Below, piece by piece: positions 1 through 64,000 of a DNA stretch of 64,000 nt. A program made the position numbers and the translations under genes. Source of the DNA: Magnetospirillum sp. (GTDB taxonomy: Bacteria; Pseudomonadota; Alphaproteobacteria; CACIAM-22H2). Every line of letters begins with the position of its first letter. Within the stretch, counting starts at the first letter, position 1. The stretch lies in NCBI GenBank assembly GCA_027532905.1, contig JAPZUA010000002.1, positions 372,001 to 436,000 on the forward strand. Direction: 5' to 3'. Under the pieces are notes generated by a model, which was not told the DNA's origin, did no database searches, and saw only the letters and a list, made by a program, of their open reading frames with translations.

Positions 1-237
1 GAGACCGGGGCGCGGCTTAGACAGTTCTGGCTTCGCCCTGCCATCGACCTTTCCGCAGGCGGCGTGGTCGCAATAGGTGCCGAGGCGCAGAAGCCCGTGG
101 CTCGAGATTCCCTGCAATTCGGCAAGCGCGACCGACGCCGCGACCGAGTGGGCGTTTTCGGGCGATGTTCCCGCCCGGACAAGCGCCAAGCAAGAAAGTC
201 GCTCGATTTCTGCTGCCGTCACCGTCGCGTGGATCAT
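1..237 (-). CDS. Ldh2/malate-L-lactate dehydrogenase family oxidoreductase, N-terminal part (runs off left edge)
   Basis: Only the first 79 codons are inside the window; the gene continues past base 1. Reading from ATG at 237, residues 43-52 are GISSHGLLRL, the Ser-His-Gly signature of the Ldh2 family (NAD(P)-dependent malate, L-lactate, ureidoglycolate or 2,3-diketogulonate reductases, cytoplasmic), preceded by the family's Ala-rich first helix. A GGAGA Shine-Dalgarno sits just upstream, and only 11 nt separate it from the stop of the enolase-family gene, so it is the last visible member of that operon. Substrate is undetermined; the partnership with an acid-sugar dehydratase-like enzyme suggests a 2-keto or 2-hydroxy acid intermediate. 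No frameshift is seen in the visible part. Confidence 0.8.
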   Translation of the reverse strand, partial: MIHATVTAAEIERLSCLALVRAGTSPENAHSVAASVALAELQGISSHGLLRLGTYCDHAACGKVDGRAKPELSKPRPGL

Positions 238-248
238 GCCGTTCTCCG

Positions 249-1397
249 TCAGGACGCGTCGAAGCGGGTGAAGGGGCCGTTTTTCCGGTAGCGCTCGGCG
301 TAGCGCGCGAGCGAGTCTTGGTCGATTTCGATGCCCAGCCCGGGTTTCTCGGGCGGGCGGACGCCGCCGTCGCGGACATGCCAGACGGGCCCATCGATCA
401 GATCGTCCTCGCACCAGTCGATGAGCGACTGGGCGGGGCGGTCCGCCTCGGGACAGGCAACCCCGAAATGAGACAAGGCCGCCCAGCCGATACCCGTCTC
501 GCCGTTCGACCGTAGCCAGAACCGCTTGCCGATCGCAGCGGCAATCGCGGCCGCGCGCATGCAGCCGCCCAAGCCACCATCGACATTCAGGTCGCCGACG
601 AGATTATCGATGCCCGGATAGTGTTTGATCTTCTCGAAATCGGTGCAATGGGTTGAAATTGGCACGCCGAAATCGGCGCGCAGGCGTTGCATGTCGTCGA
701 GACGGGCGACGGGCTCCTCGATGTCCGCAAGCTCGCGCCCGGCGCCTGCCAAAAAACGACGCGCTTTGTCGATCCCCATCCCGAGATTGGCATCGACGGC
801 AAGGTCGATCTTGGGGCCGAGAGCGGTGCGCACCGCGTGCACGGTCGCGATATCCGTTTCGACCGGGTGGCGCCCTATCTTGAATTCGAACGCGCAGGCG
901 CCGGACGCGGCGATCGAGCGTCGGGCGATGTCGGCCATGATGCCGGGAACGTCGGCCAGCGCGTGCCCCTCTTCGAGTGCCACCGTGTAAGCGTAAGATA
1001 CGAAGGGTGCCTGGTCGCGGACGGGGCCGCCGAGAAGGCGGAAGATCGGTTGGCCGGTCGCTTTGCCCAGGATATCCCACAGCGCGATTTCGATACCAGC
1101 GAAGGCGAGCGCGCCCGCTGGATCGGCGAGATAGCCGAAATCCCTGTGTTCGCCGAGGCACAGGCGCAGCGCGGTCTCGCGTTCGAACGCGTTGGCGCCC
1201 GCAAGACGCGGCGCCAGACGCTGGGCGATGACGGCGGCCGACCCGTCGCCGGGCGCTTCGCCCCAGCCGGTGAGCCCGTCTTCGGTGAGGACCCTGACGA
1301 CGGTACGCGTGTGCCCGTAAGACCGACCGAACGCCCAGGTGCAGGTGCGTGTCGCGGGGATGCTGACGGGAATTGCTTCGATGCTTGCGATTTTCAT
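249..1397 (-). CDS. enolase superfamily protein, glucarate dehydratase-like subgroup
   Basis: 382-residue mandelate racemase/muconate lactonizing enzyme family member: N-terminal capping domain about 1-125, TIM-like barrel about 130-365. Metal-ligand positions are visible as Asp202 (DAN), Glu227/Glu228 (IEEP) and the third-strand GDLN around 269-271. The general-base motif reads E-F-K at 171-173 rather than K-x-K, and the segment where glucarate dehydratase carries its catalytic His (C-H-S-N) reads L-R-S-N, with Arg296. I therefore expect proton abstraction by Lys173 but altered second-base chemistry. ATG at 1397 overlaps the LysR stop (ATGA), so the two are translationally coupled; a longer upstream in-frame start at 1436 would run into the regulator and is less likely. 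Substrate probably a hydroxy acid or a betaine/amino acid, given the sox genes upstream; not determined. Confidence 0.85.
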   Translation of the reverse strand: MKIASIEAIPVSIPATRTCTWAFGRSYGHTRTVVRVLTEDGLTGWGEAPGDGSAAVIAQRLAPRLAGANAFERETALRLCLGEHRDFGYLADPAGALAFAGIEIALWDILGKATGQPIFRLLGGPVRDQAPFVSYAYTVALEEGHALADVPGIMADIARRSIAASGACAFEFKIGRHPVETDIATVHAVRTALGPKIDLAVDANLGMGIDKARRFLAGAGRELADIEEPVARLDDMQRLRADFGVPISTHCTDFEKIKHYPGIDNLVGDLNVDGGLGGCMRAAAIAAAIGKRFWLRSNGETGIGWAALSHFGVACPEADRPAQSLIDWCEDDLIDGPVWHVRDGGVRPPEKPGLGIEIDQDSLARYAERYRKNGPFTRFDAS

Positions 1398-2389
1398 GTC
1401 GTCCTCGGGTCGATTTCGATGGCGTTGCCGAGCCATGGAACGAGGGCCCGGATATCGGGCAGCAGACGGGTTTCCGCGACGCGACGCGCGCGTTCAGCCA
1501 GCGCGCGCGGCAGATCGCCAAGTTCGCCGCGATGGGCGATAAGCGTGATGCGCCTGGTAAAGCCGGGTGCGGCAAGCGGCAATGGCAGCACAAGTTCCGG
1601 ACGAACTCGCGCCTCTTGCAGGCATATCGGCGTCGTCAGCGCCCATCCGTGTCCCTCTGCCACTGCGGCAACAAGCGCGGAACTCAGGTCGAATTCCATG
1701 TAGCGAGGAATGTCGAGCCCGAGCCGCCGCAAATGACGCTCGATCAAAAGACCGGTCTGCGAGTGCCCCGAATAGCGCAAGAAGGACATTTCGCGCGCAA
1801 GTACCTGCAGGCCTGCGCGCCCGAGTTGCTCGCGCCCGCGCGGCACGATGATCAGAAAAGGTTCGACCAAAATTGAGTGGCGCTCGATGCCGTCGAGATC
1901 CTGCAAGTCCTCAGAAGACACGATGATATCGACATGGCGGCGGAGTAGGTTTTCACTGAGACCGGCGGCGAGGTCGGACAACAAAGTCGTATGCGCGGCG
2001 GCATCGCTCAACGACTTCGCCAGCGGCGGGCCGAGCGAAGCGGCGAGCGAATGAACGATCCCGAGGCGGACATGCGGCAGTTTGGTGCGCGCCGATTTTA
2101 GAACGGCCGGAACCGTCTGGAGCGCTTCTTCTAGAATCCGCTCAGCCCTGCGCCGTAGCGTTGCCCCCGCTGGGGTCACGCCGAGCGGGCGAAGTTTGCG
2201 GTCGATCAGCTTGACGCCGAGCACCCGCTCCAGCGTTCCGATCGCGTGAGAAACGGCGGGCTGCGTCATCCGGAATCGGCGCGCCGCTTCCGTCATCGAT
2301 CCGGTATTGCACACGGCTTCGTAAATCTGCAGCGTGCGCAGCTCGAAAGGAAGGTCGCGCGGGCTGGATTTTTTGCGGCGCTGGGCCAT
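1394..2389 (-). CDS. LysR-family transcriptional regulator
   Basis: 331 residues. Winged helix-turn-helix at about 18-77 (E-A-A-R-R-F-R-M-T-Q-P-A-V-S-H recognition region), followed by a periplasmic-binding-protein-like effector domain to the C-terminus. It carries a short basic N-terminal extension (MAQRRKKSS). The gene lies 83 nt after the purU stop in the same direction and overlaps the enolase gene by 4 bases, so it is embedded in the catabolic operon rather than divergent from it, which is unusual for LysR proteins. It probably senses an intermediate made by the neighbouring enzymes. Target operator is not obvious; the soxB upstream region carries a CCATAA-N7-TTATGG inverted repeat that is a candidate. 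Confidence 0.9.
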   Translation of the reverse strand: MAQRRKKSSPRDLPFELRTLQIYEAVCNTGSMTEAARRFRMTQPAVSHAIGTLERVLGVKLIDRKLRPLGVTPAGATLRRRAERILEEALQTVPAVLKSARTKLPHVRLGIVHSLAASLGPPLAKSLSDAAAHTTLLSDLAAGLSENLLRRHVDIIVSSEDLQDLDGIERHSILVEPFLIIVPRGREQLGRAGLQVLAREMSFLRYSGHSQTGLLIERHLRRLGLDIPRYMEFDLSSALVAAVAEGHGWALTTPICLQEARVRPELVLPLPLAAPGFTRRITLIAHRGELGDLPRALAERARRVAETRLLPDIRALVPWLGNAIEIDPRTT

Positions 2390-2472
2390 CTTCTAAGCCT
2401 AGCAATTCCGGGCTGCGGACGCACCGGCATAAATCCGATCTAAGGACGCCATGTCGATTGCGGATCGGGGCG

Positions 2473-3318
2473 TCATCGGAACAGGACCGTCTTGTGTGCA
2501 TTGAGCAGCACGCGGTTCTCGATGAAGGCCCGCACTGCGGCAGCGAGCACTCGGCGTTCGATATCGCGCCCCTTGCGTACGAGGTCCTCGGGCGTGTCAC
2601 GATGCGTTATCCGCTCGACATCCTGTTCGATAATCGGTCCCTCGTCGAGGTCCGACGTAACGAAGTGCGCCGTCGCACCGATCAACTTGACACCTCGCGC
2701 ATGTGCCTGGTGGTAGGGCTTGGCGCCTTTGAACCCCGGCAGAAACGAGTGATGTATGTTGATACACTTGCCCGGCAGCTTTGCAACTAGCCCGTCCGAG
2801 AGGACTTGCATATAGCGCGCGAGTACGACCAAGTCTGCGCGGGTTTCGTTCACCAGTTCGGCGAGCTGTGTTTCTTGCTCGAGTTTAGTTTCTTTCCTCA
2901 CGGGCAAATGGTGGAAAGCTATGGTGCCAAGATCGACCAGTGCATATGTCTCGCGCGGATGGTTGGCGACGATACCGACGATGTTCATGTCGAGTTCGCC
3001 GATCCGAGTGCGGTAGATGAGATCGACGAGACAATGGTCGAACTTGGAAACGAGAATCAGAACGCGGGGCCGGTCGTCGGCACTCCGTAGGCGCCATTCC
3101 ATGCCAAAGCGCTCGGCAACACGATCAAAGTCGGCAAGCACGGCGCCGTCTTCGAACGGCCCGAACACGACACGCATAAAAAATCGCTTGGTCTCCGGAT
3201 CGTCGAATTGCTGAGCATCGACGATGTTGAAGCCATTCTCCGACAGATGGGATGCGACCGCTGCGACGATGCCTGGACGGTCGGGACAGGAGAGGGTGAG
3301 CGTATAGGGAGGTGTCAT
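2473..3318 (-). CDS. purU: formyltetrahydrofolate deformylase
   Basis: 281 residues, the normal PurU length. An N-terminal ACT domain (about 1-85, opening [20 protein letters not shown]) precedes a formyltransferase-fold domain with the catalytic Asn-His region [16 protein letters not shown] and the later GATAHFVT...DEGPII motif carrying the catalytic Asp. It hydrolyses 10-formyl-THF to formate and THF. The ATG at 3318 overlaps the soxG stop by 4 bases, so it is part of the sox operon. Its role there follows from known sarcosine oxidase biochemistry: demethylation loads the N-methyl carbon on THF, and PurU regenerates free THF, releasing C1 as formate. Confidence in identity is high. Confidence 0.95.
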
Positions 3319-3947
3319 TCAAACGGCTCCAGCTCAACGCCATGCTCCGCACCGGACTCCGCGAGCCAATGCCATATGTCGCCAGCGGCGGCTCGGGGAC
3401 ACATCAGTTCAAATCCTTGCGCTTCGTCGATCGCGGTCAATTGCGTTTGCAGATGCGCGATCTGGACCAACGCCGTGTCGCCGGATCTGAAGGCCTTCGG
3501 ATGAAGATCGATCGACACGCCCTTGGCCAGCGTCTCGCGCACGCGCGGTCCGTCGAGCTGCAAAACGAAGCGGCCGTCGGACTGATCGACGATCGCCGCG
3601 GATTGGCCGCAAACCTTGAGCAGCCGTGCTTCGATATCGACGTCCTCCGAGAGCGTCATGATGAACCGGCCGGGACCGGACCAGGAAAGCCGTGCCCCCG
3701 CGACGCCTGGCGACGATCGGCGCGGCGCAATATTTGCCCAGTCGGCACCGTATGCAGCGGCGAGCGCACCGAGACATAGGTCGCCCGCTCCCGGTGTCGG
3801 CGCAATCAGCGCGATCGACAGTGGCGACAGCAACCGCGCCCGAACGCCTGGCACGCCGTCGGGGTTGCCGTGGCGCCCGGCGGGCGCGACGTTGTGAAAG
3901 GCGGACAACGCCGCAAAGGTTCCGTCAGCCACGCAATCGCTCCCCAT
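3315..3947 (-). CDS. soxG: sarcosine oxidase gamma subunit
   Basis: 210 residues from ATG at 3947; a TTG at 3959 would add four residues. It belongs to the SoxG family, distantly related to the folate-binding GcvT fold, and is the gamma subunit of heterotetrameric sarcosine oxidase (alpha-beta-gamma-delta). It overlaps the end of soxA by about 20 bases and the start of purU by 4, consistent with translational coupling. Conservation in this family is low. The assignment rests on the order B-D-A-G plus recognisable stretches such as SGPGRFIM and [18 protein letters not shown]. It has no catalytic motif of its own; it contributes to complex assembly and the folate-binding side. Confidence 0.88.
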
Positions 3948-6903
3948 CCGGATCCACAAAACACGGTTCGCAGACGCGGACCTGAATATCCTTGCCTCGC
4001 ACCAAATCGACGGCCCTCAGCGTCTCGCCGATCCGCGAGCGTCCGTTGGCCAGCAGTCCGAGGCCGATCCAATGGCCGAGCGTCGCCGAGTAAGTGGCAG
4101 TCGTCATATAGCCGAGATCATGGACCATGTCCGAAGATGCCCCGACATCAAAGAAATGCGCGCCGCCATCGAGTTTCGCGTTGCGATCAAGCGGCGCAAA
4201 CCCGACCAATATCGGTCGTTCCGGTTCTTCGAATGCCGTGCGGCCTGCCAGCGCCCGACCCACGAAGTCCTTTTTTACAGACATCATCCTGCCCACGCCG
4301 AGGTCGCGGGCGGTCGTGTGACCGTTCAATTCGCCGCCGGCAAAATGTCCTTTTTCCGCGCGCAATATCGTCAACGCTTCCGTGCCGTAGGGTGCAATGC
4401 CGTGTGCTCGACCGCACTCCATCAGCGCGCGCATCAACGCATCGCCCCACCGGGCGGGGACTGCGATTTCGTAGGCACGCTCGCCGGAGAACGATATGCG
4501 GAAAATTCGCGCAGTCGCGCCGAACTTCAGTCGGCCTTCGCGCGCACCCATGTAAGGCAACCCTTCGTTCGACACGTCCAGCGAAGGATCGACCAGGTTC
4601 GCGAGCACCTCGCGCGCGCGCGGTCCCGCGAGCGAGACTTGCGCCCATTGGTCGGTGATGCTCGTAAAACGTACATCCAGCGACGGCCAGACGACTTGGT
4701 GGTAATACTCCATGTGTTGCAAAACTTTAGCCGCATTCGCTGTCGTCGTCGTCATGAGCCAGCGCTGAGCCGACAGGCGCGCAGTCGTGCCGTCGTCCAG
4801 CACGATGCCGTCCTCGCGCAACATCACGCCGTAGCGGACCTTGCCCAGCGCCAGCGTCGAGAACATGTTGCAGTAAAGCCTGTCCAGAAAAACTCCGGCG
4901 TCCGCGCCTTGGATATCGATCTTGCCGAGCGTCGATACGTCGCAGAAACCGACGTTCTCGCGAACGTTTTTGGCTTCGCGATTCGCCGCATCGAGCCAAT
5001 CCTTGTCCCCGGGTTGCCGATAGTACTGCGCACGAAGCCAAGCGCCGGCCTCGACGAACACTGCACCTTTCTCCTGCGACCATTCGTGCGTCGGCGCGCG
5101 ACGGGTCGGGCGGAAATGCAGGCCTCGTGCATGTCCCGCGAACGCGGCGATCGCTACGGGCGTATATGGCGGGCGGAACACGGTGGTGCCGGCAGTCTCC
5201 ATCGGCACTCCTGTTATCTCCGCCATGATCGCGAGACCGTTGACGTTGGACGTTTTTCCTTGGTCCGTCGCCATGCCCAGCGTTGTGTAGCGCTTCATAT
5301 GTTCAACACGTCGGAAACCCTCGCGCGCGGCGAGTTCAACGTCCTCGTCGGTTACGTCGTTTTGGAAATCGACGAACGACTTTCCCGAAGCATTGCGTAC
5401 CCGCCAAAGCGGCGCGCCGGATGGTGATTCCGCTGCCGTCTCGGGCGGTACGACGCGCGTCGCAGCGAAACCCAGTTCATCCAAGGTGGCGCAAGCCGCA
5501 GCCGCTCCGTCGGCGAGACAATTGGCAAGTTCACCGTGCCCGGCGGCCGCCCCAGCGATCCGCATGCCAGGCGGCAGTTTGACGGCGACAAATCCGGCAA
5601 TTTCGGCGTTCCAAACGGGCCGGTGGCCGAGATGGGACGATAGGTGCAACGCCGGGTTCCATCCGCCGGACATCGTCAACAAATCGCACTCGGCGCGCAC
5701 TATTTTGCTGCCGGTATGGATTTCAGCCGCGACAATTCCCCATTTGCCGCCGATTGCACGCCGCACGACACTACCTTGGTACAGCGGCGCGCCGGATCGG
5801 CGTGCGGCGGCGCGCAGCACATCGCTCGACGCGGTCCGTGGGTCGACGATTGCGGCGATCGCGACGCCCGCTCGCGAAAGGTCGTCAACCGTGCGAGCCG
5901 ATTCATCCGACGGCGCGAACACCACCGCCCGCCTGCCCGGCAAGACTGCAAAGCGATTGACGTAAGTACGGACCGCGCCCGCCAGCATCACGCCGGGCCG
6001 GTCGTTGTCGCCGAACACGAGCGGCCGCTCGATCGCGCCGGCGGCCAAAACAGCGGCGCGGGCATAAATTCGCCACAGGCGCTGACGCGGCTGGTAGGTG
6101 GGCGTTAGAACGTGATCGGCAACGCGTTCGACGGCCGCGTAATTGCCGTGGTCGTATGTGGCGACGACGGTCGTCCGCCTCAGGACCGTCACGTCCGCGA
6201 AGCTCGCGAGTTCCGCTTCGACATCGGCGATCCATGTGACTGCCGGTGCGCCGTCGATGGTGTCATTTTCCGACAGAAGCCGTCCGCCGAGGGCGAAATC
6301 CTGTTCGCAGATCGTCACGCGCGCACCGCTTCGCGCGGCGACAAGCGCCGCCATGAGACCGGCCGGTCCAGCGCCAATAACGAGTAGGTCACAATGATGC
6401 GTTGTTTTCTCGTAGCGGTCCGGATCCTCGAGCCCAGAAGCGCGCCCCAGACCGGCGGCGCGTCGAATCAAGGGCTCATAAACTCGTTCCCAAAACGCGG
6501 CGGGCCACATGAAGGTTTTGTAGTAGAAACCAGCACCGAGCAACGGCCCGAACCACGAATTGACTGCAAGCACGTCGAAAGCGAGCGAGGGCCAGCGATT
6601 TTGGCTCGCAGCTTCGAGGCCGTCATAGATCTCGATTTGCGTTGCGCGCGTATTTGGTTCGCGTCGCGCGCCGGATCGCAGCTCGACCAGCGCATTCGGC
6701 TCTTCCGGTCCGGCCGACAGGATCCCGCGCGGGCGATGATACTTGAACGACCGGCCGACGAGCCGCACGCCCGAGGCGAGTAGGGCCGACGACAAGGTGT
6801 CGCCCGCATAGCCCTGGAGGCACCGGCCGTCGAACGAAAAACTGAGGGGACGCGTACGATCAATCTGACCGCCTTGCGTTAGCCGATGCGCCTGCACGTT
6901 CAT
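3925..6903 (-). CDS. soxA: sarcosine oxidase alpha subunit
   Basis: 992 residues from ATG at 6903, typical of SoxA. A longer in-frame extension upstream lies inside soxD and is rejected. N-terminal region 1-110 is the Fer2-like fold (GYAGDTLSSALLASG; SFKYHRPRGI). The NAD-binding Rossmann motif DLLVIGAGPAGLM starts at about 172, and the C-terminal third is a GcvT/aminomethyltransferase folate domain (DVSTLGKIDIQGADA; YMGAREG). This subunit binds NAD+ and THF and receives the methyl-derived iminium carbon to form 5,10-methylene-THF while the complex makes glycine and H2O2. The start overlaps the soxD stop by 4 bases (ATGA). Confidence 0.96.
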   Translation of the reverse strand: MNVQAHRLTQGGQIDRTRPLSFSFDGRCLQGYAGDTLSSALLASGVRLVGRSFKYHRPRGILSAGPEEPNALVELRSGARREPNTRATQIEIYDGLEAASQNRWPSLAFDVLAVNSWFGPLLGAGFYYKTFMWPAAFWERVYEPLIRRAAGLGRASGLEDPDRYEKTTHHCDLLVIGAGPAGLMAALVAARSGARVTICEQDFALGGRLLSENDTIDGAPAVTWIADVEAELASFADVTVLRRTTVVATYDHGNYAAVERVADHVLTPTYQPRQRLWRIYARAAVLAAGAIERPLVFGDNDRPGVMLAGAVRTYVNRFAVLPGRRAVVFAPSDESARTVDDLSRAGVAIAAIVDPRTASSDVLRAAARRSGAPLYQGSVVRRAIGGKWGIVAAEIHTGSKIVRAECDLLTMSGGWNPALHLSSHLGHRPVWNAEIAGFVAVKLPPGMRIAGAAAGHGELANCLADGAAAACATLDELGFAATRVVPPETAAESPSGAPLWRVRNASGKSFVDFQNDVTDEDVELAAREGFRRVEHMKRYTTLGMATDQGKTSNVNGLAIMAEITGVPMETAGTTVFRPPYTPVAIAAFAGHARGLHFRPTRRAPTHEWSQEKGAVFVEAGAWLRAQYYRQPGDKDWLDAANREAKNVRENVGFCDVSTLGKIDIQGADAGVFLDRLYCNMFSTLALGKVRYGVMLREDGIVLDDGTTARLSAQRWLMTTTTANAAKVLQHMEYYHQVVWPSLDVRFTSITDQWAQVSLAGPRAREVLANLVDPSLDVSNEGLPYMGAREGRLKFGATARIFRISFSGERAYEIAVPARWGDALMRALMECGRAHGIAPYGTEALTILRAEKGHFAGGELNGHTTARDLGVGRMMSVKKDFVGRALAGRTAFEEPERPILVGFAPLDRNAKLDGGAHFFDVGASSDMVHDLGYMTTATYSATLGHWIGLGLLANGRSRIGETLRAVDLVRGKDIQVRVCEPCFVDPDGERLRG

Positions 6904-7157
6904 GCCGCTACTCCGGCCGGCCGAACGGAATTGATCGCATGGGTGACCGTGTCTCGTTCGACGACCAGAATCGCACGGCACCCGCCCGCATGCTGGAATA
7001 TCTCGCTGTGTATGCCGGCTGGGTTCTCGCGCATATAGACGTACTCCACGAACGCCGCGACGCCGGAATCCAGGGTGGGGCGTTTGGGCGCGGCGGCGCC
7101 GAGCTGGACAAATTCGTGGATCGGTCGCGGTCCGCAATGGGGGCAGTTGATGAGCAT
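6900..7157 (-). CDS. soxD: sarcosine oxidase delta subunit
   Basis: 85 residues from ATG at 7157. The protein begins MLINCPHCGPRPIHEF, the Zn-binding C-x2-C-G motif of the SoxD family, and later has the conserved H-x-G-G-C (residues about 57-61) completing the site. A start 51 nt further upstream would overlap soxB and lacks support; ATG 7157 has a GAGG 11 nt ahead, inside the last codons of soxB. Its gene sits between soxB (gap 13 nt) and soxA (4-base overlap). SoxD is a small structural Zn subunit of the heterotetramer. Confidence 0.94.
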   Translation of the reverse strand: MLINCPHCGPRPIHEFVQLGAAAPKRPTLDSGVAAFVEYVYMRENPAGIHSEIFQHAGGCRAILVVERDTVTHAINSVRPAGVAA

Positions 7158-7170
7158 GTCGTTGGGAACC

Positions 7171-8424
7171 TCACTGCAAGTTGGGCTGCGCGCCTTGGCC
7201 TTTTTCATCGATCAACCGACCAGTGGCAAAACGGTCGAGGCGATAGGCCGCACTGAACGGATGCGGTTCGTCTGTCGCGATCGTATGGGCGAAGCACCAG
7301 CCGGATGCGGGCGTGGCCTTGAAGCCGCCGTAGCACCAACCAGCATTCAAATAGAGCCCGGCGACGGGCGTCCGGTCGATGATAGGCGAGCCGTCCATCG
7401 ACATGTCCATGACGCCGCCCCAGCTCCGCAAAACGCGCAGGCGGCCGATCATTGGCATAAGCGCCATCCCCTCTTCCAGCACGTGTTCTACCGCGCCAAG
7501 ATTGCCGCGCTGGGCGTATGAGTTGTATCCATCGATGTCGCCGCCTAAGACAAGCCCACCTTTGTCGGATTGGCTGATGTAGAAATGCCCAGCGCCAAAG
7601 GTGACGACGGTGTCGATCAGTGGTTTGATCCCTTCGCTGACGAACGCCTGCAATACGTGGCTTTCGATGGGCAGGCGCAGCCCCGCCATCGCCGCAACGC
7701 GCGACGAGTTTCCGGCGGCAGCCAAACCGACCTTCTTCGCGGCCACGAAGCCGCGTGTTGTCTCGACGCCCAGCACGCGTCCCTGCTCGATACGTATGCC
7801 AGTAACCTCGCAATTCTGAACGATATCGACGCCACGTTGGTCGGCCGCGCGCGCGTAGCCCCATGCGACCGCATCGTGTCGCACAGTTCCGCCGCGTCGC
7901 TGCAGCAAACCGCCGCGTACCGGAAAACGAGCATTGTCAAAATCCAGATACGGAACCATCTTGCGCACAGCATCGCGATCCAGAAGTTCGGCGTCGGCAC
8001 CGGCGATGCGCATCGCGTTGCCCCGCCTCGCGTACGCGTCGCGCTGGGCGTCGGAATGGTAGAGATTGAGCACGCCGCGTTGGCTAACCATTGCGTTGTA
8101 GTTGATATCCTGCTCGAGCCCTTCCCAAAGCTTGAGCGACCATTCGTAGAATGGCGTGTTGCCGGGCAATAGATAGTTTGACCGGATAATCGTCGTATTG
8201 CGCCCGACATTGCCTGACCCGATATAGCCCTTCTCCAGCACGGCAACGTTTGTCAACCCGTGCATCTTGGCCAAGTAGTGGGCCGTGGCCAAGCCGTGCC
8301 CGCCGCCGCCAACGATCACGATGTCGTAAGCATCTCTCGGCGCGACGTCGCGCCAAGCGGGGGTCCATCCCGACTGATTGCGCATCGCTTCGCGCACCAG
8401 ACGCAACCAGGAATAACGCGCCAA
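7171..8424 (-). CDS. soxB: sarcosine oxidase beta subunit
   Basis: 417 residues if translation begins at the TTG at 8424, which follows GGAGGAG at 5-6 nt and gives the family-typical N-terminus ARYSWLRLVREAMRN. The long ATG-initiated reading frame upstream (to 8607) adds 61 residues that look non-coding. FAD motif DIVIVGGGGHGLATA at about 34-48. The RGGTVRHDAVAWG segment with His183 matches where the beta subunit of this enzyme class carries covalent FMN. It oxidises sarcosine to an imine, passes electrons through FMN to O2 and hands the C1 unit to the alpha subunit. It is the first gene of the sox-purU operon, reading away from the divergent amino acid ABC transporter. Confidence 0.96.
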   Translation of the reverse strand: MARYSWLRLVREAMRNQSGWTPAWRDVAPRDAYDIVIVGGGGHGLATAHYLAKMHGLTNVAVLEKGYIGSGNVGRNTTIIRSNYLLPGNTPFYEWSLKLWEGLEQDINYNAMVSQRGVLNLYHSDAQRDAYARRGNAMRIAGADAELLDRDAVRKMVPYLDFDNARFPVRGGLLQRRGGTVRHDAVAWGYARAADQRGVDIVQNCEVTGIRIEQGRVLGVETTRGFVAAKKVGLAAAGNSSRVAAMAGLRLPIESHVLQAFVSEGIKPLIDTVVTFGAGHFYISQSDKGGLVLGGDIDGYNSYAQRGNLGAVEHVLEEGMALMPMIGRLRVLRSWGGVMDMSMDGSPIIDRTPVAGLYLNAGWCYGGFKATPASGWCFAHTIATDEPHPFSAAYRLDRFATGRLIDEKGQGAQPNLQ

Positions 8425-8800
8425 CCGACTCCTCCGCCATGTGCGATCCGTAAGAGACGTATGTCCTGCATCGCCCGACGATAGACCCCATAAAAGTACG
8501 TTATGGAGTTTCGTCGAAGCGCTGCCGGTCCTTATTATTCTAGAGCGGGAGTGGCACGTTCGACGTTGCCAACTAACACTATGAATCATTTTTATGACAA
8601 AGCCCAACGACGCTTATCGTCGAAAGACCGGGAAATTCCTCGTGAAATCAGACGATTGTCGGCAGCGCCCAAGCCTTGAAGTGGCTCGGCTGGCGAGGAA
8701 CGAGTGCCTCGCACTGAAGGGCGATTGCGTCATACTCGAACGATCGCGCTGGTGCGGAATCTGGCTTTCAGCGGAACGACAATTTTAACGGAGGCAGAAA
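8425..8800. other. divergent intergenic region between soxB and an amino acid ABC operon
   Basis: 376 bp without a credible gene. It should hold the two divergent promoters. Two short inverted repeats are visible: CCATAA-N7-TTATGG at 8488-8506, about 65 bp upstream of the soxB TTG, and CGACG-N5-CGTCG at 8608-8622. The transporter gene has a good GGAGG Shine-Dalgarno at about 8791. I could not pick convincing -35/-10 boxes for either direction. Confidence 0.6.
8488..8506. promoter_or_regulatory. candidate operator upstream of soxB
   Basis: Perfect 6-bp inverted repeat CCATAA, 7-nt spacer, TTATGG, within an AT-richer pocket about 65 bp before soxB. Its position fits a repressor or activator site for the sox operon, possibly for the LysR protein encoded at 1394-2389. 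No second copy was noticed in the window, so support is only symmetry and position. Confidence 0.3.
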
Positions 8801-9631
8801 ATGACTCTTGTGCGCACAATGCTTGCGGTGCTCGCGTTGCTTCTCATCGGACAAGGAAACGATGCGAGCGCGCAGACGCTCGATCGTATCCGTCAGGCTG
8901 GCAAGATCGCGATCGGCGTCAAGACCGACTATCCGCCGTGGGGCATGCTCGACCCGCAGGGCCGCCCGCAGGGCATGGAAATCGATATGGCGAACGACAT
9001 TGGTCGACGCCTTGGCGTTGCGGTGGAGATTGTCGTTGTTTTGTCGTCGAACCGCCTCGATTTCCTCCGTCAGGGCCGAATCGATCTGGTGCTCGCGACG
9101 CTGACAGATACGCCCGAGCGGCGGCAGATTGTTGGCGCGATCGATCCGACCTACTACGCGGCGAGCGTCGCCCTCTTTTCACTTAAGTCGGTGGGGCTGA
9201 AGCGCTGGGAAGATTTGAGAGGCAAACCTATTTGCGCCATTCAAGGCCCTTGGTACAATCGACTCGTGCAAGAGCGCTACGGTGCCGAACTAATCACGTT
9301 CCCCGCGCGTCCAGAGGCGGAAGCAGCCACCTTGGCGCGTCGCTGCGTCGGCTGGCTGTGGGACGATACAGCGTTCCTGCCCTACAGCAATCAGCCGCAA
9401 TGGGCGCAATGGGAATTGGCACTGCCGCCGATAGAACCCGCGCCTTGGATTCTCGCCGTGCCGCTGGCGGAGCGCGACGGCGCCTATGGCAAAGCCATCT
9501 CGGCGATCGTCGAGGACTGGCACCGGACCGGCTATCTGCTTGAGGTCGAGAAGAAGTGGGGAATTCCACAGACCCAATGGCTCCTCGATATGAATGCGAA
9601 GTACAAAAACACGCCGCGTACGGGCGGTTAA
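8801..9631 (+). CDS. polar amino acid ABC transporter substrate-binding protein (family 3)
   Basis: 276 residues. Sec signal peptide about 1-25 (hydrophobic AVLALLLIG, D-A-S-A before Gln25), then an SBP_bac_3 fold with KIAIGVKTDYPPWGMLD and MEIDMANDIGRRLGV, typical of periplasmic receptors for amino acids or derivatives. The ATG at 8801 follows GGAGG. It is the first gene of a four-gene operon with two permeases and an ATPase. Divergence from soxBDAG suggests the ligand may be sarcosine, glycine betaine-type or another N-methyl amino acid, but the sequence does not fix this. A perfect hairpin separates it from the permease genes. Confidence 0.92.
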   Translation: MTLVRTMLAVLALLLIGQGNDASAQTLDRIRQAGKIAIGVKTDYPPWGMLDPQGRPQGMEIDMANDIGRRLGVAVEIVVVLSSNRLDFLRQGRIDLVLATLTDTPERRQIVGAIDPTYYAASVALFSLKSVGLKRWEDLRGKPICAIQGPWYNRLVQERYGAELITFPARPEAEAATLARRCVGWLWDDTAFLPYSNQPQWAQWELALPPIEPAPWILAVPLAERDGAYGKAISAIVEDWHRTGYLLEVEKKWGIPQTQWLLDMNAKYKNTPRTGG

Positions 9632-9645
9632 TGCTCGATAGCTGT

Positions 9646-9671
9646 CGCCGACCGGTAAGAACCGGTCGGCG
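9646..9671 (+). terminator. intercistronic hairpin between binding protein and permeases
   Basis: 11-bp perfect stem: C+GCCGACCGGT, loop AAGA, ACCGGTCGGC+G. No T-tract follows, so rather than a full terminator it is likely a 3'-end stabiliser or attenuator that lets the receptor transcript exceed that of the membrane components, as known for other ABC operons. The same arrangement recurs after the binding-protein genes near 17.7 and 31.3 kb. Confidence 0.7.
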
Positions 9672-9692
9672 GCTCTCCGACAGGGAACGACA

Positions 9693-10439
9693 TTGGACAT
9701 TCTAGCCGATCTGGGACTCTTCGTTCGGGACAGTATCGGCTGGAATTTTTCGGTGCTGTACGATCCGTTCGACCGACGCCAGTTCCTCAAAGGAATTCTG
9801 GGCACGATCCGGTTGGGCGTTGTTTGCGTCGTGCTATCGCTCGTCGTGGGCGCTGCCGGTGCAATGATGCAAGGCGCATCGTCGCGATTGGTTCGCGCAA
9901 TCGCACAAGGGTACGTTCAGTTTTTCCGCAATACGCCGCCACTTGTGCAGCTTTACTTCTTCTATTTCGGAATTGGGCCGCTAATGCCCGAAGTCATCAA
10001 CGAATGGGGCGTGCCTCAGCCGGTTTTGGGAAGCTTCGGTTGGGCTGTGGTTTCTCTGTCGCTGTTTGCAGGCGCCTACAACGTCGAGATTTTCCGCTCT
10101 GGCATCGAAGCCGTGCCGCGTTCAACGGTCGAAGCGGCCGAAGCGCTCGGCTACACACGCTTGCAGGCGTTCCGGTACGTCGTGTTGCCGCTCGGCTTCC
10201 GGGTGTGCCTTCCGGCGCTGAACAACAATCTGATCAATCTTGTCAAAACTACGTCTCAGGCTTACGCGATCGCGGTGCCCGAGATTCTGTATGCAGCCGC
10301 TCAAATCTACGCTGATCGCCTGAACGTCCGAGAGATGATGATCGTCATGCTCCTGACGTATGTCTCGGTCGTTGCCTTTCTCGTTTGGGCGATGACGAGT
10401 TGGGAGAGGCGCCTGCGGATCCCGGGATACTCGACGTGA
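9693..10439 (+). CDS. amino acid ABC transporter permease
   Basis: 248 residues, HisMQ-type membrane permease. Several transmembrane helices; TIRLGVVCVVLSLVVGAAG opens the BPD_transp_1 domain, and the EAA loop reads EAAEALGYTRLQAFRYVVLP (about 144-163). The initiator is TTG at 9693, preceded by AGGGA at 7-8 nt; no nearby ATG gives a better start. It partners with the next permease as a heterodimer in the inner membrane. It overlaps the next gene by 4 bases (GTGA). Confidence 0.92.
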   Translation: MDILADLGLFVRDSIGWNFSVLYDPFDRRQFLKGILGTIRLGVVCVVLSLVVGAAGAMMQGASSRLVRAIAQGYVQFFRNTPPLVQLYFFYFGIGPLMPEVINEWGVPQPVLGSFGWAVVSLSLFAGAYNVEIFRSGIEAVPRSTVEAAEALGYTRLQAFRYVVLPLGFRVCLPALNNNLINLVKTTSQAYAIAVPEILYAAAQIYADRLNVREMMIVMLLTYVSVVAFLVWAMTSWERRLRIPGYST

Positions 10440-11287
10440 CGCGGCTCGCCGTCCTGGCAGTGCCTGCCAAGAGTAGCGACGCATCGGCGGTCACTGGTTT
10501 TTTTTCGGGTTGGTCTCTCGCGATCGTTGTCGCGACGTTTCTTCTCACGCTTGCTGCCGCGCCTGCGCTCGCTGCCCCGGCACGAGCGTCGGTCGTCGAA
10601 CTTCTGCTCAAATGGATGCCGCTGATCTTGTTTGGCCCGGCTGGACAATTCGGTGGTTTCGCACTGAACATTCTCGTAAGTTTTCTCGCGATGACGATCG
10701 GTACGGCGTTTGGTCTACTGCTTGGGATTGCGCAGGTTTCAGACTCCCGCACCTTGCGGACGGCTAGTTGGGCGATCACGCAATTTTTTCGGAACTCGCC
10801 TTGGCTGGCGTTGCTTTTTTTCGTCACGTTCCTTCTTCCGTTCGAATTTACAATGCTCGACGTGAAAGTGCCGATGCCAGGCTGGCTCAAGGCGACGATC
10901 GGGCTTTCGCTACCGGTCATGGGCAATGTTTCGGAAATCGTGCGCGGCGCTGTCCGATCGGTTTCGGCGACACAGTGGGAGGCAGCAGAAGCGCTCGCCT
11001 TTTCGCGACGGCAGACATTGTGGATGGTTATCCTTCCGCAAACTATCAAGCGTATGACCCCGCCCTGGATGAATTGGTATGCGATCCTCACCATGTCGAC
11101 GCCGCTGATTTCCATCGTCGGCGTTGCGGATGCGATGTCGCTTGCCCAGGCGGCGCTCAACGCAGAAAAGCACGAGGGACTTCTGCTGCCGATGTACGCG
11201 ATGCTTCTCTGTTTCTTCTTTCTATACTGTTACCCGATCGCGCGAATGACCGCGCGGCTCGAACGGCGCTTCAATGTCACGCAGTAG
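10436..11287 (+). CDS. amino acid ABC transporter permease
   Basis: 283 residues from GTG at 10436, which overlaps the preceding stop as GTGA; an in-frame TTG at 10385 would overlap the upstream gene by 55 bases and is less likely. HisMQ-type permease with an extra N-terminal hydrophobic segment (SGWSLAIVVATFLLTLAAAPALA) before the conserved domain; EAA loop EAAEALAFSRRQTLWMVILPQ. It is the second membrane subunit of the transporter. The N-terminal extension with its own helix resembles the longer permease of the glutamate/aspartate GltJK type. Confidence 0.9.
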   Translation: MTRLAVLAVPAKSSDASAVTGFFSGWSLAIVVATFLLTLAAAPALAAPARASVVELLLKWMPLILFGPAGQFGGFALNILVSFLAMTIGTAFGLLLGIAQVSDSRTLRTASWAITQFFRNSPWLALLFFVTFLLPFEFTMLDVKVPMPGWLKATIGLSLPVMGNVSEIVRGAVRSVSATQWEAAEALAFSRRQTLWMVILPQTIKRMTPPWMNWYAILTMSTPLISIVGVADAMSLAQAALNAEKHEGLLLPMYAMLLCFFFLYCYPIARMTARLERRFNVTQ

Positions 11288-11299
11288 GCGGGCTGATCC

Positions 11300-12046
11300 A
11301 TGAGCTGGAAACCAGGCGACCCGATTGTTTCCATTCGCGACGTGCACAAATCCTTCGGCGCCATCGAGGTGCTCAAAGGGATTACCTTTGACGTCGCCAA
11401 AGGCGAAGTCGTTTGCGTCATCGGCCCTTCGGGCTCCGGAAAGTCGACTCTGCTACGGCTGATCAACGCGCTGATACCGTTTGATGGCGGTTCGATCCTC
11501 GTCGAGGGACAGGAGGTGCGTGATCCGAAGCTCGACAAACTGGCGTTGCGCCGCAAGATTGGCATGGTGTTCCAGCAATACAATCTTTTTCCGCACCGCA
11601 CGGCGCTAGACAACGTCATGATGGCCCCGCTGCACGTGCTGAAGCGGAACAGGGCCGAGACCGAAGCGAACGCGCGCCGCCTGTTGGCCAAGGTCCGGTT
11701 GGCGGGAAAGGAGAACGCGTATCCCGGAGAAATGTCCGGTGGGCAGCAGCAGCGCGTCGCGATCGCTCGCTCGCTCGCTATGAACCCCGATATCATGCTG
11801 TTCGACGAGGTTACCGCCGCGCTGGATCCGGAGACCAAAAAAGAGGTTCTGGTCACAATCCGCGAACTGGCCGAAGACGGCATGACGTGCATGCTGGTAA
11901 CACACGAGATGGGCTTCGCGCGCGAAGTGGCAAACCACGTCTATTTCACCGACAGAGGGCGCATTGTCGAGCATGGTGCGCCGGGAGACATATTCGCGTC
12001 GCCGCGTGATCCAAGAACCCGTGAGTTCCTCGATCAGGTTCTTTAA
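11300..12046 (+). CDS. amino acid ABC transporter ATP-binding protein
   Basis: 248 residues, GlnQ/HisP-type ATPase. Walker A GPSGSGKST, Q-loop VFQQYNLFPHRT, signature MSGGQQQRVAIARSLA, Walker B IMLFDEVTAALDP, and H-loop VTHEMGFAREVA all intact. The ATG at 11300 is 12 nt after the permease stop. It powers uptake by the permease pair encoded just upstream. It is the last gene of the operon; about 430 bp downstream lies a terminator-like hairpin at the end of an intergenic repeat. Confidence 0.95.
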   Translation: MSWKPGDPIVSIRDVHKSFGAIEVLKGITFDVAKGEVVCVIGPSGSGKSTLLRLINALIPFDGGSILVEGQEVRDPKLDKLALRRKIGMVFQQYNLFPHRTALDNVMMAPLHVLKRNRAETEANARRLLAKVRLAGKENAYPGEMSGGQQQRVAIARSLAMNPDIMLFDEVTAALDPETKKEVLVTIRELAEDGMTCMLVTHEMGFAREVANHVYFTDRGRIVEHGAPGDIFASPRDPRTREFLDQVL

Positions 12047-12225
12047 CTTAGGCGAGTCTTGGCTCTTAGCTGACCAAATCGAGTTTTCAAACCAAGCCGA
12101 TTAAGATTTTTTAGCTATTTCACGTTTCGGAGCTTAGGAGAATATATTATATTTTTCAATAATTTACGTCGTTATTTGAAAGTTACATATCTCACGCCAA
12201 AGGTTCTCACCTACATCCACTACGG

Positions 12226-12302
12226 CACGCCGTAGAGGAATCGAACTTCGGGTTACGGGACACCAGTTCGTTCGATCGATGCCGCTAGACCATCGCCAAG
12301 AT
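12226..12302 (-). pseudogene. possible degenerate tRNA-like sequence (antisense)
   Basis: Read on the minus strand, this stretch has a D-arm-like GGTCTAGCGG near its 5' end and, about 40 nt later, a T-loop-like GTTCGATTCC, resembling tRNA-Glu/Gln layout. But neither the T stem, the anticodon stem nor the acceptor stem pairs well, and no anticodon can be assigned. It is best treated as a decayed tRNA relic or chance resemblance. Confidence 0.2.
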
Positions 12303-12520
12303 TTCGAAATGAAAGGCGAGGGTAGGCGTTGCTTTCGAAGGGCCTTAGATGCCCTTGGTTTCCACTCAATTCTTTTTGTTGCCTAAAAACACGGAAACTA
12401 ACATTGAAAATATTTAATATTTGAAGAACTGGGGGACTGGGGGTCGTGGGTTCGAATCCCGCCGCTCCGACCATCAAAGAAGCCCGCCGCTGGGAAACCG
12501 GTCGGCGGGTTTCGTGTTTT
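12284..12520 (+). repeat. dispersed intergenic repeat, copy A
   Basis: Copy A of a family with two other members at about 21245-21455 and 28010-28264. Shared blocks in order: AAAGGCGAGG, a GCGTT-(C)TTTCGA segment, GGCCTTA, TGCCCTTGGTTTCCA, TCAATTC, then a G-rich CTGGGGGACTGGGG, a tRNA-Pro-like 3' end and a hairpin with a GAAA loop. A and C agree best in the first half. Copy A keeps the most intact tRNA-like part, including CCA. It follows the amino acid ABC operon. Confidence 0.7.
12443..12473 (+). other. tRNA-Pro 3'-end fragment inside repeat A
   Basis: T stem G-T-G-G-G pairs with C-C-C-G-C around loop TTCGAAT (12451-12457), followed by acceptor 3' strand CGCTCCG, discriminator A and encoded CCA at 12471-12473. 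A C-G first pair and A73 fit tRNA-Pro, and the GACTGGGGGTC just before resembles the GGG anticodon loop. No D arm or 5' acceptor strand exists upstream, so this is not a functional tRNA gene. Translating the opposite strand gives a well-known type of spurious reading frame. Confidence 0.65.
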
Positions 12521-12521
12521 T
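12480..12521 (+). terminator. GAAA-loop terminator at the end of repeat A
   Basis: Stem AAGCCCGCCG / CGGCGGGTTT enclosing an inner CTGG-GAAA-CCGG stem-loop, followed by TTCGTGTTTTT. The GNRA tetraloop and T-rich tail make a strong intrinsic terminator candidate. It could end the ABC operon transcript or a transcript of the repeat itself. Confidence 0.65.
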
Positions 12522-12576
12522 CGAAACGAAACGCGTGCTGCCTGAAGTCTCGAATGGCACAAAGCCAGTCGCGAGA

Positions 12577-13899
12577 TTAGGCGGCTGCGACGGTCGCGGC
12601 GATATGCTCGGCGAAGTCGAGCAAGGCCATGTCGCCTTCGCCGATCATGAGCGGCTGGAATCCCGTCGGCAGGCCTGCGGTGGTCGAACCGTTGGGCAGG
12701 CTTATTGCGCATAGTTCCAAAAGATTCGCTGCGCGGGTATAGCGCGACATCGGAATCGTCGTTTCGTCGATGTCGGCAACGGGAATAGCGGGCAGGGGTG
12801 TGCCCGGCAGCGTGATCGCGTCGAACTGGGCAAACGCTGCCTTGAATTCGGCGACGGACGTGCGCCGCCGCACCTGGAGAGCGTCGTATTGCTTTGCGTC
12901 GATGTCGCGGCCGGAAAGTACGCGCTGGCGTACATGCGGATCGATTGGCGTTGCTGGATCCTCGACGACGGCGCGATGCTGGCGATAGGCCTCGTAAGCC
13001 ACAATGCTGCCGCACAGCGCCTGGTACTCGGTCAGCGCTTCGGGAAACGCCATCGGCACGAGGGTATGGCCCATTGCGCGCACCCGGTCGAGCGACCGGC
13101 GGTAACTTGCAAGAATGTCGGGATCGCATGGCTCGAGTTGGGCAGGTTCCGGCGTGCCCACGCGCAGCAGGCGGCGGGGCGGGCTTTCAACGACAGACAG
13201 CCCCGCCATAACGCAATAGAGTAAGCGCGCATCCGCCACATTGCGCGTAATCGGGCCGAGCGTGTCGAAGGTCGGGCCCAACGCGGCGATGCCGTCGAGT
13301 GGGATGTGTCCAAAGGTGGGTTTGAAGCCAACAATGCCGCACAACGACGCTGGAATGCGGATCGAGCCTCCAGTATCCGAGCCGATCGCGGCGGGAACGA
13401 GACCGGCAGCCACCGCAACGGCCGACCCACTGCTCGATCCGCCGGGGGCGCGATGCACATGGGGATCGACCGGGTTCCATGGCGTGCCCATCGCGTAGTT
13501 GGTACCCCAGCCACCGAGGGCGAATTCGACCATATGCGTCATGCCGACGATCACGGCGCCCGCATCGATCAAGCGCTGGATCGCCGGTGCAGTTCGCGCC
13601 GGAACTTGGGCGGCGTAGCATTTCGACCCGAAGCCCGGCGCGCGTCCTTCGAGGTCGGCAAGATCTTTGACGGCGATCGGCACACCGTGCAGCGGGCCGA
13701 CCGCACCCGCTTTAGCCGCGTGACGGTCGAGTTCTTCGGCGCGCCGCATCGCCGCTTCGGCGAAGACCTCGACGAAGGCGTGCAGCTTGCCGTTCTGGGC
13801 TTCGATCGCGTCGAGCGAATTCCGGACGAGTGTTTGGCTCGACAATTGGCCGCGCGCGCAACGCAGCGCAAGTTCGCCGACGGAAAGCGCTTGGCTCAA
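12577..13899 (-). CDS. amidase signature family hydrolase
   Basis: 440 residues from TTG at 13899, placed 7 nt after the stop of the upstream PLP enzyme and preceded by GAGGCAGAG. Upstream in-frame ATG codons lie inside that gene and give a Cys/Arg-rich non-family N-terminus. The Ser-cisSer-Lys triad of the amidase signature family is complete: Lys78 (VPIAVKDLAD), Ser155 (APGGSSSGSA) and nucleophile Ser179 (GSDTGGSIRIPAS). It hydrolyses a carboxamide, cytoplasmic; AtzF, GatA-like and aryl/acyl amidases share the fold, and this single-domain 440-residue form is not GatA in context. Next to a dipeptide-type ABC importer and a cysteine/cysteate lyase, it may release an amino acid from an amide. 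Confidence 0.9.
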   Translation of the reverse strand: MSQALSVGELALRCARGQLSSQTLVRNSLDAIEAQNGKLHAFVEVFAEAAMRRAEELDRHAAKAGAVGPLHGVPIAVKDLADLEGRAPGFGSKCYAAQVPARTAPAIQRLIDAGAVIVGMTHMVEFALGGWGTNYAMGTPWNPVDPHVHRAPGGSSSGSAVAVAAGLVPAAIGSDTGGSIRIPASLCGIVGFKPTFGHIPLDGIAALGPTFDTLGPITRNVADARLLYCVMAGLSVVESPPRRLLRVGTPEPAQLEPCDPDILASYRRSLDRVRAMGHTLVPMAFPEALTEYQALCGSIVAYEAYRQHRAVVEDPATPIDPHVRQRVLSGRDIDAKQYDALQVRRRTSVAEFKAAFAQFDAITLPGTPLPAIPVADIDETTIPMSRYTRAANLLELCAISLPNGSTTAGLPTGFQPLMIGEGDMALLDFAEHIAATVAAA

Positions 13900-13906
13900 C
13901 TCTGCC

Positions 13907-14914
13907 TCATGCGGCCCGAGGCAGGAACAGCGCTTTGTAGCCGAACAGCGACGTGGCGCCGCCCGTGTGCAGGAACACAATATTCTCGTCGGCGCCGAAC
14001 GTGCCTTTACGGATATGGTCGATCATGCCGGCCATCGCTTTACCGCTATAGACCGGATCGAGCAGGAGCCCCTCGGTCCGTGCGAGCAGCGTCACGGCTT
14101 CGATCATGCCCGGGGTGGGTACGCCGTAGCCCGCACCGACATAGCCGTCGTCCGCGAATACACGCGCGCGCTCGACGCTGCCGGCGTGGCCGAGATGCTC
14201 GGCCGTGCGGCACGCGAGATCGAAGACGATCTCTTCCTGCTTCTTGCGCGGCTGGCGCACCGAAATGCCGAAAACTTCAACTGAGCTGCGCAGCGCGGCA
14301 AAGCCGGCAACGAGCCCGGCTTGCGTGCCGGAACTGCCCGTGCCGTGCACGACGCGCGAGATTTTGATGTTGTTGTCTTTGGCTTGCTCGACGAGTTCGA
14401 CGGCGCAAGCGACATAGCCGAGTGCCCCGACCGGGTTGGAGCCGCCGCCCGGAATGACGTAGGGCTTCGCACCTTTTGCCGCGAGATCCTTCGCGACGTC
14501 GGCGCAGGCGGCAGCAACGTCGGCGCCGCTCGGCACGTAGGTCCGCGGGCAGCCGAGCAATTCGTCGAGCAGGACGTTGCCGTTTTCCTCGTAGTCCGTA
14601 TCCGTTGCCGTGACGCGGCGTTCGAGAACCGCGTGCGCCTTGAGCCCGAACCGTGCGGCGGCGGCGGCCGTCATTCGCACATGGTTGGATTGGACGGCAC
14701 CCGGCGTGATCAGCGTGTCGCAGCCCTTGGCCAACGCGTCGGCCACGAGGAACTCGAGCTTGCGCGCTTTGTTTCCGCCTTGCGCGAGGCCGGTGCAATC
14801 GTCGCGCTTGATCCACAGGCGCGGACCGCCGAGTGCCGCGCGCAGCCGATCAAGGGGCTCCAAAGGTGTTGGTGCGTGGGAGAGATTGACGCGCGCAAAC
14901 TTGGAAAGGAGCAT
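13907..14914 (-). CDS. PLP-dependent D-cysteine desulfhydrase / L-cysteate sulfo-lyase family enzyme
   Basis: 335 residues from ATG at 14914 (AAGG nine nt upstream). Fold type II PLP enzyme of the ACC deaminase/D-cysteine desulfhydrase group: GGNKARKLEFLVADAL with the PLP lysine at about residue 49, VQSNHVRMTAAAAARFGL, and the phosphate-binding GTGSSGTQAGL. Sequence features such as LSHAPTPLEPLDRL and LWIKRDDCTGL occur in both DcyD and CuyA (L-cysteate sulfo-lyase, releasing pyruvate, ammonia and sulfite), so I cannot separate these. It heads a two-gene unit with the amidase; a LysR-type operator lies 84 bp upstream at the end of the regulator gene. Confidence 0.88.
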   Translation of the reverse strand: MLLSKFARVNLSHAPTPLEPLDRLRAALGGPRLWIKRDDCTGLAQGGNKARKLEFLVADALAKGCDTLITPGAVQSNHVRMTAAAAARFGLKAHAVLERRVTATDTDYEENGNVLLDELLGCPRTYVPSGADVAAACADVAKDLAAKGAKPYVIPGGGSNPVGALGYVACAVELVEQAKDNNIKISRVVHGTGSSGTQAGLVAGFAALRSSVEVFGISVRQPRKKQEEIVFDLACRTAEHLGHAGSVERARVFADDGYVGAGYGVPTPGMIEAVTLLARTEGLLLDPVYSGKAMAGMIDHIRKGTFGADENIVFLHTGGATSLFGYKALFLPRAA

Positions 14915-14995
14915 CTGAAACCGCCTTGGTAAAATCGACCGGTAATTCAGGTTAGCTGCGGACGTTGCCGTTTTGAAATTCCGTTTGCACAATGC

Positions 14996-15925
14996 TTATG
15001 CAGAATTTGCATGATCTTTAGGCGAGGCGGCCAAGGCGCGCCAAATATGTTCGACGATCGAACGCTCGCGCGCCGAACGGCGGTAGGCCCGAATTTCGAC
15101 GTCCAACGCGTATTTGCGTGCGTCCTCGCAGGCGACCAGACGGCCTTCGGCCAAGTCCGCTTCGATCGCGGCGCGCGGCAGCCAGGCGATGCCTTGCCCC
15201 GCCAGCGCCATTCCCTTGAGCGCCTCGACGAGCGCGCTTTCGTAAGAAGGGTGCGCGCGACCGCTCAGATTCCACGTCTCGAGTGCCGAGCCGACGAGCC
15301 GCCCGAGATAGGAATTGCCCGCATAGGCCAGTAGCGCAAAGGGCTCGGTGCCTGTACCCCGAATGGCATGCAGCGGGCGCCCGCGTTTGCCGGGTGCGGA
15401 AACCGGCAGGATGACGTCGGCCCCGATTGTCACGGTCTCGAACTTCGCGATGCCGAAAACCGACGGCACCGACTTCGCGTCGTAGGCGAGGACGAGATCG
15501 CACGCACCTTCCATCAAGGCTTGGCCGCATTCGTGCAGATCGGCTGCAATCATCTTGACGGCGATTTCCCCGCCGCCGAGCCGCCGCACGGCTTGCAGCC
15601 ATTTCGGCGCGAAATGGATCGCCAGGGTATGGGTCGCACTGATCGTGATCGTGCGTTCGTCGCGCTGGACCATGCCGCGCAACTCCGCGCGCTCGCGGTG
15701 CAGGATGCGCACGACGTCGAGCGCCGTCTGATAAAATGCATGGCCGGCGGGCGTAAGTGTCGTTGGAAAGCGCGACCGATCGATCAAATCGGTGCCAAGC
15801 CAATGCTCCAGCGCGCGGATACGACGGCTGAATGCCGACTGGCTAATGTTGCGGTCGTCGGCCGAACGCGAAAAATTGCCGGTCGCCGCGAGACTGACAA
15901 AATCCTCCAGCCATTCGACTTCCAT
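14996..15925 (-). CDS. LysR-family transcriptional regulator
   Basis: 309 residues from ATG at 15925 (MEVEWLEDFVSLAATGNFSR). N-terminal winged HTH with S-R-S-A-D-D-R-N-I-S-Q-S-A-F-S-R-R-I, then a LysR substrate-binding domain. It is transcribed divergently from a dipeptide-type ABC operon and in the same direction as the desulfhydrase-amidase pair. Near-identical 15-bp palindromic elements ATGCAGAATNNGCAT sit both in the divergent promoter (15952-15966) and upstream of the desulfhydrase gene (14998-15012), so this protein probably controls both units. Confidence 0.92.
   Translation of the reverse strand: MEVEWLEDFVSLAATGNFSRSADDRNISQSAFSRRIRALEHWLGTDLIDRSRFPTTLTPAGHAFYQTALDVVRILHRERAELRGMVQRDERTITISATHTLAIHFAPKWLQAVRRLGGGEIAVKMIAADLHECGQALMEGACDLVLAYDAKSVPSVFGIAKFETVTIGADVILPVSAPGKRGRPLHAIRGTGTEPFALLAYAGNSYLGRLVGSALETWNLSGRAHPSYESALVEALKGMALAGQGIAWLPRAAIEADLAEGRLVACEDARKYALDVEIRAYRRSARERSIVEHIWRALAASPKDHANSA
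14998..15012. promoter_or_regulatory. LysR-type operator upstream of the desulfhydrase gene
   Basis: ATGCA-GAATT-TGCAT, a perfect 5-bp inverted repeat with 5-nt spacer, overlapping the lysR stop codon and 84 bp before the desulfhydrase ATG. It is flanked on its left by TTTGCACAATGCT, which resembles a second half-site pair. It matches the element at 15952-15966 in 13 of 15 positions. Confidence 0.6.
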
Positions 15926-15951
15926 GCGTTTCCTTGTGCAGCATTGACCTA

Positions 15952-15966
15952 ATGCAGAATGCGCAT
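15952..15966. promoter_or_regulatory. LysR-type operator in the divergent lysR/ABC promoter
   Basis: ATGCAGAATGCGCAT: ATGC-N7-GCAT symmetry, 27 bp upstream of the lysR ATG. It is flanked by TTGTGCAGCATTGACC, again similar to the flank of the other copy. Position and symmetry fit the autoregulatory recognition site typical for LysR proteins. Confidence 0.6.
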
Positions 15967-16077
15967 AACGTATCGAAAATGAGCAATGGCCGCAATCCAA
16001 TACGAGCCGTTATGGTTTTTGCAAGCCTCCTCCGAGGGGCGTTTGAACAGGGTTTTGGCCACCATAGGAGATGTGCG

Positions 16078-17685
16078 ATGCGTTTTGTCGGACGTTTTGC
16101 CACTGCCGTCCTTGCGGTCGGTGTGGGTTTCGCCGGGGCGATCTTCGCCGCCGAGCCGGCTGCGGCGCAAAAGCGCGGCGGCACGCTGGTGCAGATCACC
16201 CAACCCGAGCCGCCGACGTTGGGCTCCTACATTTCGACCGCCTCGCCGGTCGGGCAGGTCGCCGCCAAGATTTATGACGGGCTCTTCGAATACGACTTCA
16301 ATCTGAAGCCGGTTCCGGCTCTGGCGCAATCCTGGACGGTCGCCGACGACGGCAAGACGATCACATTCCGTCTGCGACCGGGCGTCAAATTCCACGACGG
16401 CAAACCGTTCACCAGCGCCGACGTCCAATTCTCCGTGATGGAAGTGCTCAAGAAGGTGCATCCGCGCGGCATCAACACCTTCGCCGAGGTGACAGCCGTC
16501 GAGACGCCCGATCCGATGACGGCGGTGTTCCGCCTTGCCAAACCCGCGCCCTACATTATGTCGGCGCTCTCGGGCTACGAAACCCCGATGCTGCCCAAGC
16601 ACATCTTCGAGCAGGGCGACATCCGGACCCATCAAAACGCCAACAATCCGATCGGAACGGGGCCGTTCAAATTCGTCGAGTGGCGGCGGGGCGAATTCGT
16701 CCGTCTCGATCGCAACCCCGACTATTGGAAGCCGGGCCTGCCGTATCTCGATCGGGTCGTCGTGCGCTTCATCGCCGACAACGCGACCCGCGCAGCCGCA
16801 CTCGAAAAGGGCGACGCGCATGTCGCCGGTCTCGGTGCGGTGCCCTACAACGACGTCAAACGGCTCGAGCGGATGCCGAACATCCAGATCGAAACGCGCG
16901 GCTCCGAAATGCTGTCGCCCGTGGTCGAGCTGATGTTCAACACCCGAAAGGCGCCCTTCGACAATCCGAAGGTCCGCCAGGCGATCTCCTACGCCATCGA
17001 CCGGAAGTTCGTCATCGACAATATCTGGTTTGGCTTCGGTCAGCCGGCGACCGGCCCGATTAGCTCGAATTTCGCGCCGACGGGGCTCTACAGCGCCAAC
17101 GTCGCGAACTACAACGTGCCCGATGGCGTCGAGCGGGCGAACCGTCTGCTCGACGAGGCGGGTTTCCCGCGCAAGGCCGACGGCACGCGCTTCGAGATCG
17201 TGCACGACATCACGCCCTACGGCGAGGAATGGCGTCGGTTCGGCGAGTACACGCAGCAGGCGCTCGCGCGGATCGGCATCAAGGCGACGACGCGCTACGA
17301 GGACGTCGCGACGTGGCTCAAGCGCACCTATACCGACTACGATTTCGACATGACTTCGAACTGGCTGTTCAATCTCGCCGATCCCGTGCTCGGCGTGCAC
17401 CGCGCCGTCCACTCGCGGTTCATCCGCCAGGGAACGGTCTTCGTGAACGGAGCGCGCTGGGGCGATCCTCGTGCGGACGAGCTCATGGACATGGCCACGA
17501 TCGAGACCGACGCGGCGAAGCGCTCGGCGCAATATGCCGAGGTCCAAAAGATCGTCGCCGATGCGGTGCCGATCGCTTGGGTGCTCGAGGTCAAGTTCCC
17601 GACCGTCATCGACAAGCGCTACCGCGACGTCATCGTGAGCCCGCTCAATATCTTCTCGAACTTCGACCGGGCCTGGCGCGAGTAA
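16078..17685 (+). CDS. peptide/nickel-type ABC transporter substrate-binding protein (family 5)
   Basis: 535 residues from ATG at 16078 with AGGAG eight nt ahead. Sec signal peptide (RFATAVLAVGVGFAGAIFA) ending near AEPAAAQ, then the SBP_bac_5 fold: GGTLVQITQPEPPTLG, IYDGLFEYDF, LRPGVKFHDGKPFTSADV, NPIGTGPFKFVEW and VRQAISYAIDR. It is a periplasmic receptor for oligopeptides or similar amide-containing solutes. It is the first gene of a four-gene importer operon and is followed by a textbook hairpin plus T-run before the permease genes. Confidence 0.94.
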   Translation: MRFVGRFATAVLAVGVGFAGAIFAAEPAAAQKRGGTLVQITQPEPPTLGSYISTASPVGQVAAKIYDGLFEYDFNLKPVPALAQSWTVADDGKTITFRLRPGVKFHDGKPFTSADVQFSVMEVLKKVHPRGINTFAEVTAVETPDPMTAVFRLAKPAPYIMSALSGYETPMLPKHIFEQGDIRTHQNANNPIGTGPFKFVEWRRGEFVRLDRNPDYWKPGLPYLDRVVVRFIADNATRAAALEKGDAHVAGLGAVPYNDVKRLERMPNIQIETRGSEMLSPVVELMFNTRKAPFDNPKVRQAISYAIDRKFVIDNIWFGFGQPATGPISSNFAPTGLYSANVANYNVPDGVERANRLLDEAGFPRKADGTRFEIVHDITPYGEEWRRFGEYTQQALARIGIKATTRYEDVATWLKRTYTDYDFDMTSNWLFNLADPVLGVHRAVHSRFIRQGTVFVNGARWGDPRADELMDMATIETDAAKRSAQYAEVQKIVADAVPIAWVLEVKFPTVIDKRYRDVIVSPLNIFSNFDRAWRE

Positions 17686-17695
17686 TGCAATAAGG

Positions 17696-17726
17696 GGCGG
17701 TCTGCAGCGATGCAGACCGCCTTTTT
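17696..17726 (+). terminator. hairpin with T-run between binding protein and permease genes
   Basis: 11-bp perfect stem GGCGGTCTGCA / TGCAGACCGCC with loop GCGA, immediately followed by TTTTTCTTT. It has the form of an intrinsic terminator but lies inside the operon, 36 nt before the permease Shine-Dalgarno region, so it likely works as a partial terminator that sets a high receptor-to-permease ratio. Confidence 0.85.
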
Positions 17727-17761
17727 CTTTCGCCTGCAGCCGATCGGAGGGACGCGCAGCC

Positions 17762-18745
17762 ATGAAATCCGGTTCCTTGGGCGGCTATATCGTCCGACGG
17801 CTGGTTCAGACTGTGCCGGTCGTTTTCGGCGTCGTGATCGTCAATTTCCTGCTGCTGCAGCTAGCGCCGGGCGATCTTGCAACGGTGTTGGCGGGCGAGG
17901 CAGGCGGCGCACCGAAGGAGTATATCGACCAGTTGCGCGCGCGTTTCGGGCACGACCAGCCGGTCTACGTCCAGCTCTTCAACTATCTGCGCAATCTGGT
18001 CGTCCTCGATCTCGGTTATTCCTTCCGCCAGAGTGCCCCGGTGCTGGATTTACTGCTCCAGCGCCTTGGGCCGACGTTGCTGCTGATGGTGTTCACGCTC
18101 GTGCTGTCGCTCGGTTTCGGCATCCTGATGGGATTGCTCGCTGCACTCTGGGTCCGTACCTGGAAAGACAATGCGATCTCGGTGGCCGCCATCATTGTCT
18201 ACGCCACGCCGCTTTTCTGGGTCGGCCTGATGCTGATCCTCGTCTTCTCGATCTGGCTCGACTGGTTCCCAACCTCGGGCATGGAGGATGTCGTCGCCTT
18301 CCACGAAGGCTGGGCGCGGATCTTGGACATCGCCCATCATCTTGTATTGCCGACGCTGACATTGTCGCTGTTCTATTTGGCGCTCTATGCGCGGTTGATG
18401 CGCGCCTCGATGCTCGAACAGCGCGGCCTCGATTACGTCGTCACGGCGCGTGCCAAGGGGCAGACCGAACGCAAGATCACCACGCGGCATGTGTTTCGCA
18501 ACGCGCTGCTGCCGGTGGTGACGATGGCCGGGGTGCAGACCGGCGGATTGATCGGCGGCTCGGTCGTCGTCGAATCGATCTTCGCGTGGCCGGGTTTGGG
18601 GCAACTCGCCTACCAATCGCTGTTCGCGCGCGACTACAATTTGCTGCTCGGCATCTTCTTCATGTCGGCGGTTCTTGTCGTCGTGGTCAATCTAATCGTC
18701 GACGTCATCTACGTCTTTCTCGACCCGCGCATTCGGATCGGGTGA
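17762..18745 (+). CDS. dipeptide-type ABC transporter permease (DppB-like)
   Basis: 327 residues, length typical of DppB/OppB. N-terminal GGYIVRRLVQTVPVVFGVVI is the characteristic first helix, followed by periplasmic DQLRARFGHDQPVYVQ and at least five further helices. EAA-like loop with ALYARLMRASMLEQRGLDYVVTARAKG. Inner-membrane subunit pairing with the next gene. It is separated from the following ATG by 4 nt. The T-run hairpin upstream and 76-nt gap from the receptor gene suggest reduced expression relative to it. Confidence 0.94.
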   Translation: MKSGSLGGYIVRRLVQTVPVVFGVVIVNFLLLQLAPGDLATVLAGEAGGAPKEYIDQLRARFGHDQPVYVQLFNYLRNLVVLDLGYSFRQSAPVLDLLLQRLGPTLLLMVFTLVLSLGFGILMGLLAALWVRTWKDNAISVAAIIVYATPLFWVGLMLILVFSIWLDWFPTSGMEDVVAFHEGWARILDIAHHLVLPTLTLSLFYLALYARLMRASMLEQRGLDYVVTARAKGQTERKITTRHVFRNALLPVVTMAGVQTGGLIGGSVVVESIFAWPGLGQLAYQSLFARDYNLLLGIFFMSAVLVVVVNLIVDVIYVFLDPRIRIG

Positions 18746-18749
18746 GCGG

Positions 18750-19577
18750 ATGAAGACCTTCTGGAACCGATTTCTCGGCAATCCGCGTGTCTATCTCGGG
18801 CTGATTTGGCTCGCGTTGCTGCTCGTCGTCGCGATCGCGGCGGATCTTTTGGCGCCGATCGATCCGTTCGCGATCGTTGGCAAGCCGATGTCGAGCCCGA
18901 GTGCGGCATTTCCGCTGGGCACCGACAGTCTCGGGCGCGACGTGCTTGCGGGCCTTCTGCATGGGACGCGCGCCACACTCGTGATGGCCGTGCTCGCCAC
19001 GCTTGCAGCCGTTGTGTTCGGTACCTTCGTTGGCGCTGTCGCCGGCTATTACGGTCGAACGATTGATGACGCGCTGATGCGCTTGACCGAGTTCTTCCAG
19101 ACCATTCCGTCGTTTCTGTTCGCCATCGTGTTGATCGCGGTTCTTTCGCCCTCGGCGGCGAACGTCGTGATCGCGATCGCGACCGTCAGTTGGCCGCCCA
19201 TCGCGCGGGTCGTGCGCGGCGAAGTGCTGACTGTCAAGTCGCGCGAGTTCGTCCAGGCGGCGGTCGTGGCGGGGCAGGGCGACGCCGCCATCCTGCTCAA
19301 ACAGATTCTTCCGAACACGCTGTCGCCTTTGATCGTCACGGGGTCGCTGTTGGTGGCGACTGCCATCCTCGTCGAAAGCGCTCTGTCGTTTCTCGGCCTG
19401 GGTGCGCCGAACCTGATGAGTTGGGGCTTCATGATCGGTGCGGGGCGCTCGTTCATGCGCGAGGCATGGTGGCTCGTCACGGTTCCCGGGATTGCGATTC
19501 TGCTCACGGTTCTGGCGATCAATCTGATCGGCGAAGGGCTCAACGACGCCCTCAATCCGAGGCTTGCGGATCTATGA
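18750..19577 (+). CDS. dipeptide-type ABC transporter permease (DppC-like)
   Basis: 275 residues, DppC/OppC type. LGTDSLGRDVLAGLLHGTRATLVMAV is the family hallmark after the first helix (HPLGTDxxGRD variant), with EAA-loop region SREFVQAAVVAGQGDAAILLKQILPN. Five or six transmembrane helices. It forms the translocation pore with the DppB-like partner. Its stop overlaps the start of the ATPase gene by 4 bases (ATGA). Confidence 0.94.
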   Translation: MKTFWNRFLGNPRVYLGLIWLALLLVVAIAADLLAPIDPFAIVGKPMSSPSAAFPLGTDSLGRDVLAGLLHGTRATLVMAVLATLAAVVFGTFVGAVAGYYGRTIDDALMRLTEFFQTIPSFLFAIVLIAVLSPSAANVVIAIATVSWPPIARVVRGEVLTVKSREFVQAAVVAGQGDAAILLKQILPNTLSPLIVTGSLLVATAILVESALSFLGLGAPNLMSWGFMIGAGRSFMREAWWLVTVPGIAILLTVLAINLIGEGLNDALNPRLADL

Positions 19578-21196
19578 GCGAAGTCGCCATCTCGATCCGC
19601 GATCTGAGCGTCGGGCTGCCGGCTTGGTCGGACCGGAAACTCGCGGTCGCGGGCGTGTCTCTCGATATCCGCAAGGGCGAGATACTGTGCATCGTCGGCG
19701 AGTCCGGTTCGGGCAAGTCGATGATGGGAAAAGCCATCCTCGGCCTTCTGCCGGGACCGCACGTACGTGCGGTCGGCGGCCAAATTCAGTTCGAGGGGCG
19801 GAACCTTTTCGAGCTTTCGGAAGACGAGATGCGCGCCGTGCGCGGCTGCCGGATCGCGATGATCTTCCAGGAGCCGATGACGGCGTTGAATCCGCTGATG
19901 CCGGTCGGACGGCAGATCGACGAGATTCTCGAAATCCATACTGATCTTTCGCCGGCGCGGCGGCGCGAACGCGTGCTCGACCTCATCCGCGACGTGCATC
20001 TGCCTGATCCCGAGCGGATGGTCGCGAGCTATCCGCACCAGCTGTCCGGCGGGCAGCGCCAGCGGATCGTCATCGCGATGGCGCTGGCGCTCGAGCCTGG
20101 CCTCATCATTGCCGACGAGCCGACCACAGCCCTCGACGTGACGACGCAAGCGCAGATCCTGCATTTGATCAAGGAACTGCAGCGCAAGCACGGCACGGCC
20201 GTGCTGTTCATCACACACGATTTCGGGGTCGTGGCCGAAATCGCGGATCGCGTGGCGGTGATGCGCCACGGCGAAGTCGTCGAGCAGGGGGCTGCCGCCG
20301 ACGTGCTCGACGCCCCGCGAGCCGACTACACGAAAGCACTTATCGCGGCGGTTCCCGGCCTCAAGCCGCGCGGGCGCGAAGCGGGCGCCGATCCGAACGT
20401 CCTGCTGCGCGTGACGGACGTCGAGAAGACCTACCGTATCGCGTCGGGTTTCTTCGGCGGCGCGGCCCGCGAAGTGAAGGCGGCAAAAAAGATTTCGCTC
20501 GAGCTCAAGCGCGGCAGCTCGCTTGCCCTTGTCGGCGAATCGGGTTCCGGTAAGACGACGCTTGCGCGCTGCATTATTGGCCTCGAAAGCATCGACAGCG
20601 GCACGATCGAACTCGACGGCGAACGCATCAGTGGCCGCTCGCGCGCGGAACTGCGGCCCTATCGCAAGCACATCCAGATGGTCTTTCAAGATCCCTATGC
20701 GTCGTTGAATCCACGCCAGCGTGTGGGCGATATCGTCGCACTCGGGCCGATGCTCAACGGCGTTTCCCGCGACCAGGCCATCGCCGAGGCGCGCGAGCTG
20801 CTGCGTCTCGTTGGCCTCAAGCCTGAGGCCGTCGACCGCTATCCGCACGAATTCTCCGGCGGGCAGCGCCAGCGCATCGGCATCGCGCGCGCACTGGCGG
20901 TAAAGCCGAAACTGATCGTAGCGGACGAACCGGTGTCAGCACTCGACGTCTCGGTCCAGAAGCAGGTTCTGGAACTGCTGAACGACCTGCGCAAAGCCTT
21001 CGGCTTGTCGATGCTGTTCATCACGCACGATCTGCGCGTTGCGGCAACGGTGTGCGAGGAGATCGCCATTATGCAGCGCGGCGAAATCGTCGAGCAGGGT
21101 GCAACGGCGGCAATTTTCGCCTCGCCCGCGCACCCCTATACGCGCAGCCTGTTCGATGCGGTGCCCGGTCGCGAATGGATCAGCGGCCTCGGCTGA
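19574..21196 (+). CDS. fused dipeptide-type ABC ATPase (DppD-DppF in one chain)
   Basis: 540 residues from ATG at 19574; the reading frame is open further upstream but that part is inside the permease gene. Two complete nucleotide-binding domains. First: [43 protein letters not shown]. Second: [43 protein letters not shown], each ending with a H-loop (FITHDFG, FITHDLR). Opp/Dpp systems usually encode two ATPases; here they are one polypeptide, a known alternative (YliA/GsiA-like). It powers the DppBC-like permease. Copy B of the dispersed repeat follows within 60 bp. Confidence 0.95.
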
Positions 21197-21244
21197 CAGC
21201 CAATAGCGGCGATCTCCCATTCGATGAGAACTGGAGCGGTTCAC

Positions 21245-21455
21245 ATTGCAGGGTAGGGATGGGGTTAGCTTTTGAAGTGTCTGTGTTGCTGTTGGTTTCC
21301 GTTTATTCTGCCTTTTGCCGTAGTGCGCGGAAACCAGCGTCTAAAGGATGCTCTTTAAAGAAAGCTGGGGGACTGGGGTGCGGTCCATCGCCTGAGTCCC
21401 CTCGCTCCGACCACTAAGCGAGCCCGCCGCCGGGAAACCGGTCGGCGGCGGCCGC
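21245..21455 (+). repeat. dispersed intergenic repeat, copy B
   Basis: Third, most diverged family member. GGGTAGG, a GCTTTTGAAG segment, TTGCTGTTGGTTTCC, and then AAAGCTGGGGGACTGGGG lead into a decayed tRNA-Pro-like end (T arm lost, but CGCTCCGACCA intact at 21403-21413). The hairpin CCGCCG-CCGG-GAAA-CCGG-T-CGGCGG follows without T-run. It fills most of the 327-bp gap (21197-21523) between two convergent operons; the remainder shows nothing recognisable. Confidence 0.6.
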
Positions 21456-21523
21456 TCGGTCTGTCGTAGCCACGTAATTTTTGCAGTGACGCTGGGCCGA
21501 ATAGTCTGCGGCGTGCGTCCCGC

Positions 21524-22657
21524 TCAATCCGCCCCCGTGGCGCCGACGGCGAGCGGCTGCAGAAATGGATAGTCCGTGTAGCCGTGCGTGCCGCCGCCGT
21601 AGAAGGTCTCTTTGCCCATCAGGGCGTTGAGCGGTGCGTCCAACTTGAAGCGCTCGACCAGATCCGGGTTGGCGATGAACGGGCGCCCGAAGGAAACCAG
21701 ATCGGCGCGGCCGCTTGCGATGGCGTCGATCGCCATCCGACGGTCATAGCTGTTGTTGACCATCCAGACACCGTCGAACGCGGCGCGCAGTTTTGCGTAG
21801 TCGAAGGGGATGCTGTCTCGAGCGCCGCCGGTCTCGCCTTCCACGACGTGCAGATATGCCGGTCTCAGCAGACTCAACTTTGACACGACATGATCAAACA
21901 GCGCCTGCGGGTCGCTGTCGTGAGAATCTCCGGCGGTCGAGACCGGTGAAAGCCGTACGCCGAGACGTTCTGCACCTATCGCCTTCGCGCAAGCTGCGAC
22001 GACTTCAAGTAGGAGCCGCGCGCGGTTCTCGATGGCACCACCGTACCGGTCGGTCCGGTGATTGGTTCCGTCGCGCAGAAAAGCATCGAGCAGATAGCCA
22101 TGCGCGCCATGCAGCTCCACGCCGTCGAAGCCCGCTTCGATCGCGCGCTCGGACGCGTGGCGGAAATTCTCGACAATGCCGGGAATTTCGTGCGCGGCGA
22201 GTGCGCGTGGCGTCGAGCAATCGACCATGCCGCCTTTGGCGAATGTCTTTGTCTTCGCCTGGATAGCGGAGGGACCGACTGGCGCCGCGCTGTCCTTCTG
22301 GAAGCTGACATGCGAAACGCGACCGGTGTGCCACAGCTGCACGACAATGGTGCCACCCTTGGCATGGACGGCGTCTGTGACTTTGCGCCAGCCCAATACT
22401 TGTGCGTCGCTGTAGCAGCCGGGCGTGTCGGCGTAACCTTGTGCTTGTTCGGATACCTGGGTCGCCTCGGTAATAACCAACCCGGCAGATGCGCGTTGGG
22501 AATAGTACTCGGCTGCGAATTCGCCGGGGACAAGGCCTAGTCCCGCGCGGTTTCGAGTGAGCGGCGCCATCACCATCCGATTGGAGAGCTGCAAGGAACC
22601 TGCTCGGGTTGGTGCAAATAGGTCTCGCCTTGAACTGGCTAGGGTCGATTTGGCCAT
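21524..22657 (-). CDS. Old Yellow Enzyme family flavin oxidoreductase (NemA-like)
   Basis: 377 residues from ATG at 22657. FMN-binding TIM barrel: LSNRMVMAPLTRNRA near the N-terminus, VVQLWHTGRVSH, the His-x2-His pair in FDGVELHGAHGYLLDAFL, NHRTDRYGGAIENRAR, and C-terminal GRADLVSFGRPFIANPDL. It reduces activated C=C bonds (enones, maleimides, nitrate esters) with NADPH in the cytoplasm. It is 88 nt downstream of a CurA-like reductase on the same strand, so the two may form a double-bond-reducing pair. An upstream ATG at 22696 is possible but adds a non-conserved 13 residues. Confidence 0.94.
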   Translation of the reverse strand: MAKSTLASSRRDLFAPTRAGSLQLSNRMVMAPLTRNRAGLGLVPGEFAAEYYSQRASAGLVITEATQVSEQAQGYADTPGCYSDAQVLGWRKVTDAVHAKGGTIVVQLWHTGRVSHVSFQKDSAAPVGPSAIQAKTKTFAKGGMVDCSTPRALAAHEIPGIVENFRHASERAIEAGFDGVELHGAHGYLLDAFLRDGTNHRTDRYGGAIENRARLLLEVVAACAKAIGAERLGVRLSPVSTAGDSHDSDPQALFDHVVSKLSLLRPAYLHVVEGETGGARDSIPFDYAKLRAAFDGVWMVNNSYDRRMAIDAIASGRADLVSFGRPFIANPDLVERFKLDAPLNALMGKETFYGGGTHGYTDYPFLQPLAVGATGAD

Positions 22658-22745
22658 GGGGTGTCTCTGCTTTTCTGGCAATACGAATGTACCCAAGCGG
22701 GTCGCTTGGACGTTCTCAGTTGGGTGACCAAAGGGGGCAGGTCGG

Positions 22746-23780
22746 TCAGGCTTCGGCGACTTTGATAATCAGCTTGCCGAAATTCTTGCCTTCGAGCAGC
22801 CCGATGAAAGCCTGTGGTGCGTTGCCGAGCCCGTCGATGACGTCTTCCCGGTACTTGATCTTACCGTCTTTTACCCACGCGCTCATCTGGGCGAAGAAAT
22901 CGTCGAAGTGCCGCCCATAATCCTCGAAGATGATGAAGCCCCGCAGCGTGACGCGCTTGCGCAAGATCGTGCCCATTAGCAGTCCGAGCCGGTCGGGACC
23001 GGGCGGCGGACTTGTCGAGTTGTAAGAGGCGATTAAGCCGCACACCGGCACGCGGGCGCTGACATTGAGCAGCGGCACGACCGCGTCGAATACGGCACCA
23101 CCCACGCTTTCGAAGTAGACGTCGACTCCCTCCGGGCAAGCTGCGGCGAGTTGGGCTGGGAAATCGGCCGCGCGGTGATCGATGCACGCGTCGAAGCCCA
23201 ATTGCTCGACCACGTAGCGGCACTTGTCGATGCCGCCCGCAACACCCACCGCGCGGGATCCTTTCAGCCGAGCGATCTGCCCGACGACAGAACCCACGGC
23301 GCCGCTTGCGGCGGCGACAACAACAGTCTCATCTGGCCTCGGTTGTCCGATGTCGAGCAAGCCCATATAGGCGGTGAAGCCTGGCATGCCGAGCACACCG
23401 AGCGCGAGCGACGTATGCGGGATCGACGCGTCGAGTTTCGTCAGATCCTTCCCGTCGGACAAATGGTATTGCTGCCAGCCTGCGAAGCCGAGTACGAGAT
23501 CGTTCGCCTGAAAGTCGCGATGCTCGGAGGCGATCACGCGCGATACGGTTCCGCCGACCATCACGTCGCCCAATCCGACAGGCGGCGCATAGGACGGCGC
23601 ATCGCTCATGCGCCCGCGCATGTAGGGATCGAGCGAGAGATAGAGCGTCTGGGTGAGAACTTGGCCGGCCGTCGGCGGGACGATGTCCCGTTCGTCGAGC
23701 CGAAAATCCTCCGCTGTCGGCGCGCCGCTCGGGCGCCGACCGAGAAGGATCCTGCGATTGACGCGGCGAGGTTGCGTCAT
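22746..23780 (-). CDS. NADP-dependent medium-chain reductase, CurA/zinc-free MDR type
   Basis: 344 residues. GroES-like N-terminal half with LSLDPYMRGRM, the marker of the leukotriene B4 12-hydroxydehydrogenase/CurA subgroup, then a Rossmann domain AAASGAVGSVVGQIARLKG. No structural or catalytic zinc Cys cluster. It reduces alpha,beta-unsaturated ketones/aldehydes with NADPH. Its neighbours are an Old Yellow Enzyme and an oleate hydratase, consistent with handling unsaturated or oxygenated lipid-like compounds. The gene starts 64 nt after the oleate hydratase stop. Confidence 0.9.
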   Translation of the reverse strand: MTQPRRVNRRILLGRRPSGAPTAEDFRLDERDIVPPTAGQVLTQTLYLSLDPYMRGRMSDAPSYAPPVGLGDVMVGGTVSRVIASEHRDFQANDLVLGFAGWQQYHLSDGKDLTKLDASIPHTSLALGVLGMPGFTAYMGLLDIGQPRPDETVVVAAASGAVGSVVGQIARLKGSRAVGVAGGIDKCRYVVEQLGFDACIDHRAADFPAQLAAACPEGVDVYFESVGGAVFDAVVPLLNVSARVPVCGLIASYNSTSPPPGPDRLGLLMGTILRKRVTLRGFIIFEDYGRHFDDFFAQMSAWVKDGKIKYREDVIDGLGNAPQAFIGLLEGKNFGKLIIKVAEA

Positions 23781-23844
23781 TTACGCCATCCGGCGCTAGC
23801 CCCAGGGCAATAGCCGTCAGAATCGCATCTGAAGGCGCGGAAGT

Positions 23845-25470
23845 TCACTTGAAAGCCTTCACGACGGCGTCGAACTGAACCTTAAGCGACGTGTCGTGCG
23901 GCGTAACGGGCGGGATCAGCCGGTCGATCTGGAGCAGTTTATAGACGGCCATTTGCGCCGCCCGCACGGAGTACTCGACAGTGAAAACAACGTCGCTCTC
24001 GATTTCGACGAATTGGCTGACGAAGGCGAAGTTCTTCGAGCCCTGCGGGACGGGGCGCGGACGGTCGGAGCGGAGCCGCGGCATGAACATGCTGGTGATG
24101 TAGGGCATGCGGCATGGAATGCAGTTGGCGTCTTCGACCGTTTCGGGATCGAAGCGCAAATGGCCGCAAAGTTCACGCAGGATGTCCTCCCCCGTGCAGT
24201 CTGCCATCGACTTTGCGACGAAGTTCCCGATTCGATCCGGAAACAAAGCGTAACCCCAGAATACCCGAACGTTCGCGGGCTGATTGATAAAGTGCGGTTG
24301 GTGGGCGAGCACGATCGACATCAACCAGTTCGAGTCCTTGAACGTGATCAGTCCGCCGGTCCCGGCCTCGTTGCCGCTGAAGTCCCTAATCTGGTCGAAA
24401 AACTGCGGGCTCTTGAGCGTGACCGTAAAAGAATGCCAGTACGCTTGGGCAATGCTGCTGTTGAAGACCGCAGGATTGCCGAATGCGGGGCGTCCTTGCG
24501 CAATCGTCTCCCAAAGCGTCCAGCCACCGCTGTCCTTCTTCGTCAACGCATTGGGCGCGCTGGTCATGGAGCCGAGGCTGGAGGCGTCGGTCATCGAAGC
24601 GTTCTGGAAAAACACCAGATCGTCGGCGCCGACGGCGATCAGATCGCTTTTGCCCGCGCGCCGACAGCGGATGCCGGTCACGACGAATAGCGCTCCGTCA
24701 GGCTCATGGTCGAGATCGGTGACCAGGCAGTCCATGACGAACTGGACGTCGCGGGCCTTCAGCCACGCCTGCAAAGGAAGCACCAGCGAGTCGTACTGGT
24801 TGAACACCGTACGCTTGACGCCTGCGAGCGTTTCGATCCGAGTGAACTCAAGCATGAATCTGTGGAGGTAACGTTTGAGCTCGACGGCGCTGTGCCACGG
24901 CTGAAAGGCGAAGGTCGTCACCCACATGTACCAAAACTCTGTTTCGAAGAAGTTGGGCGACAGCCAATCCGTAATGCGACTGCTGCCGAGGATTTCCTCG
25001 TCAGTAGTGGCGAGCTTCAATAGCTCGGCTCGGTCGTGCATCGAGAAACCCATCGACGCTACCGGCACTTTAGCCCGCCGGCTATCGACGAGCCGCGCCA
25101 TCGAGTTCGGCTTGTGCCGTGTGTTGAACGCGACGGTTTCCTCGAAGACGCTTTGCCCCGCCTGCGTGAGCGATGGGATCGTTTTGAACAGGTCCCACAT
25201 GCATTCGTAGTTGTCGGTGGTGAGCATCCGGCCGCCGCGCAGCGAGTAGCCGTCCTCGGCATTGCCGGCGCCGTCGAGGCTGCCGCCGAGGATTGGATTA
25301 GCCTCCAGAATGGTGATGTTCTTGCCTGCCATTCCGCCGTCGCGGATCATAAACGCGGCGGCGGCCATCGATCCAATACCGCCCCCGACGAGCCAAGCCT
25401 TTTTGTTCGGGCGACCCGCATCGGTGGATTGCGTCGAATGATTCGTCGTTACGGTGGTCGTGGAGGGCAT
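23845..25470 (-). CDS. ohyA: oleate hydratase (MCRA family)
   Basis: 541 residues. FAD motif AWLVGGGIGSMAAAAFMIRDG at about 25-45, EANPILGGSLDGAGN, then YECMWDLFKTIPSL and a long family-specific body to DRLIPPVTPHDTSLKVQFDAVVKAFK. It adds water to the cis-9 double bond of unsaturated fatty acids, giving 10-hydroxy acids; FAD is structural/indirect. The motif that in well-studied enzymes reads R-G-G-R-E-M is here R-G-G-R-M-L, so the usual glutamate is missing, as I recall for monomeric Rhodococcus-type members. It is peripheral or cytoplasmic; no signal peptide. It lies 219 bp downstream of arsA, with probable own promoter in an AT-rich stretch. Confidence 0.9.
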   Translation of the reverse strand: MPSTTTVTTNHSTQSTDAGRPNKKAWLVGGGIGSMAAAAFMIRDGGMAGKNITILEANPILGGSLDGAGNAEDGYSLRGGRMLTTDNYECMWDLFKTIPSLTQAGQSVFEETVAFNTRHKPNSMARLVDSRRAKVPVASMGFSMHDRAELLKLATTDEEILGSSRITDWLSPNFFETEFWYMWVTTFAFQPWHSAVELKRYLHRFMLEFTRIETLAGVKRTVFNQYDSLVLPLQAWLKARDVQFVMDCLVTDLDHEPDGALFVVTGIRCRRAGKSDLIAVGADDLVFFQNASMTDASSLGSMTSAPNALTKKDSGGWTLWETIAQGRPAFGNPAVFNSSIAQAYWHSFTVTLKSPQFFDQIRDFSGNEAGTGGLITFKDSNWLMSIVLAHQPHFINQPANVRVFWGYALFPDRIGNFVAKSMADCTGEDILRELCGHLRFDPETVEDANCIPCRMPYITSMFMPRLRSDRPRPVPQGSKNFAFVSQFVEIESDVVFTVEYSVRAAQMAVYKLLQIDRLIPPVTPHDTSLKVQFDAVVKAFK

Positions 25471-25689
25471 GAGCGATAATCCTTGCCGCAGTTTTGTGTC
25501 CGGATGTTCCGGCGCGCAGGAAATGGCAGACTATCGATCGGCATCGCTGCACAGGCAGGGGCGGAAACTACTCAAGTTGTCTCTAATATCCGCAGTATTT
25601 CAATTTCAAGTTATAAATTCTTGCTCTACTCCCAGGTACCAACATGCCCACATTTCGCGCGCACGCAGATGCATAGAATCGTCGTTCGA

Positions 25690-27531
25690 TCACGATCGGG
25701 ATTTTGGCGATCGCGGCTGGCTGATGACCAGCTTGTTTAACTCGGTGTATCCGATCGGCGGCACGGTCAACCATGGAAGCGCGAAAATTCGCTTTGCCAA
25801 GCCGGCTGCCATACGCGCCATCTGCTTACGCTCGCCTGCGAGACGTGCGGCCAGCAACGGGTCGCGCGTGCCTGCAGCCAGAATGCTCTTGTTCAGCACC
25901 CAGGCGTAAGGCTCGATTTTGGCGCGACGAAGGTCTTCTTGTAGCGCTTCCGCCTGCGACACGGGTGTCGCCTCCGGAAGTGTTACGAGAATGATCTTCG
26001 TGTAAGTGGCGTCCTGGAGTCGCATCAGAGGGGTGACGATCCGCGCAGCACCGTGTCCTTCGAATTCGTGCATCATCTGCCGGTGATAGGCGCCAGTTGC
26101 GTCCATCAGTAGCATGGAGTGGCCGGTGGGTGCCGTGTCCAGAACGACGAAGGCGCTGCGGCCCTCGCCGACGATTCGCGAGAATGCATGGAAAACCGCA
26201 ACCTCCTCGGTGCATGGCGATTTTAGATCTTCGAGCAGCAGCGCCTGTTCGGCGGCGTCGAGCGAGGGCGACCTCGCCGCCATAATCTTGTCGATGTAGC
26301 GTTGCGTTTCGACCTTGGGATCGATGCGGCTCACTTTCAATCCCGGAACCTCGCCGTCTAGAGTTCCCGTTAGGTGGGCGGCAGGATCGGTTGTGCTCAG
26401 ATGCACCGTTTTACCGCGCTGCACCAATCCCAATGCCACGGCGGCGGCGACGGTCGTCTTGCCGACCCCACCTTTGCCCATCACCATGACCAGGCCGTGC
26501 CCGGCAGTAGCTAGTTCGTCGACCAATACGCTTAGGCCCCGAAGATGCGCGCCGGTCTCGACAGCTAGATTGGCAGGCGCGACATTTTTCAGAGCTTCTG
26601 TACCCAGCAAGGCGCGCAACGCGGGCAGGCCGACTGTATCAAAAGCCCGCAGCGGAACCTGGTCCATTGGCAAATCACGCAGCGACAGCGGAAGCGCGTC
26701 CAGAGCTTGCCGCCCGAAATCTTCGATGGCGCAGGCTACCGCGTCGGCGCGATCGCCGGCATGAAACACGCCGTTGATCGCCAGTCTTTGGTTGTTCAAG
26801 CCCAGCAAGCGCAGTTCGTCCGCCGTGTGTGCCGCCTCTGCGATCGCGCTTCTGTCGGGGCGCGCAACCAGAATCACCGTCGTTTTGTTTGGATCGCTCA
26901 GTGCATCGAGTGCCGCCTTGAAGCGCTCCTCTTGCATCTTTAGGCCCGAATGCGGCCCAAGGCACGATGCGCCGCGGTCGTTGCCCTCAAGAAACCCGGT
27001 CCAGGCCTTGGGCAGGCTGAGCAGCCGCAATGTGTGCCCGGTCGGTGCTGTGTCGAAGACGATGTGATCGTAGTTTTCGGTTGCGTCGGCCAGAAGGGAT
27101 GCGAATTCGTCGAAGGCGGCGATCTCCGTCGTGCAGGCGCCCGAAAGCTGTTCGCGGACAGTCGAACGCGCTGCGGCGCTGGTGTCGGGCGACATCTGCG
27201 CCAGAACGCGCTGGCGATACGACTCGGCCGCTTGGTCGGGGTCGATGTTGATGACCGACATGCCCGGTGCTCCCGGGACCGGCACAGGCGTATTGCGAAG
27301 CTCAATGCCGAGCATTTCGTCAAGATTCGACGCCGCATCTGTGCTGACGAGCAGCACTTTCTTGCCTGCATCGGCGAGCGCAAGAGCTGCGGCGGTCGAC
27401 AGCGACGTCTTGCCGACGCCGCCCTTGCCAGTGAAAAAAAGATGACGGTTCGGATGATCCAGAAAGCCGACCGGGCTTGAATGGATCCCGGCGTCCGCCG
27501 CTTGACTAGGGGGAATTCGGTCGTGGGTCAT
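25690..27531 (-). CDS. arsA: ArsA-type anion-transporting ATPase (arsenite pump ATPase family)
   Basis: 613 residues with two complete A1/A2 halves, like plasmid R773 ArsA. Deviant Walker A motifs GKGGVGKTS (35-43) and GKGGVGKTT (352-360), each half with the DTAPTGHT/S signature (160-167 and about 462). Cysteines at 133 (GACTTE), 190 (GASCLG) and 440 (SPCTEE) match by context the three As(III)/Sb(III)-binding cysteines of ArsA. It would energise an ArsB pump, but no arsB, arsD, arsC or arsR is seen in the window; the gene is flanked by oleate hydratase and a 936-bp gene-free region. Either the pump is elsewhere or the protein serves another role. Confidence 0.92.
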   Translation of the reverse strand: MTHDRIPPSQAADAGIHSSPVGFLDHPNRHLFFTGKGGVGKTSLSTAAALALADAGKKVLLVSTDAASNLDEMLGIELRNTPVPVPGAPGMSVINIDPDQAAESYRQRVLAQMSPDTSAAARSTVREQLSGACTTEIAAFDEFASLLADATENYDHIVFDTAPTGHTLRLLSLPKAWTGFLEGNDRGASCLGPHSGLKMQEERFKAALDALSDPNKTTVILVARPDRSAIAEAAHTADELRLLGLNNQRLAINGVFHAGDRADAVACAIEDFGRQALDALPLSLRDLPMDQVPLRAFDTVGLPALRALLGTEALKNVAPANLAVETGAHLRGLSVLVDELATAGHGLVMVMGKGGVGKTTVAAAVALGLVQRGKTVHLSTTDPAAHLTGTLDGEVPGLKVSRIDPKVETQRYIDKIMAARSPSLDAAEQALLLEDLKSPCTEEVAVFHAFSRIVGEGRSAFVVLDTAPTGHSMLLMDATGAYHRQMMHEFEGHGAARIVTPLMRLQDATYTKIILVTLPEATPVSQAEALQEDLRRAKIEPYAWVLNKSILAAGTRDPLLAARLAGERKQMARMAAGLAKRIFALPWLTVPPIGYTELNKLVISQPRSPKSRS

Positions 27532-28009
27532 TGCCGTGCTGCCGATCGCGCCGGCAGGGGCGCATTTATGCCGGCGTGCGCGACCTCGCCAAGCCTTTTG
27601 CCGATGTCACGGCATTGGTTGCCGCGCGCGATTTGAAGTTCGATCTCCATACTTCCCTTCGATCGCCGCGTTCGGCAATGTGACAAACATTCCAATGGCA
27701 GTAGCGGCATTTGATCCAGTCTCGAAATTGTTGCGCTCTAGTATGCTCTAAACTGTCTGTGTCCAGTAGTGCCCGGTTTTGCCCGTTACAGCACGCCAGC
27801 GCTTGTCAAAGCTGGCACGATTGGCCATATGCGCATTTGAAGCGAACTTGCGGGAAGCTTTATTGCGCGCTCACGGAACCCTGGTCAGCTTCCTCGCGCA
27901 TTTTTTTCTCAGTTTGGCCAGCGCCTCGGCGTTCAGGGGCGATCGGCCAAAAAATGGTGCGGCACCACACTGGCTACTGCACATTATTGAGAACTCGTAG
28001 TGTCTGTGC

Positions 28010-28264
28010 GGTTGAACCATCACCGAAAGCTCGAATTCAAAGGCGAGGTTATGCGTTCCTTTCGACCGGCCTTAATTGCCCTTGGTTTCCATTCAATTCC
28101 CTCTGTTGCAGGAGAACACGAAACTACCGTTGAAGTTATTGAGTGTTTTGTTATCTGGGGGGGCTGGGGCGCGAGGCGTCGCCTTGCGGGGTTCGAATTC
28201 CGCTGCACCGACTATTAAAGAAGCCCGCTTCCGGGAAACCGGTCGGCGGGTTTTCGCCTTTTCA
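28010..28264 (+). repeat. dispersed intergenic repeat, copy C
   Basis: Shares with copy A the blocks ACCATC-CC, AAAGGCGAGG, GCGTTCCTTTCGA, GGCCTTA, TGCCCTTGGTTTCCA and TCAATTC, then G-rich CTGGGGGGGCTGGGG. It has a 20-nt insertion before the tRNA-like GGGGTTCGAATTCCGC (T-arm) and TGCACCGACTA end. The hairpin AAGCCCGC-TT-CCGG-GAAA-CCGG-T-CGGCGGGTTTT (28221-28254) with a following CTTTT run is a good intrinsic terminator. Unlike A and B it lies between divergent genes. Confidence 0.65.
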
Positions 28265-28414
28265 GACTTGAGATCACTTGCTCATGCTTTTGTTCGGAGG
28301 GGTACGCCTGACGAAATGCTGCGACAATTCAAGCCAGTCATTGCTGCCACGTTCGAGGTTGGACCTAGGTATGTGGGGTACGCGCAATGGACTGCGGATA
28401 CGCGCTTGCCTTTC

Positions 28415-28432
28415 ATTATCGATATCGATAAT
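28415..28432. promoter_or_regulatory. perfect 18-bp palindrome upstream of the GntR gene
   Basis: ATTATCGAT-ATCGATAAT, perfectly symmetric with no spacer, 35 bp before the GntR/FCD regulator ATG. Its position overlapping or just downstream of the expected promoter suits an autoregulatory repressor site. FCD-type GntR proteins bind short palindromes of this sort. Confidence 0.6.
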
Positions 28433-28467
28433 GTAGAGGTGTCAGTCTGGGCCAGGGAGGGGGGCTT

Positions 28468-29124
28468 ATGGCGAAAGCCGCGCGACCGCGCGAAGTCGTC
28501 TATTCAGCGCTAAAACAACGCATCGTGCTCAATGAGATCAGTCCGGGCGAACCGCTGACCGAGCTTGGTCTTGCCCGCGATCTTGGATGCAGCCAAGGCA
28601 CGGTGCGCGAAGCGTTGTTGCGTCTTCAGGAAGACGGTTTGGTCGTGCGATCGGGCCATCGCGGCACGAGCGTTACGCCGCTCGATCCGGCTGCGGCCGA
28701 AGAAGTGCTCGATCTGCGCAAGCGATTGGAGACGCGTGGGGCACTGCGTGCCGTTGCCGCTTACGGGTCCGATGCACGCGCGAGGCTTGTTGTGTTGCGC
28801 GACGGTATGGCGCGTGCGGCGCGCTGCAACGACGAATACGCCTTGATCGAACTCGACATGCAGTTCCACGCAGCAATTTTCGGGCTCGCGAGCCCGCCGG
28901 TCCTCGAACAGATTTTGATCCGCTGCATGCTCCATTCGCACCGTCAGAAACTTTGGGCGCCGGGACACAGGCGCAGCCTCGCACGCACGGCCGAGCGGCA
29001 CGACGTGCTGATTGCGGCACTCGATGCGGGCGATGGTGCGCGCCTTGCCGAAGAGATCGCGCACCATCTCGACACGATCGTCGAAATCGAAGCGCCGCGC
29101 GCGCGCAAACGGCGCGCGGCATGA
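28468..29124 (+). CDS. GntR-family transcriptional regulator, FCD (FadR-like) subfamily
   Basis: 218 residues. Winged HTH 8-75 (LGLARDLGCSQGTVREALLRLQEDGLVVR), then an all-helical FCD ligand domain with metal-ligand pattern ELDMQFHAAIF (Asp, His), ERHDVLIAAL (His) and AHHLD (His). ATG at 28468 follows GGGAGGGGGGC. The stop overlaps the next ATG by 4 bases, so it is the first gene of an eight-gene sugar-uptake and catabolism operon. It is likely a repressor relieved by a carboxylate or sugar acid effector; the palindrome just upstream is its likely site. Confidence 0.93.
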   Translation: MAKAARPREVVYSALKQRIVLNEISPGEPLTELGLARDLGCSQGTVREALLRLQEDGLVVRSGHRGTSVTPLDPAAAEEVLDLRKRLETRGALRAVAAYGSDARARLVVLRDGMARAARCNDEYALIELDMQFHAAIFGLASPPVLEQILIRCMLHSHRQKLWAPGHRRSLARTAERHDVLIAALDAGDGARLAEEIAHHLDTIVEIEAPRARKRRAA

Positions 29125-30020
29125 GCGACGTCTATCTGCATCCTGAAATGGCCGCGATTCTGGCGGGCGGCGGGGCGGCCCCCGACTATCCGAACATGCC
29201 GCTCGCTGAGGCACGCACGACATTCGAACGGCTTGCCGCGAACTGGAATTCGGCGATCCCTGCGCTCTGCGAGAGCCGGGATTTGGAGATACCGGCTGCG
29301 GGCGGTTTTGTCCGTGCGCGTTTGCTGCGGCCCACGCTCGAGCTTAACCGTCCGGTCATCGTGTTTGTCCATGGCGGAGGTTGGACCTTCGGTTCGATCG
29401 ACACGCATCGCGGTTCGATGGCGCGCTTGGCGATCGAATCGGGCGCTTGCGTTCTGGGCATCGACTATCGCCGTGCACCCGAGCACCCGTACCCGGCGGC
29501 CATCGACGATACCCTCGATGCTCTCGATGCGGTGCGAGCGGGCCTTCTTGGCGATGCGGTCGATCCGTCCCGCATAGGTCTCGCTGGCGATTCGGCCGGG
29601 GCGGGGATATCGCTTGGCGTGCTGACGGCGGCGCGCGGGCGCAACCGCCTGCGGGCGGCGGCGCTGTTCTACGGCTGCTATGCGCCGGTATTCGACACGC
29701 CGAGCCATGCGGCGTTCGGCGGCGGCGCCTATCTGCTCACAACCGCGCGCATGCGCTGGTACTGGGCAAATTGGCGTGGGCCGACACCTTTGCCCGACTT
29801 GGCCGGCTTGCCGCCGCTGTATCTGAACGCCGCCGGTCTCGATCCATTGCGCGACGAAAGTTTCGAATTTGCGCGCGTCCTCGGCGAGGCGGGCAACGAC
29901 GTTCGTTTCGACCTCTTTGCGGGTGTTTGCCATGGCTTCATGCAGATGTCCGCGAAACTCGAACCGGCCCGCACAGCGCATCGTGCGGCCGGTCGCTTCT
30001 TTGCCGAAAAACTTCAATAA
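29121..30020 (+). CDS. alpha/beta hydrolase fold esterase (HSL-like)
   Basis: 299 residues from ATG at 29121 (ATGA overlap). HGGGWTFGS oxyanion-hole motif at 84-92, nucleophile elbow GDSAGAG with Ser158, plausible Asp in NAAGLDPLRDE and His in GVCHGFMQM. No signal peptide, so a cytoplasmic esterase, lipase-like or lactonase-like hydrolase. It is the only hydrolase in the sugar operon, hence the imported ligand may be an acylated or lactonised sugar which this enzyme opens; that part is inference. A longer upstream frame is only the overlap with the regulator gene. Confidence 0.9.
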   Translation: MSDVYLHPEMAAILAGGGAAPDYPNMPLAEARTTFERLAANWNSAIPALCESRDLEIPAAGGFVRARLLRPTLELNRPVIVFVHGGGWTFGSIDTHRGSMARLAIESGACVLGIDYRRAPEHPYPAAIDDTLDALDAVRAGLLGDAVDPSRIGLAGDSAGAGISLGVLTAARGRNRLRAAALFYGCYAPVFDTPSHAAFGGGAYLLTTARMRWYWANWRGPTPLPDLAGLPPLYLNAAGLDPLRDESFEFARVLGEAGNDVRFDLFAGVCHGFMQMSAKLEPARTAHRAAGRFFAEKLQ

Positions 30021-30042
30021 CCAAAAAACGGGAGAAACGTCG

Positions 30043-31254
30043 ATGAAACGCAGAAACTTCCTGGCTGCCGGTGCGATCGCACTCGCAGCTCCTTCGATCG
30101 CGCGCGCGCAGACGGCTGCCACGGTGCGTTGGTGGTACCATTTCGACAATCCCCAGCATTCGCCGGCAGACTTGATTTCCGCGTTCGAACGCTCAAATCC
30201 CGGTATTAAGATCCAGGCCGAAAGCATTCCCTGGGGCGGGGGCAACGACTACTACACGCGGCTCTACGCTGCCCTCGTCGCCAACAATGCGCCCGATTGC
30301 GCGATGGTCAAGCTCGCCAACATGTCGCGCCTGCTCGAGATGCGTGCACTCGAGCCGCTCGACGCGATGGTCGATTCCTGGACAGGGGCCAAGGACATCG
30401 CCGACAGTCTGTGGACCCTGCACAAAGCGCCGGACGGCAAGCGCTATTATTTGCCGCTGCAGTATGTCGTGCTCTATCTCTACTATCGCGTCGATCTCTT
30501 CCAGCAGGCCGGCATCGCACCGCCCAAAACGTTCGACGAGTTTCTCGCTGCGGCTCGCGCCACAACCAAGGGCGACGTCCACGGCTTCGGCATGCGCGGC
30601 GGTGCGGGCGGGCACGACCATTGGGGCACGTTCGTGCTCGGCGGCGGCGCCAGTTTCGCGCGCGGTGGCATGGTGAGCCCGCGTGCTTTGGCCGCCAATC
30701 GCTGGTTCGTGGCGCTCGGTCGCCAGCACGGCGTGTTCCCGCCGTCGGCGCCGAACGACGGGTTCCGGCAGATCGTCGACAATTTCAAGGCCGGTCGAAC
30801 CGCGATGACGATCCACCATATCGGGTCGGCAAACGAAATGGTCCAGGCGTTGGGCGACCGCGTCTCGGCCGTTCCGGTTCCGCGCGGAGCCGACGGCAAA
30901 GGCTGGACGTCGTTCGGCGACGAGTCGAATGCCGTCTTCGCGGCAAGTCGCAACAAAGCAGCCGCGTTCCGCTGGATTTCTTATCTGTCGAGCGGAGATG
31001 CGAACGTCGAGTTCAACAAATTCACCGGTCAGCTCACGGTGACGCAGTCGGGGGCGGCAAATTGGACGCTGCACCCGAAACGCTTCGTCGATGCGACGGC
31101 TCAGTCGGTGCCGATCGCCGATGCGCTGCCCAATGTGACGCAGACGGCGGATTTTGTGCGCACCGTGTGGCCCACAAACATGCAGCGAGCTTTGCTCGGC
31201 CAGATCGAGCCTGACGACATGATGCGGGCGATCGAACGCCAGTATCACGGCTGA
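30043..31254 (+). CDS. sugar ABC transporter substrate-binding protein (family 1, CUT1)
   Basis: 403 residues from ATG at 30043 behind GGGAGAAA. The N-terminus MKRRNFLAAGAIALAAPSIARAQ has a twin-arginine (RRNFL) motif, suggesting Tat rather than Sec export. SBP_bac_1 fold: TVRWWYHFDN, LISAFERSNPGIKIQAESIPWG, and YLPLQYVVLYLYYRVDLF. It is a periplasmic receptor for a glycerol-phosphate, oligosaccharide or similar ligand. It is followed by a strong intercistronic hairpin, then two permease genes; no ATPase gene lies in this operon. Confidence 0.92.
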   Translation: MKRRNFLAAGAIALAAPSIARAQTAATVRWWYHFDNPQHSPADLISAFERSNPGIKIQAESIPWGGGNDYYTRLYAALVANNAPDCAMVKLANMSRLLEMRALEPLDAMVDSWTGAKDIADSLWTLHKAPDGKRYYLPLQYVVLYLYYRVDLFQQAGIAPPKTFDEFLAAARATTKGDVHGFGMRGGAGGHDHWGTFVLGGGASFARGGMVSPRALAANRWFVALGRQHGVFPPSAPNDGFRQIVDNFKAGRTAMTIHHIGSANEMVQALGDRVSAVPVPRGADGKGWTSFGDESNAVFAASRNKAAAFRWISYLSSGDANVEFNKFTGQLTVTQSGAANWTLHPKRFVDATAQSVPIADALPNVTQTADFVRTVWPTNMQRALLGQIEPDDMMRAIERQYHG

Positions 31255-31261
31255 GGCGGCA

Positions 31262-31285
31262 GGGGCGGCGTTTAAGCGCCGCCCC
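31262..31285 (+). terminator. intercistronic hairpin between sugar-binding protein and permeases
   Basis: 9-bp GC-only stem GGGGCGGCG / CGCCGCCCC with loop TTTAAG, followed by GTTCT. It has the same position, between receptor and permease genes, as the hairpins at 9646 and 17696. Likely a transcript-stabilising or attenuating element. Confidence 0.7.
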
Positions 31286-31296
31286 GTTCTCCTGCA

Positions 31297-32172
31297 ATGA
31301 TCGGAAATCGCTTCACGCCGTATCTGTTTTTGGCGCCCGCCCTTTTGGCGACGGCGGCGATCGTGCTCTATCCGGTCGCCACGACGCTGTGGATGAGCCT
31401 GCACGATTTCGTGCTTTTTCGGCCGCACAACGTGCCGTTCGTCGGTTTCGGCAACTATGCACGCCTGATCGCCGATGAGGCGTTCTGGATTTCGCTGTGG
31501 AACTCCTTCGTCTGGGTCGGGCTTGCCGTCGGTCTACAGTTCGTGCTCGGCTTCGGGGCAGCTCTCGTGCTCAACGAAAGCTTCTTCTGGCGCAGTGCCG
31601 CGCGCGCTTTGGTCATCATCCCCTGGGCCCTGCCGTCGGTTATCATTGGCCTGATGTTCACTTGGATCTACGACTACAATCTGGGTCTTCTCAACGATCT
31701 CTTGCTGCGCATCGGGGTGCTCGACGGGCCGGTGGCCTGGCTCGCGCGTGCGGACACAGCGCTGCTGGCGGTGGTTGCTGCCCTGGTCTGGCAGGGATTT
31801 CCTTTTTTTGCGGTCGTGATACTTGCAGGCTTGCAGGCGATACCGAACGAGCTGCACGAAGCGGCCGAGATCGACGGTGCATCGCGTTTACAGCGCTTGC
31901 GCCACGTCGTATGGCCGGGCTTGAAGGGGGTCATACTCACAGCCTTGCTGCTGCGCACGATCTGGGTCGCGAATTCGCTCGACGTCATTCTGGTGATGAC
32001 CGGCGGCGGGCCTGGCTATGAGACGCACACATTGCCGCTCTACGCGTTCCTGCGCGCCTACAGCGGGATGGAATTTGGCTACGGCTCCGCGCTCGCCGTC
32101 GTTCTCACGCTCTTTCTGATGGCGCTTGCGGCGGTGTATGTCCGGCGCACCATGCGCGAGGCATTCCGATGA
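31297..32172 (+). CDS. sugar ABC transporter permease (MalF/UgpA-like)
   Basis: 291 residues, CUT1 permease with six predicted helices: LFLAPALLATAAIVLYPV first, and EAA loop ELHEAAEIDGASRLQRLRHVVWP. It pairs with the next gene product in the inner membrane. ATG at 31297 lies 42 nt after the receptor stop, beyond the hairpin. Its stop region overlaps the start of the partner gene by 4 bases. The missing ATPase may be a shared CUT1 ATPase encoded elsewhere, a known arrangement. Confidence 0.93.
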   Translation: MIGNRFTPYLFLAPALLATAAIVLYPVATTLWMSLHDFVLFRPHNVPFVGFGNYARLIADEAFWISLWNSFVWVGLAVGLQFVLGFGAALVLNESFFWRSAARALVIIPWALPSVIIGLMFTWIYDYNLGLLNDLLLRIGVLDGPVAWLARADTALLAVVAALVWQGFPFFAVVILAGLQAIPNELHEAAEIDGASRLQRLRHVVWPGLKGVILTALLLRTIWVANSLDVILVMTGGGPGYETHTLPLYAFLRAYSGMEFGYGSALAVVLTLFLMALAAVYVRRTMREAFR

Positions 32173-33005
32173 TCGAACGCCGATCGCGTCTGCGCCGCTT
32201 TCTCGAGATCGAATTGCCGGCGTTGCTTCTGGTCGTCGTGGCCTTGGCCCCCTATGTTTGGATGGCCATTACCTCGGTCAAACCCGACAGCGACATTGCG
32301 CGCTTTCCCGTGGTCTATTGGCCCGAGGCGCCGACTTTGGGTCACTATGCTGATCTGCTCGCGCGCACAAGCTTCCCCAAGAATCTGCTCGACTCCTTGA
32401 TCGTGGCGACGTGTGCAAGTTTGCTTGGCCTTGGCCTTAGCGTACCGGCAGCCTATGCGTTTTCGCGCTTCGGATTCGTCGGCCGCCGCTTTCTGATGAC
32501 GCAGTTTCTGACCATCAACATGTTTCCGATCGTGTTGATGATCATCCCCTTGTTCGTGGCGATGCGGGCCTTGGGACTTCTTGATACGGTGTTGGGCGTT
32601 GTGCTCGGCCACGCGACCTTCGCGATCCCGTTTGCGATCTGGATGCTCACGAGCTATCTCAACGGGATACCCAAAGAGCTCGACGAAGCGGCGATGGTGG
32701 ACGGGGCCACGCGCCTGCAGACGATCACGCGCATCCTGCTGCCGTTGGCCGCACCTGGCATCGCCTCGACCGGGATCTATGTCTTCGTCGCATCCTGGAA
32801 CGAGTATCTCTTTGCGATGATGCTGTCCGGCCAGAATGTCCGCACCGTCACTGTCGCCTTGCAGCTTTTCATCGGCGAATACACGATTCAATGGGGCCTG
32901 TTGACGGCCGGCGGCACGCTTGTCGCATTGCCGGTGACCATCTTGTTTCTCTTTGTCCAACGCCATTTGGTCGGTGGACTGACTGCCGGAGCTGTAAAAT
33001 CATGA
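32169..33005 (+). CDS. sugar ABC transporter permease (MalG/UgpE-like)
   Basis: 278 residues, CUT1 MalG-type permease. Helices including LPALLLVVVALAPYVWMAIT, EAA loop ELDEAAMVDGATRLQTITRILLP. ATG at 32169 overlaps the MalF-like stop, and its own stop overlaps the epimerase start at 33002, both as ATGA. Translational coupling suggests stoichiometric production with its partner. Confidence 0.93.
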   Translation: MIERRSRLRRFLEIELPALLLVVVALAPYVWMAITSVKPDSDIARFPVVYWPEAPTLGHYADLLARTSFPKNLLDSLIVATCASLLGLGLSVPAAYAFSRFGFVGRRFLMTQFLTINMFPIVLMIIPLFVAMRALGLLDTVLGVVLGHATFAIPFAIWMLTSYLNGIPKELDEAAMVDGATRLQTITRILLPLAAPGIASTGIYVFVASWNEYLFAMMLSGQNVRTVTVALQLFIGEYTIQWGLLTAGGTLVALPVTILFLFVQRHLVGGLTAGAVKS

Positions 33006-33889
33006 GATCCAACCCTATCGGCGTTATTTCGATGTTCTATGCACGGCCCTTCGGCCGAGAGCATTTCGACTGCTTCGCACGTGCTGCCCGCGCAGGCATG
33101 CAGTTTGTCGAATTGCTGGTGCCGGAGCCGGGCGAACTCGATGCGCACGAGACGAAGGCTGCCGCTGCCGCAAACGGCCTCGAGATCCTGTTCGCAGCCC
33201 GCGTCAATTTGCAGCGCGACCTTGCAAGCCAGGACCCGGCCATGCGCGCCGCGGGTCTGGCCTATCTTGAAAGCTGCGTTGCGACGGCCGTTGCGTTCGG
33301 CGCCAAGATCGTCGGCGGTCCGCTTTACGGCGCCCCGCTCGTGTTCGCGGGGCGTGCACCCGCACCGGTCGAAGAAACGCTGCGCCGGACTCGCGTCGAT
33401 CAGGTGACCGAAGCTCTTGCAAAAGCAGCAGCGCGCGCTGCCGACAATGGCGTCGTTCTCGCGCTCGAACCGCTCAACCGATTCGAAACGGACTTCGCCA
33501 ATACGACCGAGCATGCGCTTGCGATCGTCGATGCAGTCGGGTCGCCTGCTTTGGGCGCCATGCTCGACACGTTTCACATGAATATGGAAGATCGCGACAT
33601 CGCGGCTGCGATCCGTAAAGCCGGATCGCGCATGGTCCATTTCCAGGCAAACGAGCACCATCGGGGTTTTCTGGGCGACGGGCATATCGATTGGCCGTCG
33701 GTTGCGCGGGCGTTGGTTGCCGTCGGCTATCGCGGCCCGATTACGTTGGAACCGTTCCGACGAGACGACGTGCCGGTTGGAACTTGCGTCGCGCAGTGGC
33801 GTGCGCCTTCGCGTAACGAGGACGCAGAACTTGCCGCGAGTGCGGCGTATTTTCGCGCAGCTCTCGACGCCGCCGGGAGGGCAAAATGA
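33002..33889 (+). CDS. sugar phosphate isomerase/epimerase-type TIM barrel (D-tagatose 3-epimerase-like)
   Basis: 295 residues from ATG at 33002. AP_endonuc_2 TIM barrel of the ketose 3-epimerase group: first metal glutamate in ALEPLNRFETDFANT, Asp/His in GAMLDTFHMNMED, QANEHH and the final Glu in ITLEPF. These ligand positions fit a Mn-dependent epimerase of ketoses or a hydroxypyruvate-isomerase-like enzyme. A longer reading frame to 32891 lies within the permease. It connects uptake to oxidation by the two following dehydrogenases. Confidence 0.87.
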   Translation: MRSNPIGVISMFYARPFGREHFDCFARAARAGMQFVELLVPEPGELDAHETKAAAAANGLEILFAARVNLQRDLASQDPAMRAAGLAYLESCVATAVAFGAKIVGGPLYGAPLVFAGRAPAPVEETLRRTRVDQVTEALAKAAARAADNGVVLALEPLNRFETDFANTTEHALAIVDAVGSPALGAMLDTFHMNMEDRDIAAAIRKAGSRMVHFQANEHHRGFLGDGHIDWPSVARALVAVGYRGPITLEPFRRDDVPVGTCVAQWRAPSRNEDAELAASAAYFRAALDAAGRAK

Positions 33890-34911
33890 GCACGCTTCGA
33901 ATCGGTTGGATCGGCTGCGGCACACATGCTGGCGAGATGCTACTGCCGCATCTGGTGCGCCACGACGCGGTCATTGCGGCTCTGTGCGACAAGGATACCG
34001 ACCGGCTCGGCAAGATAGGTCGCAGCTACGGCGTCCCTGAGGCCGATCGGATGCAGGACGCGGCTGCGCTTCTCGCGCGCAGCGACATCGATGCTGTCGG
34101 CATGGCGATCGGGCCCGCGGCGCATGTGGAACTCGGAATCGCCGCATTGGCGCGCGGCCTGCCGGTGTTCATGGAAAAGCCGCCCGGCGCCAACGCTTCC
34201 GATGCGCGCCGATTGGCCGATGCCGCCGCGCGCGCGGGCAAGCCGCTAGTGCTCGGATTCATGAAGCGCTATTCGACGGCGAACCGAATTGCGATCAATT
34301 TGGTGCATGCGCCCGAGTTCGGCGCGCCTGCGAGTTTCATGGGCCAGTACATGACGGCGCCGACCTATTTCACGCGCGATCCCGACTATACGGGCTTCTA
34401 TCTTCACCATTGTGTCCACTATATGGACCTCGTGCCGCATCTGATGGGAAAGCCCGTTTCTCTTCACGCGCGCCGCCACGAAATTGCACCCGGCAAGCTG
34501 CTTCTTCATGTCGATTTCCGCTTCGAGGGCGGCGGCCTTGCGACGCTGGTTATGGGTACACACCAATCGCGCGCCACGCCGATGGAATGGTGGCAGGTGA
34601 TGGGGGACCATAAGCGGGTCGAGGTGCGCAATGTGCACGAAGTTCGCTATTTCCGTGCGCCTGAATTCAAGGTCGGTAAGGCTGACGCGACCCTTAGCGA
34701 CGCGGTCGATACGCTGGCATGGGAGCCGAACTTGACCGTCGCCGCAAACGAAGACCACAAAGGCTACCACGCGATTCTCGGAGATTTCTTTGCGCGCGTG
34801 CGAGGCCAGCCCTCTTCTGCCCCCGAAATCGGGGCGGGTGTGGCAGCGATGACATTGCTGGATGCGATGATCTCGTCGGCCGCCTCGGGAAATCCCATCG
34901 CATTTGCATGA
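33886..34911 (+). CDS. Gfo/Idh/MocA family oxidoreductase
   Basis: 341 residues. Rossmann N-terminus LRIGWIGCGTHAGEMLLPHL, the GFO_IDH_MocA middle with VFMEKPPGANASDARRLADAA (catalytic Lys in EKP), then the alpha/beta C-terminal domain. It oxidises or reduces a sugar, inositol or sugar-acid hydroxyl with NAD(P). ATG and stop both overlap neighbours by 4 bases. The DYTGFYLHHCVHYMDLV region holds the usual His after the fifth strand. Confidence 0.9.
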   Translation: MSTLRIGWIGCGTHAGEMLLPHLVRHDAVIAALCDKDTDRLGKIGRSYGVPEADRMQDAAALLARSDIDAVGMAIGPAAHVELGIAALARGLPVFMEKPPGANASDARRLADAAARAGKPLVLGFMKRYSTANRIAINLVHAPEFGAPASFMGQYMTAPTYFTRDPDYTGFYLHHCVHYMDLVPHLMGKPVSLHARRHEIAPGKLLLHVDFRFEGGGLATLVMGTHQSRATPMEWWQVMGDHKRVEVRNVHEVRYFRAPEFKVGKADATLSDAVDTLAWEPNLTVAANEDHKGYHAILGDFFARVRGQPSSAPEIGAGVAAMTLLDAMISSAASGNPIAFA

Positions 34912-36302
34912 ATCTTGACCGCGCATGTATGGCGCATCTGCCCGCGACAATGCGCCGCCCGGGTTTTTCTCCCGCAAAACTTGTGCCCGGGATGGTGCAT
35001 TTGGGGTGCGGCGCCTTTGCGCGTGCGCACGCTTTTTGGTTCACCCAGCGCGCGATCGAAACGGTCCCTGGCCCGTGGGGCGTTGTTGCCGTCAATCTGC
35101 GCGGTCGCACGGTGCCTGAAGCGCTGAACGCGCAGGAACGTCTCTATTCGATCTTGACGCGCGGGCCGGAGCAGTTGGACGTCGAAATTGTTGGCGTCAT
35201 CGTCGAGGCTTTGTACGCGCCGGCGAACCCGGCGCTTGTCGTCGAGCGTCTTGCCGATCCCGCGACGCGCGTCGTTACGCTAACAGTGACCGAAAAAGGC
35301 TACTGTCACGTGCCGGCGACCGGCGATCTCGATGAATCGCACCCGGATATTCGCGCCGATCTGGCCGAACCTGATGCGCCGTGCTCCGCCATCGGGTTTC
35401 TGGTGGCTGGCCTTTCTGTCGTCCGTGCGCGTCGCCAGACCCCGCCGACGATTGTCTCCTGCGACAATCTACCATCCAACGGCCGTGTCCTCGCGAAGCT
35501 CGTCACGCAGTTTGCCGCGTTGCGAGATCCGGGCTTGGCCACGTGGATTGCCGAAGAGGTGCGATTTCCCAGCACGATGGTGGATCGCATCGTTCCTGCA
35601 ACGACCGACGACGATCGTCTGGCGCTGCGCACGTTGCTTGGGTGTGCAGACCGTGCCGTGGTCGTTGCCGAACCCTTCGCCCAGTGGGTGATCGAAGATC
35701 GTTTCTCGGGCGCGCGCCCTTCCTGGGATCGCGTCGGCGTCGAAATCGTGCCGGATGTTGCCCCCTTCGAGCGCGCCAAGCTGCGTCTGCTCAACGGTGC
35801 CCATTCGGCGTTGGCATATCTCGGTCTTGCTAAGGGGCACATCACCGTCGCAGAGGCGATGGCCGATCCAGAACTCGCCGCCGCAATCCGCGCACTGATG
35901 GCCGAGGCCGCAAGCACGCTCGATCCAGTTCCAGGGCTCGACATCGCCGCTTACAGCGCGCAGCTCTGCGCGCGTTTTGCCAACGCTGGCATCCAGCATC
36001 GACTTTCTCAGATTGCGATGGACGGATCGCAGAAGCTTCCGCAGCGTCTGCTCGGCACGATTGCCGACGCGTATGTCGCAGGCCGCGCCGCTCCTGAGAC
36101 CATTAAAGCTGTTGCCGCCTGGATCGACTATGTGCGCCGTTCGAAAAGCAGCCTGTCCGACCCACTGGCCGAAGCATTGGGAAAGTTGCGTACGACCGAC
36201 GACTTTCTCAGCTTCGAACCCGTTTTCGGACGCGAACTTCTTTGCAATGCGCGTATTCGCGCTGCTCTAAGCGCGGCGGTTGGCGACTTCGACAATACCT
36301 AA
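34908..36302 (+). CDS. mannitol dehydrogenase family protein (polyol or uronate oxidoreductase)
   Basis: 464 residues from ATG at 34908 (ATGA overlap). NAD-binding start GMVHLGCGAFARAHAFWFTQ and C-terminal catalytic segment K-L-R-L-L-N-G-A-H-S-A-L-A-Y, whose Lys, Asn and His are the mannitol dehydrogenase/fructuronate reductase/tagaturonate reductase catalytic set. It interconverts a ketose or keto-uronate and a polyol or aldonate. It is the last gene of the GntR operon. Epimerase plus this enzyme suggests a ketose-polyol or ketouronate route. Confidence 0.92.
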   Translation: MNLDRACMAHLPATMRRPGFSPAKLVPGMVHLGCGAFARAHAFWFTQRAIETVPGPWGVVAVNLRGRTVPEALNAQERLYSILTRGPEQLDVEIVGVIVEALYAPANPALVVERLADPATRVVTLTVTEKGYCHVPATGDLDESHPDIRADLAEPDAPCSAIGFLVAGLSVVRARRQTPPTIVSCDNLPSNGRVLAKLVTQFAALRDPGLATWIAEEVRFPSTMVDRIVPATTDDDRLALRTLLGCADRAVVVAEPFAQWVIEDRFSGARPSWDRVGVEIVPDVAPFERAKLRLLNGAHSALAYLGLAKGHITVAEAMADPELAAAIRALMAEAASTLDPVPGLDIAAYSAQLCARFANAGIQHRLSQIAMDGSQKLPQRLLGTIADAYVAGRAAPETIKAVAAWIDYVRRSKSSLSDPLAEALGKLRTTDDFLSFEPVFGRELLCNARIRAALSAAVGDFDNT

Positions 36303-36496
36303 AGCGTGCGCACTAAGTCCGCGCGAATCTCGTCGCCCTGTGTGAGGAGGGGGGCAGCGCGTCGGCGGGAGCATGGTTGCCAGGCCTTCTCGTTGGTTTG
36401 AACTTGCGGCATTTGCCATTTGGCCATGTCGGGCCAATCGAGGGGCAAGATTGTTTTGTTTGCATATTGGGCGAGATAAGGCATGTCCTCTGACAT
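36299..36496 (-). CDS. possible small hypothetical protein
   Basis: A 65-codon frame on the minus strand, beginning MSEDMPYLAQYANKTILP, fills the 219-bp gap between the mannitol dehydrogenase gene and the aldo/keto reductase gene. Its amino acid composition (Trp, Tyr, Asn, Gln, few Arg in the first 40 residues) is unlike the Arg-rich shadow frames of this GC-rich window. However, I see no Shine-Dalgarno, and I recognise no family. It could also be a fragment of a lost gene. Confidence 0.25.
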   Translation of the reverse strand: MSEDMPYLAQYANKTILPLDWPDMAKWQMPQVQTNEKAWQPCSRRRAAPLLTQGDEIRADLVRTL

Positions 36497-36521
36497 GTGT
36501 GCGCATGTATGAGGTTTGAAA

Positions 36522-37436
36522 ATGCTTGTACCTAGACAGAAGATTCACGCCCGAGGTCCCGACATGTCTCGCCTTACTTGGGGCGTTTGGCGCGCGTTGA
36601 AGGGCGAGGAGACGAACACACCAGCGAGGCTTGCCGCGTTCGTCGATCGATGCGTCGAAATCGGCATCACGACTTTCGACCTTGCCGACATATACGGAAA
36701 TTACGAGATCGAAGCGCTTTTTGGAGCAGCACTTCGCGCGCGTTCGTCTGGGCGCAATGGGATCGAGATCGTATCGAAGTTCGGGGTCTGCAATGTCGGC
36801 AACGCGCGCCCGCTGCATCGGGTGAAGCACTACGACAATAGGCGGGCGCACATCGAAGCCACGGTCGAAAACGCGCTGAAGGCGATCGGAACGGATTATC
36901 TCGACCTGCTCCTCGTGCATCGGCCTGACTTTCTCGCACCCGCAGAGGAGACCGCGCGCGCCCTCGAAGCGCTCGTCGCCGCCGGCAAGGTCCGCTCGGT
37001 CGGTGTCTCGAACCATGCGCCGCATCAGCTGTCGCTGCTGCAGTCGAAGCTTTCGCTGCCGATCGTCACGAACCAGATCGAATTGTCGGTTCTCGCGCGC
37101 GCACCTCTCTTCGATGGAACGCTTGCACAGGCGCAGGAAGTTGGTGCTGCACCGATGATCTGGTCGCCGCTCGGCGGCGGCCGGCTCTTCGACGCGGCGG
37201 ATGCGTCCACAAGCCCAATCCGTACCGCGTTGCGTGAGGTGGGCTTGCGTCGCGGAACCGACGATATCGGCGCTGTCGCGCTTGCTTGGCTGCTCTGCCT
37301 GCCAAGTCGACCGGTCCCGGTGCTCGGTTCGACGCGTTTCGAGCGCCTGCGCGCACTTGCTGCGGCCGCGCATATTCAGCTTGATCGACAGGATTGGTAC
37401 GAGATCCTCGCTGCCGCACAGGGCAAGCTCCCCTAG
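36522..37436 (+). CDS. aldo/keto reductase
   Basis: 304 residues from ATG at 36522, 7 nt after GAGG; an in-frame TTG two codons earlier is unlikely. The AKR catalytic tetrad is complete: Asp53, Tyr58, Lys86, His133 (FDLADIYGNY, VSKFG, LLVHRPD). C-terminal VPVLGSTRFERLRA binds NADPH phosphate. It resembles the YdhF-type subgroup. It likely reduces a ketone or aldehyde sugar derivative. It stands 219 nt downstream of the GntR operon in the same direction and may be read with it or from its own promoter. Confidence 0.92.
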   Translation: MLVPRQKIHARGPDMSRLTWGVWRALKGEETNTPARLAAFVDRCVEIGITTFDLADIYGNYEIEALFGAALRARSSGRNGIEIVSKFGVCNVGNARPLHRVKHYDNRRAHIEATVENALKAIGTDYLDLLLVHRPDFLAPAEETARALEALVAAGKVRSVGVSNHAPHQLSLLQSKLSLPIVTNQIELSVLARAPLFDGTLAQAQEVGAAPMIWSPLGGGRLFDAADASTSPIRTALREVGLRRGTDDIGAVALAWLLCLPSRPVPVLGSTRFERLRALAAAAHIQLDRQDWYEILAAAQGKLP

Positions 37437-37470
37437 CTTGACTTGCGCCGGCGTCGTGTGCGTCGATCTA

Positions 37471-37498
37471 TTGACCGAGCTAATCTGCTGTGTATTAT
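37471..37498 (+). promoter_or_regulatory. promoter of the Ssu-type ABC / dehydratase operon
   Basis: TTGACC at 37471-37476, 16-nt spacer, TATTAT at 37493-37498. The LacI-type operator 37497-37512 overlaps the end of the -10 box, an effective repression position. Confidence 0.6.
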
Positions 37499-37512
37499 GT
37501 AAGCGGTTTCAT
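37497..37512. promoter_or_regulatory. LacI-type operator, copy 1
   Basis: ATGTAAGCGGTTTCAT; 12 of 16 positions are symmetric around the central pair. It belongs to a seven-copy family in this window and lies 24 bp before the likely TTG start of the permease gene, on top of the promoter. Confidence 0.75.
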
Positions 37513-37536
37513 AAATCGCCTGGGGGGGCGTCTTTT

Positions 37537-38313
37537 TTGCGCAAGCGCCAGTTCTTGGACGCAGTCGGCCCGCTTCTGGCCCTTGCCGTGCTGTTCGCAG
37601 GTTGGGAGTCGGCGGTCGTCTTGTTCGGTGTTTCCGAGATCATGTTGCCGAAGCCGAGCCGCATCTTCGTCGAGATCGTTGATCGGGCGCCAATGCTCGC
37701 ATTGCACGCGTCTTCGACCGTCACGATCATCCTTTCCGGCTTCTTGTTGTCGGTTGCGGTCGCCATCCCGCTTGCGCTGGCGATTTCGTTCATTCCCGTT
37801 GTCCGCCGGGTCGTCTATCCGATCGTCGTCTTCTCGCAGTTGATCCCGAAGATCGCGATCGCACCGCTCTTCATCATCTGGTTCGGCTTCGGCGTTTTGC
37901 CGAAGGTGTTGATCACATTTCTCATCTCGTTTTTTCCCATTCTGATCCAAGCGATCGTCGGCTTTACCTCGATCCGACCGGAGCCGATCCGCGTCGCGCG
38001 ATCAATGGGGGCGGGGCCAATCGACATGTTTTTGCGCATCCGGCTTCCGCATGCGCTGCCCAATCTTTTTGCAGGCCTAAAGATGTCGATGGCGGCTGCG
38101 GCGATCGGCGCAATCGTCAGCGAGTTCATCGCGTCCAGTCGCGGGCTTGGCTATTTGGTACTCGTCGCCAACGGCGAGATGAACTCGCCGCTCGCCTTCG
38201 CGGGCATGATGCTGCTGAGCCTGATCGGCATCGTGCTGTATTTTGCGGTCGAATTGATACAACGCTTCGCCACACCCTGGGATATCGCGCAACGGCGATC
38301 AACGCCGAACTAA
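37537..38313 (+). CDS. ABC transporter permease (SsuC/TauC-like)
   Basis: 258 residues from TTG at 37537, preceded by GGGGGGGCG; the frame is open to 37201 but that DNA is the reductase gene and the promoter. Typical SsuC/TauC permease length, helices LLALAVLFAGWESAVVLFG, VTIILSGFLLSVAVAIPLAL; EAA-like loop RVARSMGAGPIDMFLRIRLP. It moves small organic anions or nitrogen-ring compounds in related systems. It is the first gene after LacI operator 1, then binding protein, ATPase, IlvD/Edd dehydratase, Gfo/Idh oxidoreductase and probably lacI. Confidence 0.9.
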   Translation: MRKRQFLDAVGPLLALAVLFAGWESAVVLFGVSEIMLPKPSRIFVEIVDRAPMLALHASSTVTIILSGFLLSVAVAIPLALAISFIPVVRRVVYPIVVFSQLIPKIAIAPLFIIWFGFGVLPKVLITFLISFFPILIQAIVGFTSIRPEPIRVARSMGAGPIDMFLRIRLPHALPNLFAGLKMSMAAAAIGAIVSEFIASSRGLGYLVLVANGEMNSPLAFAGMMLLSLIGIVLYFAVELIQRFATPWDIAQRRSTPN

Positions 38314-38336
38314 ATAAACTTTCAGGAGGAACCAAG

Positions 38337-39320
38337 ATGATTAAACGCCGCACATTCCTTGCTTCGGCTGCCGCAACTGCCGCCGCAACCTTGGCTGCTC
38401 CCGCCCTCGCGCAGGCCCCGGATCGCGTCTCGTTCCGCTTCAATTGGTCGTGGATCGGCAACTACTCGCCGCCGATCCTCGGTCTTCAGCGCGGTTACTA
38501 TCGCGATGTAGGCATCGATCTGCGCCCCGACCAAGGGAAGGGCTCCGGCGTGACCGTGCGCCAAGTCGGGTCGAAGGGCGACATGTTCGCCTGGGCCGAT
38601 ACCAGCGCGCTCCTGTTGGCGGCCGCACAGGGCGTGCAGGCTAAGCAGATCATGACGATGGCGATCAGCACGCTTGCGGTCGTGTGGATCGACGGGCGCA
38701 CGAAGTTTGAAACCGCGCGCGACGTGATCGGCAAGAAGGTTTGCGGCACGGCCGGCGACGGTGCCACGCAACTCTGGCCGGCGGTCCTGGCGGCGAACGG
38801 TATCAAGCCGACGGACTATGAAATGTTCAATGTGGACAGCACGGCCGGTGTCGCCGCCCTTCGCGAGGGGCGCTGCGACATCCTTCTGGGCAGTGCGGCT
38901 GACCAGCCGGTGTCGTTGCAGAACGCCGGGTTTGCGGCGAAGTACAAGACCTACAAGGATCTTGGCGTGCCCACGCTCGGCTCGGGCATCTCGACGCATC
39001 CTGACCTCATTCGCGGCAATCCCGGCCTCGTTCGCCGTTTCGTGCAGGCAACGCAGCGTTCGTGGCAGGCGGCCATCGACGACCCGGAAGCGTCGGTGCA
39101 AGCACTCGTCAAGCACGCCGAGACGCCGCTCGACCCGAAAGTCGTGCGTGGCAATCTCGCGGTTTTCACGACACTGCTCACGGGCGTCAAGCCGCTCGGC
39201 ATGACCGATCCGGCGGCTATGGAGAAGAACATCGCGTTGCTGAAGGAGTATACGGGCTTCAAGACCGATCTGCCAGCGACCCACTTCTACACCAACGACT
39301 TCGTCGGGCAGTCGGCCTGA
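38337..39320 (+). CDS. ABC transporter substrate-binding protein (SsuA/THI5-NMT1-like)
   Basis: 327 residues. Twin-arginine signal KRRTFLASAAATAAATLAAPALAQ, followed by the NMT1/THI5-like fold: VSFRFNWSWIGNYSPPILGLQRGYYRDVGIDL. Shine-Dalgarno AGGAGG at about 38324. Relatives bind aliphatic sulfonates, taurine, nitrate or pyrimidine precursors, so the ligand is open. It lies between the permease and the ATPase genes without an intervening hairpin, unlike the other ABC operons here. Confidence 0.9.
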   Translation: MIKRRTFLASAAATAAATLAAPALAQAPDRVSFRFNWSWIGNYSPPILGLQRGYYRDVGIDLRPDQGKGSGVTVRQVGSKGDMFAWADTSALLLAAAQGVQAKQIMTMAISTLAVVWIDGRTKFETARDVIGKKVCGTAGDGATQLWPAVLAANGIKPTDYEMFNVDSTAGVAALREGRCDILLGSAADQPVSLQNAGFAAKYKTYKDLGVPTLGSGISTHPDLIRGNPGLVRRFVQATQRSWQAAIDDPEASVQALVKHAETPLDPKVVRGNLAVFTTLLTGVKPLGMTDPAAMEKNIALLKEYTGFKTDLPATHFYTNDFVGQSA

Positions 39321-39321
39321 C

Positions 39322-40116
39322 ATGGACGCGACGTCGGCGGTGCCCAGCGACGCGATTGTCTTCGACGGCCTGCGCAAGACCTACGAGGCGCTCGAAGGCT
39401 CGATCGAAGCGCTGGGTCCGCTGTCGTTCGGGATCCGGAAGGGCGAGTTCGTCTCCGTCCTTGGGCCCAGCGGTTGCGGCAAGAGCACGCTCATGCTCGT
39501 CGCCGCCGGGCTCGACGACGCGACGTCGGGCGCGGTGATCATCGATGGTCGCCCGATCAAGCGCGCCTTCACCGATCTCGGCATCGTCTTTCAGGACCAC
39601 GCCCTGCTGGAATGGCGCACGATCCTCCAGAACGTTATGCTGCATTCCGATCTGCGCAAGATCCCGGCAAAGGAACTACTGCCGCGCGCGATGGATCTGC
39701 TCAAGAAGGTCGGGCTCGAGGGCTTCGAGAACCGCTATCCTTTCGAACTGTCCGGCGGGATGCGCCAGCGCGCCGCCATCTGCCGCGCACTCGTCCATGC
39801 CCCGCCATTCCTCTTTTTCGACGAGCCGTTCGGCGCCCTCGATGCGCTGACGCGCGAGCAGATGCGCGTCGATCTCGAAAAGCTTTGGCTCGATCGCCGA
39901 CAGACCGTCTTGTTCATCACGCACGGCATTGCCGAGGCGGTGGCACTTTCCGATCGCGTCGTGGTGATGACGTCGCGCCCGGGGAGAGTCGAGCGGATCA
40001 TCGACATCGATTTGCCGCGCCCGCGCAGCAGTGCCGTGCTCGCATCGCCCGAATTCGTGGGCTATTGCGCTACCATCAAAGACATTTTCAGTGCGACCGG
40101 CATCCTCAAGGATTGA
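39322..40116 (+). CDS. ABC transporter ATP-binding protein (SsuB/TauB-like)
   Basis: 264 residues. Walker A GPSGCGKST, Q-loop VFQDHALLEWRT (the DxxLLxWxT form of the SsuB/TauB group), signature LSGGMRQRAAICRAL, Walker B FLFFDEPFGALD, H-loop ITHGIAEAV. The ATG is 1 nt after the binding-protein stop. It completes the three-part importer with the SsuC- and SsuA-like genes. Confidence 0.94.
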   Translation: MDATSAVPSDAIVFDGLRKTYEALEGSIEALGPLSFGIRKGEFVSVLGPSGCGKSTLMLVAAGLDDATSGAVIIDGRPIKRAFTDLGIVFQDHALLEWRTILQNVMLHSDLRKIPAKELLPRAMDLLKKVGLEGFENRYPFELSGGMRQRAAICRALVHAPPFLFFDEPFGALDALTREQMRVDLEKLWLDRRQTVLFITHGIAEAVALSDRVVVMTSRPGRVERIIDIDLPRPRSSAVLASPEFVGYCATIKDIFSATGILKD

Positions 40117-40143
40117 CGGCACAACAGGTTTGGCAGGCAATCC

Positions 40144-41847
40144 ATGAAGGGCATGAAAAAGGGCTTGGCGCAGTACGGCGACGCGGGGTTCTCGCTGTTC
40201 CTGCGCAAGGCATTCATCAAGGCGATGGGCTATTCGGACGACGCCCTCGACCGGCCGATCGTCGGCATTACCGATACCTACTCGGCCTACAATGCGTGCC
40301 ACCGCAACGTCCCGGAGCTGATCGACGCGATCAAGCGCGGCGTGATGCTTGCGGGCGGGTTGCCGATCGAGTTTCCGATCATCTCGATCCATGAAGCCTT
40401 CTCGCACCCGACGAGCATGTTCCTGCGCAACCTGATGGCCATGGCGGCCGAGGAGATGATCCGCGCCCAGCCGATGGACGCCGTCGTGCTGATTGGCGGT
40501 TGCGACAAGACCGTGCCGGCTCTGCTGATGGGGGCGGCAAGTGCGGACGTGCCTGCGATCCTCACGGTGACCGGTCCGATGATCACCGGGAGCCACAAGG
40601 GCGAGCGGCTGGGTGCTTGCACGGATTGCCGCCGCCTGTGGGGCAAGCATCGCGCCGGGCAGATCGATCAGGCCGAGATCGACGAGATCAACGAACAACT
40701 CGCGCCCGGCCCCGGGACCTGTATGGTCATGGGAACCGCCAGCACGATGGCGCTCTGCGCCGAGGCGCTTGGCATGATGCTGCCTGGCGGTGCGTGCATT
40801 CCGGCCGTGCATGCCGACCGCCTGCGTCACGGCGAGGCAACTGGTGCCCGTGCCGTGGCGATGGCGAAGGAAGATCTGCGGCCGACGAAGATCATGACGA
40901 AGGAAGCGTTCGACAACGCGCTGCGCGTGCTGCAGGCGGTTGGCGGATCGACCAATGGCCTCATCCATCTTGCTGCCGTTGCGGGGCGGCTGGGTATCGA
41001 CATCGACTATGCCGCCTTCGACCGGATGGGCGTGGAGACGCCGGTGCTGGTCGATCTCAAGCCCTCGGGCCAGCATTATATGGAAGATCTGCATAAGGCC
41101 GGTGGGCTCGGTCAGATCCTGCGCGAGATCGAGGCGGATCTGAACACGCAGTGCCTTACGGTCACCGGCGGCACGCTGGCATCGACCATTCCGCGCTCGC
41201 CGCCGGGCTGGAAGCAGGACGTCGTCCGCCCGGTCTCCGATCCGATTCACAAGGGCGGCGGATTGCGCGTGCTGCACGGCAACCTTGCGCCCAACGGTGC
41301 TTTGATAAAGCAGGCGGCCGCCACGAAACGGCTGCTGAAGCACGAGGGGCGCGCCGTCGTCTTCACGTCGCTGGTTGACATGGCCGAGCGGATAGATGCG
41401 GCGGATCTGGACGTGACGGCGGACGACGTACTCGTGCTGCAGAATGCCGGGCCGAAGGGTGCACCGGGCATGCCGGAGGCGGGCTATCTGCCGATCCCTA
41501 AGAAACTCGCGGCCGCCGGCGTGACCGACATGGTGCGGATATCGGACGCACGCATGAGCGGTACGGCATTCGGCACGATCGTGCTGCATATCAGCCCCGA
41601 ATGCGCCGATGGCGGGCCGCTTTCACTCGTACGCGATGGCGACCGTATCGCGCTCGACGTGGGGGCTGGTCGGATCGAACTGCTGGTCGATGCGCAGACC
41701 CTTGCCGAGCGTCGCAAGGGTTGGGTCCCGCCGCTGCGGCCCGAGCGCGGCTATTGCGGTCTCTATTTCGACGAGGTCCTGCAGGCTGAGTACGGATGCG
41801 ATTTCGATTTCCTGCGCAAGGTGCCCGTCCGCACGCGGCGGAAATGA
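40144..41847 (+). CDS. IlvD/Edd family dehydratase (sugar-acid dehydratase-like)
   Basis: 567 residues. Cluster-ligand cysteines by context: Cys52 (YNACHRNVP), Cys120 (GGCDKTVP) and Cys193 (PGTCMVMGTAST); Lys122 is where the carbamylated lysine of dihydroxyacid dehydratases sits. The family dehydrates 2,3-dihydroxy acids such as dihydroxy-isovalerate, D-xylonate, L-arabinonate or gluconate to 2-keto-3-deoxy acids. Placement in a catabolic operon with its own importer, and not with ilv genes, favours a sugar-acid substrate. The ATG is 27 nt after the ATPase stop. Confidence 0.92.
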   Translation: MKGMKKGLAQYGDAGFSLFLRKAFIKAMGYSDDALDRPIVGITDTYSAYNACHRNVPELIDAIKRGVMLAGGLPIEFPIISIHEAFSHPTSMFLRNLMAMAAEEMIRAQPMDAVVLIGGCDKTVPALLMGAASADVPAILTVTGPMITGSHKGERLGACTDCRRLWGKHRAGQIDQAEIDEINEQLAPGPGTCMVMGTASTMALCAEALGMMLPGGACIPAVHADRLRHGEATGARAVAMAKEDLRPTKIMTKEAFDNALRVLQAVGGSTNGLIHLAAVAGRLGIDIDYAAFDRMGVETPVLVDLKPSGQHYMEDLHKAGGLGQILREIEADLNTQCLTVTGGTLASTIPRSPPGWKQDVVRPVSDPIHKGGGLRVLHGNLAPNGALIKQAAATKRLLKHEGRAVVFTSLVDMAERIDAADLDVTADDVLVLQNAGPKGAPGMPEAGYLPIPKKLAAAGVTDMVRISDARMSGTAFGTIVLHISPECADGGPLSLVRDGDRIALDVGAGRIELLVDAQTLAERRKGWVPPLRPERGYCGLYFDEVLQAEYGCDFDFLRKVPVRTRRK

Positions 41848-41877
41848 TTCTATCGATCAACCGAGAAGGGGTGGCAC

Positions 41878-42957
41878 GTGCGGAAATTGAAGATTGCGAT
41901 CGTCGGATGCGGATGGGTGGCCGGAAACCAGATCGAGAATGGATTTGCGCTGCTGCGCGATCAATTCGACATCGCCGTCTGCTGCGAGATCGAGCCGGCG
42001 CGCCTGGCCGCGTTTGCGGACAAGTACGGGATTGCCGGGCGCACGACGAGCTATGACGACGTTCTCGCAATGCCCGATATCGACGCCGTCAGCATCTGCA
42101 CGCCGCCGTCCGAGCACCATTCGATGGTTCGGGCCGCACTTGCGGCGGGCAAGCATGCGCTTTGCGAGAAGCCTTTCACGAGCTCGCTCGAACTCATGGA
42201 CGACGTGATCGCAGCGCAGAAGACATCCAAAGCGCGGGTCATGCCGATCTTTCAGTATCGCTATGGCCCCGGCTTCGAGCGCGTTCGCGCACTGGTGCGC
42301 TCGGGTCTCGGCGGGAAGCTCTATGTTTCCTCGATCGAGACGGCCTGGCTGCGCGGTGCCGCTTACTATCAGGTGCCATGGCGCGGCAAGTTCGCGACTG
42401 AACTGGGCGGCGTTCTCGTCACGCAGTCGATTCACATCCACGACCTGTTCATGTGCCTTGCGGGCCCGGTCGCGAAGGTCGCTTCGTTCAAGACCACGCG
42501 GGTCAATCCCATCGAGGTCGAGGATTGCGCGGTGGCAAGCCTCCAGATGGCGGATGGTTCGCTTGCGTCTCTCACCGCGACGCTCGGCTCCGCGCGTCCG
42601 TCGACCCGCATGCGCTTCTGCTTCGAGAATTTCACGATCGAGCGCAATTGTTTCGATCTCGATGCGCCCAAGCCGGCGCTCGAGCCCTGGACGATCGTGC
42701 CGATGCGCCCCGAACTGCAGCGCGACATCGATGCGGCGACCGCTGGCATCCCTACGGGCGATCTCTTTTTTGCGGGCCAGTTCCGCGCGTTCCACAAATC
42801 GGTGACCGAGGGCTTGCCGTTCGATATCACACTTGAGGAGGCACGTCGCGCGCTGGAGCTGATTACCGCGATCTATTCAGCCGCCGAGACCGGCCGGACC
42901 GAGAACCTGCCCATCGACAGCCGGCATGCCCGATACAAGGGGTGGCATTCTTTCTGA
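41878..42957 (+). CDS. Gfo/Idh/MocA family oxidoreductase
   Basis: 359 residues from GTG at 41878 (AAGGGG nine nt ahead). Rossmann start LKIAIVGCGWVAGNQIENGF, cofactor/catalytic CEKPFTSSLELMDDV, and the Lys/Tyr-rich active-site strand with SIETAWLRGAAYYQVPWRGK and His in THVIT-like SIHIHDLF. NAD(P)-dependent oxidation of a sugar or sugar acid. It follows the dehydratase by 30 nt and precedes the LacI gene by about 100 nt, in the same direction. Confidence 0.9.
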   Translation: MRKLKIAIVGCGWVAGNQIENGFALLRDQFDIAVCCEIEPARLAAFADKYGIAGRTTSYDDVLAMPDIDAVSICTPPSEHHSMVRAALAAGKHALCEKPFTSSLELMDDVIAAQKTSKARVMPIFQYRYGPGFERVRALVRSGLGGKLYVSSIETAWLRGAAYYQVPWRGKFATELGGVLVTQSIHIHDLFMCLAGPVAKVASFKTTRVNPIEVEDCAVASLQMADGSLASLTATLGSARPSTRMRFCFENFTIERNCFDLDAPKPALEPWTIVPMRPELQRDIDAATAGIPTGDLFFAGQFRAFHKSVTEGLPFDITLEEARRALELITAIYSAAETGRTENLPIDSRHARYKGWHSF

Positions 42958-42981
42958 TCGGTTGGCCGATAAGTTTGAATT

Positions 42982-43039
42982 GCATCGAATCGTCGAACTG
43001 CACTAGGGATTTGAGGGTGCAAAGCACTAGATTCGATGC
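42982..43039. promoter_or_regulatory. 10-bp inverted repeat upstream of the LacI gene
   Basis: GCATCGAATC at 42982-42991 and its exact reverse complement GATTCGATGC at 43030-43039, separated by 38 nt that contain two direct GCACTAG copies and a small GTGC-AAA-GCAC hairpin. It ends 21 bp before the lacI GTG. It could be a long-stem mRNA structure or a regulatory site distinct from the LacI operator family. Confidence 0.4.
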
Positions 43040-43060
43040 GAACAACGAAAGGCGCGCGGG

Positions 43061-44161
43061 GTGGCAAAGAAGTCCAAGTCAACTTCTCGGAACGAGCGCG
43101 TCAAGCCGATCAAGCGACGCGTGCGCAAGCAAAGCCCGTCATCGGCGAAGCTCGAGGACGTCGCCCGGGCTGCGGGTGTCTCGACGGCGACGGCGTCGCG
43201 TGTTCTCAATTCGCCGAACAAGGTCCAGGCCGATACCCGCCAGCGCGTCGAGGCGGCGATCCGATCGCTCAACTGGATCCCGCACGGTGCCGCCAAGGCG
43301 CTGGCCTCGCTGCGTACGCGCACGGTCGGCGCGCTGATCCCGACTTTGGGGCATCAGGCGATCATGGCTATGGTCGAGGCGATCCAGCAGGATCTGAGCG
43401 ACGCCGGATATACGCTTTTTCTCGGCAAGCCCGAACTGCAGCCGGACCGCACCTTGCGACAGGCGACGAAGATGCTGGAGCACGGCATCGAATGCCTGAT
43501 CCTTATGGGCGAGGAGCAGCCGCAGGCCTTGTTGGAGTTCCTTGAGGGCCGCAAGGTCTTCTACGTGACGGCCTACACCAGCGGGCGCAACGGCGGAAAG
43601 AACTGCATCGGCTTCGACAATTTCTTGGAAATGTCGCGGCTGATCGAATACCTGCTGAGCCTCGGCCATCGCGATTTCGCCATCGTTTCCCGCCAGTACG
43701 AGGGCAATGACCGTATCCGCCAGCGTATCGAGGCGGTGAAGGTGGTGCTCGCCAATGTCGGCCTGGCGGTGCGGCCGCAGCATGAGATTATCGTCGAGAA
43801 ATATCTGATCGGTGCTGGGCGGGAGGGCATGCAGCGTTTGCTGAAGTCTGAAGGCGTGCGCCCCACGGCCGTGATCTGCGCCAACGACTATTTGGCAGCC
43901 GGTGCTGTGATCGAAGCGAAGGCGGCGGGCCTGTCTGTTCCGAAGGATATCAGCGTCACCGGTTTTGACGATCTGGAAATGGCCGCTCAAATCGAGCCAC
44001 CGCTGACAACAGTGCGAGTGCCTGCGATCGATATCGGGCATGCCATTGCGAAGTTCATCGTTGGAAGCCTCGAGAAGGCGCCGGATACCAGGCTGCCGGG
44101 GCGGTTCAATGCCGAACTGATGATCCGCGGCAGTACTGCTGCGGCACCTTTGAAGACATAA
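43061..44161 (+). CDS. LacI-family transcriptional regulator
   Basis: 366 residues from GTG at 43061. A basic 25-residue extension (KKSKSTSRNERVKPIKRR) precedes the LacI HTH at about 31-50 (LEDVARAAGVSTATASRVLN) and the hinge (RTRTVGALIPT), then a periplasmic-binding-protein-like effector domain (ISVTGFDDLEMA). An operator-like element begins directly at its stop codon. Seven 16-bp sites in the window match the layout expected for a LacI-family protein (central CG, flanking TGTAA/TTWCA). I infer this is the local regulator of the transporters and enzymes from 37.5 to at least 63 kb. Confidence 0.94.
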   Translation: MAKKSKSTSRNERVKPIKRRVRKQSPSSAKLEDVARAAGVSTATASRVLNSPNKVQADTRQRVEAAIRSLNWIPHGAAKALASLRTRTVGALIPTLGHQAIMAMVEAIQQDLSDAGYTLFLGKPELQPDRTLRQATKMLEHGIECLILMGEEQPQALLEFLEGRKVFYVTAYTSGRNGGKNCIGFDNFLEMSRLIEYLLSLGHRDFAIVSRQYEGNDRIRQRIEAVKVVLANVGLAVRPQHEIIVEKYLIGAGREGMQRLLKSEGVRPTAVICANDYLAAGAVIEAKAAGLSVPKDISVTGFDDLEMAAQIEPPLTTVRVPAIDIGHAIAKFIVGSLEKAPDTRLPGRFNAELMIRGSTAAAPLKT

Positions 44162-44176
44162 GTTAATCGCTTACAT
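44161..44176. promoter_or_regulatory. LacI-type operator, copy 2
   Basis: AGTTAATCGCTTACAT, 13 of 16 matches to the consensus ATGTAAGCGCTTACAT, starting at the last base of the lacI stop codon. It is 144 bp (centre to centre) before copy 3, so the pair may support DNA looping. Confidence 0.5.
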
Positions 44177-44277
44177 CGTCGTCAGAAGCCGCATTTTGAT
44201 ATGCGGGAGACGGCGAATTGGGTCACTCCCCAAATACCAGCAATTATAAGATTTGATATGCCAAGCCATCGTTCCGC

Positions 44278-44320
44278 TTGACAGTTTGTCGCTTGATAAG
44301 CACGATGTAAGCGGTTTCTT
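44278..44320 (+). promoter_or_regulatory. TRAP operon promoter with LacI-type operator, copy 3
   Basis: TTGACA at 44278-44283 is a consensus -35 box; the -10 box is not clear (TAAGCA or CACGAT). Operator ATGTAAGCGGTTTCTT occupies 44305-44320, about where transcription would begin, 115 bp before the dctP-like ATG. The region 44177-44277 and 44321-44434 holds nothing else I recognise. Confidence 0.65.
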
Positions 44321-44434
44321 AATTCGGTGCCTTGATGCATTTCTGGGCGCTGAGCCAGGCAACCTCAAAAAATTCCACGCTTCTGCATCGGTGAAGCCGG
44401 GCTGCGTGGCCAACATAAAGGGAAGGGAACCGCT

Positions 44435-45436
44435 ATGAACTCTCGCCGCAAATTTCTTGCCGGTAGTGCTGCTGCCGTCGGCTCGATGACAATCATTGGC
44501 CGCGCATCGGCGCAGGCCGTGAGAATCCGGGTCGGCAACGTCTATCCCGCTTCGCACACGATTCCGGTAGCCACAGGCCGCTTCAAGCAGCTCGCCGAGC
44601 AGAAGTCTGGCGGCAGATTGTCGGTTACTATCCACAACAACAGCGAGCTCGGTTCGGAACGCGAAATGGCCGAGATGGTTCGCGGCGGCTCGCTCGAGAT
44701 GGTGCTGAGCGGCCTTCCGGGCACAGGTGCCTACGCGCCCGAGATCGAGGTGATGGAGGCATTCTACGTCTATCGCAATGTCGAGGATCTGAAGCTCATC
44801 ACTGACGCCATCTTCGGCGACCTCCAGGGGTTCATCCAACCCAAGGGCTTTCAACTTGTCGGGCTCATGTATCAGGGGCCGCGCAATGTCCTCTCGACCC
44901 GACAGCTTCGGACGCTGGCGGATTTCAGGGGCCTTCGGCTTCGTATTCCCAATACGCCGCTTTTCGTCGGCCTCGCGCGCAGCTGGGGTGCTGTGCCCAC
45001 CGCGATTGCGCTCGCCGAGGTTTACACGTCGTTCGAATCCGGCGTCATCAATGCCATGGAAGCCACCCATGAGACGATGGTGACGAGCAATTTCCACGAG
45101 AAGGCCAAATTCCTCCTCACCACGCGGCACAACCACTATCCCCAGCCGATCGTTGCCAACAAAGCATGGTTCGACCGGTTGCCCAAGGATATGCAGGATA
45201 TCATCACGTCCTCGGCGCAAGAGGCCGGTGCCTACCAGCTGACACTGCACAAGGCTGCCGACGATCAGGCGCTCGCGACGATGCGTGCGGCGGGCGTCAC
45301 GATCACTGAACTTTCGGATGCCGAGATCCAGACGTTCCGTGCGCCGCTGATCGAAATGAACCGGCAGCACTTCGCCAATCGCGGTCCGAAGGTTGTCGAG
45401 GTGTACGAAAAGATGCTGAAGCTCAGCAAGTACTGA
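44435..45436 (+). CDS. TRAP transporter substrate-binding protein (DctP-type)
   Basis: 333 residues; ATG after GGGAAGGGAACC. Twin-arginine signal SRRKFLAGSAAAVGSMTIIGRASAQA. DctP fold: VRIRVGNVYPASHTIPVATGRFKQLAEQKSGG, GLRLRIPNTPLFVGLARSWGAVPTAI with the conserved Arg that binds a ligand carboxylate, and VYTSFESGVINAMEA. Ligand is probably an organic acid, such as an aldonate or uronate. It is the first gene of the operon preceded by LacI operators 2 and 3. Confidence 0.95.
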   Translation: MNSRRKFLAGSAAAVGSMTIIGRASAQAVRIRVGNVYPASHTIPVATGRFKQLAEQKSGGRLSVTIHNNSELGSEREMAEMVRGGSLEMVLSGLPGTGAYAPEIEVMEAFYVYRNVEDLKLITDAIFGDLQGFIQPKGFQLVGLMYQGPRNVLSTRQLRTLADFRGLRLRIPNTPLFVGLARSWGAVPTAIALAEVYTSFESGVINAMEATHETMVTSNFHEKAKFLLTTRHNHYPQPIVANKAWFDRLPKDMQDIITSSAQEAGAYQLTLHKAADDQALATMRAAGVTITELSDAEIQTFRAPLIEMNRQHFANRGPKVVEVYEKMLKLSKY

Positions 45437-45463
45437 TCCAACAGGTCGTCGTCGAGAGAAACA

Positions 45464-45961
45464 ATGCTTGATCGTCTCTACGTTAGAGTCATCGAAGTCC
45501 TGGTCTTCGTCGCGATTACGGCGATGGTTGGAATCGGCTTTCTTTCGACGGCGATACGTTCCGTCCCCGGTTGGGGCGGTCTCTACTGGGCCGAGGAGAT
45601 CATCCGGTATGCTTGCATCTGGATGGTCTTTCTCTGCTCGGGTCTCACCATTCGCTACGGGATCCACTTCCGGGTCGATCTCGTGCTTGCCAAATTGCCG
45701 CGGCGGGCCGGGATCGCCCTCGCTCTTTTCGCCGTCGCTGTGATGATCTGGTTCGAGGTCGTTCTGATTTGGTTCGGATCGAAGGTGACGATCATGAACA
45801 TGGAGCAGCAGTCGACCTCGCTCGAGTTCCCAATGGGATATGTCTATGTGGCCATCCCCATAGGCGGCGTACTGATGCTCTTCGAGACTTTGCGGCTCGG
45901 CTGGACAATCTGGAATCGCGGCGAACCGATTCCTGCCAGCGAACAGCCATTGGTCGATTGA
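45464..45961 (+). CDS. TRAP transporter small permease (DctQ-type)
   Basis: 165 residues, four transmembrane helices (VLVFVAITAMVGIGFLST; EIIRYACIWMVFLCSGLTIRYGIHFRVDL; ALALFAVAVMIWFEVVLIWF; FPMGYVYVAIPIGGVLMLFETL). The WAEEIIRYACIWMVFLCSG segment and FPMGYVYVAIPIG are typical DctQ landmarks. It forms a membrane complex with the DctM protein. It lies 27 nt after dctP and 12 nt before dctM. Confidence 0.94.
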   Translation: MLDRLYVRVIEVLVFVAITAMVGIGFLSTAIRSVPGWGGLYWAEEIIRYACIWMVFLCSGLTIRYGIHFRVDLVLAKLPRRAGIALALFAVAVMIWFEVVLIWFGSKVTIMNMEQQSTSLEFPMGYVYVAIPIGGVLMLFETLRLGWTIWNRGEPIPASEQPLVD

Positions 45962-45973
45962 AGGAGTTCGTTT

Positions 45974-47260
45974 TTGCTTCCTACTCTCATCTCTACCTTC
46001 TTCGTCCTGCTGATACTCGGCGTTCCCATCGCATTCTCGATCGGCGCAGCAACTTTCATTCCTCTCATGCTCGACGGTCGTTTGCCTTTCACTCTGGTGA
46101 TCACGCGCCTTTTCGGGGGCATGGATTCGTTTCCGCTAATGGCGATTCCGTTCTTCGTCCTGACGGGAACGCTCGCGAGCGCCTGCAATCTGGTCGATCG
46201 GATCATGCAACTCGCGAGCTTCATGGTCGGTCGCATGCGGGCCGGGCTCGCGCAGGTCGATATCGTGACGTCGATGCTCTTCGGCGGCGTTTCCGGATCG
46301 GCAGTCGCCGACTGCGCTGCCACCGCGGGGATTCTCATCCCGAGCATGACCAATAAGGGTTATCCTGCATCCTACGCGGTCGGGGTCTGCGCCACGTCCT
46401 CGACGATCGGCGCGCTGATTCCGCCGAGCATCCCGATGATCATCTACGGTTTCCTCACCGGTGTCTCGACCGGACAGCTTTTCTTGGCCGGTGCGCTGCC
46501 GGGTGTTCTTGTTGGCATTCTGCTCATGATTGTGGCGTATTTTCTGTCTGTTAGAGGCGGTTTCGGCCGCAACGACGAAGCGCCGCGGCGGACGATGAAA
46601 GGTTTTGTCCTTGTCATGCGCGAGTCCGGGCCGGCCATGACCATCCCGTTCATCATCATCGGCGGTATCGTCGGCGGCGTATTCACGCCGACCGAAGCCG
46701 GCATTGTTGCTGCGGTCGCGGTCCTCGTCATTGGTCATTTTTTCTATGGCGGCTTCACTTGGCGGAAGCTGCGCGAGGCCGTCATGGGTGCTGCGCTCAC
46801 AACCTCGATGGTCATGCTGATCTTGGCGGCTTCGACCGTCTTCGCAAATCTCCTGACTCGGGCACAGTTCCAGTCGGAAGCCATCGTCCTACTCAACGCG
46901 ATCACGAGCGTGGCCGAGATCCAGCTGCTGTTGGTCGTAATTATGCTGCTGATCCTGGGCTGCTTCATCGACGGCACGGCCATTCTGATTATGTTCGCCG
47001 CACCGCTCTTCGGCGTGGGACAAGCGCTCGGCTACGATCCGCTGCAGTTCGGCACGATCATCGTCATGTGCTGCTTGATCGGTGGCGTGACGCCCCCGGT
47101 TGGTACATTGATGTTCATCAGCGCCGCTGTAGCTCGCATCGGTCTCGGCGAGGCATCGAGAGGCATCTTCCCATTCTTCCTCGCGCTTTGCGTGGCGCTC
47201 TTTCTGGTCGCGGCAATTCCGCCTCTGACAACCTTCTTGCCCCGCCTATTGCTGGGTTGA
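45974..47260 (+). CDS. TRAP transporter large permease (DctM-type)
   Basis: 428 residues from TTG at 45974, with AAGGAG seven nt upstream and no nearby ATG. About 12 helices: the substrate and Na+ translocation subunit. Landmarks: GGMDSFPLMAIPFFVLTG, SMLFGGVSGSAVADCAATAGILIPSM, STIGALIPPSIPMIIYG, GVTPPVGTLMFI. It completes the importer with DctP and DctQ. A crotonase gene follows 26 nt later, so uptake is linked to a CoA-dependent step. Confidence 0.95.
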   Translation: MLPTLISTFFVLLILGVPIAFSIGAATFIPLMLDGRLPFTLVITRLFGGMDSFPLMAIPFFVLTGTLASACNLVDRIMQLASFMVGRMRAGLAQVDIVTSMLFGGVSGSAVADCAATAGILIPSMTNKGYPASYAVGVCATSSTIGALIPPSIPMIIYGFLTGVSTGQLFLAGALPGVLVGILLMIVAYFLSVRGGFGRNDEAPRRTMKGFVLVMRESGPAMTIPFIIIGGIVGGVFTPTEAGIVAAVAVLVIGHFFYGGFTWRKLREAVMGAALTTSMVMLILAASTVFANLLTRAQFQSEAIVLLNAITSVAEIQLLLVVIMLLILGCFIDGTAILIMFAAPLFGVGQALGYDPLQFGTIIVMCCLIGGVTPPVGTLMFISAAVARIGLGEASRGIFPFFLALCVALFLVAAIPPLTTFLPRLLLG

Positions 47261-47285
47261 ACTCTTCGCCTCAGGATCCCAGAGC

Positions 47286-48071
47286 ATGACCGATCTGTCC
47301 CACCTGATCTCCCGAGAGACGCCAGTCGCGCATGTCGTACTGTTGCGGATCAACAGGCCTGAGAAGAAGAACGCGTTGCACAGCACGATGGTGATCGAAC
47401 TTGCGCGCCGTCTCGACGAAGCGGCAGCTGACATCGACGTTCGTGCGGTCGTCCTGACGGGGACCGAGGAGACTTTTGCTGCCGGTGCTGATATCGCCGA
47501 GATGCTCGAGCGTGGCCCTGCCGGAACCTCGAACAATCCCGATCGCGTCAAGGCGTGGCGCCGGCTTGAGAAGTTCCCGAAGCCGATCATTGCCGCCGTG
47601 AACGGCATCGCGTTCGGGGCAGGAAACGAGTTGGCGTTGACCTGCGACTTTATCATTGCAGGCAAGAACGCGAAATTCGGCCAGCCGGAAGTGAAGATCG
47701 GCGGCATGGCCGGCGATGGCGGCACGCAGCGCCTGCCGCGCAAGATCGGCGCCAATATGGCGTCCTACATGCTCATGACGGGCGATCCGATCGATGCCGA
47801 GACGGCCTGGCGGCTGGGATATGTGATCGAGATCTGCGAGGTCGCGAAGACCGTCGCACGCGCCGTCGAAATCGCTTCGACGATTGCTTCGCGCGCACCC
47901 GTTGCCGTGCAGTTTACAAAGGCGTGCATCGGCGTTGCCGTCGGCGCAACGCATGAGAACGGAATTTCCTACGAGCGCGATTCGCTGTGGCGCAATTCGA
48001 TGGCGGAGGATCGCCGCGAAGGCATGTCGGCGTTCGTTGAGAAACGCGCGCCGAAATTCACGGGCAGATAA
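47286..48071 (+). CDS. enoyl-CoA hydratase/isomerase family protein (crotonase)
   Basis: 261 residues. Crotonase fold with oxyanion hole AAGADIAEM and NGIAFGAGNELA; both hydratase glutamates are present by context, Glu115 (GNELALTCDF) and Glu135 (FGQPEVKIG), so hydratase activity is plausible. It acts on an acyl-CoA made by a partner such as the CoA transferase encoded immediately downstream on the other strand (10-bp convergent gap). It is the last gene of the TRAP operon. Confidence 0.93.
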   Translation: MTDLSHLISRETPVAHVVLLRINRPEKKNALHSTMVIELARRLDEAAADIDVRAVVLTGTEETFAAGADIAEMLERGPAGTSNNPDRVKAWRRLEKFPKPIIAAVNGIAFGAGNELALTCDFIIAGKNAKFGQPEVKIGGMAGDGGTQRLPRKIGANMASYMLMTGDPIDAETAWRLGYVIEICEVAKTVARAVEIASTIASRAPVAVQFTKACIGVAVGATHENGISYERDSLWRNSMAEDRREGMSAFVEKRAPKFTGR

Positions 48072-48081
48072 GAGGGGCCCG

Positions 48082-49266
48082 TCAGGCGGCGGGCTTCGTC
48101 CCGTCGCCCACGACGCCACGCTTGATAAGGTCGTCGATCTTTTCCTTCGAATAGCCGAGCTCGGCCAGCGCTTCGCGTGTGTTCTCGCCGATGCCGTAGG
48201 CACGGATGCGCAGCGGCAGCGTCTCGTCGTCGTACTTGACGGGATGGTTCACGAGCACGGCTTTCGCACCGCGAATGTCGATTTCGGTGAAGGCATCGAC
48301 TGCCTTTGCCTGCGGATCGTCGGCGACGTCGTCGAAGTCGTAGATCTTGCTGTACCACAGCCCCGCATCGTCGAACGCCTTCGAGACCTCGGCAAAAGTC
48401 TTCGTGGCAACGACCTTCGCAAAGACCTGCGCGTAGCGGTCGCGCTCTTTGAAGCGGTCGATATGCGCGATCGAACGCAGCTCGTCGCTGCCGAGCGCGT
48501 CGGCGACCTTCATCGGATCGTTGACCGACATCGCGATCTCGGCATCGGCGAGTTTGAACTGGCCGTAGGGCGCTTGGTGGTACCACGTCGCAAGATGCGG
48601 ATCGCGCTTCAGGATCTTGCGGTCGGGACGGGTCGACAGATAGACGGTCAGTGGCTCCGTCTGGAGGTCGAGGCCGGCGGTGTAGAGCGAGCTTTCGACC
48701 TTTGTGCCTTTGCCCGTCGTGAGCTTTTTGACGAAGGCCGCGATGATGCCCATCGCCAGAACGGCGCCGCCATGCTGGTCGATGACGGCCGAGCCGACCG
48801 CGCGCGGCTCGTCGTTGCCGGTTGCCGCCATGAGGCCGGTGCGCGCCTGGACGATGATGTCTTGGCTGGCCTTCGAGATCATCGGGCCTTTGCTACCCCA
48901 GCCGGTTCCGCTCGCATAGATCAGATCCGGCTTGACCTTCTTCAACGCTTCATAGCCAAGGCCGAGCCGATCCATCACGCCGGAACGATAGTTCTCGACG
49001 ACCACGTCGGACGTCGCGACCATCTCCTTGATGATCGCAAGTCCTTCGGGACTCTTGAGATTGACGGCGAATGTCTTTTTGTTGCGGAACGCGCAGAGGT
49101 AAAGGCCGCTCACGCCGCCGATATGCGGGCCGGGCCATCGGCGCGCGCGTTCGCCTTCGATCGGCTCGACCTTGATAACGTCGGCACCAAGGTCGGCAAG
49201 ATACTGCGTGCAGGCGGGGCCCTGCAGCACGTGGCAGAAGCTGAGAACCTTCATTTTTTCGAGCAT
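48082..49266 (-). CDS. family III CoA transferase (CaiB/BaiF, formyl-CoA transferase type)
   Basis: 394 residues from ATG at 49266, after GGAG; a longer frame reaches into the ALDH gene. CaiB/BaiF landmarks: VLSFCHVLQGPACTQYLADLGADVIKVEPIEGE, FRNKKTFAVNLKSPEG, DVVVENYRSGVMDRLGLGYE, IYASGTGWG and the catalytic Asp163 in VIDQHGGAVLAMG. It transfers CoA between carboxylates. It is cotranscribed with the ALDH gene 37 nt upstream. With the crotonase gene in the same regulon it suggests activation of a carboxylic acid followed by hydration or dehydration. Confidence 0.94.
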   Translation of the reverse strand: MLEKMKVLSFCHVLQGPACTQYLADLGADVIKVEPIEGERARRWPGPHIGGVSGLYLCAFRNKKTFAVNLKSPEGLAIIKEMVATSDVVVENYRSGVMDRLGLGYEALKKVKPDLIYASGTGWGSKGPMISKASQDIIVQARTGLMAATGNDEPRAVGSAVIDQHGGAVLAMGIIAAFVKKLTTGKGTKVESSLYTAGLDLQTEPLTVYLSTRPDRKILKRDPHLATWYHQAPYGQFKLADAEIAMSVNDPMKVADALGSDELRSIAHIDRFKERDRYAQVFAKVVATKTFAEVSKAFDDAGLWYSKIYDFDDVADDPQAKAVDAFTEIDIRGAKAVLVNHPVKYDDETLPLRIRAYGIGENTREALAELGYSKEKIDDLIKRGVVGDGTKPAA

Positions 49267-49303
49267 ATCGGTCTCCGGTGTCGCGACGCGCGTCGGAACT
49301 TGT

Positions 49304-50785
49304 TCAATTGAGCTGAAGATGGATTGTCTTGAGCTCGGTGAATTCATCGACGGCAAACCTGCCGCGTTCATGGCCACTGCCGCTTTCCTTGTGGCCCGTC
49401 AGCGGAAGTTCCGGCGTGCCAGCCATATAGGTGTTGACTTCGATCGTGCCGGCCTTGAGCCCGCGCCCGAAGCGGAAGGCTTTGTCGAGATCGCGTGTCC
49501 ACACGCCGGCCGACAAGCCATAAGGCGTTCCGTTTGCGATGGAGATCGCTTGATCGACCGTTTCGAACTCGATCGCCGATAGGACAGGCCCGAAGATTTC
49601 CTCCTGTGCGATCGACATCTTCGGATCGACCTGGGTGAAAAGCCCCGGTTGTACGTAGTTCTTTCGTGCGGGGCCGTCCGACGGTCGACTCCAGTAGGTC
49701 GCACCGTCGCGCTGGCCGGCTGCGATGTAGCCGCTGACGCGTTCGAATTGTGCAGCACTGATGAGCGGGCCCATTTCCGTGGCTGGATCGAGCGTATCTC
49801 CGACGCGGACGGCGAGCATGCCGGCCCTGACGCGCTCGAGAAATTCGCGCGCTATCGAGCGCTCGACCAGAAGACGCGAACCGCTCACGCAAGCCTGCCC
49901 GGCATTGCGCGTGGCGCCGATCACGACTTTCTGCGCTGCGGTCTCGAGATCGGCGTCGGCGCATACGATATGCGCCGATTTGCCGCCGAGTTCGAGCGAA
50001 AGCTTTTTGAGAGCAGCTCCCGCTTTGCCGGCGATTTCCTTGCCGACCCGGGTCGACCCGGTGAACGAGATCATGTCGACGCGGGGATCGGCGCACAAAG
50101 CTGCCCCGACATCGTGGCCGAAGCCGGGGAGCACGCTGACGACGCCGGGCGGAATGCCTGCCTCAAGCAGGATACGGCCGAGCAGGAGTGTGGTGCCCGA
50201 TGTGAGTTCACTGGGTTTGACGACCGCGCAGCAGCCGACCGCCAAAGCGAAGGGCAGCTTCTGGCTGATAATGAGCAATGGGTAGTTCCACGGCGTGATC
50301 ATGGCGACGACGCCGTAGGGCTCGCGCAGGATCAGGCCCATCTGGCCGCCGCCGAGATTGTCGTACGTGTCGCCGTAGGTATGGCGGGCGAGGGTCGCCG
50401 CGTATTCCCAGTGCGCAATGGCGCCGCGAACTTCGCGCTCCGCATTGGTGACGGGCTTACCGCATTCGAGACATTCGATACGGCGGAACTCGTCGAGGTT
50501 CTCTTCGATGCGGCGCGCCACGCCGAGCAGGATTTTGGCGCGCTGTGCGCCGGACATTCCGCTCCAGACGCGTTTCTCGGCTGCGGCCGAGGCTGCCGCG
50601 ACGGCAGCGTCAACGTCGGCAACCGTCGCTCTTGGATATCGGCTGATGGCGATATCATGTGTTGGATGCCGCCGCTCGATAGGCTCCCGATCGCGCGTTT
50701 CGACGAGCTTGTCGCCGACGATCGCCGGAAGCTCGATCGGCGTTCCGGGCAGTTTCACCGGCCAGGCAGCTGATGCGGTAGACAT
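49304..50785 (-). CDS. aldehyde dehydrogenase family protein
   Basis: 493 residues, standard ALDH length. PWNYPLL, FTGSTRVGKEIAG (NAD site), general base Glu265 (LELGGKS) and catalytic Cys299 (NAGQACVSGSR) are intact. It oxidises an aldehyde to an acid with NAD(P)+. Shine-Dalgarno TTGGAGAAAC before ATG 50785. The LacI operator at 50812-50827 with an upstream TTGACA (minus strand, 50832-50837) gives it its own promoter, even though the GMC gene upstream reads the same way. Confidence 0.95.
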   Translation of the reverse strand: MSTASAAWPVKLPGTPIELPAIVGDKLVETRDREPIERRHPTHDIAISRYPRATVADVDAAVAAASAAAEKRVWSGMSGAQRAKILLGVARRIEENLDEFRRIECLECGKPVTNAEREVRGAIAHWEYAATLARHTYGDTYDNLGGGQMGLILREPYGVVAMITPWNYPLLIISQKLPFALAVGCCAVVKPSELTSGTTLLLGRILLEAGIPPGVVSVLPGFGHDVGAALCADPRVDMISFTGSTRVGKEIAGKAGAALKKLSLELGGKSAHIVCADADLETAAQKVVIGATRNAGQACVSGSRLLVERSIAREFLERVRAGMLAVRVGDTLDPATEMGPLISAAQFERVSGYIAAGQRDGATYWSRPSDGPARKNYVQPGLFTQVDPKMSIAQEEIFGPVLSAIEFETVDQAISIANGTPYGLSAGVWTRDLDKAFRFGRGLKAGTIEVNTYMAGTPELPLTGHKESGSGHERGRFAVDEFTELKTIHLQLN

Positions 50786-50811
50786 GATGTTTCTCCAATT
50801 GGATAGCGATG

Positions 50812-50837
50812 ATGTAACCGCTTTCTTTTTATGTCAA
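50812..50837 (-). promoter_or_regulatory. ALDH promoter with LacI-type operator, copy 4
   Basis: On the plus strand the operator reads ATGTAACCGCTTTCTT (50812-50827). The minus-strand -35 box TTGACA is 50837-50832, so the operator covers the spacer and -10 region. It lies 26 bp upstream of the ALDH ATG. Confidence 0.7.
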
Positions 50838-50865
50838 TCGCAATGGCGATCCTGTGTGTCTGCGG

Positions 50866-52572
50866 CTAGTGGCCAGCGCGGATGAGATCTGCAACGCGCT
50901 CGGCAACCATGATCGTTGGCAGGTTGATGTTGGCGCGCGGGATGGCGGGGAAGATCGATGCGTCGACGACGCGCAGGCCGCCAATACCGTGAACGCGTCC
51001 AGCAGAGTCCGTGACCGCCATGGGATCGTCGGCGCGTCCCATACGGCACGAACACGACGCGTGCCACACGCCGACCGCGGCCTTGCGCACAAACGCCTCG
51101 AGCTTGTCGTCGTCGGCAAGCAACACGTCGAGCGGTTCGGATTCGACCACGAAGTTGTTGAACATGAACCGGCGCAGCGGGGCAGGGCCGTCCAGGATTG
51201 TGGCCAGGATGCGCGTAAGGATGCGGTTCTTCGTATTGACCTCGCTCACTTGGCGGATCTTCTCGCTGAAGCTCGCCGCGAACGGGTCGGCCACGGCCGC
51301 GCGCATCTCGGGTACCTCGAAAACTGCGCGCAACCGTCGCATCGCCGCCATCAGGCGCACGAGATCGCGACGGTCGTGCAGCAGTTTGAAATCGACTTTG
51401 GGCTGGTCGCGCCAATCGGCCGAGTTGAGGCGGACTTCGCCGGCCTCCGAAAACGTCTTGTTGACCCATGTCGTCACCGAGCAGATTTGCTCGCCGACAT
51501 GATGCCAAGCGGCCTTCGTCGAAACCGATACGGCCATGTCGGACACCGGCATGCCCGGAATGTCGGACGTGAAGCGAAGCCCGACGAGAAGATGGCGCCG
51601 TGTTTTCTCCTGCAGGCGGGCGTGCGGGTGGATAAAGGCGGCCAGCGCGACCGACGGATGGTCCATCAGCCGCTGGCCGACGCCCGCAAGCGCATGCCGC
51701 AGCTCGATCCCGTGCGCGTGCAGTTCGCCGACAGGCCCGACGCCCGCACGCATCAGCATGGGCGGCGAGTAAATGGCCCCGCACGAAAGAATCACTTCGT
51801 GCGCGCGGAACTCGCGCAGTTCGCCATCGACAATTGCGCGCACGCCGACGCAACGACGTCCTTCGAATATGAGATCGCGAACATGGCAGTCTGTCCGGAT
51901 CGTCAGATTCGGCCGCGCGCGTACTGTGTTTGTCAGATAGGCGATTGCCGTCGGCACGCGTCGGTCGTAAAGATTCGAGATCGTAAAGGGATGGTATCCG
52001 TCGACGAATTCGCCGTTCTGGTCGGCAAGGTATTTGAAGCCTAGCTGCTCGAATCCGGCTGCGATCGCCTTGGCTTGACCGGCCCACATGTCGGGAAAGA
52101 TTCGGCGGATCGGCAGCGGGCCATCCTTGCCGTGCAGCGGTCCGTCGAAGTCGTTGTCGCGTTCGAGTTTCCGGAAATAGGGCAAGACCGAGTTCCAGTT
52201 CCAGCCGTTCGCGCCGAGCGTCTCCCACTCGTCGTAGTCGACGGGGCCGCCGCGGTTGGCAAGCTGCCCGTTGATCGACGAACCGCCGCCCAGGACGCGC
52301 GCCTGCTCGTACTTGCGCAGGCGCGGACTTGGGGCATCCGGCTGGTTGTGCGGGATCGTCTCCGTCGTTACGCGCAGGTCGTTCCAAAGGAAGCGGCGAT
52401 CGAGGAATGCGTAGGCGGCGAAGCTGTCGAGAATGCGTTCTGGCGTCGCGCCGTCCTTGATGTTGGGACCGGCTTCGAAAAGGAGGACCGAGGTTGCACT
52501 GCTCTCGGTCAGCCGGGTTGCGAGAACCGAACCGGCGGATCCGCCGCCGACGATGATGAAGTCGTGTGACAT
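50866..52572 (-). CDS. GMC family FAD-dependent oxidoreductase
   Basis: 568 residues from ATG at 52572; upstream in-frame codons to 52743 lie in the promoter region. FAD motif DFIIVGGGSAGSVLATRLTE near the N-terminus, GMC signature ARVLGGGSSINGQLANRG, and C-terminal WHASCSCRMG with the catalytic His, then PRANINLPTIMVAERVADLI. It resembles choline/alcohol dehydrogenases of this family and oxidises a primary or secondary alcohol. With ALDH immediately downstream it gives an alcohol-aldehyde-acid sequence. A LacI operator lies in its promoter. Confidence 0.94.
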   Translation of the reverse strand: MSHDFIIVGGGSAGSVLATRLTESSATSVLLFEAGPNIKDGATPERILDSFAAYAFLDRRFLWNDLRVTTETIPHNQPDAPSPRLRKYEQARVLGGGSSINGQLANRGGPVDYDEWETLGANGWNWNSVLPYFRKLERDNDFDGPLHGKDGPLPIRRIFPDMWAGQAKAIAAGFEQLGFKYLADQNGEFVDGYHPFTISNLYDRRVPTAIAYLTNTVRARPNLTIRTDCHVRDLIFEGRRCVGVRAIVDGELREFRAHEVILSCGAIYSPPMLMRAGVGPVGELHAHGIELRHALAGVGQRLMDHPSVALAAFIHPHARLQEKTRRHLLVGLRFTSDIPGMPVSDMAVSVSTKAAWHHVGEQICSVTTWVNKTFSEAGEVRLNSADWRDQPKVDFKLLHDRRDLVRLMAAMRRLRAVFEVPEMRAAVADPFAASFSEKIRQVSEVNTKNRILTRILATILDGPAPLRRFMFNNFVVESEPLDVLLADDDKLEAFVRKAAVGVWHASCSCRMGRADDPMAVTDSAGRVHGIGGLRVVDASIFPAIPRANINLPTIMVAERVADLIRAGH

Positions 52573-52640
52573 CGGTGCGCTTTTTCGTATCCATCCCTTG
52601 GGTGTGCGGCGCAGAAGCACCGAACTTGTTATTCGACAAT

Positions 52641-52656
52641 ATATAAACGCTTTCAT
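52641..52656. promoter_or_regulatory. LacI-type operator, copy 5 (GMC promoter)
   Basis: ATATAAACGCTTTCAT, 14 of 16 to ATGTAAGCGCTTTCAT. On the minus strand it lies between a -35-like TTGCGC and a -10-like TTATAT, about 70 bp upstream of the GMC ATG. Confidence 0.65.
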
Positions 52657-52766
52657 GCCGAATGCGCAATCGGGAAGACGCATCATGCATATCCACATAT
52701 CATTGAAATTAAACGGAATATGCATGGCTGCAATACGCTCCATGCATCGCCGTTGTTAGCCCTTTA

Positions 52767-52802
52767 TTGACATGCAAACGAGATTCATGTAAGCGCTTAA
52801 CT
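52767..52802 (+). promoter_or_regulatory. promoter and LacI-type operator, copy 6 (DHDPS-like gene)
   Basis: TTGACA at 52767-52772 and operator ATGTAAGCGCTTAACT at 52787-52802, which covers the expected -10 position (17-nt spacing gives TAAGCG). 28 bp further on is the ATG of the DHDPS-like gene. Confidence 0.7.
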
Positions 52803-52830
52803 AAGAATAAATCAGACAAGGAAACGTGCC

Positions 52831-53790
52831 ATGGCGTTCGACCTCACGCAGGGCGTAATCGCGGCCCCCGTCACTCCGTTCAACCCCGACGAGTCGGTCG
52901 ATTGGACCACGCTCGACCGCTATATGGCCGAAATCGCCGCCGGCGGCCCGCAGGGCATCGCCATGAACATGGCGGCAAGCGAAGGCGGATCGCTGACGAT
53001 CGACGAGCAGCTCGAGGTCATCCGCCGAACCAAGAAGGCCGCCGCTGGCGCCTGCGCCGTCCTTTCCGGTGTCGTTGCGGCAAGCACCACGAAAGCGGCC
53101 GAACTCGGCAAGCGTCTGGTCGATGCGGGTGCCGATGCGCTGGTCATCTTTCCGCCGCTGCCGACTTTCATATCCAAGCCGCTGCCGGTCGAAGTCGTCG
53201 TCGATTTCCATAAGGCGATCGCCGATGCCTCGGGCGTGCCGATTATCGCGTTCCACACGCCGTTCGTCGATTATCCGCCCGGCACGATCAAGGGCCTTGC
53301 CAAGCTGAAATCCGTCGTGGCGCTGAAAGATGCCGCCTTCAATGTAGACCGCACGGTCGAGATCGTCGAAGAAGCCGAAGGCACGCACATCAAGATCCTG
53401 ACCGGCAACGACACCTTCATTCTCGAAGCGATGCTGATGGGCTGCTCGGGTGCGCTGATCGGTTTTGCCGGAACCGCGACGGCGAAGATCGTCGAAATGC
53501 ACAAACTTGCCGTGGCCGGCAAGATTACCGAGGCCTACCAAATCTGGAACGCGCTTGGCCCGCTGGCACGCATCTGCTGGCGTGCGCCTCTGCGCGACTA
53601 TCGCGTGCGCATGAAGTATGCGCTGGTTCGCCAGGGCGTCATTCCGCACGCGACGGCGCGTTTGCCGCAGCCCGCGATCACGGACCAGGACAAGGCCGAT
53701 CTGGACCGTTGCTTCGAGCGTTTCGGCCTCGACCAGCCCGCCTATCTCCCAGCGGGGCGCAAGTTCCAGCGTTCGCGAGCGGCCGAGTAG
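52831..53790 (+). CDS. DHDPS/N-acetylneuraminate lyase family protein with altered active site
   Basis: 319 residues, TIM barrel of the class I aldolase DapA family. The Schiff-base lysine is present (Lys166 in VVALKDAAF). The usual Thr-Thr of G-T-T-G-E is replaced by M-A-A-S-E (47-51), and the usual catalytic Tyr of Y-N-x-P is Phe141 in A-F-H-T-P. It is therefore unlikely to make dihydrodipicolinate. Family members with other activities include KDG aldolases, dehydratase-decarboxylases of 5-keto-4-deoxyglucarate and trans-hydroxybenzylidenepyruvate aldolases. It heads a two-gene unit with a Zn alcohol dehydrogenase, 12 nt apart, under a LacI operator. Confidence 0.9.
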   Translation: MAFDLTQGVIAAPVTPFNPDESVDWTTLDRYMAEIAAGGPQGIAMNMAASEGGSLTIDEQLEVIRRTKKAAAGACAVLSGVVAASTTKAAELGKRLVDAGADALVIFPPLPTFISKPLPVEVVVDFHKAIADASGVPIIAFHTPFVDYPPGTIKGLAKLKSVVALKDAAFNVDRTVEIVEEAEGTHIKILTGNDTFILEAMLMGCSGALIGFAGTATAKIVEMHKLAVAGKITEAYQIWNALGPLARICWRAPLRDYRVRMKYALVRQGVIPHATARLPQPAITDQDKADLDRCFERFGLDQPAYLPAGRKFQRSRAAE

Positions 53791-53801
53791 GTCCGCCCGC
53801 T

Positions 53802-54830
53802 ATGCTGGCGCTTCGCAAGCTCGGAACTGCGCCGGGCGTCGCACTCGTAGATGTCGCCGAACCCGAGATTGCGGGCCCTGACGACGTGAAGATCGAAGTG
53901 ACGGCCGCCGGCATCTGCGGCTCCGATTTGCACATCGATCACTGGTCGCCGGGCTACCACCATCTCGGGCCGTCGCTGCCGTTGACGCTCGGGCACGAGT
54001 TCGTCGGTCGCGTCGTCGATCGAGGATCGTCAGGGTCGGCACCAGCCGTGGGCAGCCGCGTGACGGTCGTGCCTGCGACGACATGCGGCTATTGTACCGC
54101 ATGTCTTGCGGCCGACTTCGATGCGTGCCGCGAGCGTCGTGGAATCGGCGTGATGCGCGATGGCGGGTTCGCGCGGTATGTCGTCGTACCTGCGCGCAAT
54201 TGCATCTCGATTCCGGATGCTTTGCCCGACGATGTCGCGGCGCTGACGGAGCCCGTCGCGATCGGCGTGAATGCCGTCATGACGGCGGCGCTGAAGGCAG
54301 GCGACAGGGTTGTTGTGTTCGGGCCTGGAACGATCGGACAGGCGATTGCCGTCGAAGCCCGCCGTGCCGGTGCGGATGTGACCGTCGTCGGATTCCGCGA
54401 CGAAAGCCGCATCGCCGTTTTGCGTTCGCTCGGCTTCAGCCAACTCGTCGACCTCAGCGATTCAGCACAGTCTTCGGCACTTTCTGCGCTTGCAGACTCC
54501 GTCGATTGCGTCTTCGAAGCGTCGGGTGCTGCATCGGCGTTCAAGGCGGCACTGGGTTTGCTGCGCCCCAAGGGCCGGCTCGTCGTCGTCGGCATCCATT
54601 CCGTACCCGGCGAAATCGATCTCGTTCGCCTTGTGCGGAAACGCCTTCAGGTGGTGGGGGCGTTCAGTTCGCCCGGCGCGATCTGGCCGGACGTAGTCAA
54701 GCGGCTGGCAGATGATCCGACAATGTACGCGAAGTTCGTGACCCACCGCTATTCGCTGGAAAACGTCCTCGCCGGCTTCGATGTGGGGCATCGCCGCGAG
54801 GCGTCGAAGGTCATCGTCCGGCCAACCTGA
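53802..54830 (+). CDS. zinc-dependent alcohol dehydrogenase (sorbitol/threonine dehydrogenase-like MDR)
   Basis: 342 residues from ATG at 53802. Catalytic zinc region GICGSDLHIDHWSPG and GHEFVG; structural zinc cysteines C-x2-C-x2-C-x7-C in TTCGYCTACLAADFDAC. Rossmann motif VVVFGPGTIGQAIA. It oxidises a polyol, sugar or hydroxy-acid secondary alcohol with NAD(P). A frame open to 53709 lies within the preceding gene. It is the second gene of the DHDPS-like unit; the convergent MmgE/PrpD gene ends 21 bp downstream. Confidence 0.93.
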   Translation: MLALRKLGTAPGVALVDVAEPEIAGPDDVKIEVTAAGICGSDLHIDHWSPGYHHLGPSLPLTLGHEFVGRVVDRGSSGSAPAVGSRVTVVPATTCGYCTACLAADFDACRERRGIGVMRDGGFARYVVVPARNCISIPDALPDDVAALTEPVAIGVNAVMTAALKAGDRVVVFGPGTIGQAIAVEARRAGADVTVVGFRDESRIAVLRSLGFSQLVDLSDSAQSSALSALADSVDCVFEASGAASAFKAALGLLRPKGRLVVVGIHSVPGEIDLVRLVRKRLQVVGAFSSPGAIWPDVVKRLADDPTMYAKFVTHRYSLENVLAGFDVGHRREASKVIVRPT

Positions 54831-54851
54831 AGGTCGCATCGCCAGACGTTG

Positions 54852-56234
54852 TCAGGGGCGCGGAACCATCAGGGCGACGAGGCGGCGTATGTCGGCGACC
54901 TCTTCGATGCGATCGACCATGTCGATGATCTCACGCGCCGCACCGGCCGTAAGCACGGTCGTCAAAAGATCGAGCGCCTTTTCCTGGACCTGCACTTTCG
55001 ACATCGGGTTTTCCGCTCGCCCCAGCACGTTCCGGTCCTGATCCGCGACGAACGTGCCACGGCTTGTTTCGATTTCGACCTGCGCGTCGAAACGGCCGAG
55101 ATGCGGCTTCGGTCCGAGGAAGTCGATGCGCTGGCCGACGGCAACAACGGTTGGATCCTGCATCCTTTCGGCGTCGTGCGCCGAGTCGAATGTCAGCCTG
55201 CCATCGACGAGTGTTACGGCCATGCAGTAGCGCAAATTGACGTCCGGCATCTGAGTCTTGTCGCCGATGACCTTGTACCAATCCTCGTTGTAGTAGATGC
55301 GAACGCGCTTGGTTTCCCCAGGACCGACACCGTGCTGGCGGATGATCTTCTCGAGTGCCGCAAGCGGTGCCGCGATCGGATAACCGATCGGATAGCACTT
55401 GATGTCGGTCTCAAGGATTTCGTGGCGCGCGCCGAGCGCGTCTGTAAGGGCTGCAGGCCGCGGGTGGGAAGTGATGGCGTCGAGCATATTGCGGTCGCTC
55501 ATCTCCAGCACGTCCCCGCCGCCGGAGAAGCCGGCACGCACGAGTGCCGCGCACTTGGCACCGTTCATTGCCGGCATGCCGGCAAAGACGTAGCTTTTGA
55601 GCGTATGGCGCGCGTCGCGCCGCCAGGTCGTGAGGCCGGAGGCTTCCTGTGCGAGATAGTTGAGCAGGATTTTGAATCGCTCCGCATCGAATCCCATCAG
55701 GGATCCGGCTGCATAGCCGGCGCCGAACAGCGGGCCGTAGGCGTGGCTCGACATGGAAGATTGCTTGAAGGTCATTCCGGCGCCGAAGGCCTTGGCGAAG
55801 CGGATTGTCATCTCGTATCCGAGGATCGTCGCGCGCAGCAATCGCGCACCGTTCGTCCCCAGCTCCTCGCCGACCGAAATCGCGGACGGAACAACGCCGC
55901 AGCCAGGATGGGTCTGGCTTTCTTCGTGCGAATCGTCGGATTCGTCGGCGTGTGCTGCCATACCGTTGGCGAGCACGGCCTCCGCAAGCGGTGCTCGCAA
56001 GGCTGTCCCGAGAATTGTTGCGGCCGGGCGGCCGCCCAATGACGTGGCATAGCGCTGACCGGCGATGCCGGCCTCAAGTGCGGCACCCGAGACGATCGCG
56101 GCCAGTGTGTCGAGGAGTTGCAGCTTGCCCTTCTCGAGGACTTCGCGCGGATAGTCGGCAGTCGCGGCGGCGGCGGCGTGTGCTGCAACGATGCCGCCAT
56201 AGTCGTAGCTCCGATCGTGATTGCCCGATTCCAT
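54852..56234 (-). CDS. MmgE/PrpD family protein
   Basis: 460 residues from ATG at 56234, with GAG about nine nt upstream; ATG 56243 is an alternative. Landmarks of the family: LLDTLAAIVSGAALEAG, AVLANGMAAHADESDDSH, HPGCGVVPSAISVGEELG, FKQSSMSSHAYG, IKCYPIGYPIAAPLAALE. Members include 2-methylcitrate dehydratase, cis-aconitate decarboxylase and immune-responsive gene 1 product; itaconate-type chemistry is possible but not shown. No other methylcitrate-cycle gene is nearby. Its promoter region abuts LacI operator 7. Confidence 0.93.
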   Translation of the reverse strand: MESGNHDRSYDYGGIVAAHAAAAATADYPREVLEKGKLQLLDTLAAIVSGAALEAGIAGQRYATSLGGRPAATILGTALRAPLAEAVLANGMAAHADESDDSHEESQTHPGCGVVPSAISVGEELGTNGARLLRATILGYEMTIRFAKAFGAGMTFKQSSMSSHAYGPLFGAGYAAGSLMGFDAERFKILLNYLAQEASGLTTWRRDARHTLKSYVFAGMPAMNGAKCAALVRAGFSGGGDVLEMSDRNMLDAITSHPRPAALTDALGARHEILETDIKCYPIGYPIAAPLAALEKIIRQHGVGPGETKRVRIYYNEDWYKVIGDKTQMPDVNLRYCMAVTLVDGRLTFDSAHDAERMQDPTVVAVGQRIDFLGPKPHLGRFDAQVEIETSRGTFVADQDRNVLGRAENPMSKVQVQEKALDLLTTVLTAGAAREIIDMVDRIEEVADIRRLVALMVPRP

Positions 56235-56300
56235 GCGCGTCATCTCGCCGCGTAACGCGGCGCTCCCAAGCTGTTCTTTTTGCCTACCGTCCGATGCTGG

Positions 56301-56346
56301 TTGACAGTTTGCCGCTTTCATTCATAGTTTATGAGAGCGCTTACAT
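56301..56346 (+). promoter_or_regulatory. promoter and LacI-type operator, copy 7
   Basis: TTGACA at 56301-56306 with TAGTTT at 56325-56330 (18-nt spacing), then operator ATGAGAGCGCTTACAT at 56331-56346. A half-site CCGCTTTCATT lies within the spacer (56312-56322). It serves the plus-strand operon starting at 56386 and, being about 100 bp before the MmgE/PrpD start on the other strand, may control both. Confidence 0.7.
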
Positions 56347-56385
56347 CAATGCCAAACATGAGACCCGAAAAGAGGGCGAGACGGG

Positions 56386-57270
56386 ATGGAAACGAAGTTT
56401 GGGGTTGTCGGCACTGCGCATTGGGCGACGAACGTGCATTCGGTTGGGCTGCAGCAGACGCCGGGTGCGCGCCTTGTCGGCATATGGGGTCGCGATCTCG
56501 AGAAAACCCGCGCATTGGCTGCTGCGCGCGGCGTCGCCGCGTTTGCGCGCTTTGACGACATGCTTTCGGAGGTCGATGCGATCAGTTTTGCGGTGCCGCC
56601 GCAGATCCAAGAGGAATTCGCCTTGCGCGCACTGCATGCAGGCAAGCACACGCTGCTCGAAAAACCGATCGCGACGTCCGCCAGTGCCGCGCGCTTGCTT
56701 GCCGAGGCGGCACTGCGTGCCAATGCCGCAACCATCGTATTCTTCATGCGGCGCTTCGTCCCCGAGATCGCCGATTTTGTCGCGCGATATGACGCCGGCG
56801 ATTGGCGCGAGGCGGAAGTCGTAGTCCGCTCGGCGACGTTCGCTTCCGACAGCCCGTACCGCAACTCCGTCTGGCGCCAGGTTGCGGGATCCGAGATTTG
56901 GGATGTCGGCCCGCACATCCTGTCGATCCTGTTGCCGCTGCTCGGTTCGGTCACGGCGGCCCGCGCTCTCGCGCCCGAAGGGGGCTTTACGCGATTCGAA
57001 ACGACGCATGTCGGCGGTGCGCGCGCGCTAAGCCGCATTAACCAACGCGCCGATCCCGGCGATACTTGCAACATCTATCGTTTCCGGGGGCCGGCTGGCG
57101 AGGTAAGCGCCCCGGAGCCGGTGCTCGACAGGACGGCTAATTATGTGCGCGCCGCGACGGCTCTGGTCGAAAGCATCCGCGACCGGGCCCGGGTTCACCC
57201 GTGCGACGTCGCACTCGGTGCCGAAACCGTTCGCATTCTCGAACAGATTGCGCCATGGCGCGACGCATGA
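56386..57270 (+). CDS. Gfo/Idh/MocA family oxidoreductase
   Basis: 294 residues, shorter than usual (about 330-390) but with the core: Rossmann start KFGVVGTAHWATNVH, cofactor/catalytic LLEKPIATSASAARLLAEAA, FMRRFVPEI. The N-terminal G-x-G-x-x-G is degenerate (G-T-A-H-W-A), so NAD(P) binding may be altered. It is the first gene of a six-gene unit (transporter, two enolase-superfamily enzymes, FMN oxidase) behind LacI operator 7. Its stop overlaps the permease start by 4 bases. Confidence 0.86.
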   Translation: METKFGVVGTAHWATNVHSVGLQQTPGARLVGIWGRDLEKTRALAAARGVAAFARFDDMLSEVDAISFAVPPQIQEEFALRALHAGKHTLLEKPIATSASAARLLAEAALRANAATIVFFMRRFVPEIADFVARYDAGDWREAEVVVRSATFASDSPYRNSVWRQVAGSEIWDVGPHILSILLPLLGSVTAARALAPEGGFTRFETTHVGGARALSRINQRADPGDTCNIYRFRGPAGEVSAPEPVLDRTANYVRAATALVESIRDRARVHPCDVALGAETVRILEQIAPWRDA

Positions 57271-58952
57271 CGAAGCGGGCACTCCTCGATCGACCTGCGA
57301 TCGCGTGGGCGATCGCCGCTTTGTGGCTCTCCTATCTCGTTGCAATTCCGATCGGCTACATGACGGTCGACAGCCTGACCGACGACGGGCTGACGTTCGC
57401 AGCCTATGTCGACTTTTTCGAGGATCCGAAACTGCGCACGGCCATGCGCAACAGCTTGACCGTTGCTGCGGGCGTAGCGGTCTTGAGCGTGTTGGTGGGG
57501 GCTCCGCTCGCATTCGGTGTCGTGCGCACGCAGATGCGTGGCCGATCGGTGGTGAGTGCCGCGATGATCGTTTGCCTCGTCAGCCCCGATTTTCTGCTCG
57601 CGATGGCATATATCGCACTGGCTGGGCCAAACGCCGGATATTTCAATCAGGCCCTTCGTACGGTCTTCGAACTGAAGACGGAATCAGGCCCGCTCAACAT
57701 CTTCACGCTCTGGGGGCTCGTGCTGACGGCGCTGCCGCATGGCGTTTCGTACGTCTTCCTGGCGCTTGTGCCGGCATTGCGAAACGTCGATCCGGCACTC
57801 GAAGAAGCTTCGCGCGTGCAGGGGGCCGGGCCGATCGAAACGATACGCGATGTGACGCTGCCGCTGATGCGGCCGGCACTGCTTTCGGGCGCATTGCTCG
57901 CGTTCTCCGGCAGCCTCGCGATGTACGGACCGCCGCACATGCTACGGCTCAACGTGCTGACGATCTCGATCCGCGAATCGCTCGTCCGGCTCGATTTCAA
58001 GGCTGCCTCGGCCGCCTCGATGGTGCTGATTTTGATGTCACTGGCCGCCCTCGTGCTCTACCGGCGTTCCACGCGCCAGGCGGAGCGCTTCCGCACTGTT
58101 GGCGGCAAGTCCTTCTCCGAGCGCGCCGGTGCCGAAGGGCGCATCGCGGCCGCCTTTACGGTTCTCGGCGTCGTCTATGTGCTCGCCGTACTCGTAGTAC
58201 CTTATGGCGGCATGACCGTCATCTCGCTGATGAAGAGCGTGGGGATGGGCTTCTCGGCCGGGAACTGGTCCTTCGACAATTATCGCGCAGTCTTCGCCGA
58301 TCCGGCCGTGCGCAAGGCGGCGACCTTGAGCGTTTCGCTCGCCGCCGCCACCGCAACGCTCGTCACGGTGATGGGGTTCGTCGTCGCCTACGTCGTCATA
58401 CGTCTGAAGCTGCGCGGGCGCTGGCTGCTTGACTACATGTCGATCATCCCGCTCGCCGTGCCGGGAACCGCATTGGCGATAGCGCTTGCCGTCGTCTATT
58501 TGAATCCGCCGCTGAATGCCCTCGGCCTCTATGGCGGCTTTGGAATCCTGTTCGTCGCCTACCTCACGCGCTTCATCACGTTCGGCGTGCGCACGAGCCA
58601 GAGTTCGTTGATCCAACTTTCGCCAGAGTTCGAAGAGGCTTCGCGTGTCGGCGGTGCCGGCGGTCTCAAGACAGTGGCACTCATCACCTTGCCGATGATG
58701 CGCCAGGCGCTCGTATACGCGTGGCTGCTGGTTTTCGTGCTGGCGCTGCCGGAGCTCAGCGCTTCGATAATTCTCAAAGGCATCCACACCCAGACGCTTT
58801 CCACCGTGCTCCTCGACATCTGGAATGGCAATGGCGGCCTTGCCCAGGCCTGCGCGTTTGGAATGACGATGTTCGCCTCGGTCGGCCTTCTTCTGCTCAC
58901 GGCCGCCGCGATCGCCAAACGTGCGAGCGGCGGCCTGCGTATCGGAACATGA
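57267..58952 (+). CDS. fused two-domain ABC permease (Fe3+/polyamine type)
   Basis: 561 residues from ATG at 57267 (ATGA overlap). Two BPD_transp_1 domains in one chain, each with an EAA loop: LEEASRVQGAGPIETIRDVTLP and FEEASRVGGAGGLKTVALITLP, about 12 helices in total. This is the FbpB-like fused architecture of Fe(III) and phosphonate/spermidine-type importers. The following binding protein and ATPase are of the same group. In this context the ligand is more likely an organic acid than iron. Confidence 0.93.
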   Translation: MTKRALLDRPAIAWAIAALWLSYLVAIPIGYMTVDSLTDDGLTFAAYVDFFEDPKLRTAMRNSLTVAAGVAVLSVLVGAPLAFGVVRTQMRGRSVVSAAMIVCLVSPDFLLAMAYIALAGPNAGYFNQALRTVFELKTESGPLNIFTLWGLVLTALPHGVSYVFLALVPALRNVDPALEEASRVQGAGPIETIRDVTLPLMRPALLSGALLAFSGSLAMYGPPHMLRLNVLTISIRESLVRLDFKAASAASMVLILMSLAALVLYRRSTRQAERFRTVGGKSFSERAGAEGRIAAAFTVLGVVYVLAVLVVPYGGMTVISLMKSVGMGFSAGNWSFDNYRAVFADPAVRKAATLSVSLAAATATLVTVMGFVVAYVVIRLKLRGRWLLDYMSIIPLAVPGTALAIALAVVYLNPPLNALGLYGGFGILFVAYLTRFITFGVRTSQSSLIQLSPEFEEASRVGGAGGLKTVALITLPMMRQALVYAWLLVFVLALPELSASIILKGIHTQTLSTVLLDIWNGNGGLAQACAFGMTMFASVGLLLLTAAAIAKRASGGLRIGT

Positions 58953-58978
58953 ATCTAAAAAAAACAAGGGAGGAAACG

Positions 58979-60001
58979 ATGGAAAAGAAAATCGGAATTC
59001 GTCTGCTGACAGGTGCGTTCATCGGTGCTTTGGTCGCCCATGCACCTGCGTCGGCGCAGCAGAGGCTGACAATCTATTCGGCCTACGAGAATTCGCAGAT
59101 CGCACCGCTGACCAAGGCGTTCGAAGCGAAAAATCCGGGCGTTGCGGTCGATCATTTCCGCCAGCCTGGCGAGGAGCTGCTCGCCACGATCGAACTCGAG
59201 CTGCGCGCCCGCTCGCCAAAGGCGGACGTCGTGGGGCTCAACGATGCATCCATTGCCTATCTGCAGAAACGGCACGACGCCTTCGAGCCCTACGCTGCGA
59301 AGGACGCCGATAAGGCGCGCGTCGAGATGCGAAGCCCGCAGAACATTTTCACGCCTGCGTTCGTCAATCTCTACTTGATCCACTACAACACGCGGAGGAT
59401 CTCGGAGGCCGACGTGCCGAAAAGCTGGGCCGATCTGGCAGATCCGAAATGGAAGAATCAGATCGCGATGGCCGACCCGAGCAGTTCGCAGTCGGTCCAG
59501 TCCTTTGTGTGGTTCATCGCCGACTATTTGGTCAAGTCCGACCCCGCCAAGTTCGGATGGGACTATTTCAAGCGCATGGGGGCCAACGGCGTGCATCTCG
59601 AATCGTCGCACGGCACGATCCGGGATCTGACCGTCAGCGGCGAGCGTCCGATCGGGATCAATCTCCTGGCAAATGCCCAGACCGCGAAAAATCGCGGCGA
59701 GCCGACCAGCAACATCTGGCCAAGCGAAGGCGTGCCCGGCGAACTCTCGGCCTTCGGTCTGCTGCGCGCATCGAAGAACAAGGAGCTCGGCAAGAGGTGG
59801 CTCGACTTCATCATCTCGCCCGAGGGTCAGGGGCTGATGCCGGCGTCCCTCGGCGGAGCGCCGGTGCGCAACGACGTAGCCTACAAATATCCGGACGGCT
59901 CGTCGCTCGAGCGGGTGAAGATCATTCCGGTCGATTCGACTTTCATCTCCGACAACAAGCGCACGCAGGCCCGGAAGTTCCATGATGCCGTTGGGAAATA
60001 G
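58979..60001 (+). CDS. ABC transporter substrate-binding protein (Fe3+/polyamine type)
   Basis: 340 residues from ATG at 58979 behind GGGAGGAA. Sec signal peptide (IGIRLLTGAFIGALVAHAPASA), then an SBP_bac_6/FbpA-like fold: LTIYSAYENSQIAPLTKAFEAKNPG, IHYNTRRISEADVPKSWADLADPKWKNQIAMADPSSS, YFKRMGANGVHL. The usual iron-ligand twin tyrosine cannot be confirmed, so the cargo is open. It overlaps the ATPase gene start by 20 bases. Confidence 0.9.
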   Translation: MEKKIGIRLLTGAFIGALVAHAPASAQQRLTIYSAYENSQIAPLTKAFEAKNPGVAVDHFRQPGEELLATIELELRARSPKADVVGLNDASIAYLQKRHDAFEPYAAKDADKARVEMRSPQNIFTPAFVNLYLIHYNTRRISEADVPKSWADLADPKWKNQIAMADPSSSQSVQSFVWFIADYLVKSDPAKFGWDYFKRMGANGVHLESSHGTIRDLTVSGERPIGINLLANAQTAKNRGEPTSNIWPSEGVPGELSAFGLLRASKNKELGKRWLDFIISPEGQGLMPASLGGAPVRNDVAYKYPDGSSLERVKIIPVDSTFISDNKRTQARKFHDAVGK

Positions 60002-61133
60002 AACAGGCGAACTGGCTTCGTCGGGGGCGCTGTCGCGCGCCTCCGGCGTCGATCTGCGCGTCGCAGGCTTGCGCAAATTGTATGGGTCTGTCGTCGCCGT
60101 CCACGATGTCGGCTTCGATGTCCCGGCCGGCCAGATGATCTCGCTCATCGGGCCGAGCGGCTGCGGCAAGACCACGACCTTGCGCATGATTGCGGGCCTC
60201 GAGCAGCCCGATATCGGCAGCATCGTGGCGGGCGGGCGCGTGCTCGTCGATGGCGAGGCCCGGCTTCCGCCCGAGCAGCGTGATCTCGGCATGGTCTTCC
60301 AGAGCTACGCTCTGTGGCCGCACATGACGGTCTTCGACAATCTCGCCTACGGTCTGAAGCGGCGCGGTCACGCCCGCGCGGCGATCGCAGGCAAGGTGGC
60401 CGAGGTTCTTCGCATCGTCGGCATGTCGGATTACGCGGCCCGCTTTCCGGGCCAGCTTTCCGGCGGTCAGCAGCAGCGTGTGGCGCTGTCGCGCGCCATC
60501 GCGACGGAGCCGGGCATACTTCTCTTCGACGAACCGCTCTCCAATCTCGACGCCGTTCTGCGCGAGCAGATGCGATTCGAGATCCGGTCGCTGCAGCAGC
60601 GGCTCGGCATCACGGGCGTCTATGTCACGCACAGCCAGGACGAAGCGCTGGCGATGTCCGACCAGATCGCCGTCATGCGCGACGGGCGCATCGTCCAGAT
60701 TGGCAAGCCCGCGGAAATATACGGGCTCCCGCGCTCGCGTTTTGTCGCGGCCTTCATCGGACTGACCAACCTCGTTGATCTGCGCGCGATTTCGGTCGAC
60801 GGGAACGGCGTCGCCGGATCGTTGTCGAGCGGGGCGATCATTCGCGCGCGGGTCGGGGCCATCGAGGCAGCATCCTCGGGCGGCACGGTCGCCGTGTCGA
60901 TCCGGCCGGTCGAAATTGCGATAAGCCGTGGTGCGGGTGCTGGCAACGCCGAGAACCGGCTCGCAGGGCGTGTGCGCACGACGGCTTTTACCGGTGGGCT
61001 CATCGACTACTTTGTCGATGTCGGCGGCGGATTGGAGCTGCGGGTCCAGACAACGCCGCCTGCCGCCGCGGAACCCGGCGATGATGTAATGCTTTCGTTC
61101 GCTGCCGACCGCACGGTCGTGCTTGCGGACTGA
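59982..61133 (+). CDS. ABC transporter ATP-binding protein (FbpC/PotA-like)
   Basis: 383 residues. Walker A GPSGCGKTT, Q-loop VFQSYALWPHMTVFDNLAYGL, signature LSGGQQQRVALSRAIA, Walker B ILLFDEPLSNLDA, H-loop VTHSQDEALAMSD, then a C-terminal TOBE region (from about 250) as in PotA/FbpC. It energises the fused permease. ATG 59982 or 59985 both fit; the gene overlaps the receptor gene by about 20 bases. Confidence 0.94.
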   Translation: MMPLGNRTGELASSGALSRASGVDLRVAGLRKLYGSVVAVHDVGFDVPAGQMISLIGPSGCGKTTTLRMIAGLEQPDIGSIVAGGRVLVDGEARLPPEQRDLGMVFQSYALWPHMTVFDNLAYGLKRRGHARAAIAGKVAEVLRIVGMSDYAARFPGQLSGGQQQRVALSRAIATEPGILLFDEPLSNLDAVLREQMRFEIRSLQQRLGITGVYVTHSQDEALAMSDQIAVMRDGRIVQIGKPAEIYGLPRSRFVAAFIGLTNLVDLRAISVDGNGVAGSLSSGAIIRARVGAIEAASSGGTVAVSIRPVEIAISRGAGAGNAENRLAGRVRTTAFTGGLIDYFVDVGGGLELRVQTTPPAAAEPGDDVMLSFAADRTVVLAD

Positions 61134-61157
61134 TACGAGACAGGATCGGAGCGCGCG

Positions 61158-62234
61158 ATGACGATAAAATGGGCCGAAAGCTGGATGCTCCGGTTCCCCT
61201 CGAACCGTGCTGCGGCAGAGCGCAGCGACGAGTTCTTCGAACTGATCGGCGTAACGCTCGAAGACGCGAAGGGCGGGCGCGGCACCGGCTGGACCTTCAC
61301 TTCCGACTATGGCGGCGGCGAAGCGGTCAAGGCATTGCTCGATGTTGTGCTGTTGCCCCGAATTCTCGGACGCGACGCGATCGACGTCGAAGCGATCAAC
61401 GACCAGCTCTTCCACTATACGCATCGCCTTGGACACGGCATCACATCGATGGCCATCGCGGCGATCGACGTCGCGATGTGGGATCTGCGGGCGCGGGACG
61501 CCGGCGTGTCGATCGCCCGGATGCTTGGCCAGGTGCGCGACCGCGTGCCGTGTTACGGCAGCGGGAAGGCAAGCCCGTCGCTACCCATCGACGAGCTTGT
61601 CGAACTCTCGGCCGGATATGTGCGCGATGGCTTCAATGCGGTGAAGATCCGCGTCGGGCGCGAGCCGGGCAAGGACATCGCGCGCATCCGCGCGGTGCGG
61701 CAGGCGATCGGGGAGGGGCCGCGCATCCTGTGCGATGCGAACGAGCGGCTCGATCTGCCGACCGCACTTTGGCTTGGCAAGCAGCTGTGCGATCTGGGCG
61801 TCCACTGGTTCGAGGAGCCGCTGCTTTCGCAGGATATCGAGGGCTATCGTCGGATGCGCAATGCGCTGCCGATTGCTATCGCGATGGGGGAGCATGTGCA
61901 CTCGCGGCGCGACTTTATGCCTTACATCGCGAACGGAGCCGTCGATGTCGTGCAGCCCGACATGTGTTTCGTCGGCGGCATCACCGAGACGATGCGCATC
62001 GGGCGAATGGCCGATACGGCCGGGCTGGCCCTCGCCCCCCATTTCATGACGGTCCTCCACATCCACGTCGCCGCGGCACTGCCGCGCGCGACCTATGTCG
62101 AGTTTTACCCCTTCATGGATGACTTGCTGGTCGAAGGTCTGAAGGTTGAGGACGGGATGCTCCTTGTGCCGACGCGACCGGGTCACGGCGTCGAATTCAC
62201 CGAGCAAGCTTGGCGCGACTATCGCGTCGCGTGA
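61158..62234 (+). CDS. enolase superfamily enzyme (mandelate racemase-type)
   Basis: 358 residues. Capping domain then barrel with motif V-K-I-R-V-G (Lys present, second basic residue Arg), metal ligands in CDANE, WFEEP and MGEH, and His in APHFMT; catalytic His-Asp dyad residues near QPDMCFVGG. These mark an MR-subgroup acid-sugar dehydratase or racemase. It begins 24 nt after the ATPase stop and lies 23 nt before a second enolase-family gene, so the operon carries two such enzymes, probably acting on related isomers. Confidence 0.92.
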   Translation: MTIKWAESWMLRFPSNRAAAERSDEFFELIGVTLEDAKGGRGTGWTFTSDYGGGEAVKALLDVVLLPRILGRDAIDVEAINDQLFHYTHRLGHGITSMAIAAIDVAMWDLRARDAGVSIARMLGQVRDRVPCYGSGKASPSLPIDELVELSAGYVRDGFNAVKIRVGREPGKDIARIRAVRQAIGEGPRILCDANERLDLPTALWLGKQLCDLGVHWFEEPLLSQDIEGYRRMRNALPIAIAMGEHVHSRRDFMPYIANGAVDVVQPDMCFVGGITETMRIGRMADTAGLALAPHFMTVLHIHVAAALPRATYVEFYPFMDDLLVEGLKVEDGMLLVPTRPGHGVEFTEQAWRDYRVA

Positions 62235-62257
62235 ATTGCCCTGAAGAAGGAACGAAA

Positions 62258-63364
62258 ATGCAGCACAAGATCCGCAAAATCGACGTTCATCTCGTCTCGT
62301 ATCCGATCACGGGCGGCTTCGCCGATGCGACGCGCAAGGTCGAAACGATTGGCTTCCTGCTTGTTCGCGTAACGACCGACCAGGGTCTGGAGGGCGTTGG
62401 CGTCACCTACCACGAGGTTGGTGGCGAGGCGGCCCGCGACCTTATTCTGCGCAACATGGCGCCGAAACTGATCGGTCGTGATCCGCTTGAGACCGAGGCG
62501 ATCTGGCAGGAATTCTTCCACTATCTGCGCGGCGTCGGTCGCAAGGGTCTGATGTACTGCGCGCTGAGTGCCATTGATATCGCGCTGTGGGATCTCAAAG
62601 GCAAGATCGCCGGATTGCCCGTCTACAAGCTGCTCGGCGGCAATCTCACGAAGGTTCCGGTCTACGCAAGCGGTGGCTGGACCTCGTACTCGGACGAAGA
62701 ACTTGTCGCAGAGATGCAGGGGATGGTCGCGCGTGGCTTCAAGACGATCAAGTTCAAGGTCGGGTTCGATGGCGGACGTGCCATCAACCGCGACGTGGTG
62801 CGCGTGCGCAAGGTACGCGAGGCGGTGGGGCCCGACATCCGCATCCTCGTCGATGCCAACAACTGCTTCGATGCGGCGACCGCCGTACAGCTCGCAAACC
62901 GGATCCGCGAATTCGACATCGCGCTGTTCGAGGAGCCGGTCTTCGCCGACGACATTCCCGGTCTCGCGCGGTTCAAGCGCGGCACGGATATTCCGCTCGC
63001 CACCGGCGAGCACGAATACACGAAGTTCGGCGTGCGCGACTTGCTGCTAGCCGAGGCGGCCGATATCGTCCAGGTCGATGGCGCGCGCGCGGGCGGCTAC
63101 ACTGAGATGCTAAAATGTGCAGCCCTCACGCAGGCGTGGAATGTCAAGTTTGCACCGCATGCGATGGAAAATGTACATCTTCATCTCGTCGCGGCGGTAC
63201 CGAACGCGCTTTTCCTCGAGCGGCTCTTGATGTTCGAGGAGATCACTGGAAAGGTCTTCAAGGACGCGCCAGCGCCGATCGACGGTTTCATGTACGTTCC
63301 CGATCGACCGGGCCTTGCGCTCGATCTCGATATGGATTTTGTGAAGAGTCACGAGGACAAATGA
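62258..63364 (+). CDS. enolase superfamily enzyme (mandelate racemase/muconate lactonizing-type)
   Basis: 368 residues from ATG at 62258, behind GAAGAAGGAAC. K-x-K motif intact (TIKFKVGFDGG), metal ligands in VDANN, FEEPV and TGEHE, C-terminal His in APHAMENVH. The Asn after the second Asp, and the ATGEHEYTK segment, resemble MR-subgroup dehydratases. It differs clearly from its neighbour at 61158, so the two are paralogues, not a recent duplication. An upstream in-frame start at 62210 would overlap that gene. Confidence 0.92.
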   Translation: MQHKIRKIDVHLVSYPITGGFADATRKVETIGFLLVRVTTDQGLEGVGVTYHEVGGEAARDLILRNMAPKLIGRDPLETEAIWQEFFHYLRGVGRKGLMYCALSAIDIALWDLKGKIAGLPVYKLLGGNLTKVPVYASGGWTSYSDEELVAEMQGMVARGFKTIKFKVGFDGGRAINRDVVRVRKVREAVGPDIRILVDANNCFDAATAVQLANRIREFDIALFEEPVFADDIPGLARFKRGTDIPLATGEHEYTKFGVRDLLLAEAADIVQVDGARAGGYTEMLKCAALTQAWNVKFAPHAMENVHLHLVAAVPNALFLERLLMFEEITGKVFKDAPAPIDGFMYVPDRPGLALDLDMDFVKSHEDK

Positions 63365-63383
63365 ATTGGGTAGGTCGGAACCG

Positions 63384-64000
63384 ATGAGTAAAAGCGACGT
63401 TGCGGCGCCGATAGATCCTTGGAAAGCCTTCAGCGGCGCGTCCGGGCGGGGGCGCCTCGCCGGGGTTCTCGCACTGGAGGATTTCGAAGCATTGGCGCGA
63501 AACACGCTGCCGCGGCCAGTTTTCGGCTATGTCGCGGGGGCGGCCGAGACGAATGCGTCGCTCGCGGACAATCGCAACGCGTTTGGGCAATGGAGCTTTG
63601 TCCCGCGCGTGCTGCGGGACGTTGCGGTGCGCAGCCAGACGATCGAACTGTTTGGAACGACCTATGCCGCGCCCTTCGGCATTGCGCCGATGGGGCTTGC
63701 AGCTCTTACCGCCTTCGACGGCGACCGGGTTCTTGCGCGGGCCGCGTCGAAGTGTGGCATTCCTTTCGTCCTCAGCGCCACTTCGCTGACGCCGCTCGAG
63801 GAGGTGATCGAGGCTGCACCGGGAAGCTGGTTCCAAGCCTATCTTCCGGGCGAGGACGCGCGGATCATTGCGTTGCTGGAACGGGTGCGGGCTGCCGGTT
63901 ACAGAACGCTCGTCGTGACGGTCGATCTCCCGGTTGCCGGAAATCGGGAGAACAATATTCGCGCCGGATTTTCCACGCCGTTGCGCCCGAACCTGCGGCT
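63384..64000 (+). CDS. FMN-dependent alpha-hydroxy acid oxidase/dehydrogenase (LldD/glycolate oxidase family), cut by right edge
   Basis: First 205 codons from ATG at 63384; the rest lies beyond the window. After a 25-residue leader the family fold begins with LALEDFEALARNTLPRPVFGYVAGAAET (active-site Tyr in FGYVAGAA), then PFGIAPMGLAAL (FMN site), PFVLSATSLTPLEEV and TLVVTVDLPVAGNRE. It oxidises an L-2-hydroxy acid to a 2-keto acid using O2 or the quinone pool. It follows the second enolase-family gene by 19 nt, so it is part of the LacI operator 7 operon. Confidence 0.9.
   Translation, partial: MSKSDVAAPIDPWKAFSGASGRGRLAGVLALEDFEALARNTLPRPVFGYVAGAAETNASLADNRNAFGQWSFVPRVLRDVAVRSQTIELFGTTYAAPFGIAPMGLAALTAFDGDRVLARAASKCGIPFVLSATSLTPLEEVIEAAPGSWFQAYLPGEDARIIALLERVRAAGYRTLVVTVDLPVAGNRENNIRAGFSTPLRPNLR

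Follow-up and report, generated by a model that had tools for sequence, protein, structure and literature searches.

Gene organisation and predicted operators at the dapA-like locus

The stretch of DNA analysed here, referred to as the window, spans 64 kb and contains a dapA-like gene at 52831–53790 on the forward strand. This gene, designated dapA*, encodes a protein of 319 aa and is flanked by genes for the uptake and conversion of sugar acids. On its left side, the forward strand carries genes for an ABC transporter (permease, binding protein and ATPase; 37498–40116, a span that includes an operator), the binding protein of which we take to be of the NMT1 type. These are followed by genes for an IlvD/Edd sugar-acid dehydratase (40144–41847), the Gfo/Idh dehydrogenase A (41878–42957), a LacI-family regulator (43061–44161), a TRAP transporter of three genes (44435–47260) and a PaaF-like enoyl-CoA hydratase (ECH; 47286–48071). 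The reverse strand then encodes a CaiB-type (family III) CoA-transferase (48082–49377), an aldehyde dehydrogenase (49304–50785) and a GMC oxidoreductase (50866–52572), which is divergent from dapA* and the reading frame of which extends to 52743, the start at 52572 being assigned by eye. Directly downstream of dapA* follow a forward-strand gene for a zinc-dependent alcohol dehydrogenase (53802–54830, start also set by eye), a reverse-strand gene for an MmgE/PrpD family protein (54852–56321) and, again on the forward strand, a run (56386–63364) encoding Gfo/Idh B, an ABC transporter with an SBP_bac_6-type binding protein and two acid-sugar dehydratases of the mandelate-racemase family. The cluster thus carries three transporters in the order ABC, TRAP, ABC. 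An Rfam scan of the 36–64 kb part of the window gave no match.

The preliminary description had placed dapA* under LacI control together with sugar-acid genes. In agreement with this idea, a palindromic LacI-type site was matched eight times in the window when up to three mismatches were allowed, while 100 shuffles averaged 1.11 matches and never gave more than 5. Seven of the eight predicted operators, all given on the forward strand, lie at cluster promoters. They are located before the run of ABC transporter, IlvD, Gfo-A and LacI genes (37498–37511), twice between the LacI gene and the TRAP operon (44162–44175 and 44306–44319), upstream of the aldehyde dehydrogenase gene (50813–50826), upstream of the GMC gene (52642–52655), over the dapA* promoter (52788–52801) and between the MmgE/PrpD and Gfo/Idh B genes (56332–56345); the eighth match, at 10067, is outside the cluster. 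The site at dapA*, found by both the motif scan and the matrix described below, lies 17 bases downstream of a −35-like TTGACA box (52767–52772), a placement that fits a repressor sitting over this promoter. Since orthologues with 96, 95 and 80% identity are present in three genomes of the same genus, and since the −35-like box and the operator precede the reading frame, we regard dapA* as a real gene.

At the scale of the 4.26-Mb genome, a degenerate operator pattern found seven distinct sites, six of them in the window, and a reversed control pattern matched once. When a matrix of the window sites was applied to 12 promoters of dapA* orthologues, a site was detected in 10. Nine of these 10 sites were unmatched by any of 1000 random sequences, and for the remaining one 7 of the 1000 random sequences matched; the two promoters without a matrix site were those of L033 and L034. 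As the matrix was built from window sites, enrichment within the window is partly circular, and a fairer comparison is given by the shuffles and by the promoters of the orthologues. The orthologous sites of the Opitutae, Burkholderia and Roseicitreum loci come from distant organisms, and several of the other loci are close relatives. Together, a linked LacI gene, a predicted palindromic operator shared by the cluster promoters and similar predicted sites before distant orthologues match what is expected of a LacI-type regulon.

The partners of dapA* recur as well. Conserved with it are genes for LacI, ECH, the CaiB CoA-transferase and Gfo/Idh dehydrogenase A, plus a transporter, and it is this smaller set that is kept in an Opitutae MAG and in Burkholderia sp. 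Ac-20365, where the types of the transporters, named from blast matches, are presumed. A Roseicitreum plasmid carries most of the cluster plus genes annotated as LarB and LarC and a putative LarE, the latter being our reading of the annotation 'adenine nucleotide alpha hydrolase'. These nickel-pincer cofactor genes lie within the orthologous cluster (L037, 16782–18792 and 26428–27078), which suggests that a nickel-dependent hydroxy-acid epimerase belongs to the same pathway. A GMC orthologue adjoins dapA* in L024, L025, L026, L027, L028, L029, L011/L038 and L068, and L030 and L037 carry one elsewhere within the cluster. No GMC match at E ≤ 1e-100 was detected in three of the seven genomes checked, including those of the Opitutae and Roseomonas, and we therefore place GMC outside the core set. 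In other relatives of the branch described below, the dapA-like gene is adjoined by little besides a regulator and a transporter. Separately, proteins of about 230 aa with similar N-termini were observed near dapA-like genes in L027 (7185–7871, reverse strand) and L045 (10658–11356, forward strand); the L027 protein had no match in Pfam or NCBIfam.

An altered active site conserved in a separate branch

The dapA* product clearly belongs to the DHDPS/NAL superfamily, as its match to the Pfam DHDPS model (PF00701) scored 125 bits against a curated cut-off of 22.1. Every NCBIfam match, in contrast, was far under its own cut-off. The best was the dapA equivalog model (130.1 versus 206.15 bits), the second-best was one of two KdgD models, a subfamily model (74.5 versus 278 bits; the other KdgD model gave 49.4 versus 373.95 bits), and the two nanA models for N-acetylneuraminate lyase gave 49.3 versus 382 and 49.4 versus 281 bits.

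An AlphaFold2 model built from 13 aligned sequences had a mean pLDDT of 92.3 and a pTM of 0.91. Structure prediction was one of the checks that the preliminary description had proposed, and at the level of the fold it supported a DHDPS/NAL barrel. For this model, the nearest solved folds in Foldseek were DHDPS/NAL enzymes, with TM scores of 0.80–0.92 over almost the full length, and VIA-align 2 returned DHDPS/NAL chains at Z 37.3–38.5, the best of which (Z 38.5) superposed with an rmsd of 1.9 over 290 residues. KdaD chains were absent among the 50 VIA-align 2 matches listed, an absence to which we attach no weight. According to their titles, the Foldseek matches include the engineered enzymes E. 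coli DHDPS Y133F (1s5w) and C. glutamicum NAL Y138F with pyruvate (5c55), which carry by mutation the Phe that is natural to the branch of dapA*. When two further proteins of this branch were searched against the PDB sequences, canonical DHDPS enzymes came out at the top, among the best three alignments of each.

It had been claimed from the letters of the sequence that Lys166 is kept, that the G-T-T-G-E motif reads M-A-A-S-E and that the tyrosine of the Y-N-x-P motif is Phe141. A HMMER alignment with solved DHDPS enzymes bore out each of these assignments: GTTGE of the E. coli-type DHDPS aligns with MAASE, the catalytic Tyr with Phe141 and the Schiff-base Lys with K166. A separately run MAFFT alignment gave the same placement, and the residue numbering (M47, A48, A49, S50, E51, F141 and K166, next to H142 and Y148) was checked. 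The Glu of the GTTGE motif is thus kept as E51, while the Arg that follows the catalytic Tyr in DHDPS is gone, and a longer PPLPTF loop occupies the place of the loop that bears Y106/Y107 in canonical DHDPS; the numbering of this loop and the roles of the DHDPS active-site residues are those we assume for the family. The canonical Thr/Tyr proton relay is accordingly missing, at its usual positions. PMC11201819 names the corresponding residues of DHDPS as Tyr133, Thr44 and Thr45.

These replacements are not peculiar to dapA*, as the preliminary description could be read to imply. They characterise a whole branch of the superfamily, here called the Phe-Gln branch, and Tyr-less relatives of the KdaD type are already known as enzymes (PMC9795676 and PMC13398020). 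To count residues, we used 32 Phe-Gln rows (14 of the clade of the window gene, itself included, 11 of a sister clade and 7 others), six canonical rows and three KdaD-type rows; L003, L008 and L024, duplicates of the window gene or of L009, and L025, the same gene as L010, were left out. All 32 branch rows carry Phe at the position where the six canonical rows, without exception, have Tyr. The next residue is Gln in 28 and His in 4 branch rows, and the Schiff-base Lys is present in all 32. None of the 32 has Thr at either Thr position, Ser standing at the first in a single row (L033). Tyr148 is found in 29 branch rows, two of the others having Phe and one Trp, but in none of the canonical or KdaD-type rows; of the 28 Tyr-type paralogues sampled, 3 have an equivalent as well. 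Many branch rows are close relatives, so that these counts are not independent, and some sister-clade rows are tblastn fragments, L035 being partial. The rows come from Alphaproteobacteria, Burkholderia, Acinetobacter, Opitutae and a haloarchaeon, and the substitutions are conserved and do not look like random drift. We therefore reject the idea that dapA* is a broken gene, given that the Lys and the new residues are conserved throughout the 32-row branch.

A tree of 35 rows was built without L009, L018, L021, L028, L029 and L035, each a near-duplicate or a fragment. In it, the Phe-Gln branch was split from the Tyr-type rows with a support of 93/85 and from the KdaD-type rows with 100/99, with several long branches flagged by a program warning. 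The clade of the window gene was supported at 100/98, and together with its sister clade at 100/100. Beyond the window clade, the branch has members in Acinetobacter, Burkholderia, Neorhizobium, Agrobacterium and the archaeon Natrinema, and the branch proteins are annotated solely as 'dihydrodipicolinate synthase family protein'. The window clade itself is uncommon, being detected in 1 of the 144 genomes searched of the Burkholderia genus and in 4 of 299 genomes of the family of the Roseomonas genome. In the window's class, of which 385 genomes were searched, no match outside the window's own family exceeded 32%. This patchy occurrence suggests horizontal transfer. Sister-clade genes (MNMDASE / CFQFP; L014, L035 and L040–L045) adjoin NMT1-type ABC transporter genes in many genomes of the same family.

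DHDPS-family paralogues were inspected as well. The host genome contains seven DHDPS-family genes, one of which, L001, keeps both GTTGE and the Tyr and scores 315 bits on the Pfam model. Three others are of the KdaD type, in which Gln takes the Tyr position and the second residue after the Lys is Glu (L004, L005 and L007, on contig C2 near 104 kb and at 628–631 kb). Of these, L005 and L007 are no more than 3 kb apart and have sugar-transport and enolase-family genes as neighbours. Among 40 paralogue places in relatives, 28 had Tyr, 7 the Gln and Glu of the KdaD type and 5 Trp; these places were hand-picked in eight genomes with known Phe-Gln places left out, and are thus no measure of Phe-Gln frequency. 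The best-scoring DHDPS places also inspected in relatives had Tyr in 29 of 29 cases. The proteins with Trp at the Tyr position combine a GKQGE motif with W-S-H-P (L104, L108, L116, L133 and L137). The DHDPS family is strongly expanded in relatives of the window's genome, with 4 to 14 copies in genomes of the same genus and 21 in one genome of the same family.

Proposed reaction and alternatives

We propose, at roughly even odds (about 0.5), that the dapA* product is an active Schiff-base enzyme of the separate Phe-Gln branch, which serves a LacI-controlled catabolism of sugar acids or related hydroxy acids. In favour of this reading are the DHDPS/NAL fold, the kept Lys, the conserved Phe and Gln/His, the separate branch in the tree, the predicted operators at the cluster promoters and the recurring ECH, CaiB, Gfo/Idh-A and LacI partners. 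Its chemistry is probably different from that of the lysine-biosynthesis enzyme. The earlier suggestion of another reaction stands in so far as a normal DHDPS role is unlikely, the dapA score being under its cut-off and a better dapA candidate being present elsewhere in the genome; the other reaction itself is likely.

Mechanistically, the co-regulated IlvD/Edd and mandelate-racemase-family dehydratases would supply a 2-oxo acid from sugar acids, and Lys166 would form an imine with its C2 carbonyl. With no Tyr over the imine, elimination, most likely dehydration, would by analogy to KdaD be favoured over a retro-aldol cleavage, residue 142, Tyr148 and water being candidates for the acid/base role. 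The product may then pass to the CoA-transferase and the enoyl-CoA hydratase, in an order that is guesswork. We favour a Schiff-base lyase acting on a sugar acid-derived 2-oxo acid, with dehydration more likely than aldol cleavage, because KdaD/AbLPDHT, the sole characterised Tyr-less relative found in print, only dehydrates (PMC9795676). Its mechanism is not simply transferable, however, since none of the 32 branch rows has its catalytic Glu at the second position after the Lys. Within the Schiff-base reading, a dehydratase comes first, at somewhat less than an even chance; a C–C lyase ranks second as a plausible but tentative assignment, and something else third, with a smaller though real share. 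Owing to the loss of Thr45, the substrate could even be no 2-oxo acid at all. Sulfoquinovose, Kdo, L-sorbose, isosaccharinate and itaconate-type acids were considered as substrates and set aside, as none explains CaiB, ECH and the dehydratases together.

The most serious competing explanation, doubtful but with a substantial minority chance, is a conventional pyruvate-dependent aldolase of the KDG or 4-hydroxy-2-oxo-acid type, with the part of the lost Tyr taken by Tyr148, the neighbouring Gln/His142 or an ordered water. The near-constancy of Tyr148 in the branch and its absence from canonical and KdaD-type rows would suit such a substitute, and DHDPS and human 4-hydroxy-2-oxoglutarate aldolase are about equally near to the modelled fold (Z 38.5 and 38.1, respectively). 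In addition, relatives in which the regulator and transporter are the near-sole neighbours fit a single cleavage step to pyruvate, and hence into central metabolism, at least as well. On the other hand, PMC9795676 describes Tyr as the base in published aldolases of the family, and the occurrence of Tyr148 in some Tyr-type paralogues implies that it need not be a substitute.

An L-2-keto-3-deoxyarabinonate dehydratase of the KdaD type would likewise be Tyr-less and Thr-less in a sugar-acid setting, but we consider this assignment improbable, given that the Gln and Glu of that type (in 3 of 3 such rows of this genome and in 7 of 40 paralogues sampled in relatives) contrast with Phe and Ala/Ser/Gly in the branch, that the tree splits the two and that three KdaD-type genes already exist in the same genome. 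Equally improbable is a catalytically dead paralogue serving as sensor or scaffold: three classical active-site positions are indeed lost together, yet the Lys is invariant and the new residues are conserved across phyla, as for an enzyme. A true DHDPS serving lysine biosynthesis, whether as the main or as a spare enzyme, is least credible of all, because dapA is the best NCBIfam match but falls short of its cut-off with GTTGE and Tyr lost, while L001 scores as DapA and dapA* is surrounded by a LacI operator and catabolic partners.

A wider proposal, which we rate a little under an even chance, is that the Phe-Gln branch represents a third catalytic solution beside the Tyr aldolases and the Glu-using KdaD, and that dapA* is the signature enzyme of an undescribed LacI-controlled pathway that joins sugar-acid dehydration to CoA-transferase and ECH steps and is patchily spread between Proteobacteria and Opitutae. 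A Schiff-base enzyme without the acid-base residue of its family would show another route to the same chemistry. The common annotation of the branch hides this different active site. With the regulon defined and its partners conserved, what was an orphan annotation becomes a pathway that can be tested.

Comparison with known systems

In open-licence PMC papers, we found neither Phe-type members nor a report of this gene combination. With the canonical DHDPS/NAL enzymes, the dapA* product shares the barrel, the C-terminal helices, the Schiff-base Lys and the Glu of GTTGE, whereas the Thr-Thr pair, the catalytic Tyr together with the Arg that follows it, and the Tyr106/107 loop are all replaced. 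The likeness to KdaD/AbLPDHT lies in the kept Lys, the missing Tyr and Thr residues and the sugar-acid setting. According to PMC9795676, KdaD carries out a dehydration but no aldol cleavage, with Glu173 and Glu200 as its bases; the branch, in contrast, has Phe for its Gln at the Tyr position and Ala, Ser or Gly in place of Glu173. KdgD, the 5-keto-4-deoxyglucarate dehydratase, is also a Schiff-base dehydratase of the family, but the dapA* product scores far under its cut-off, and where the dapA* product has F141, KdgD has retained the catalytic Tyr, which is Y141 in AbKdgD (PMC13398020). GudL, a putative 5-KDG aldolase of Clostridia, is a further DapA-like protein recruited to the breakdown of oxidised sugars, as presented in PMC11775122; it belongs to another clade, marked by Met110 and Lys194, and is set apart here by its published description. 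The dapA* product is thus a variant within the known DHDPS/NAL superfamily, in which Tyr-less members as such are already represented by KdaD.
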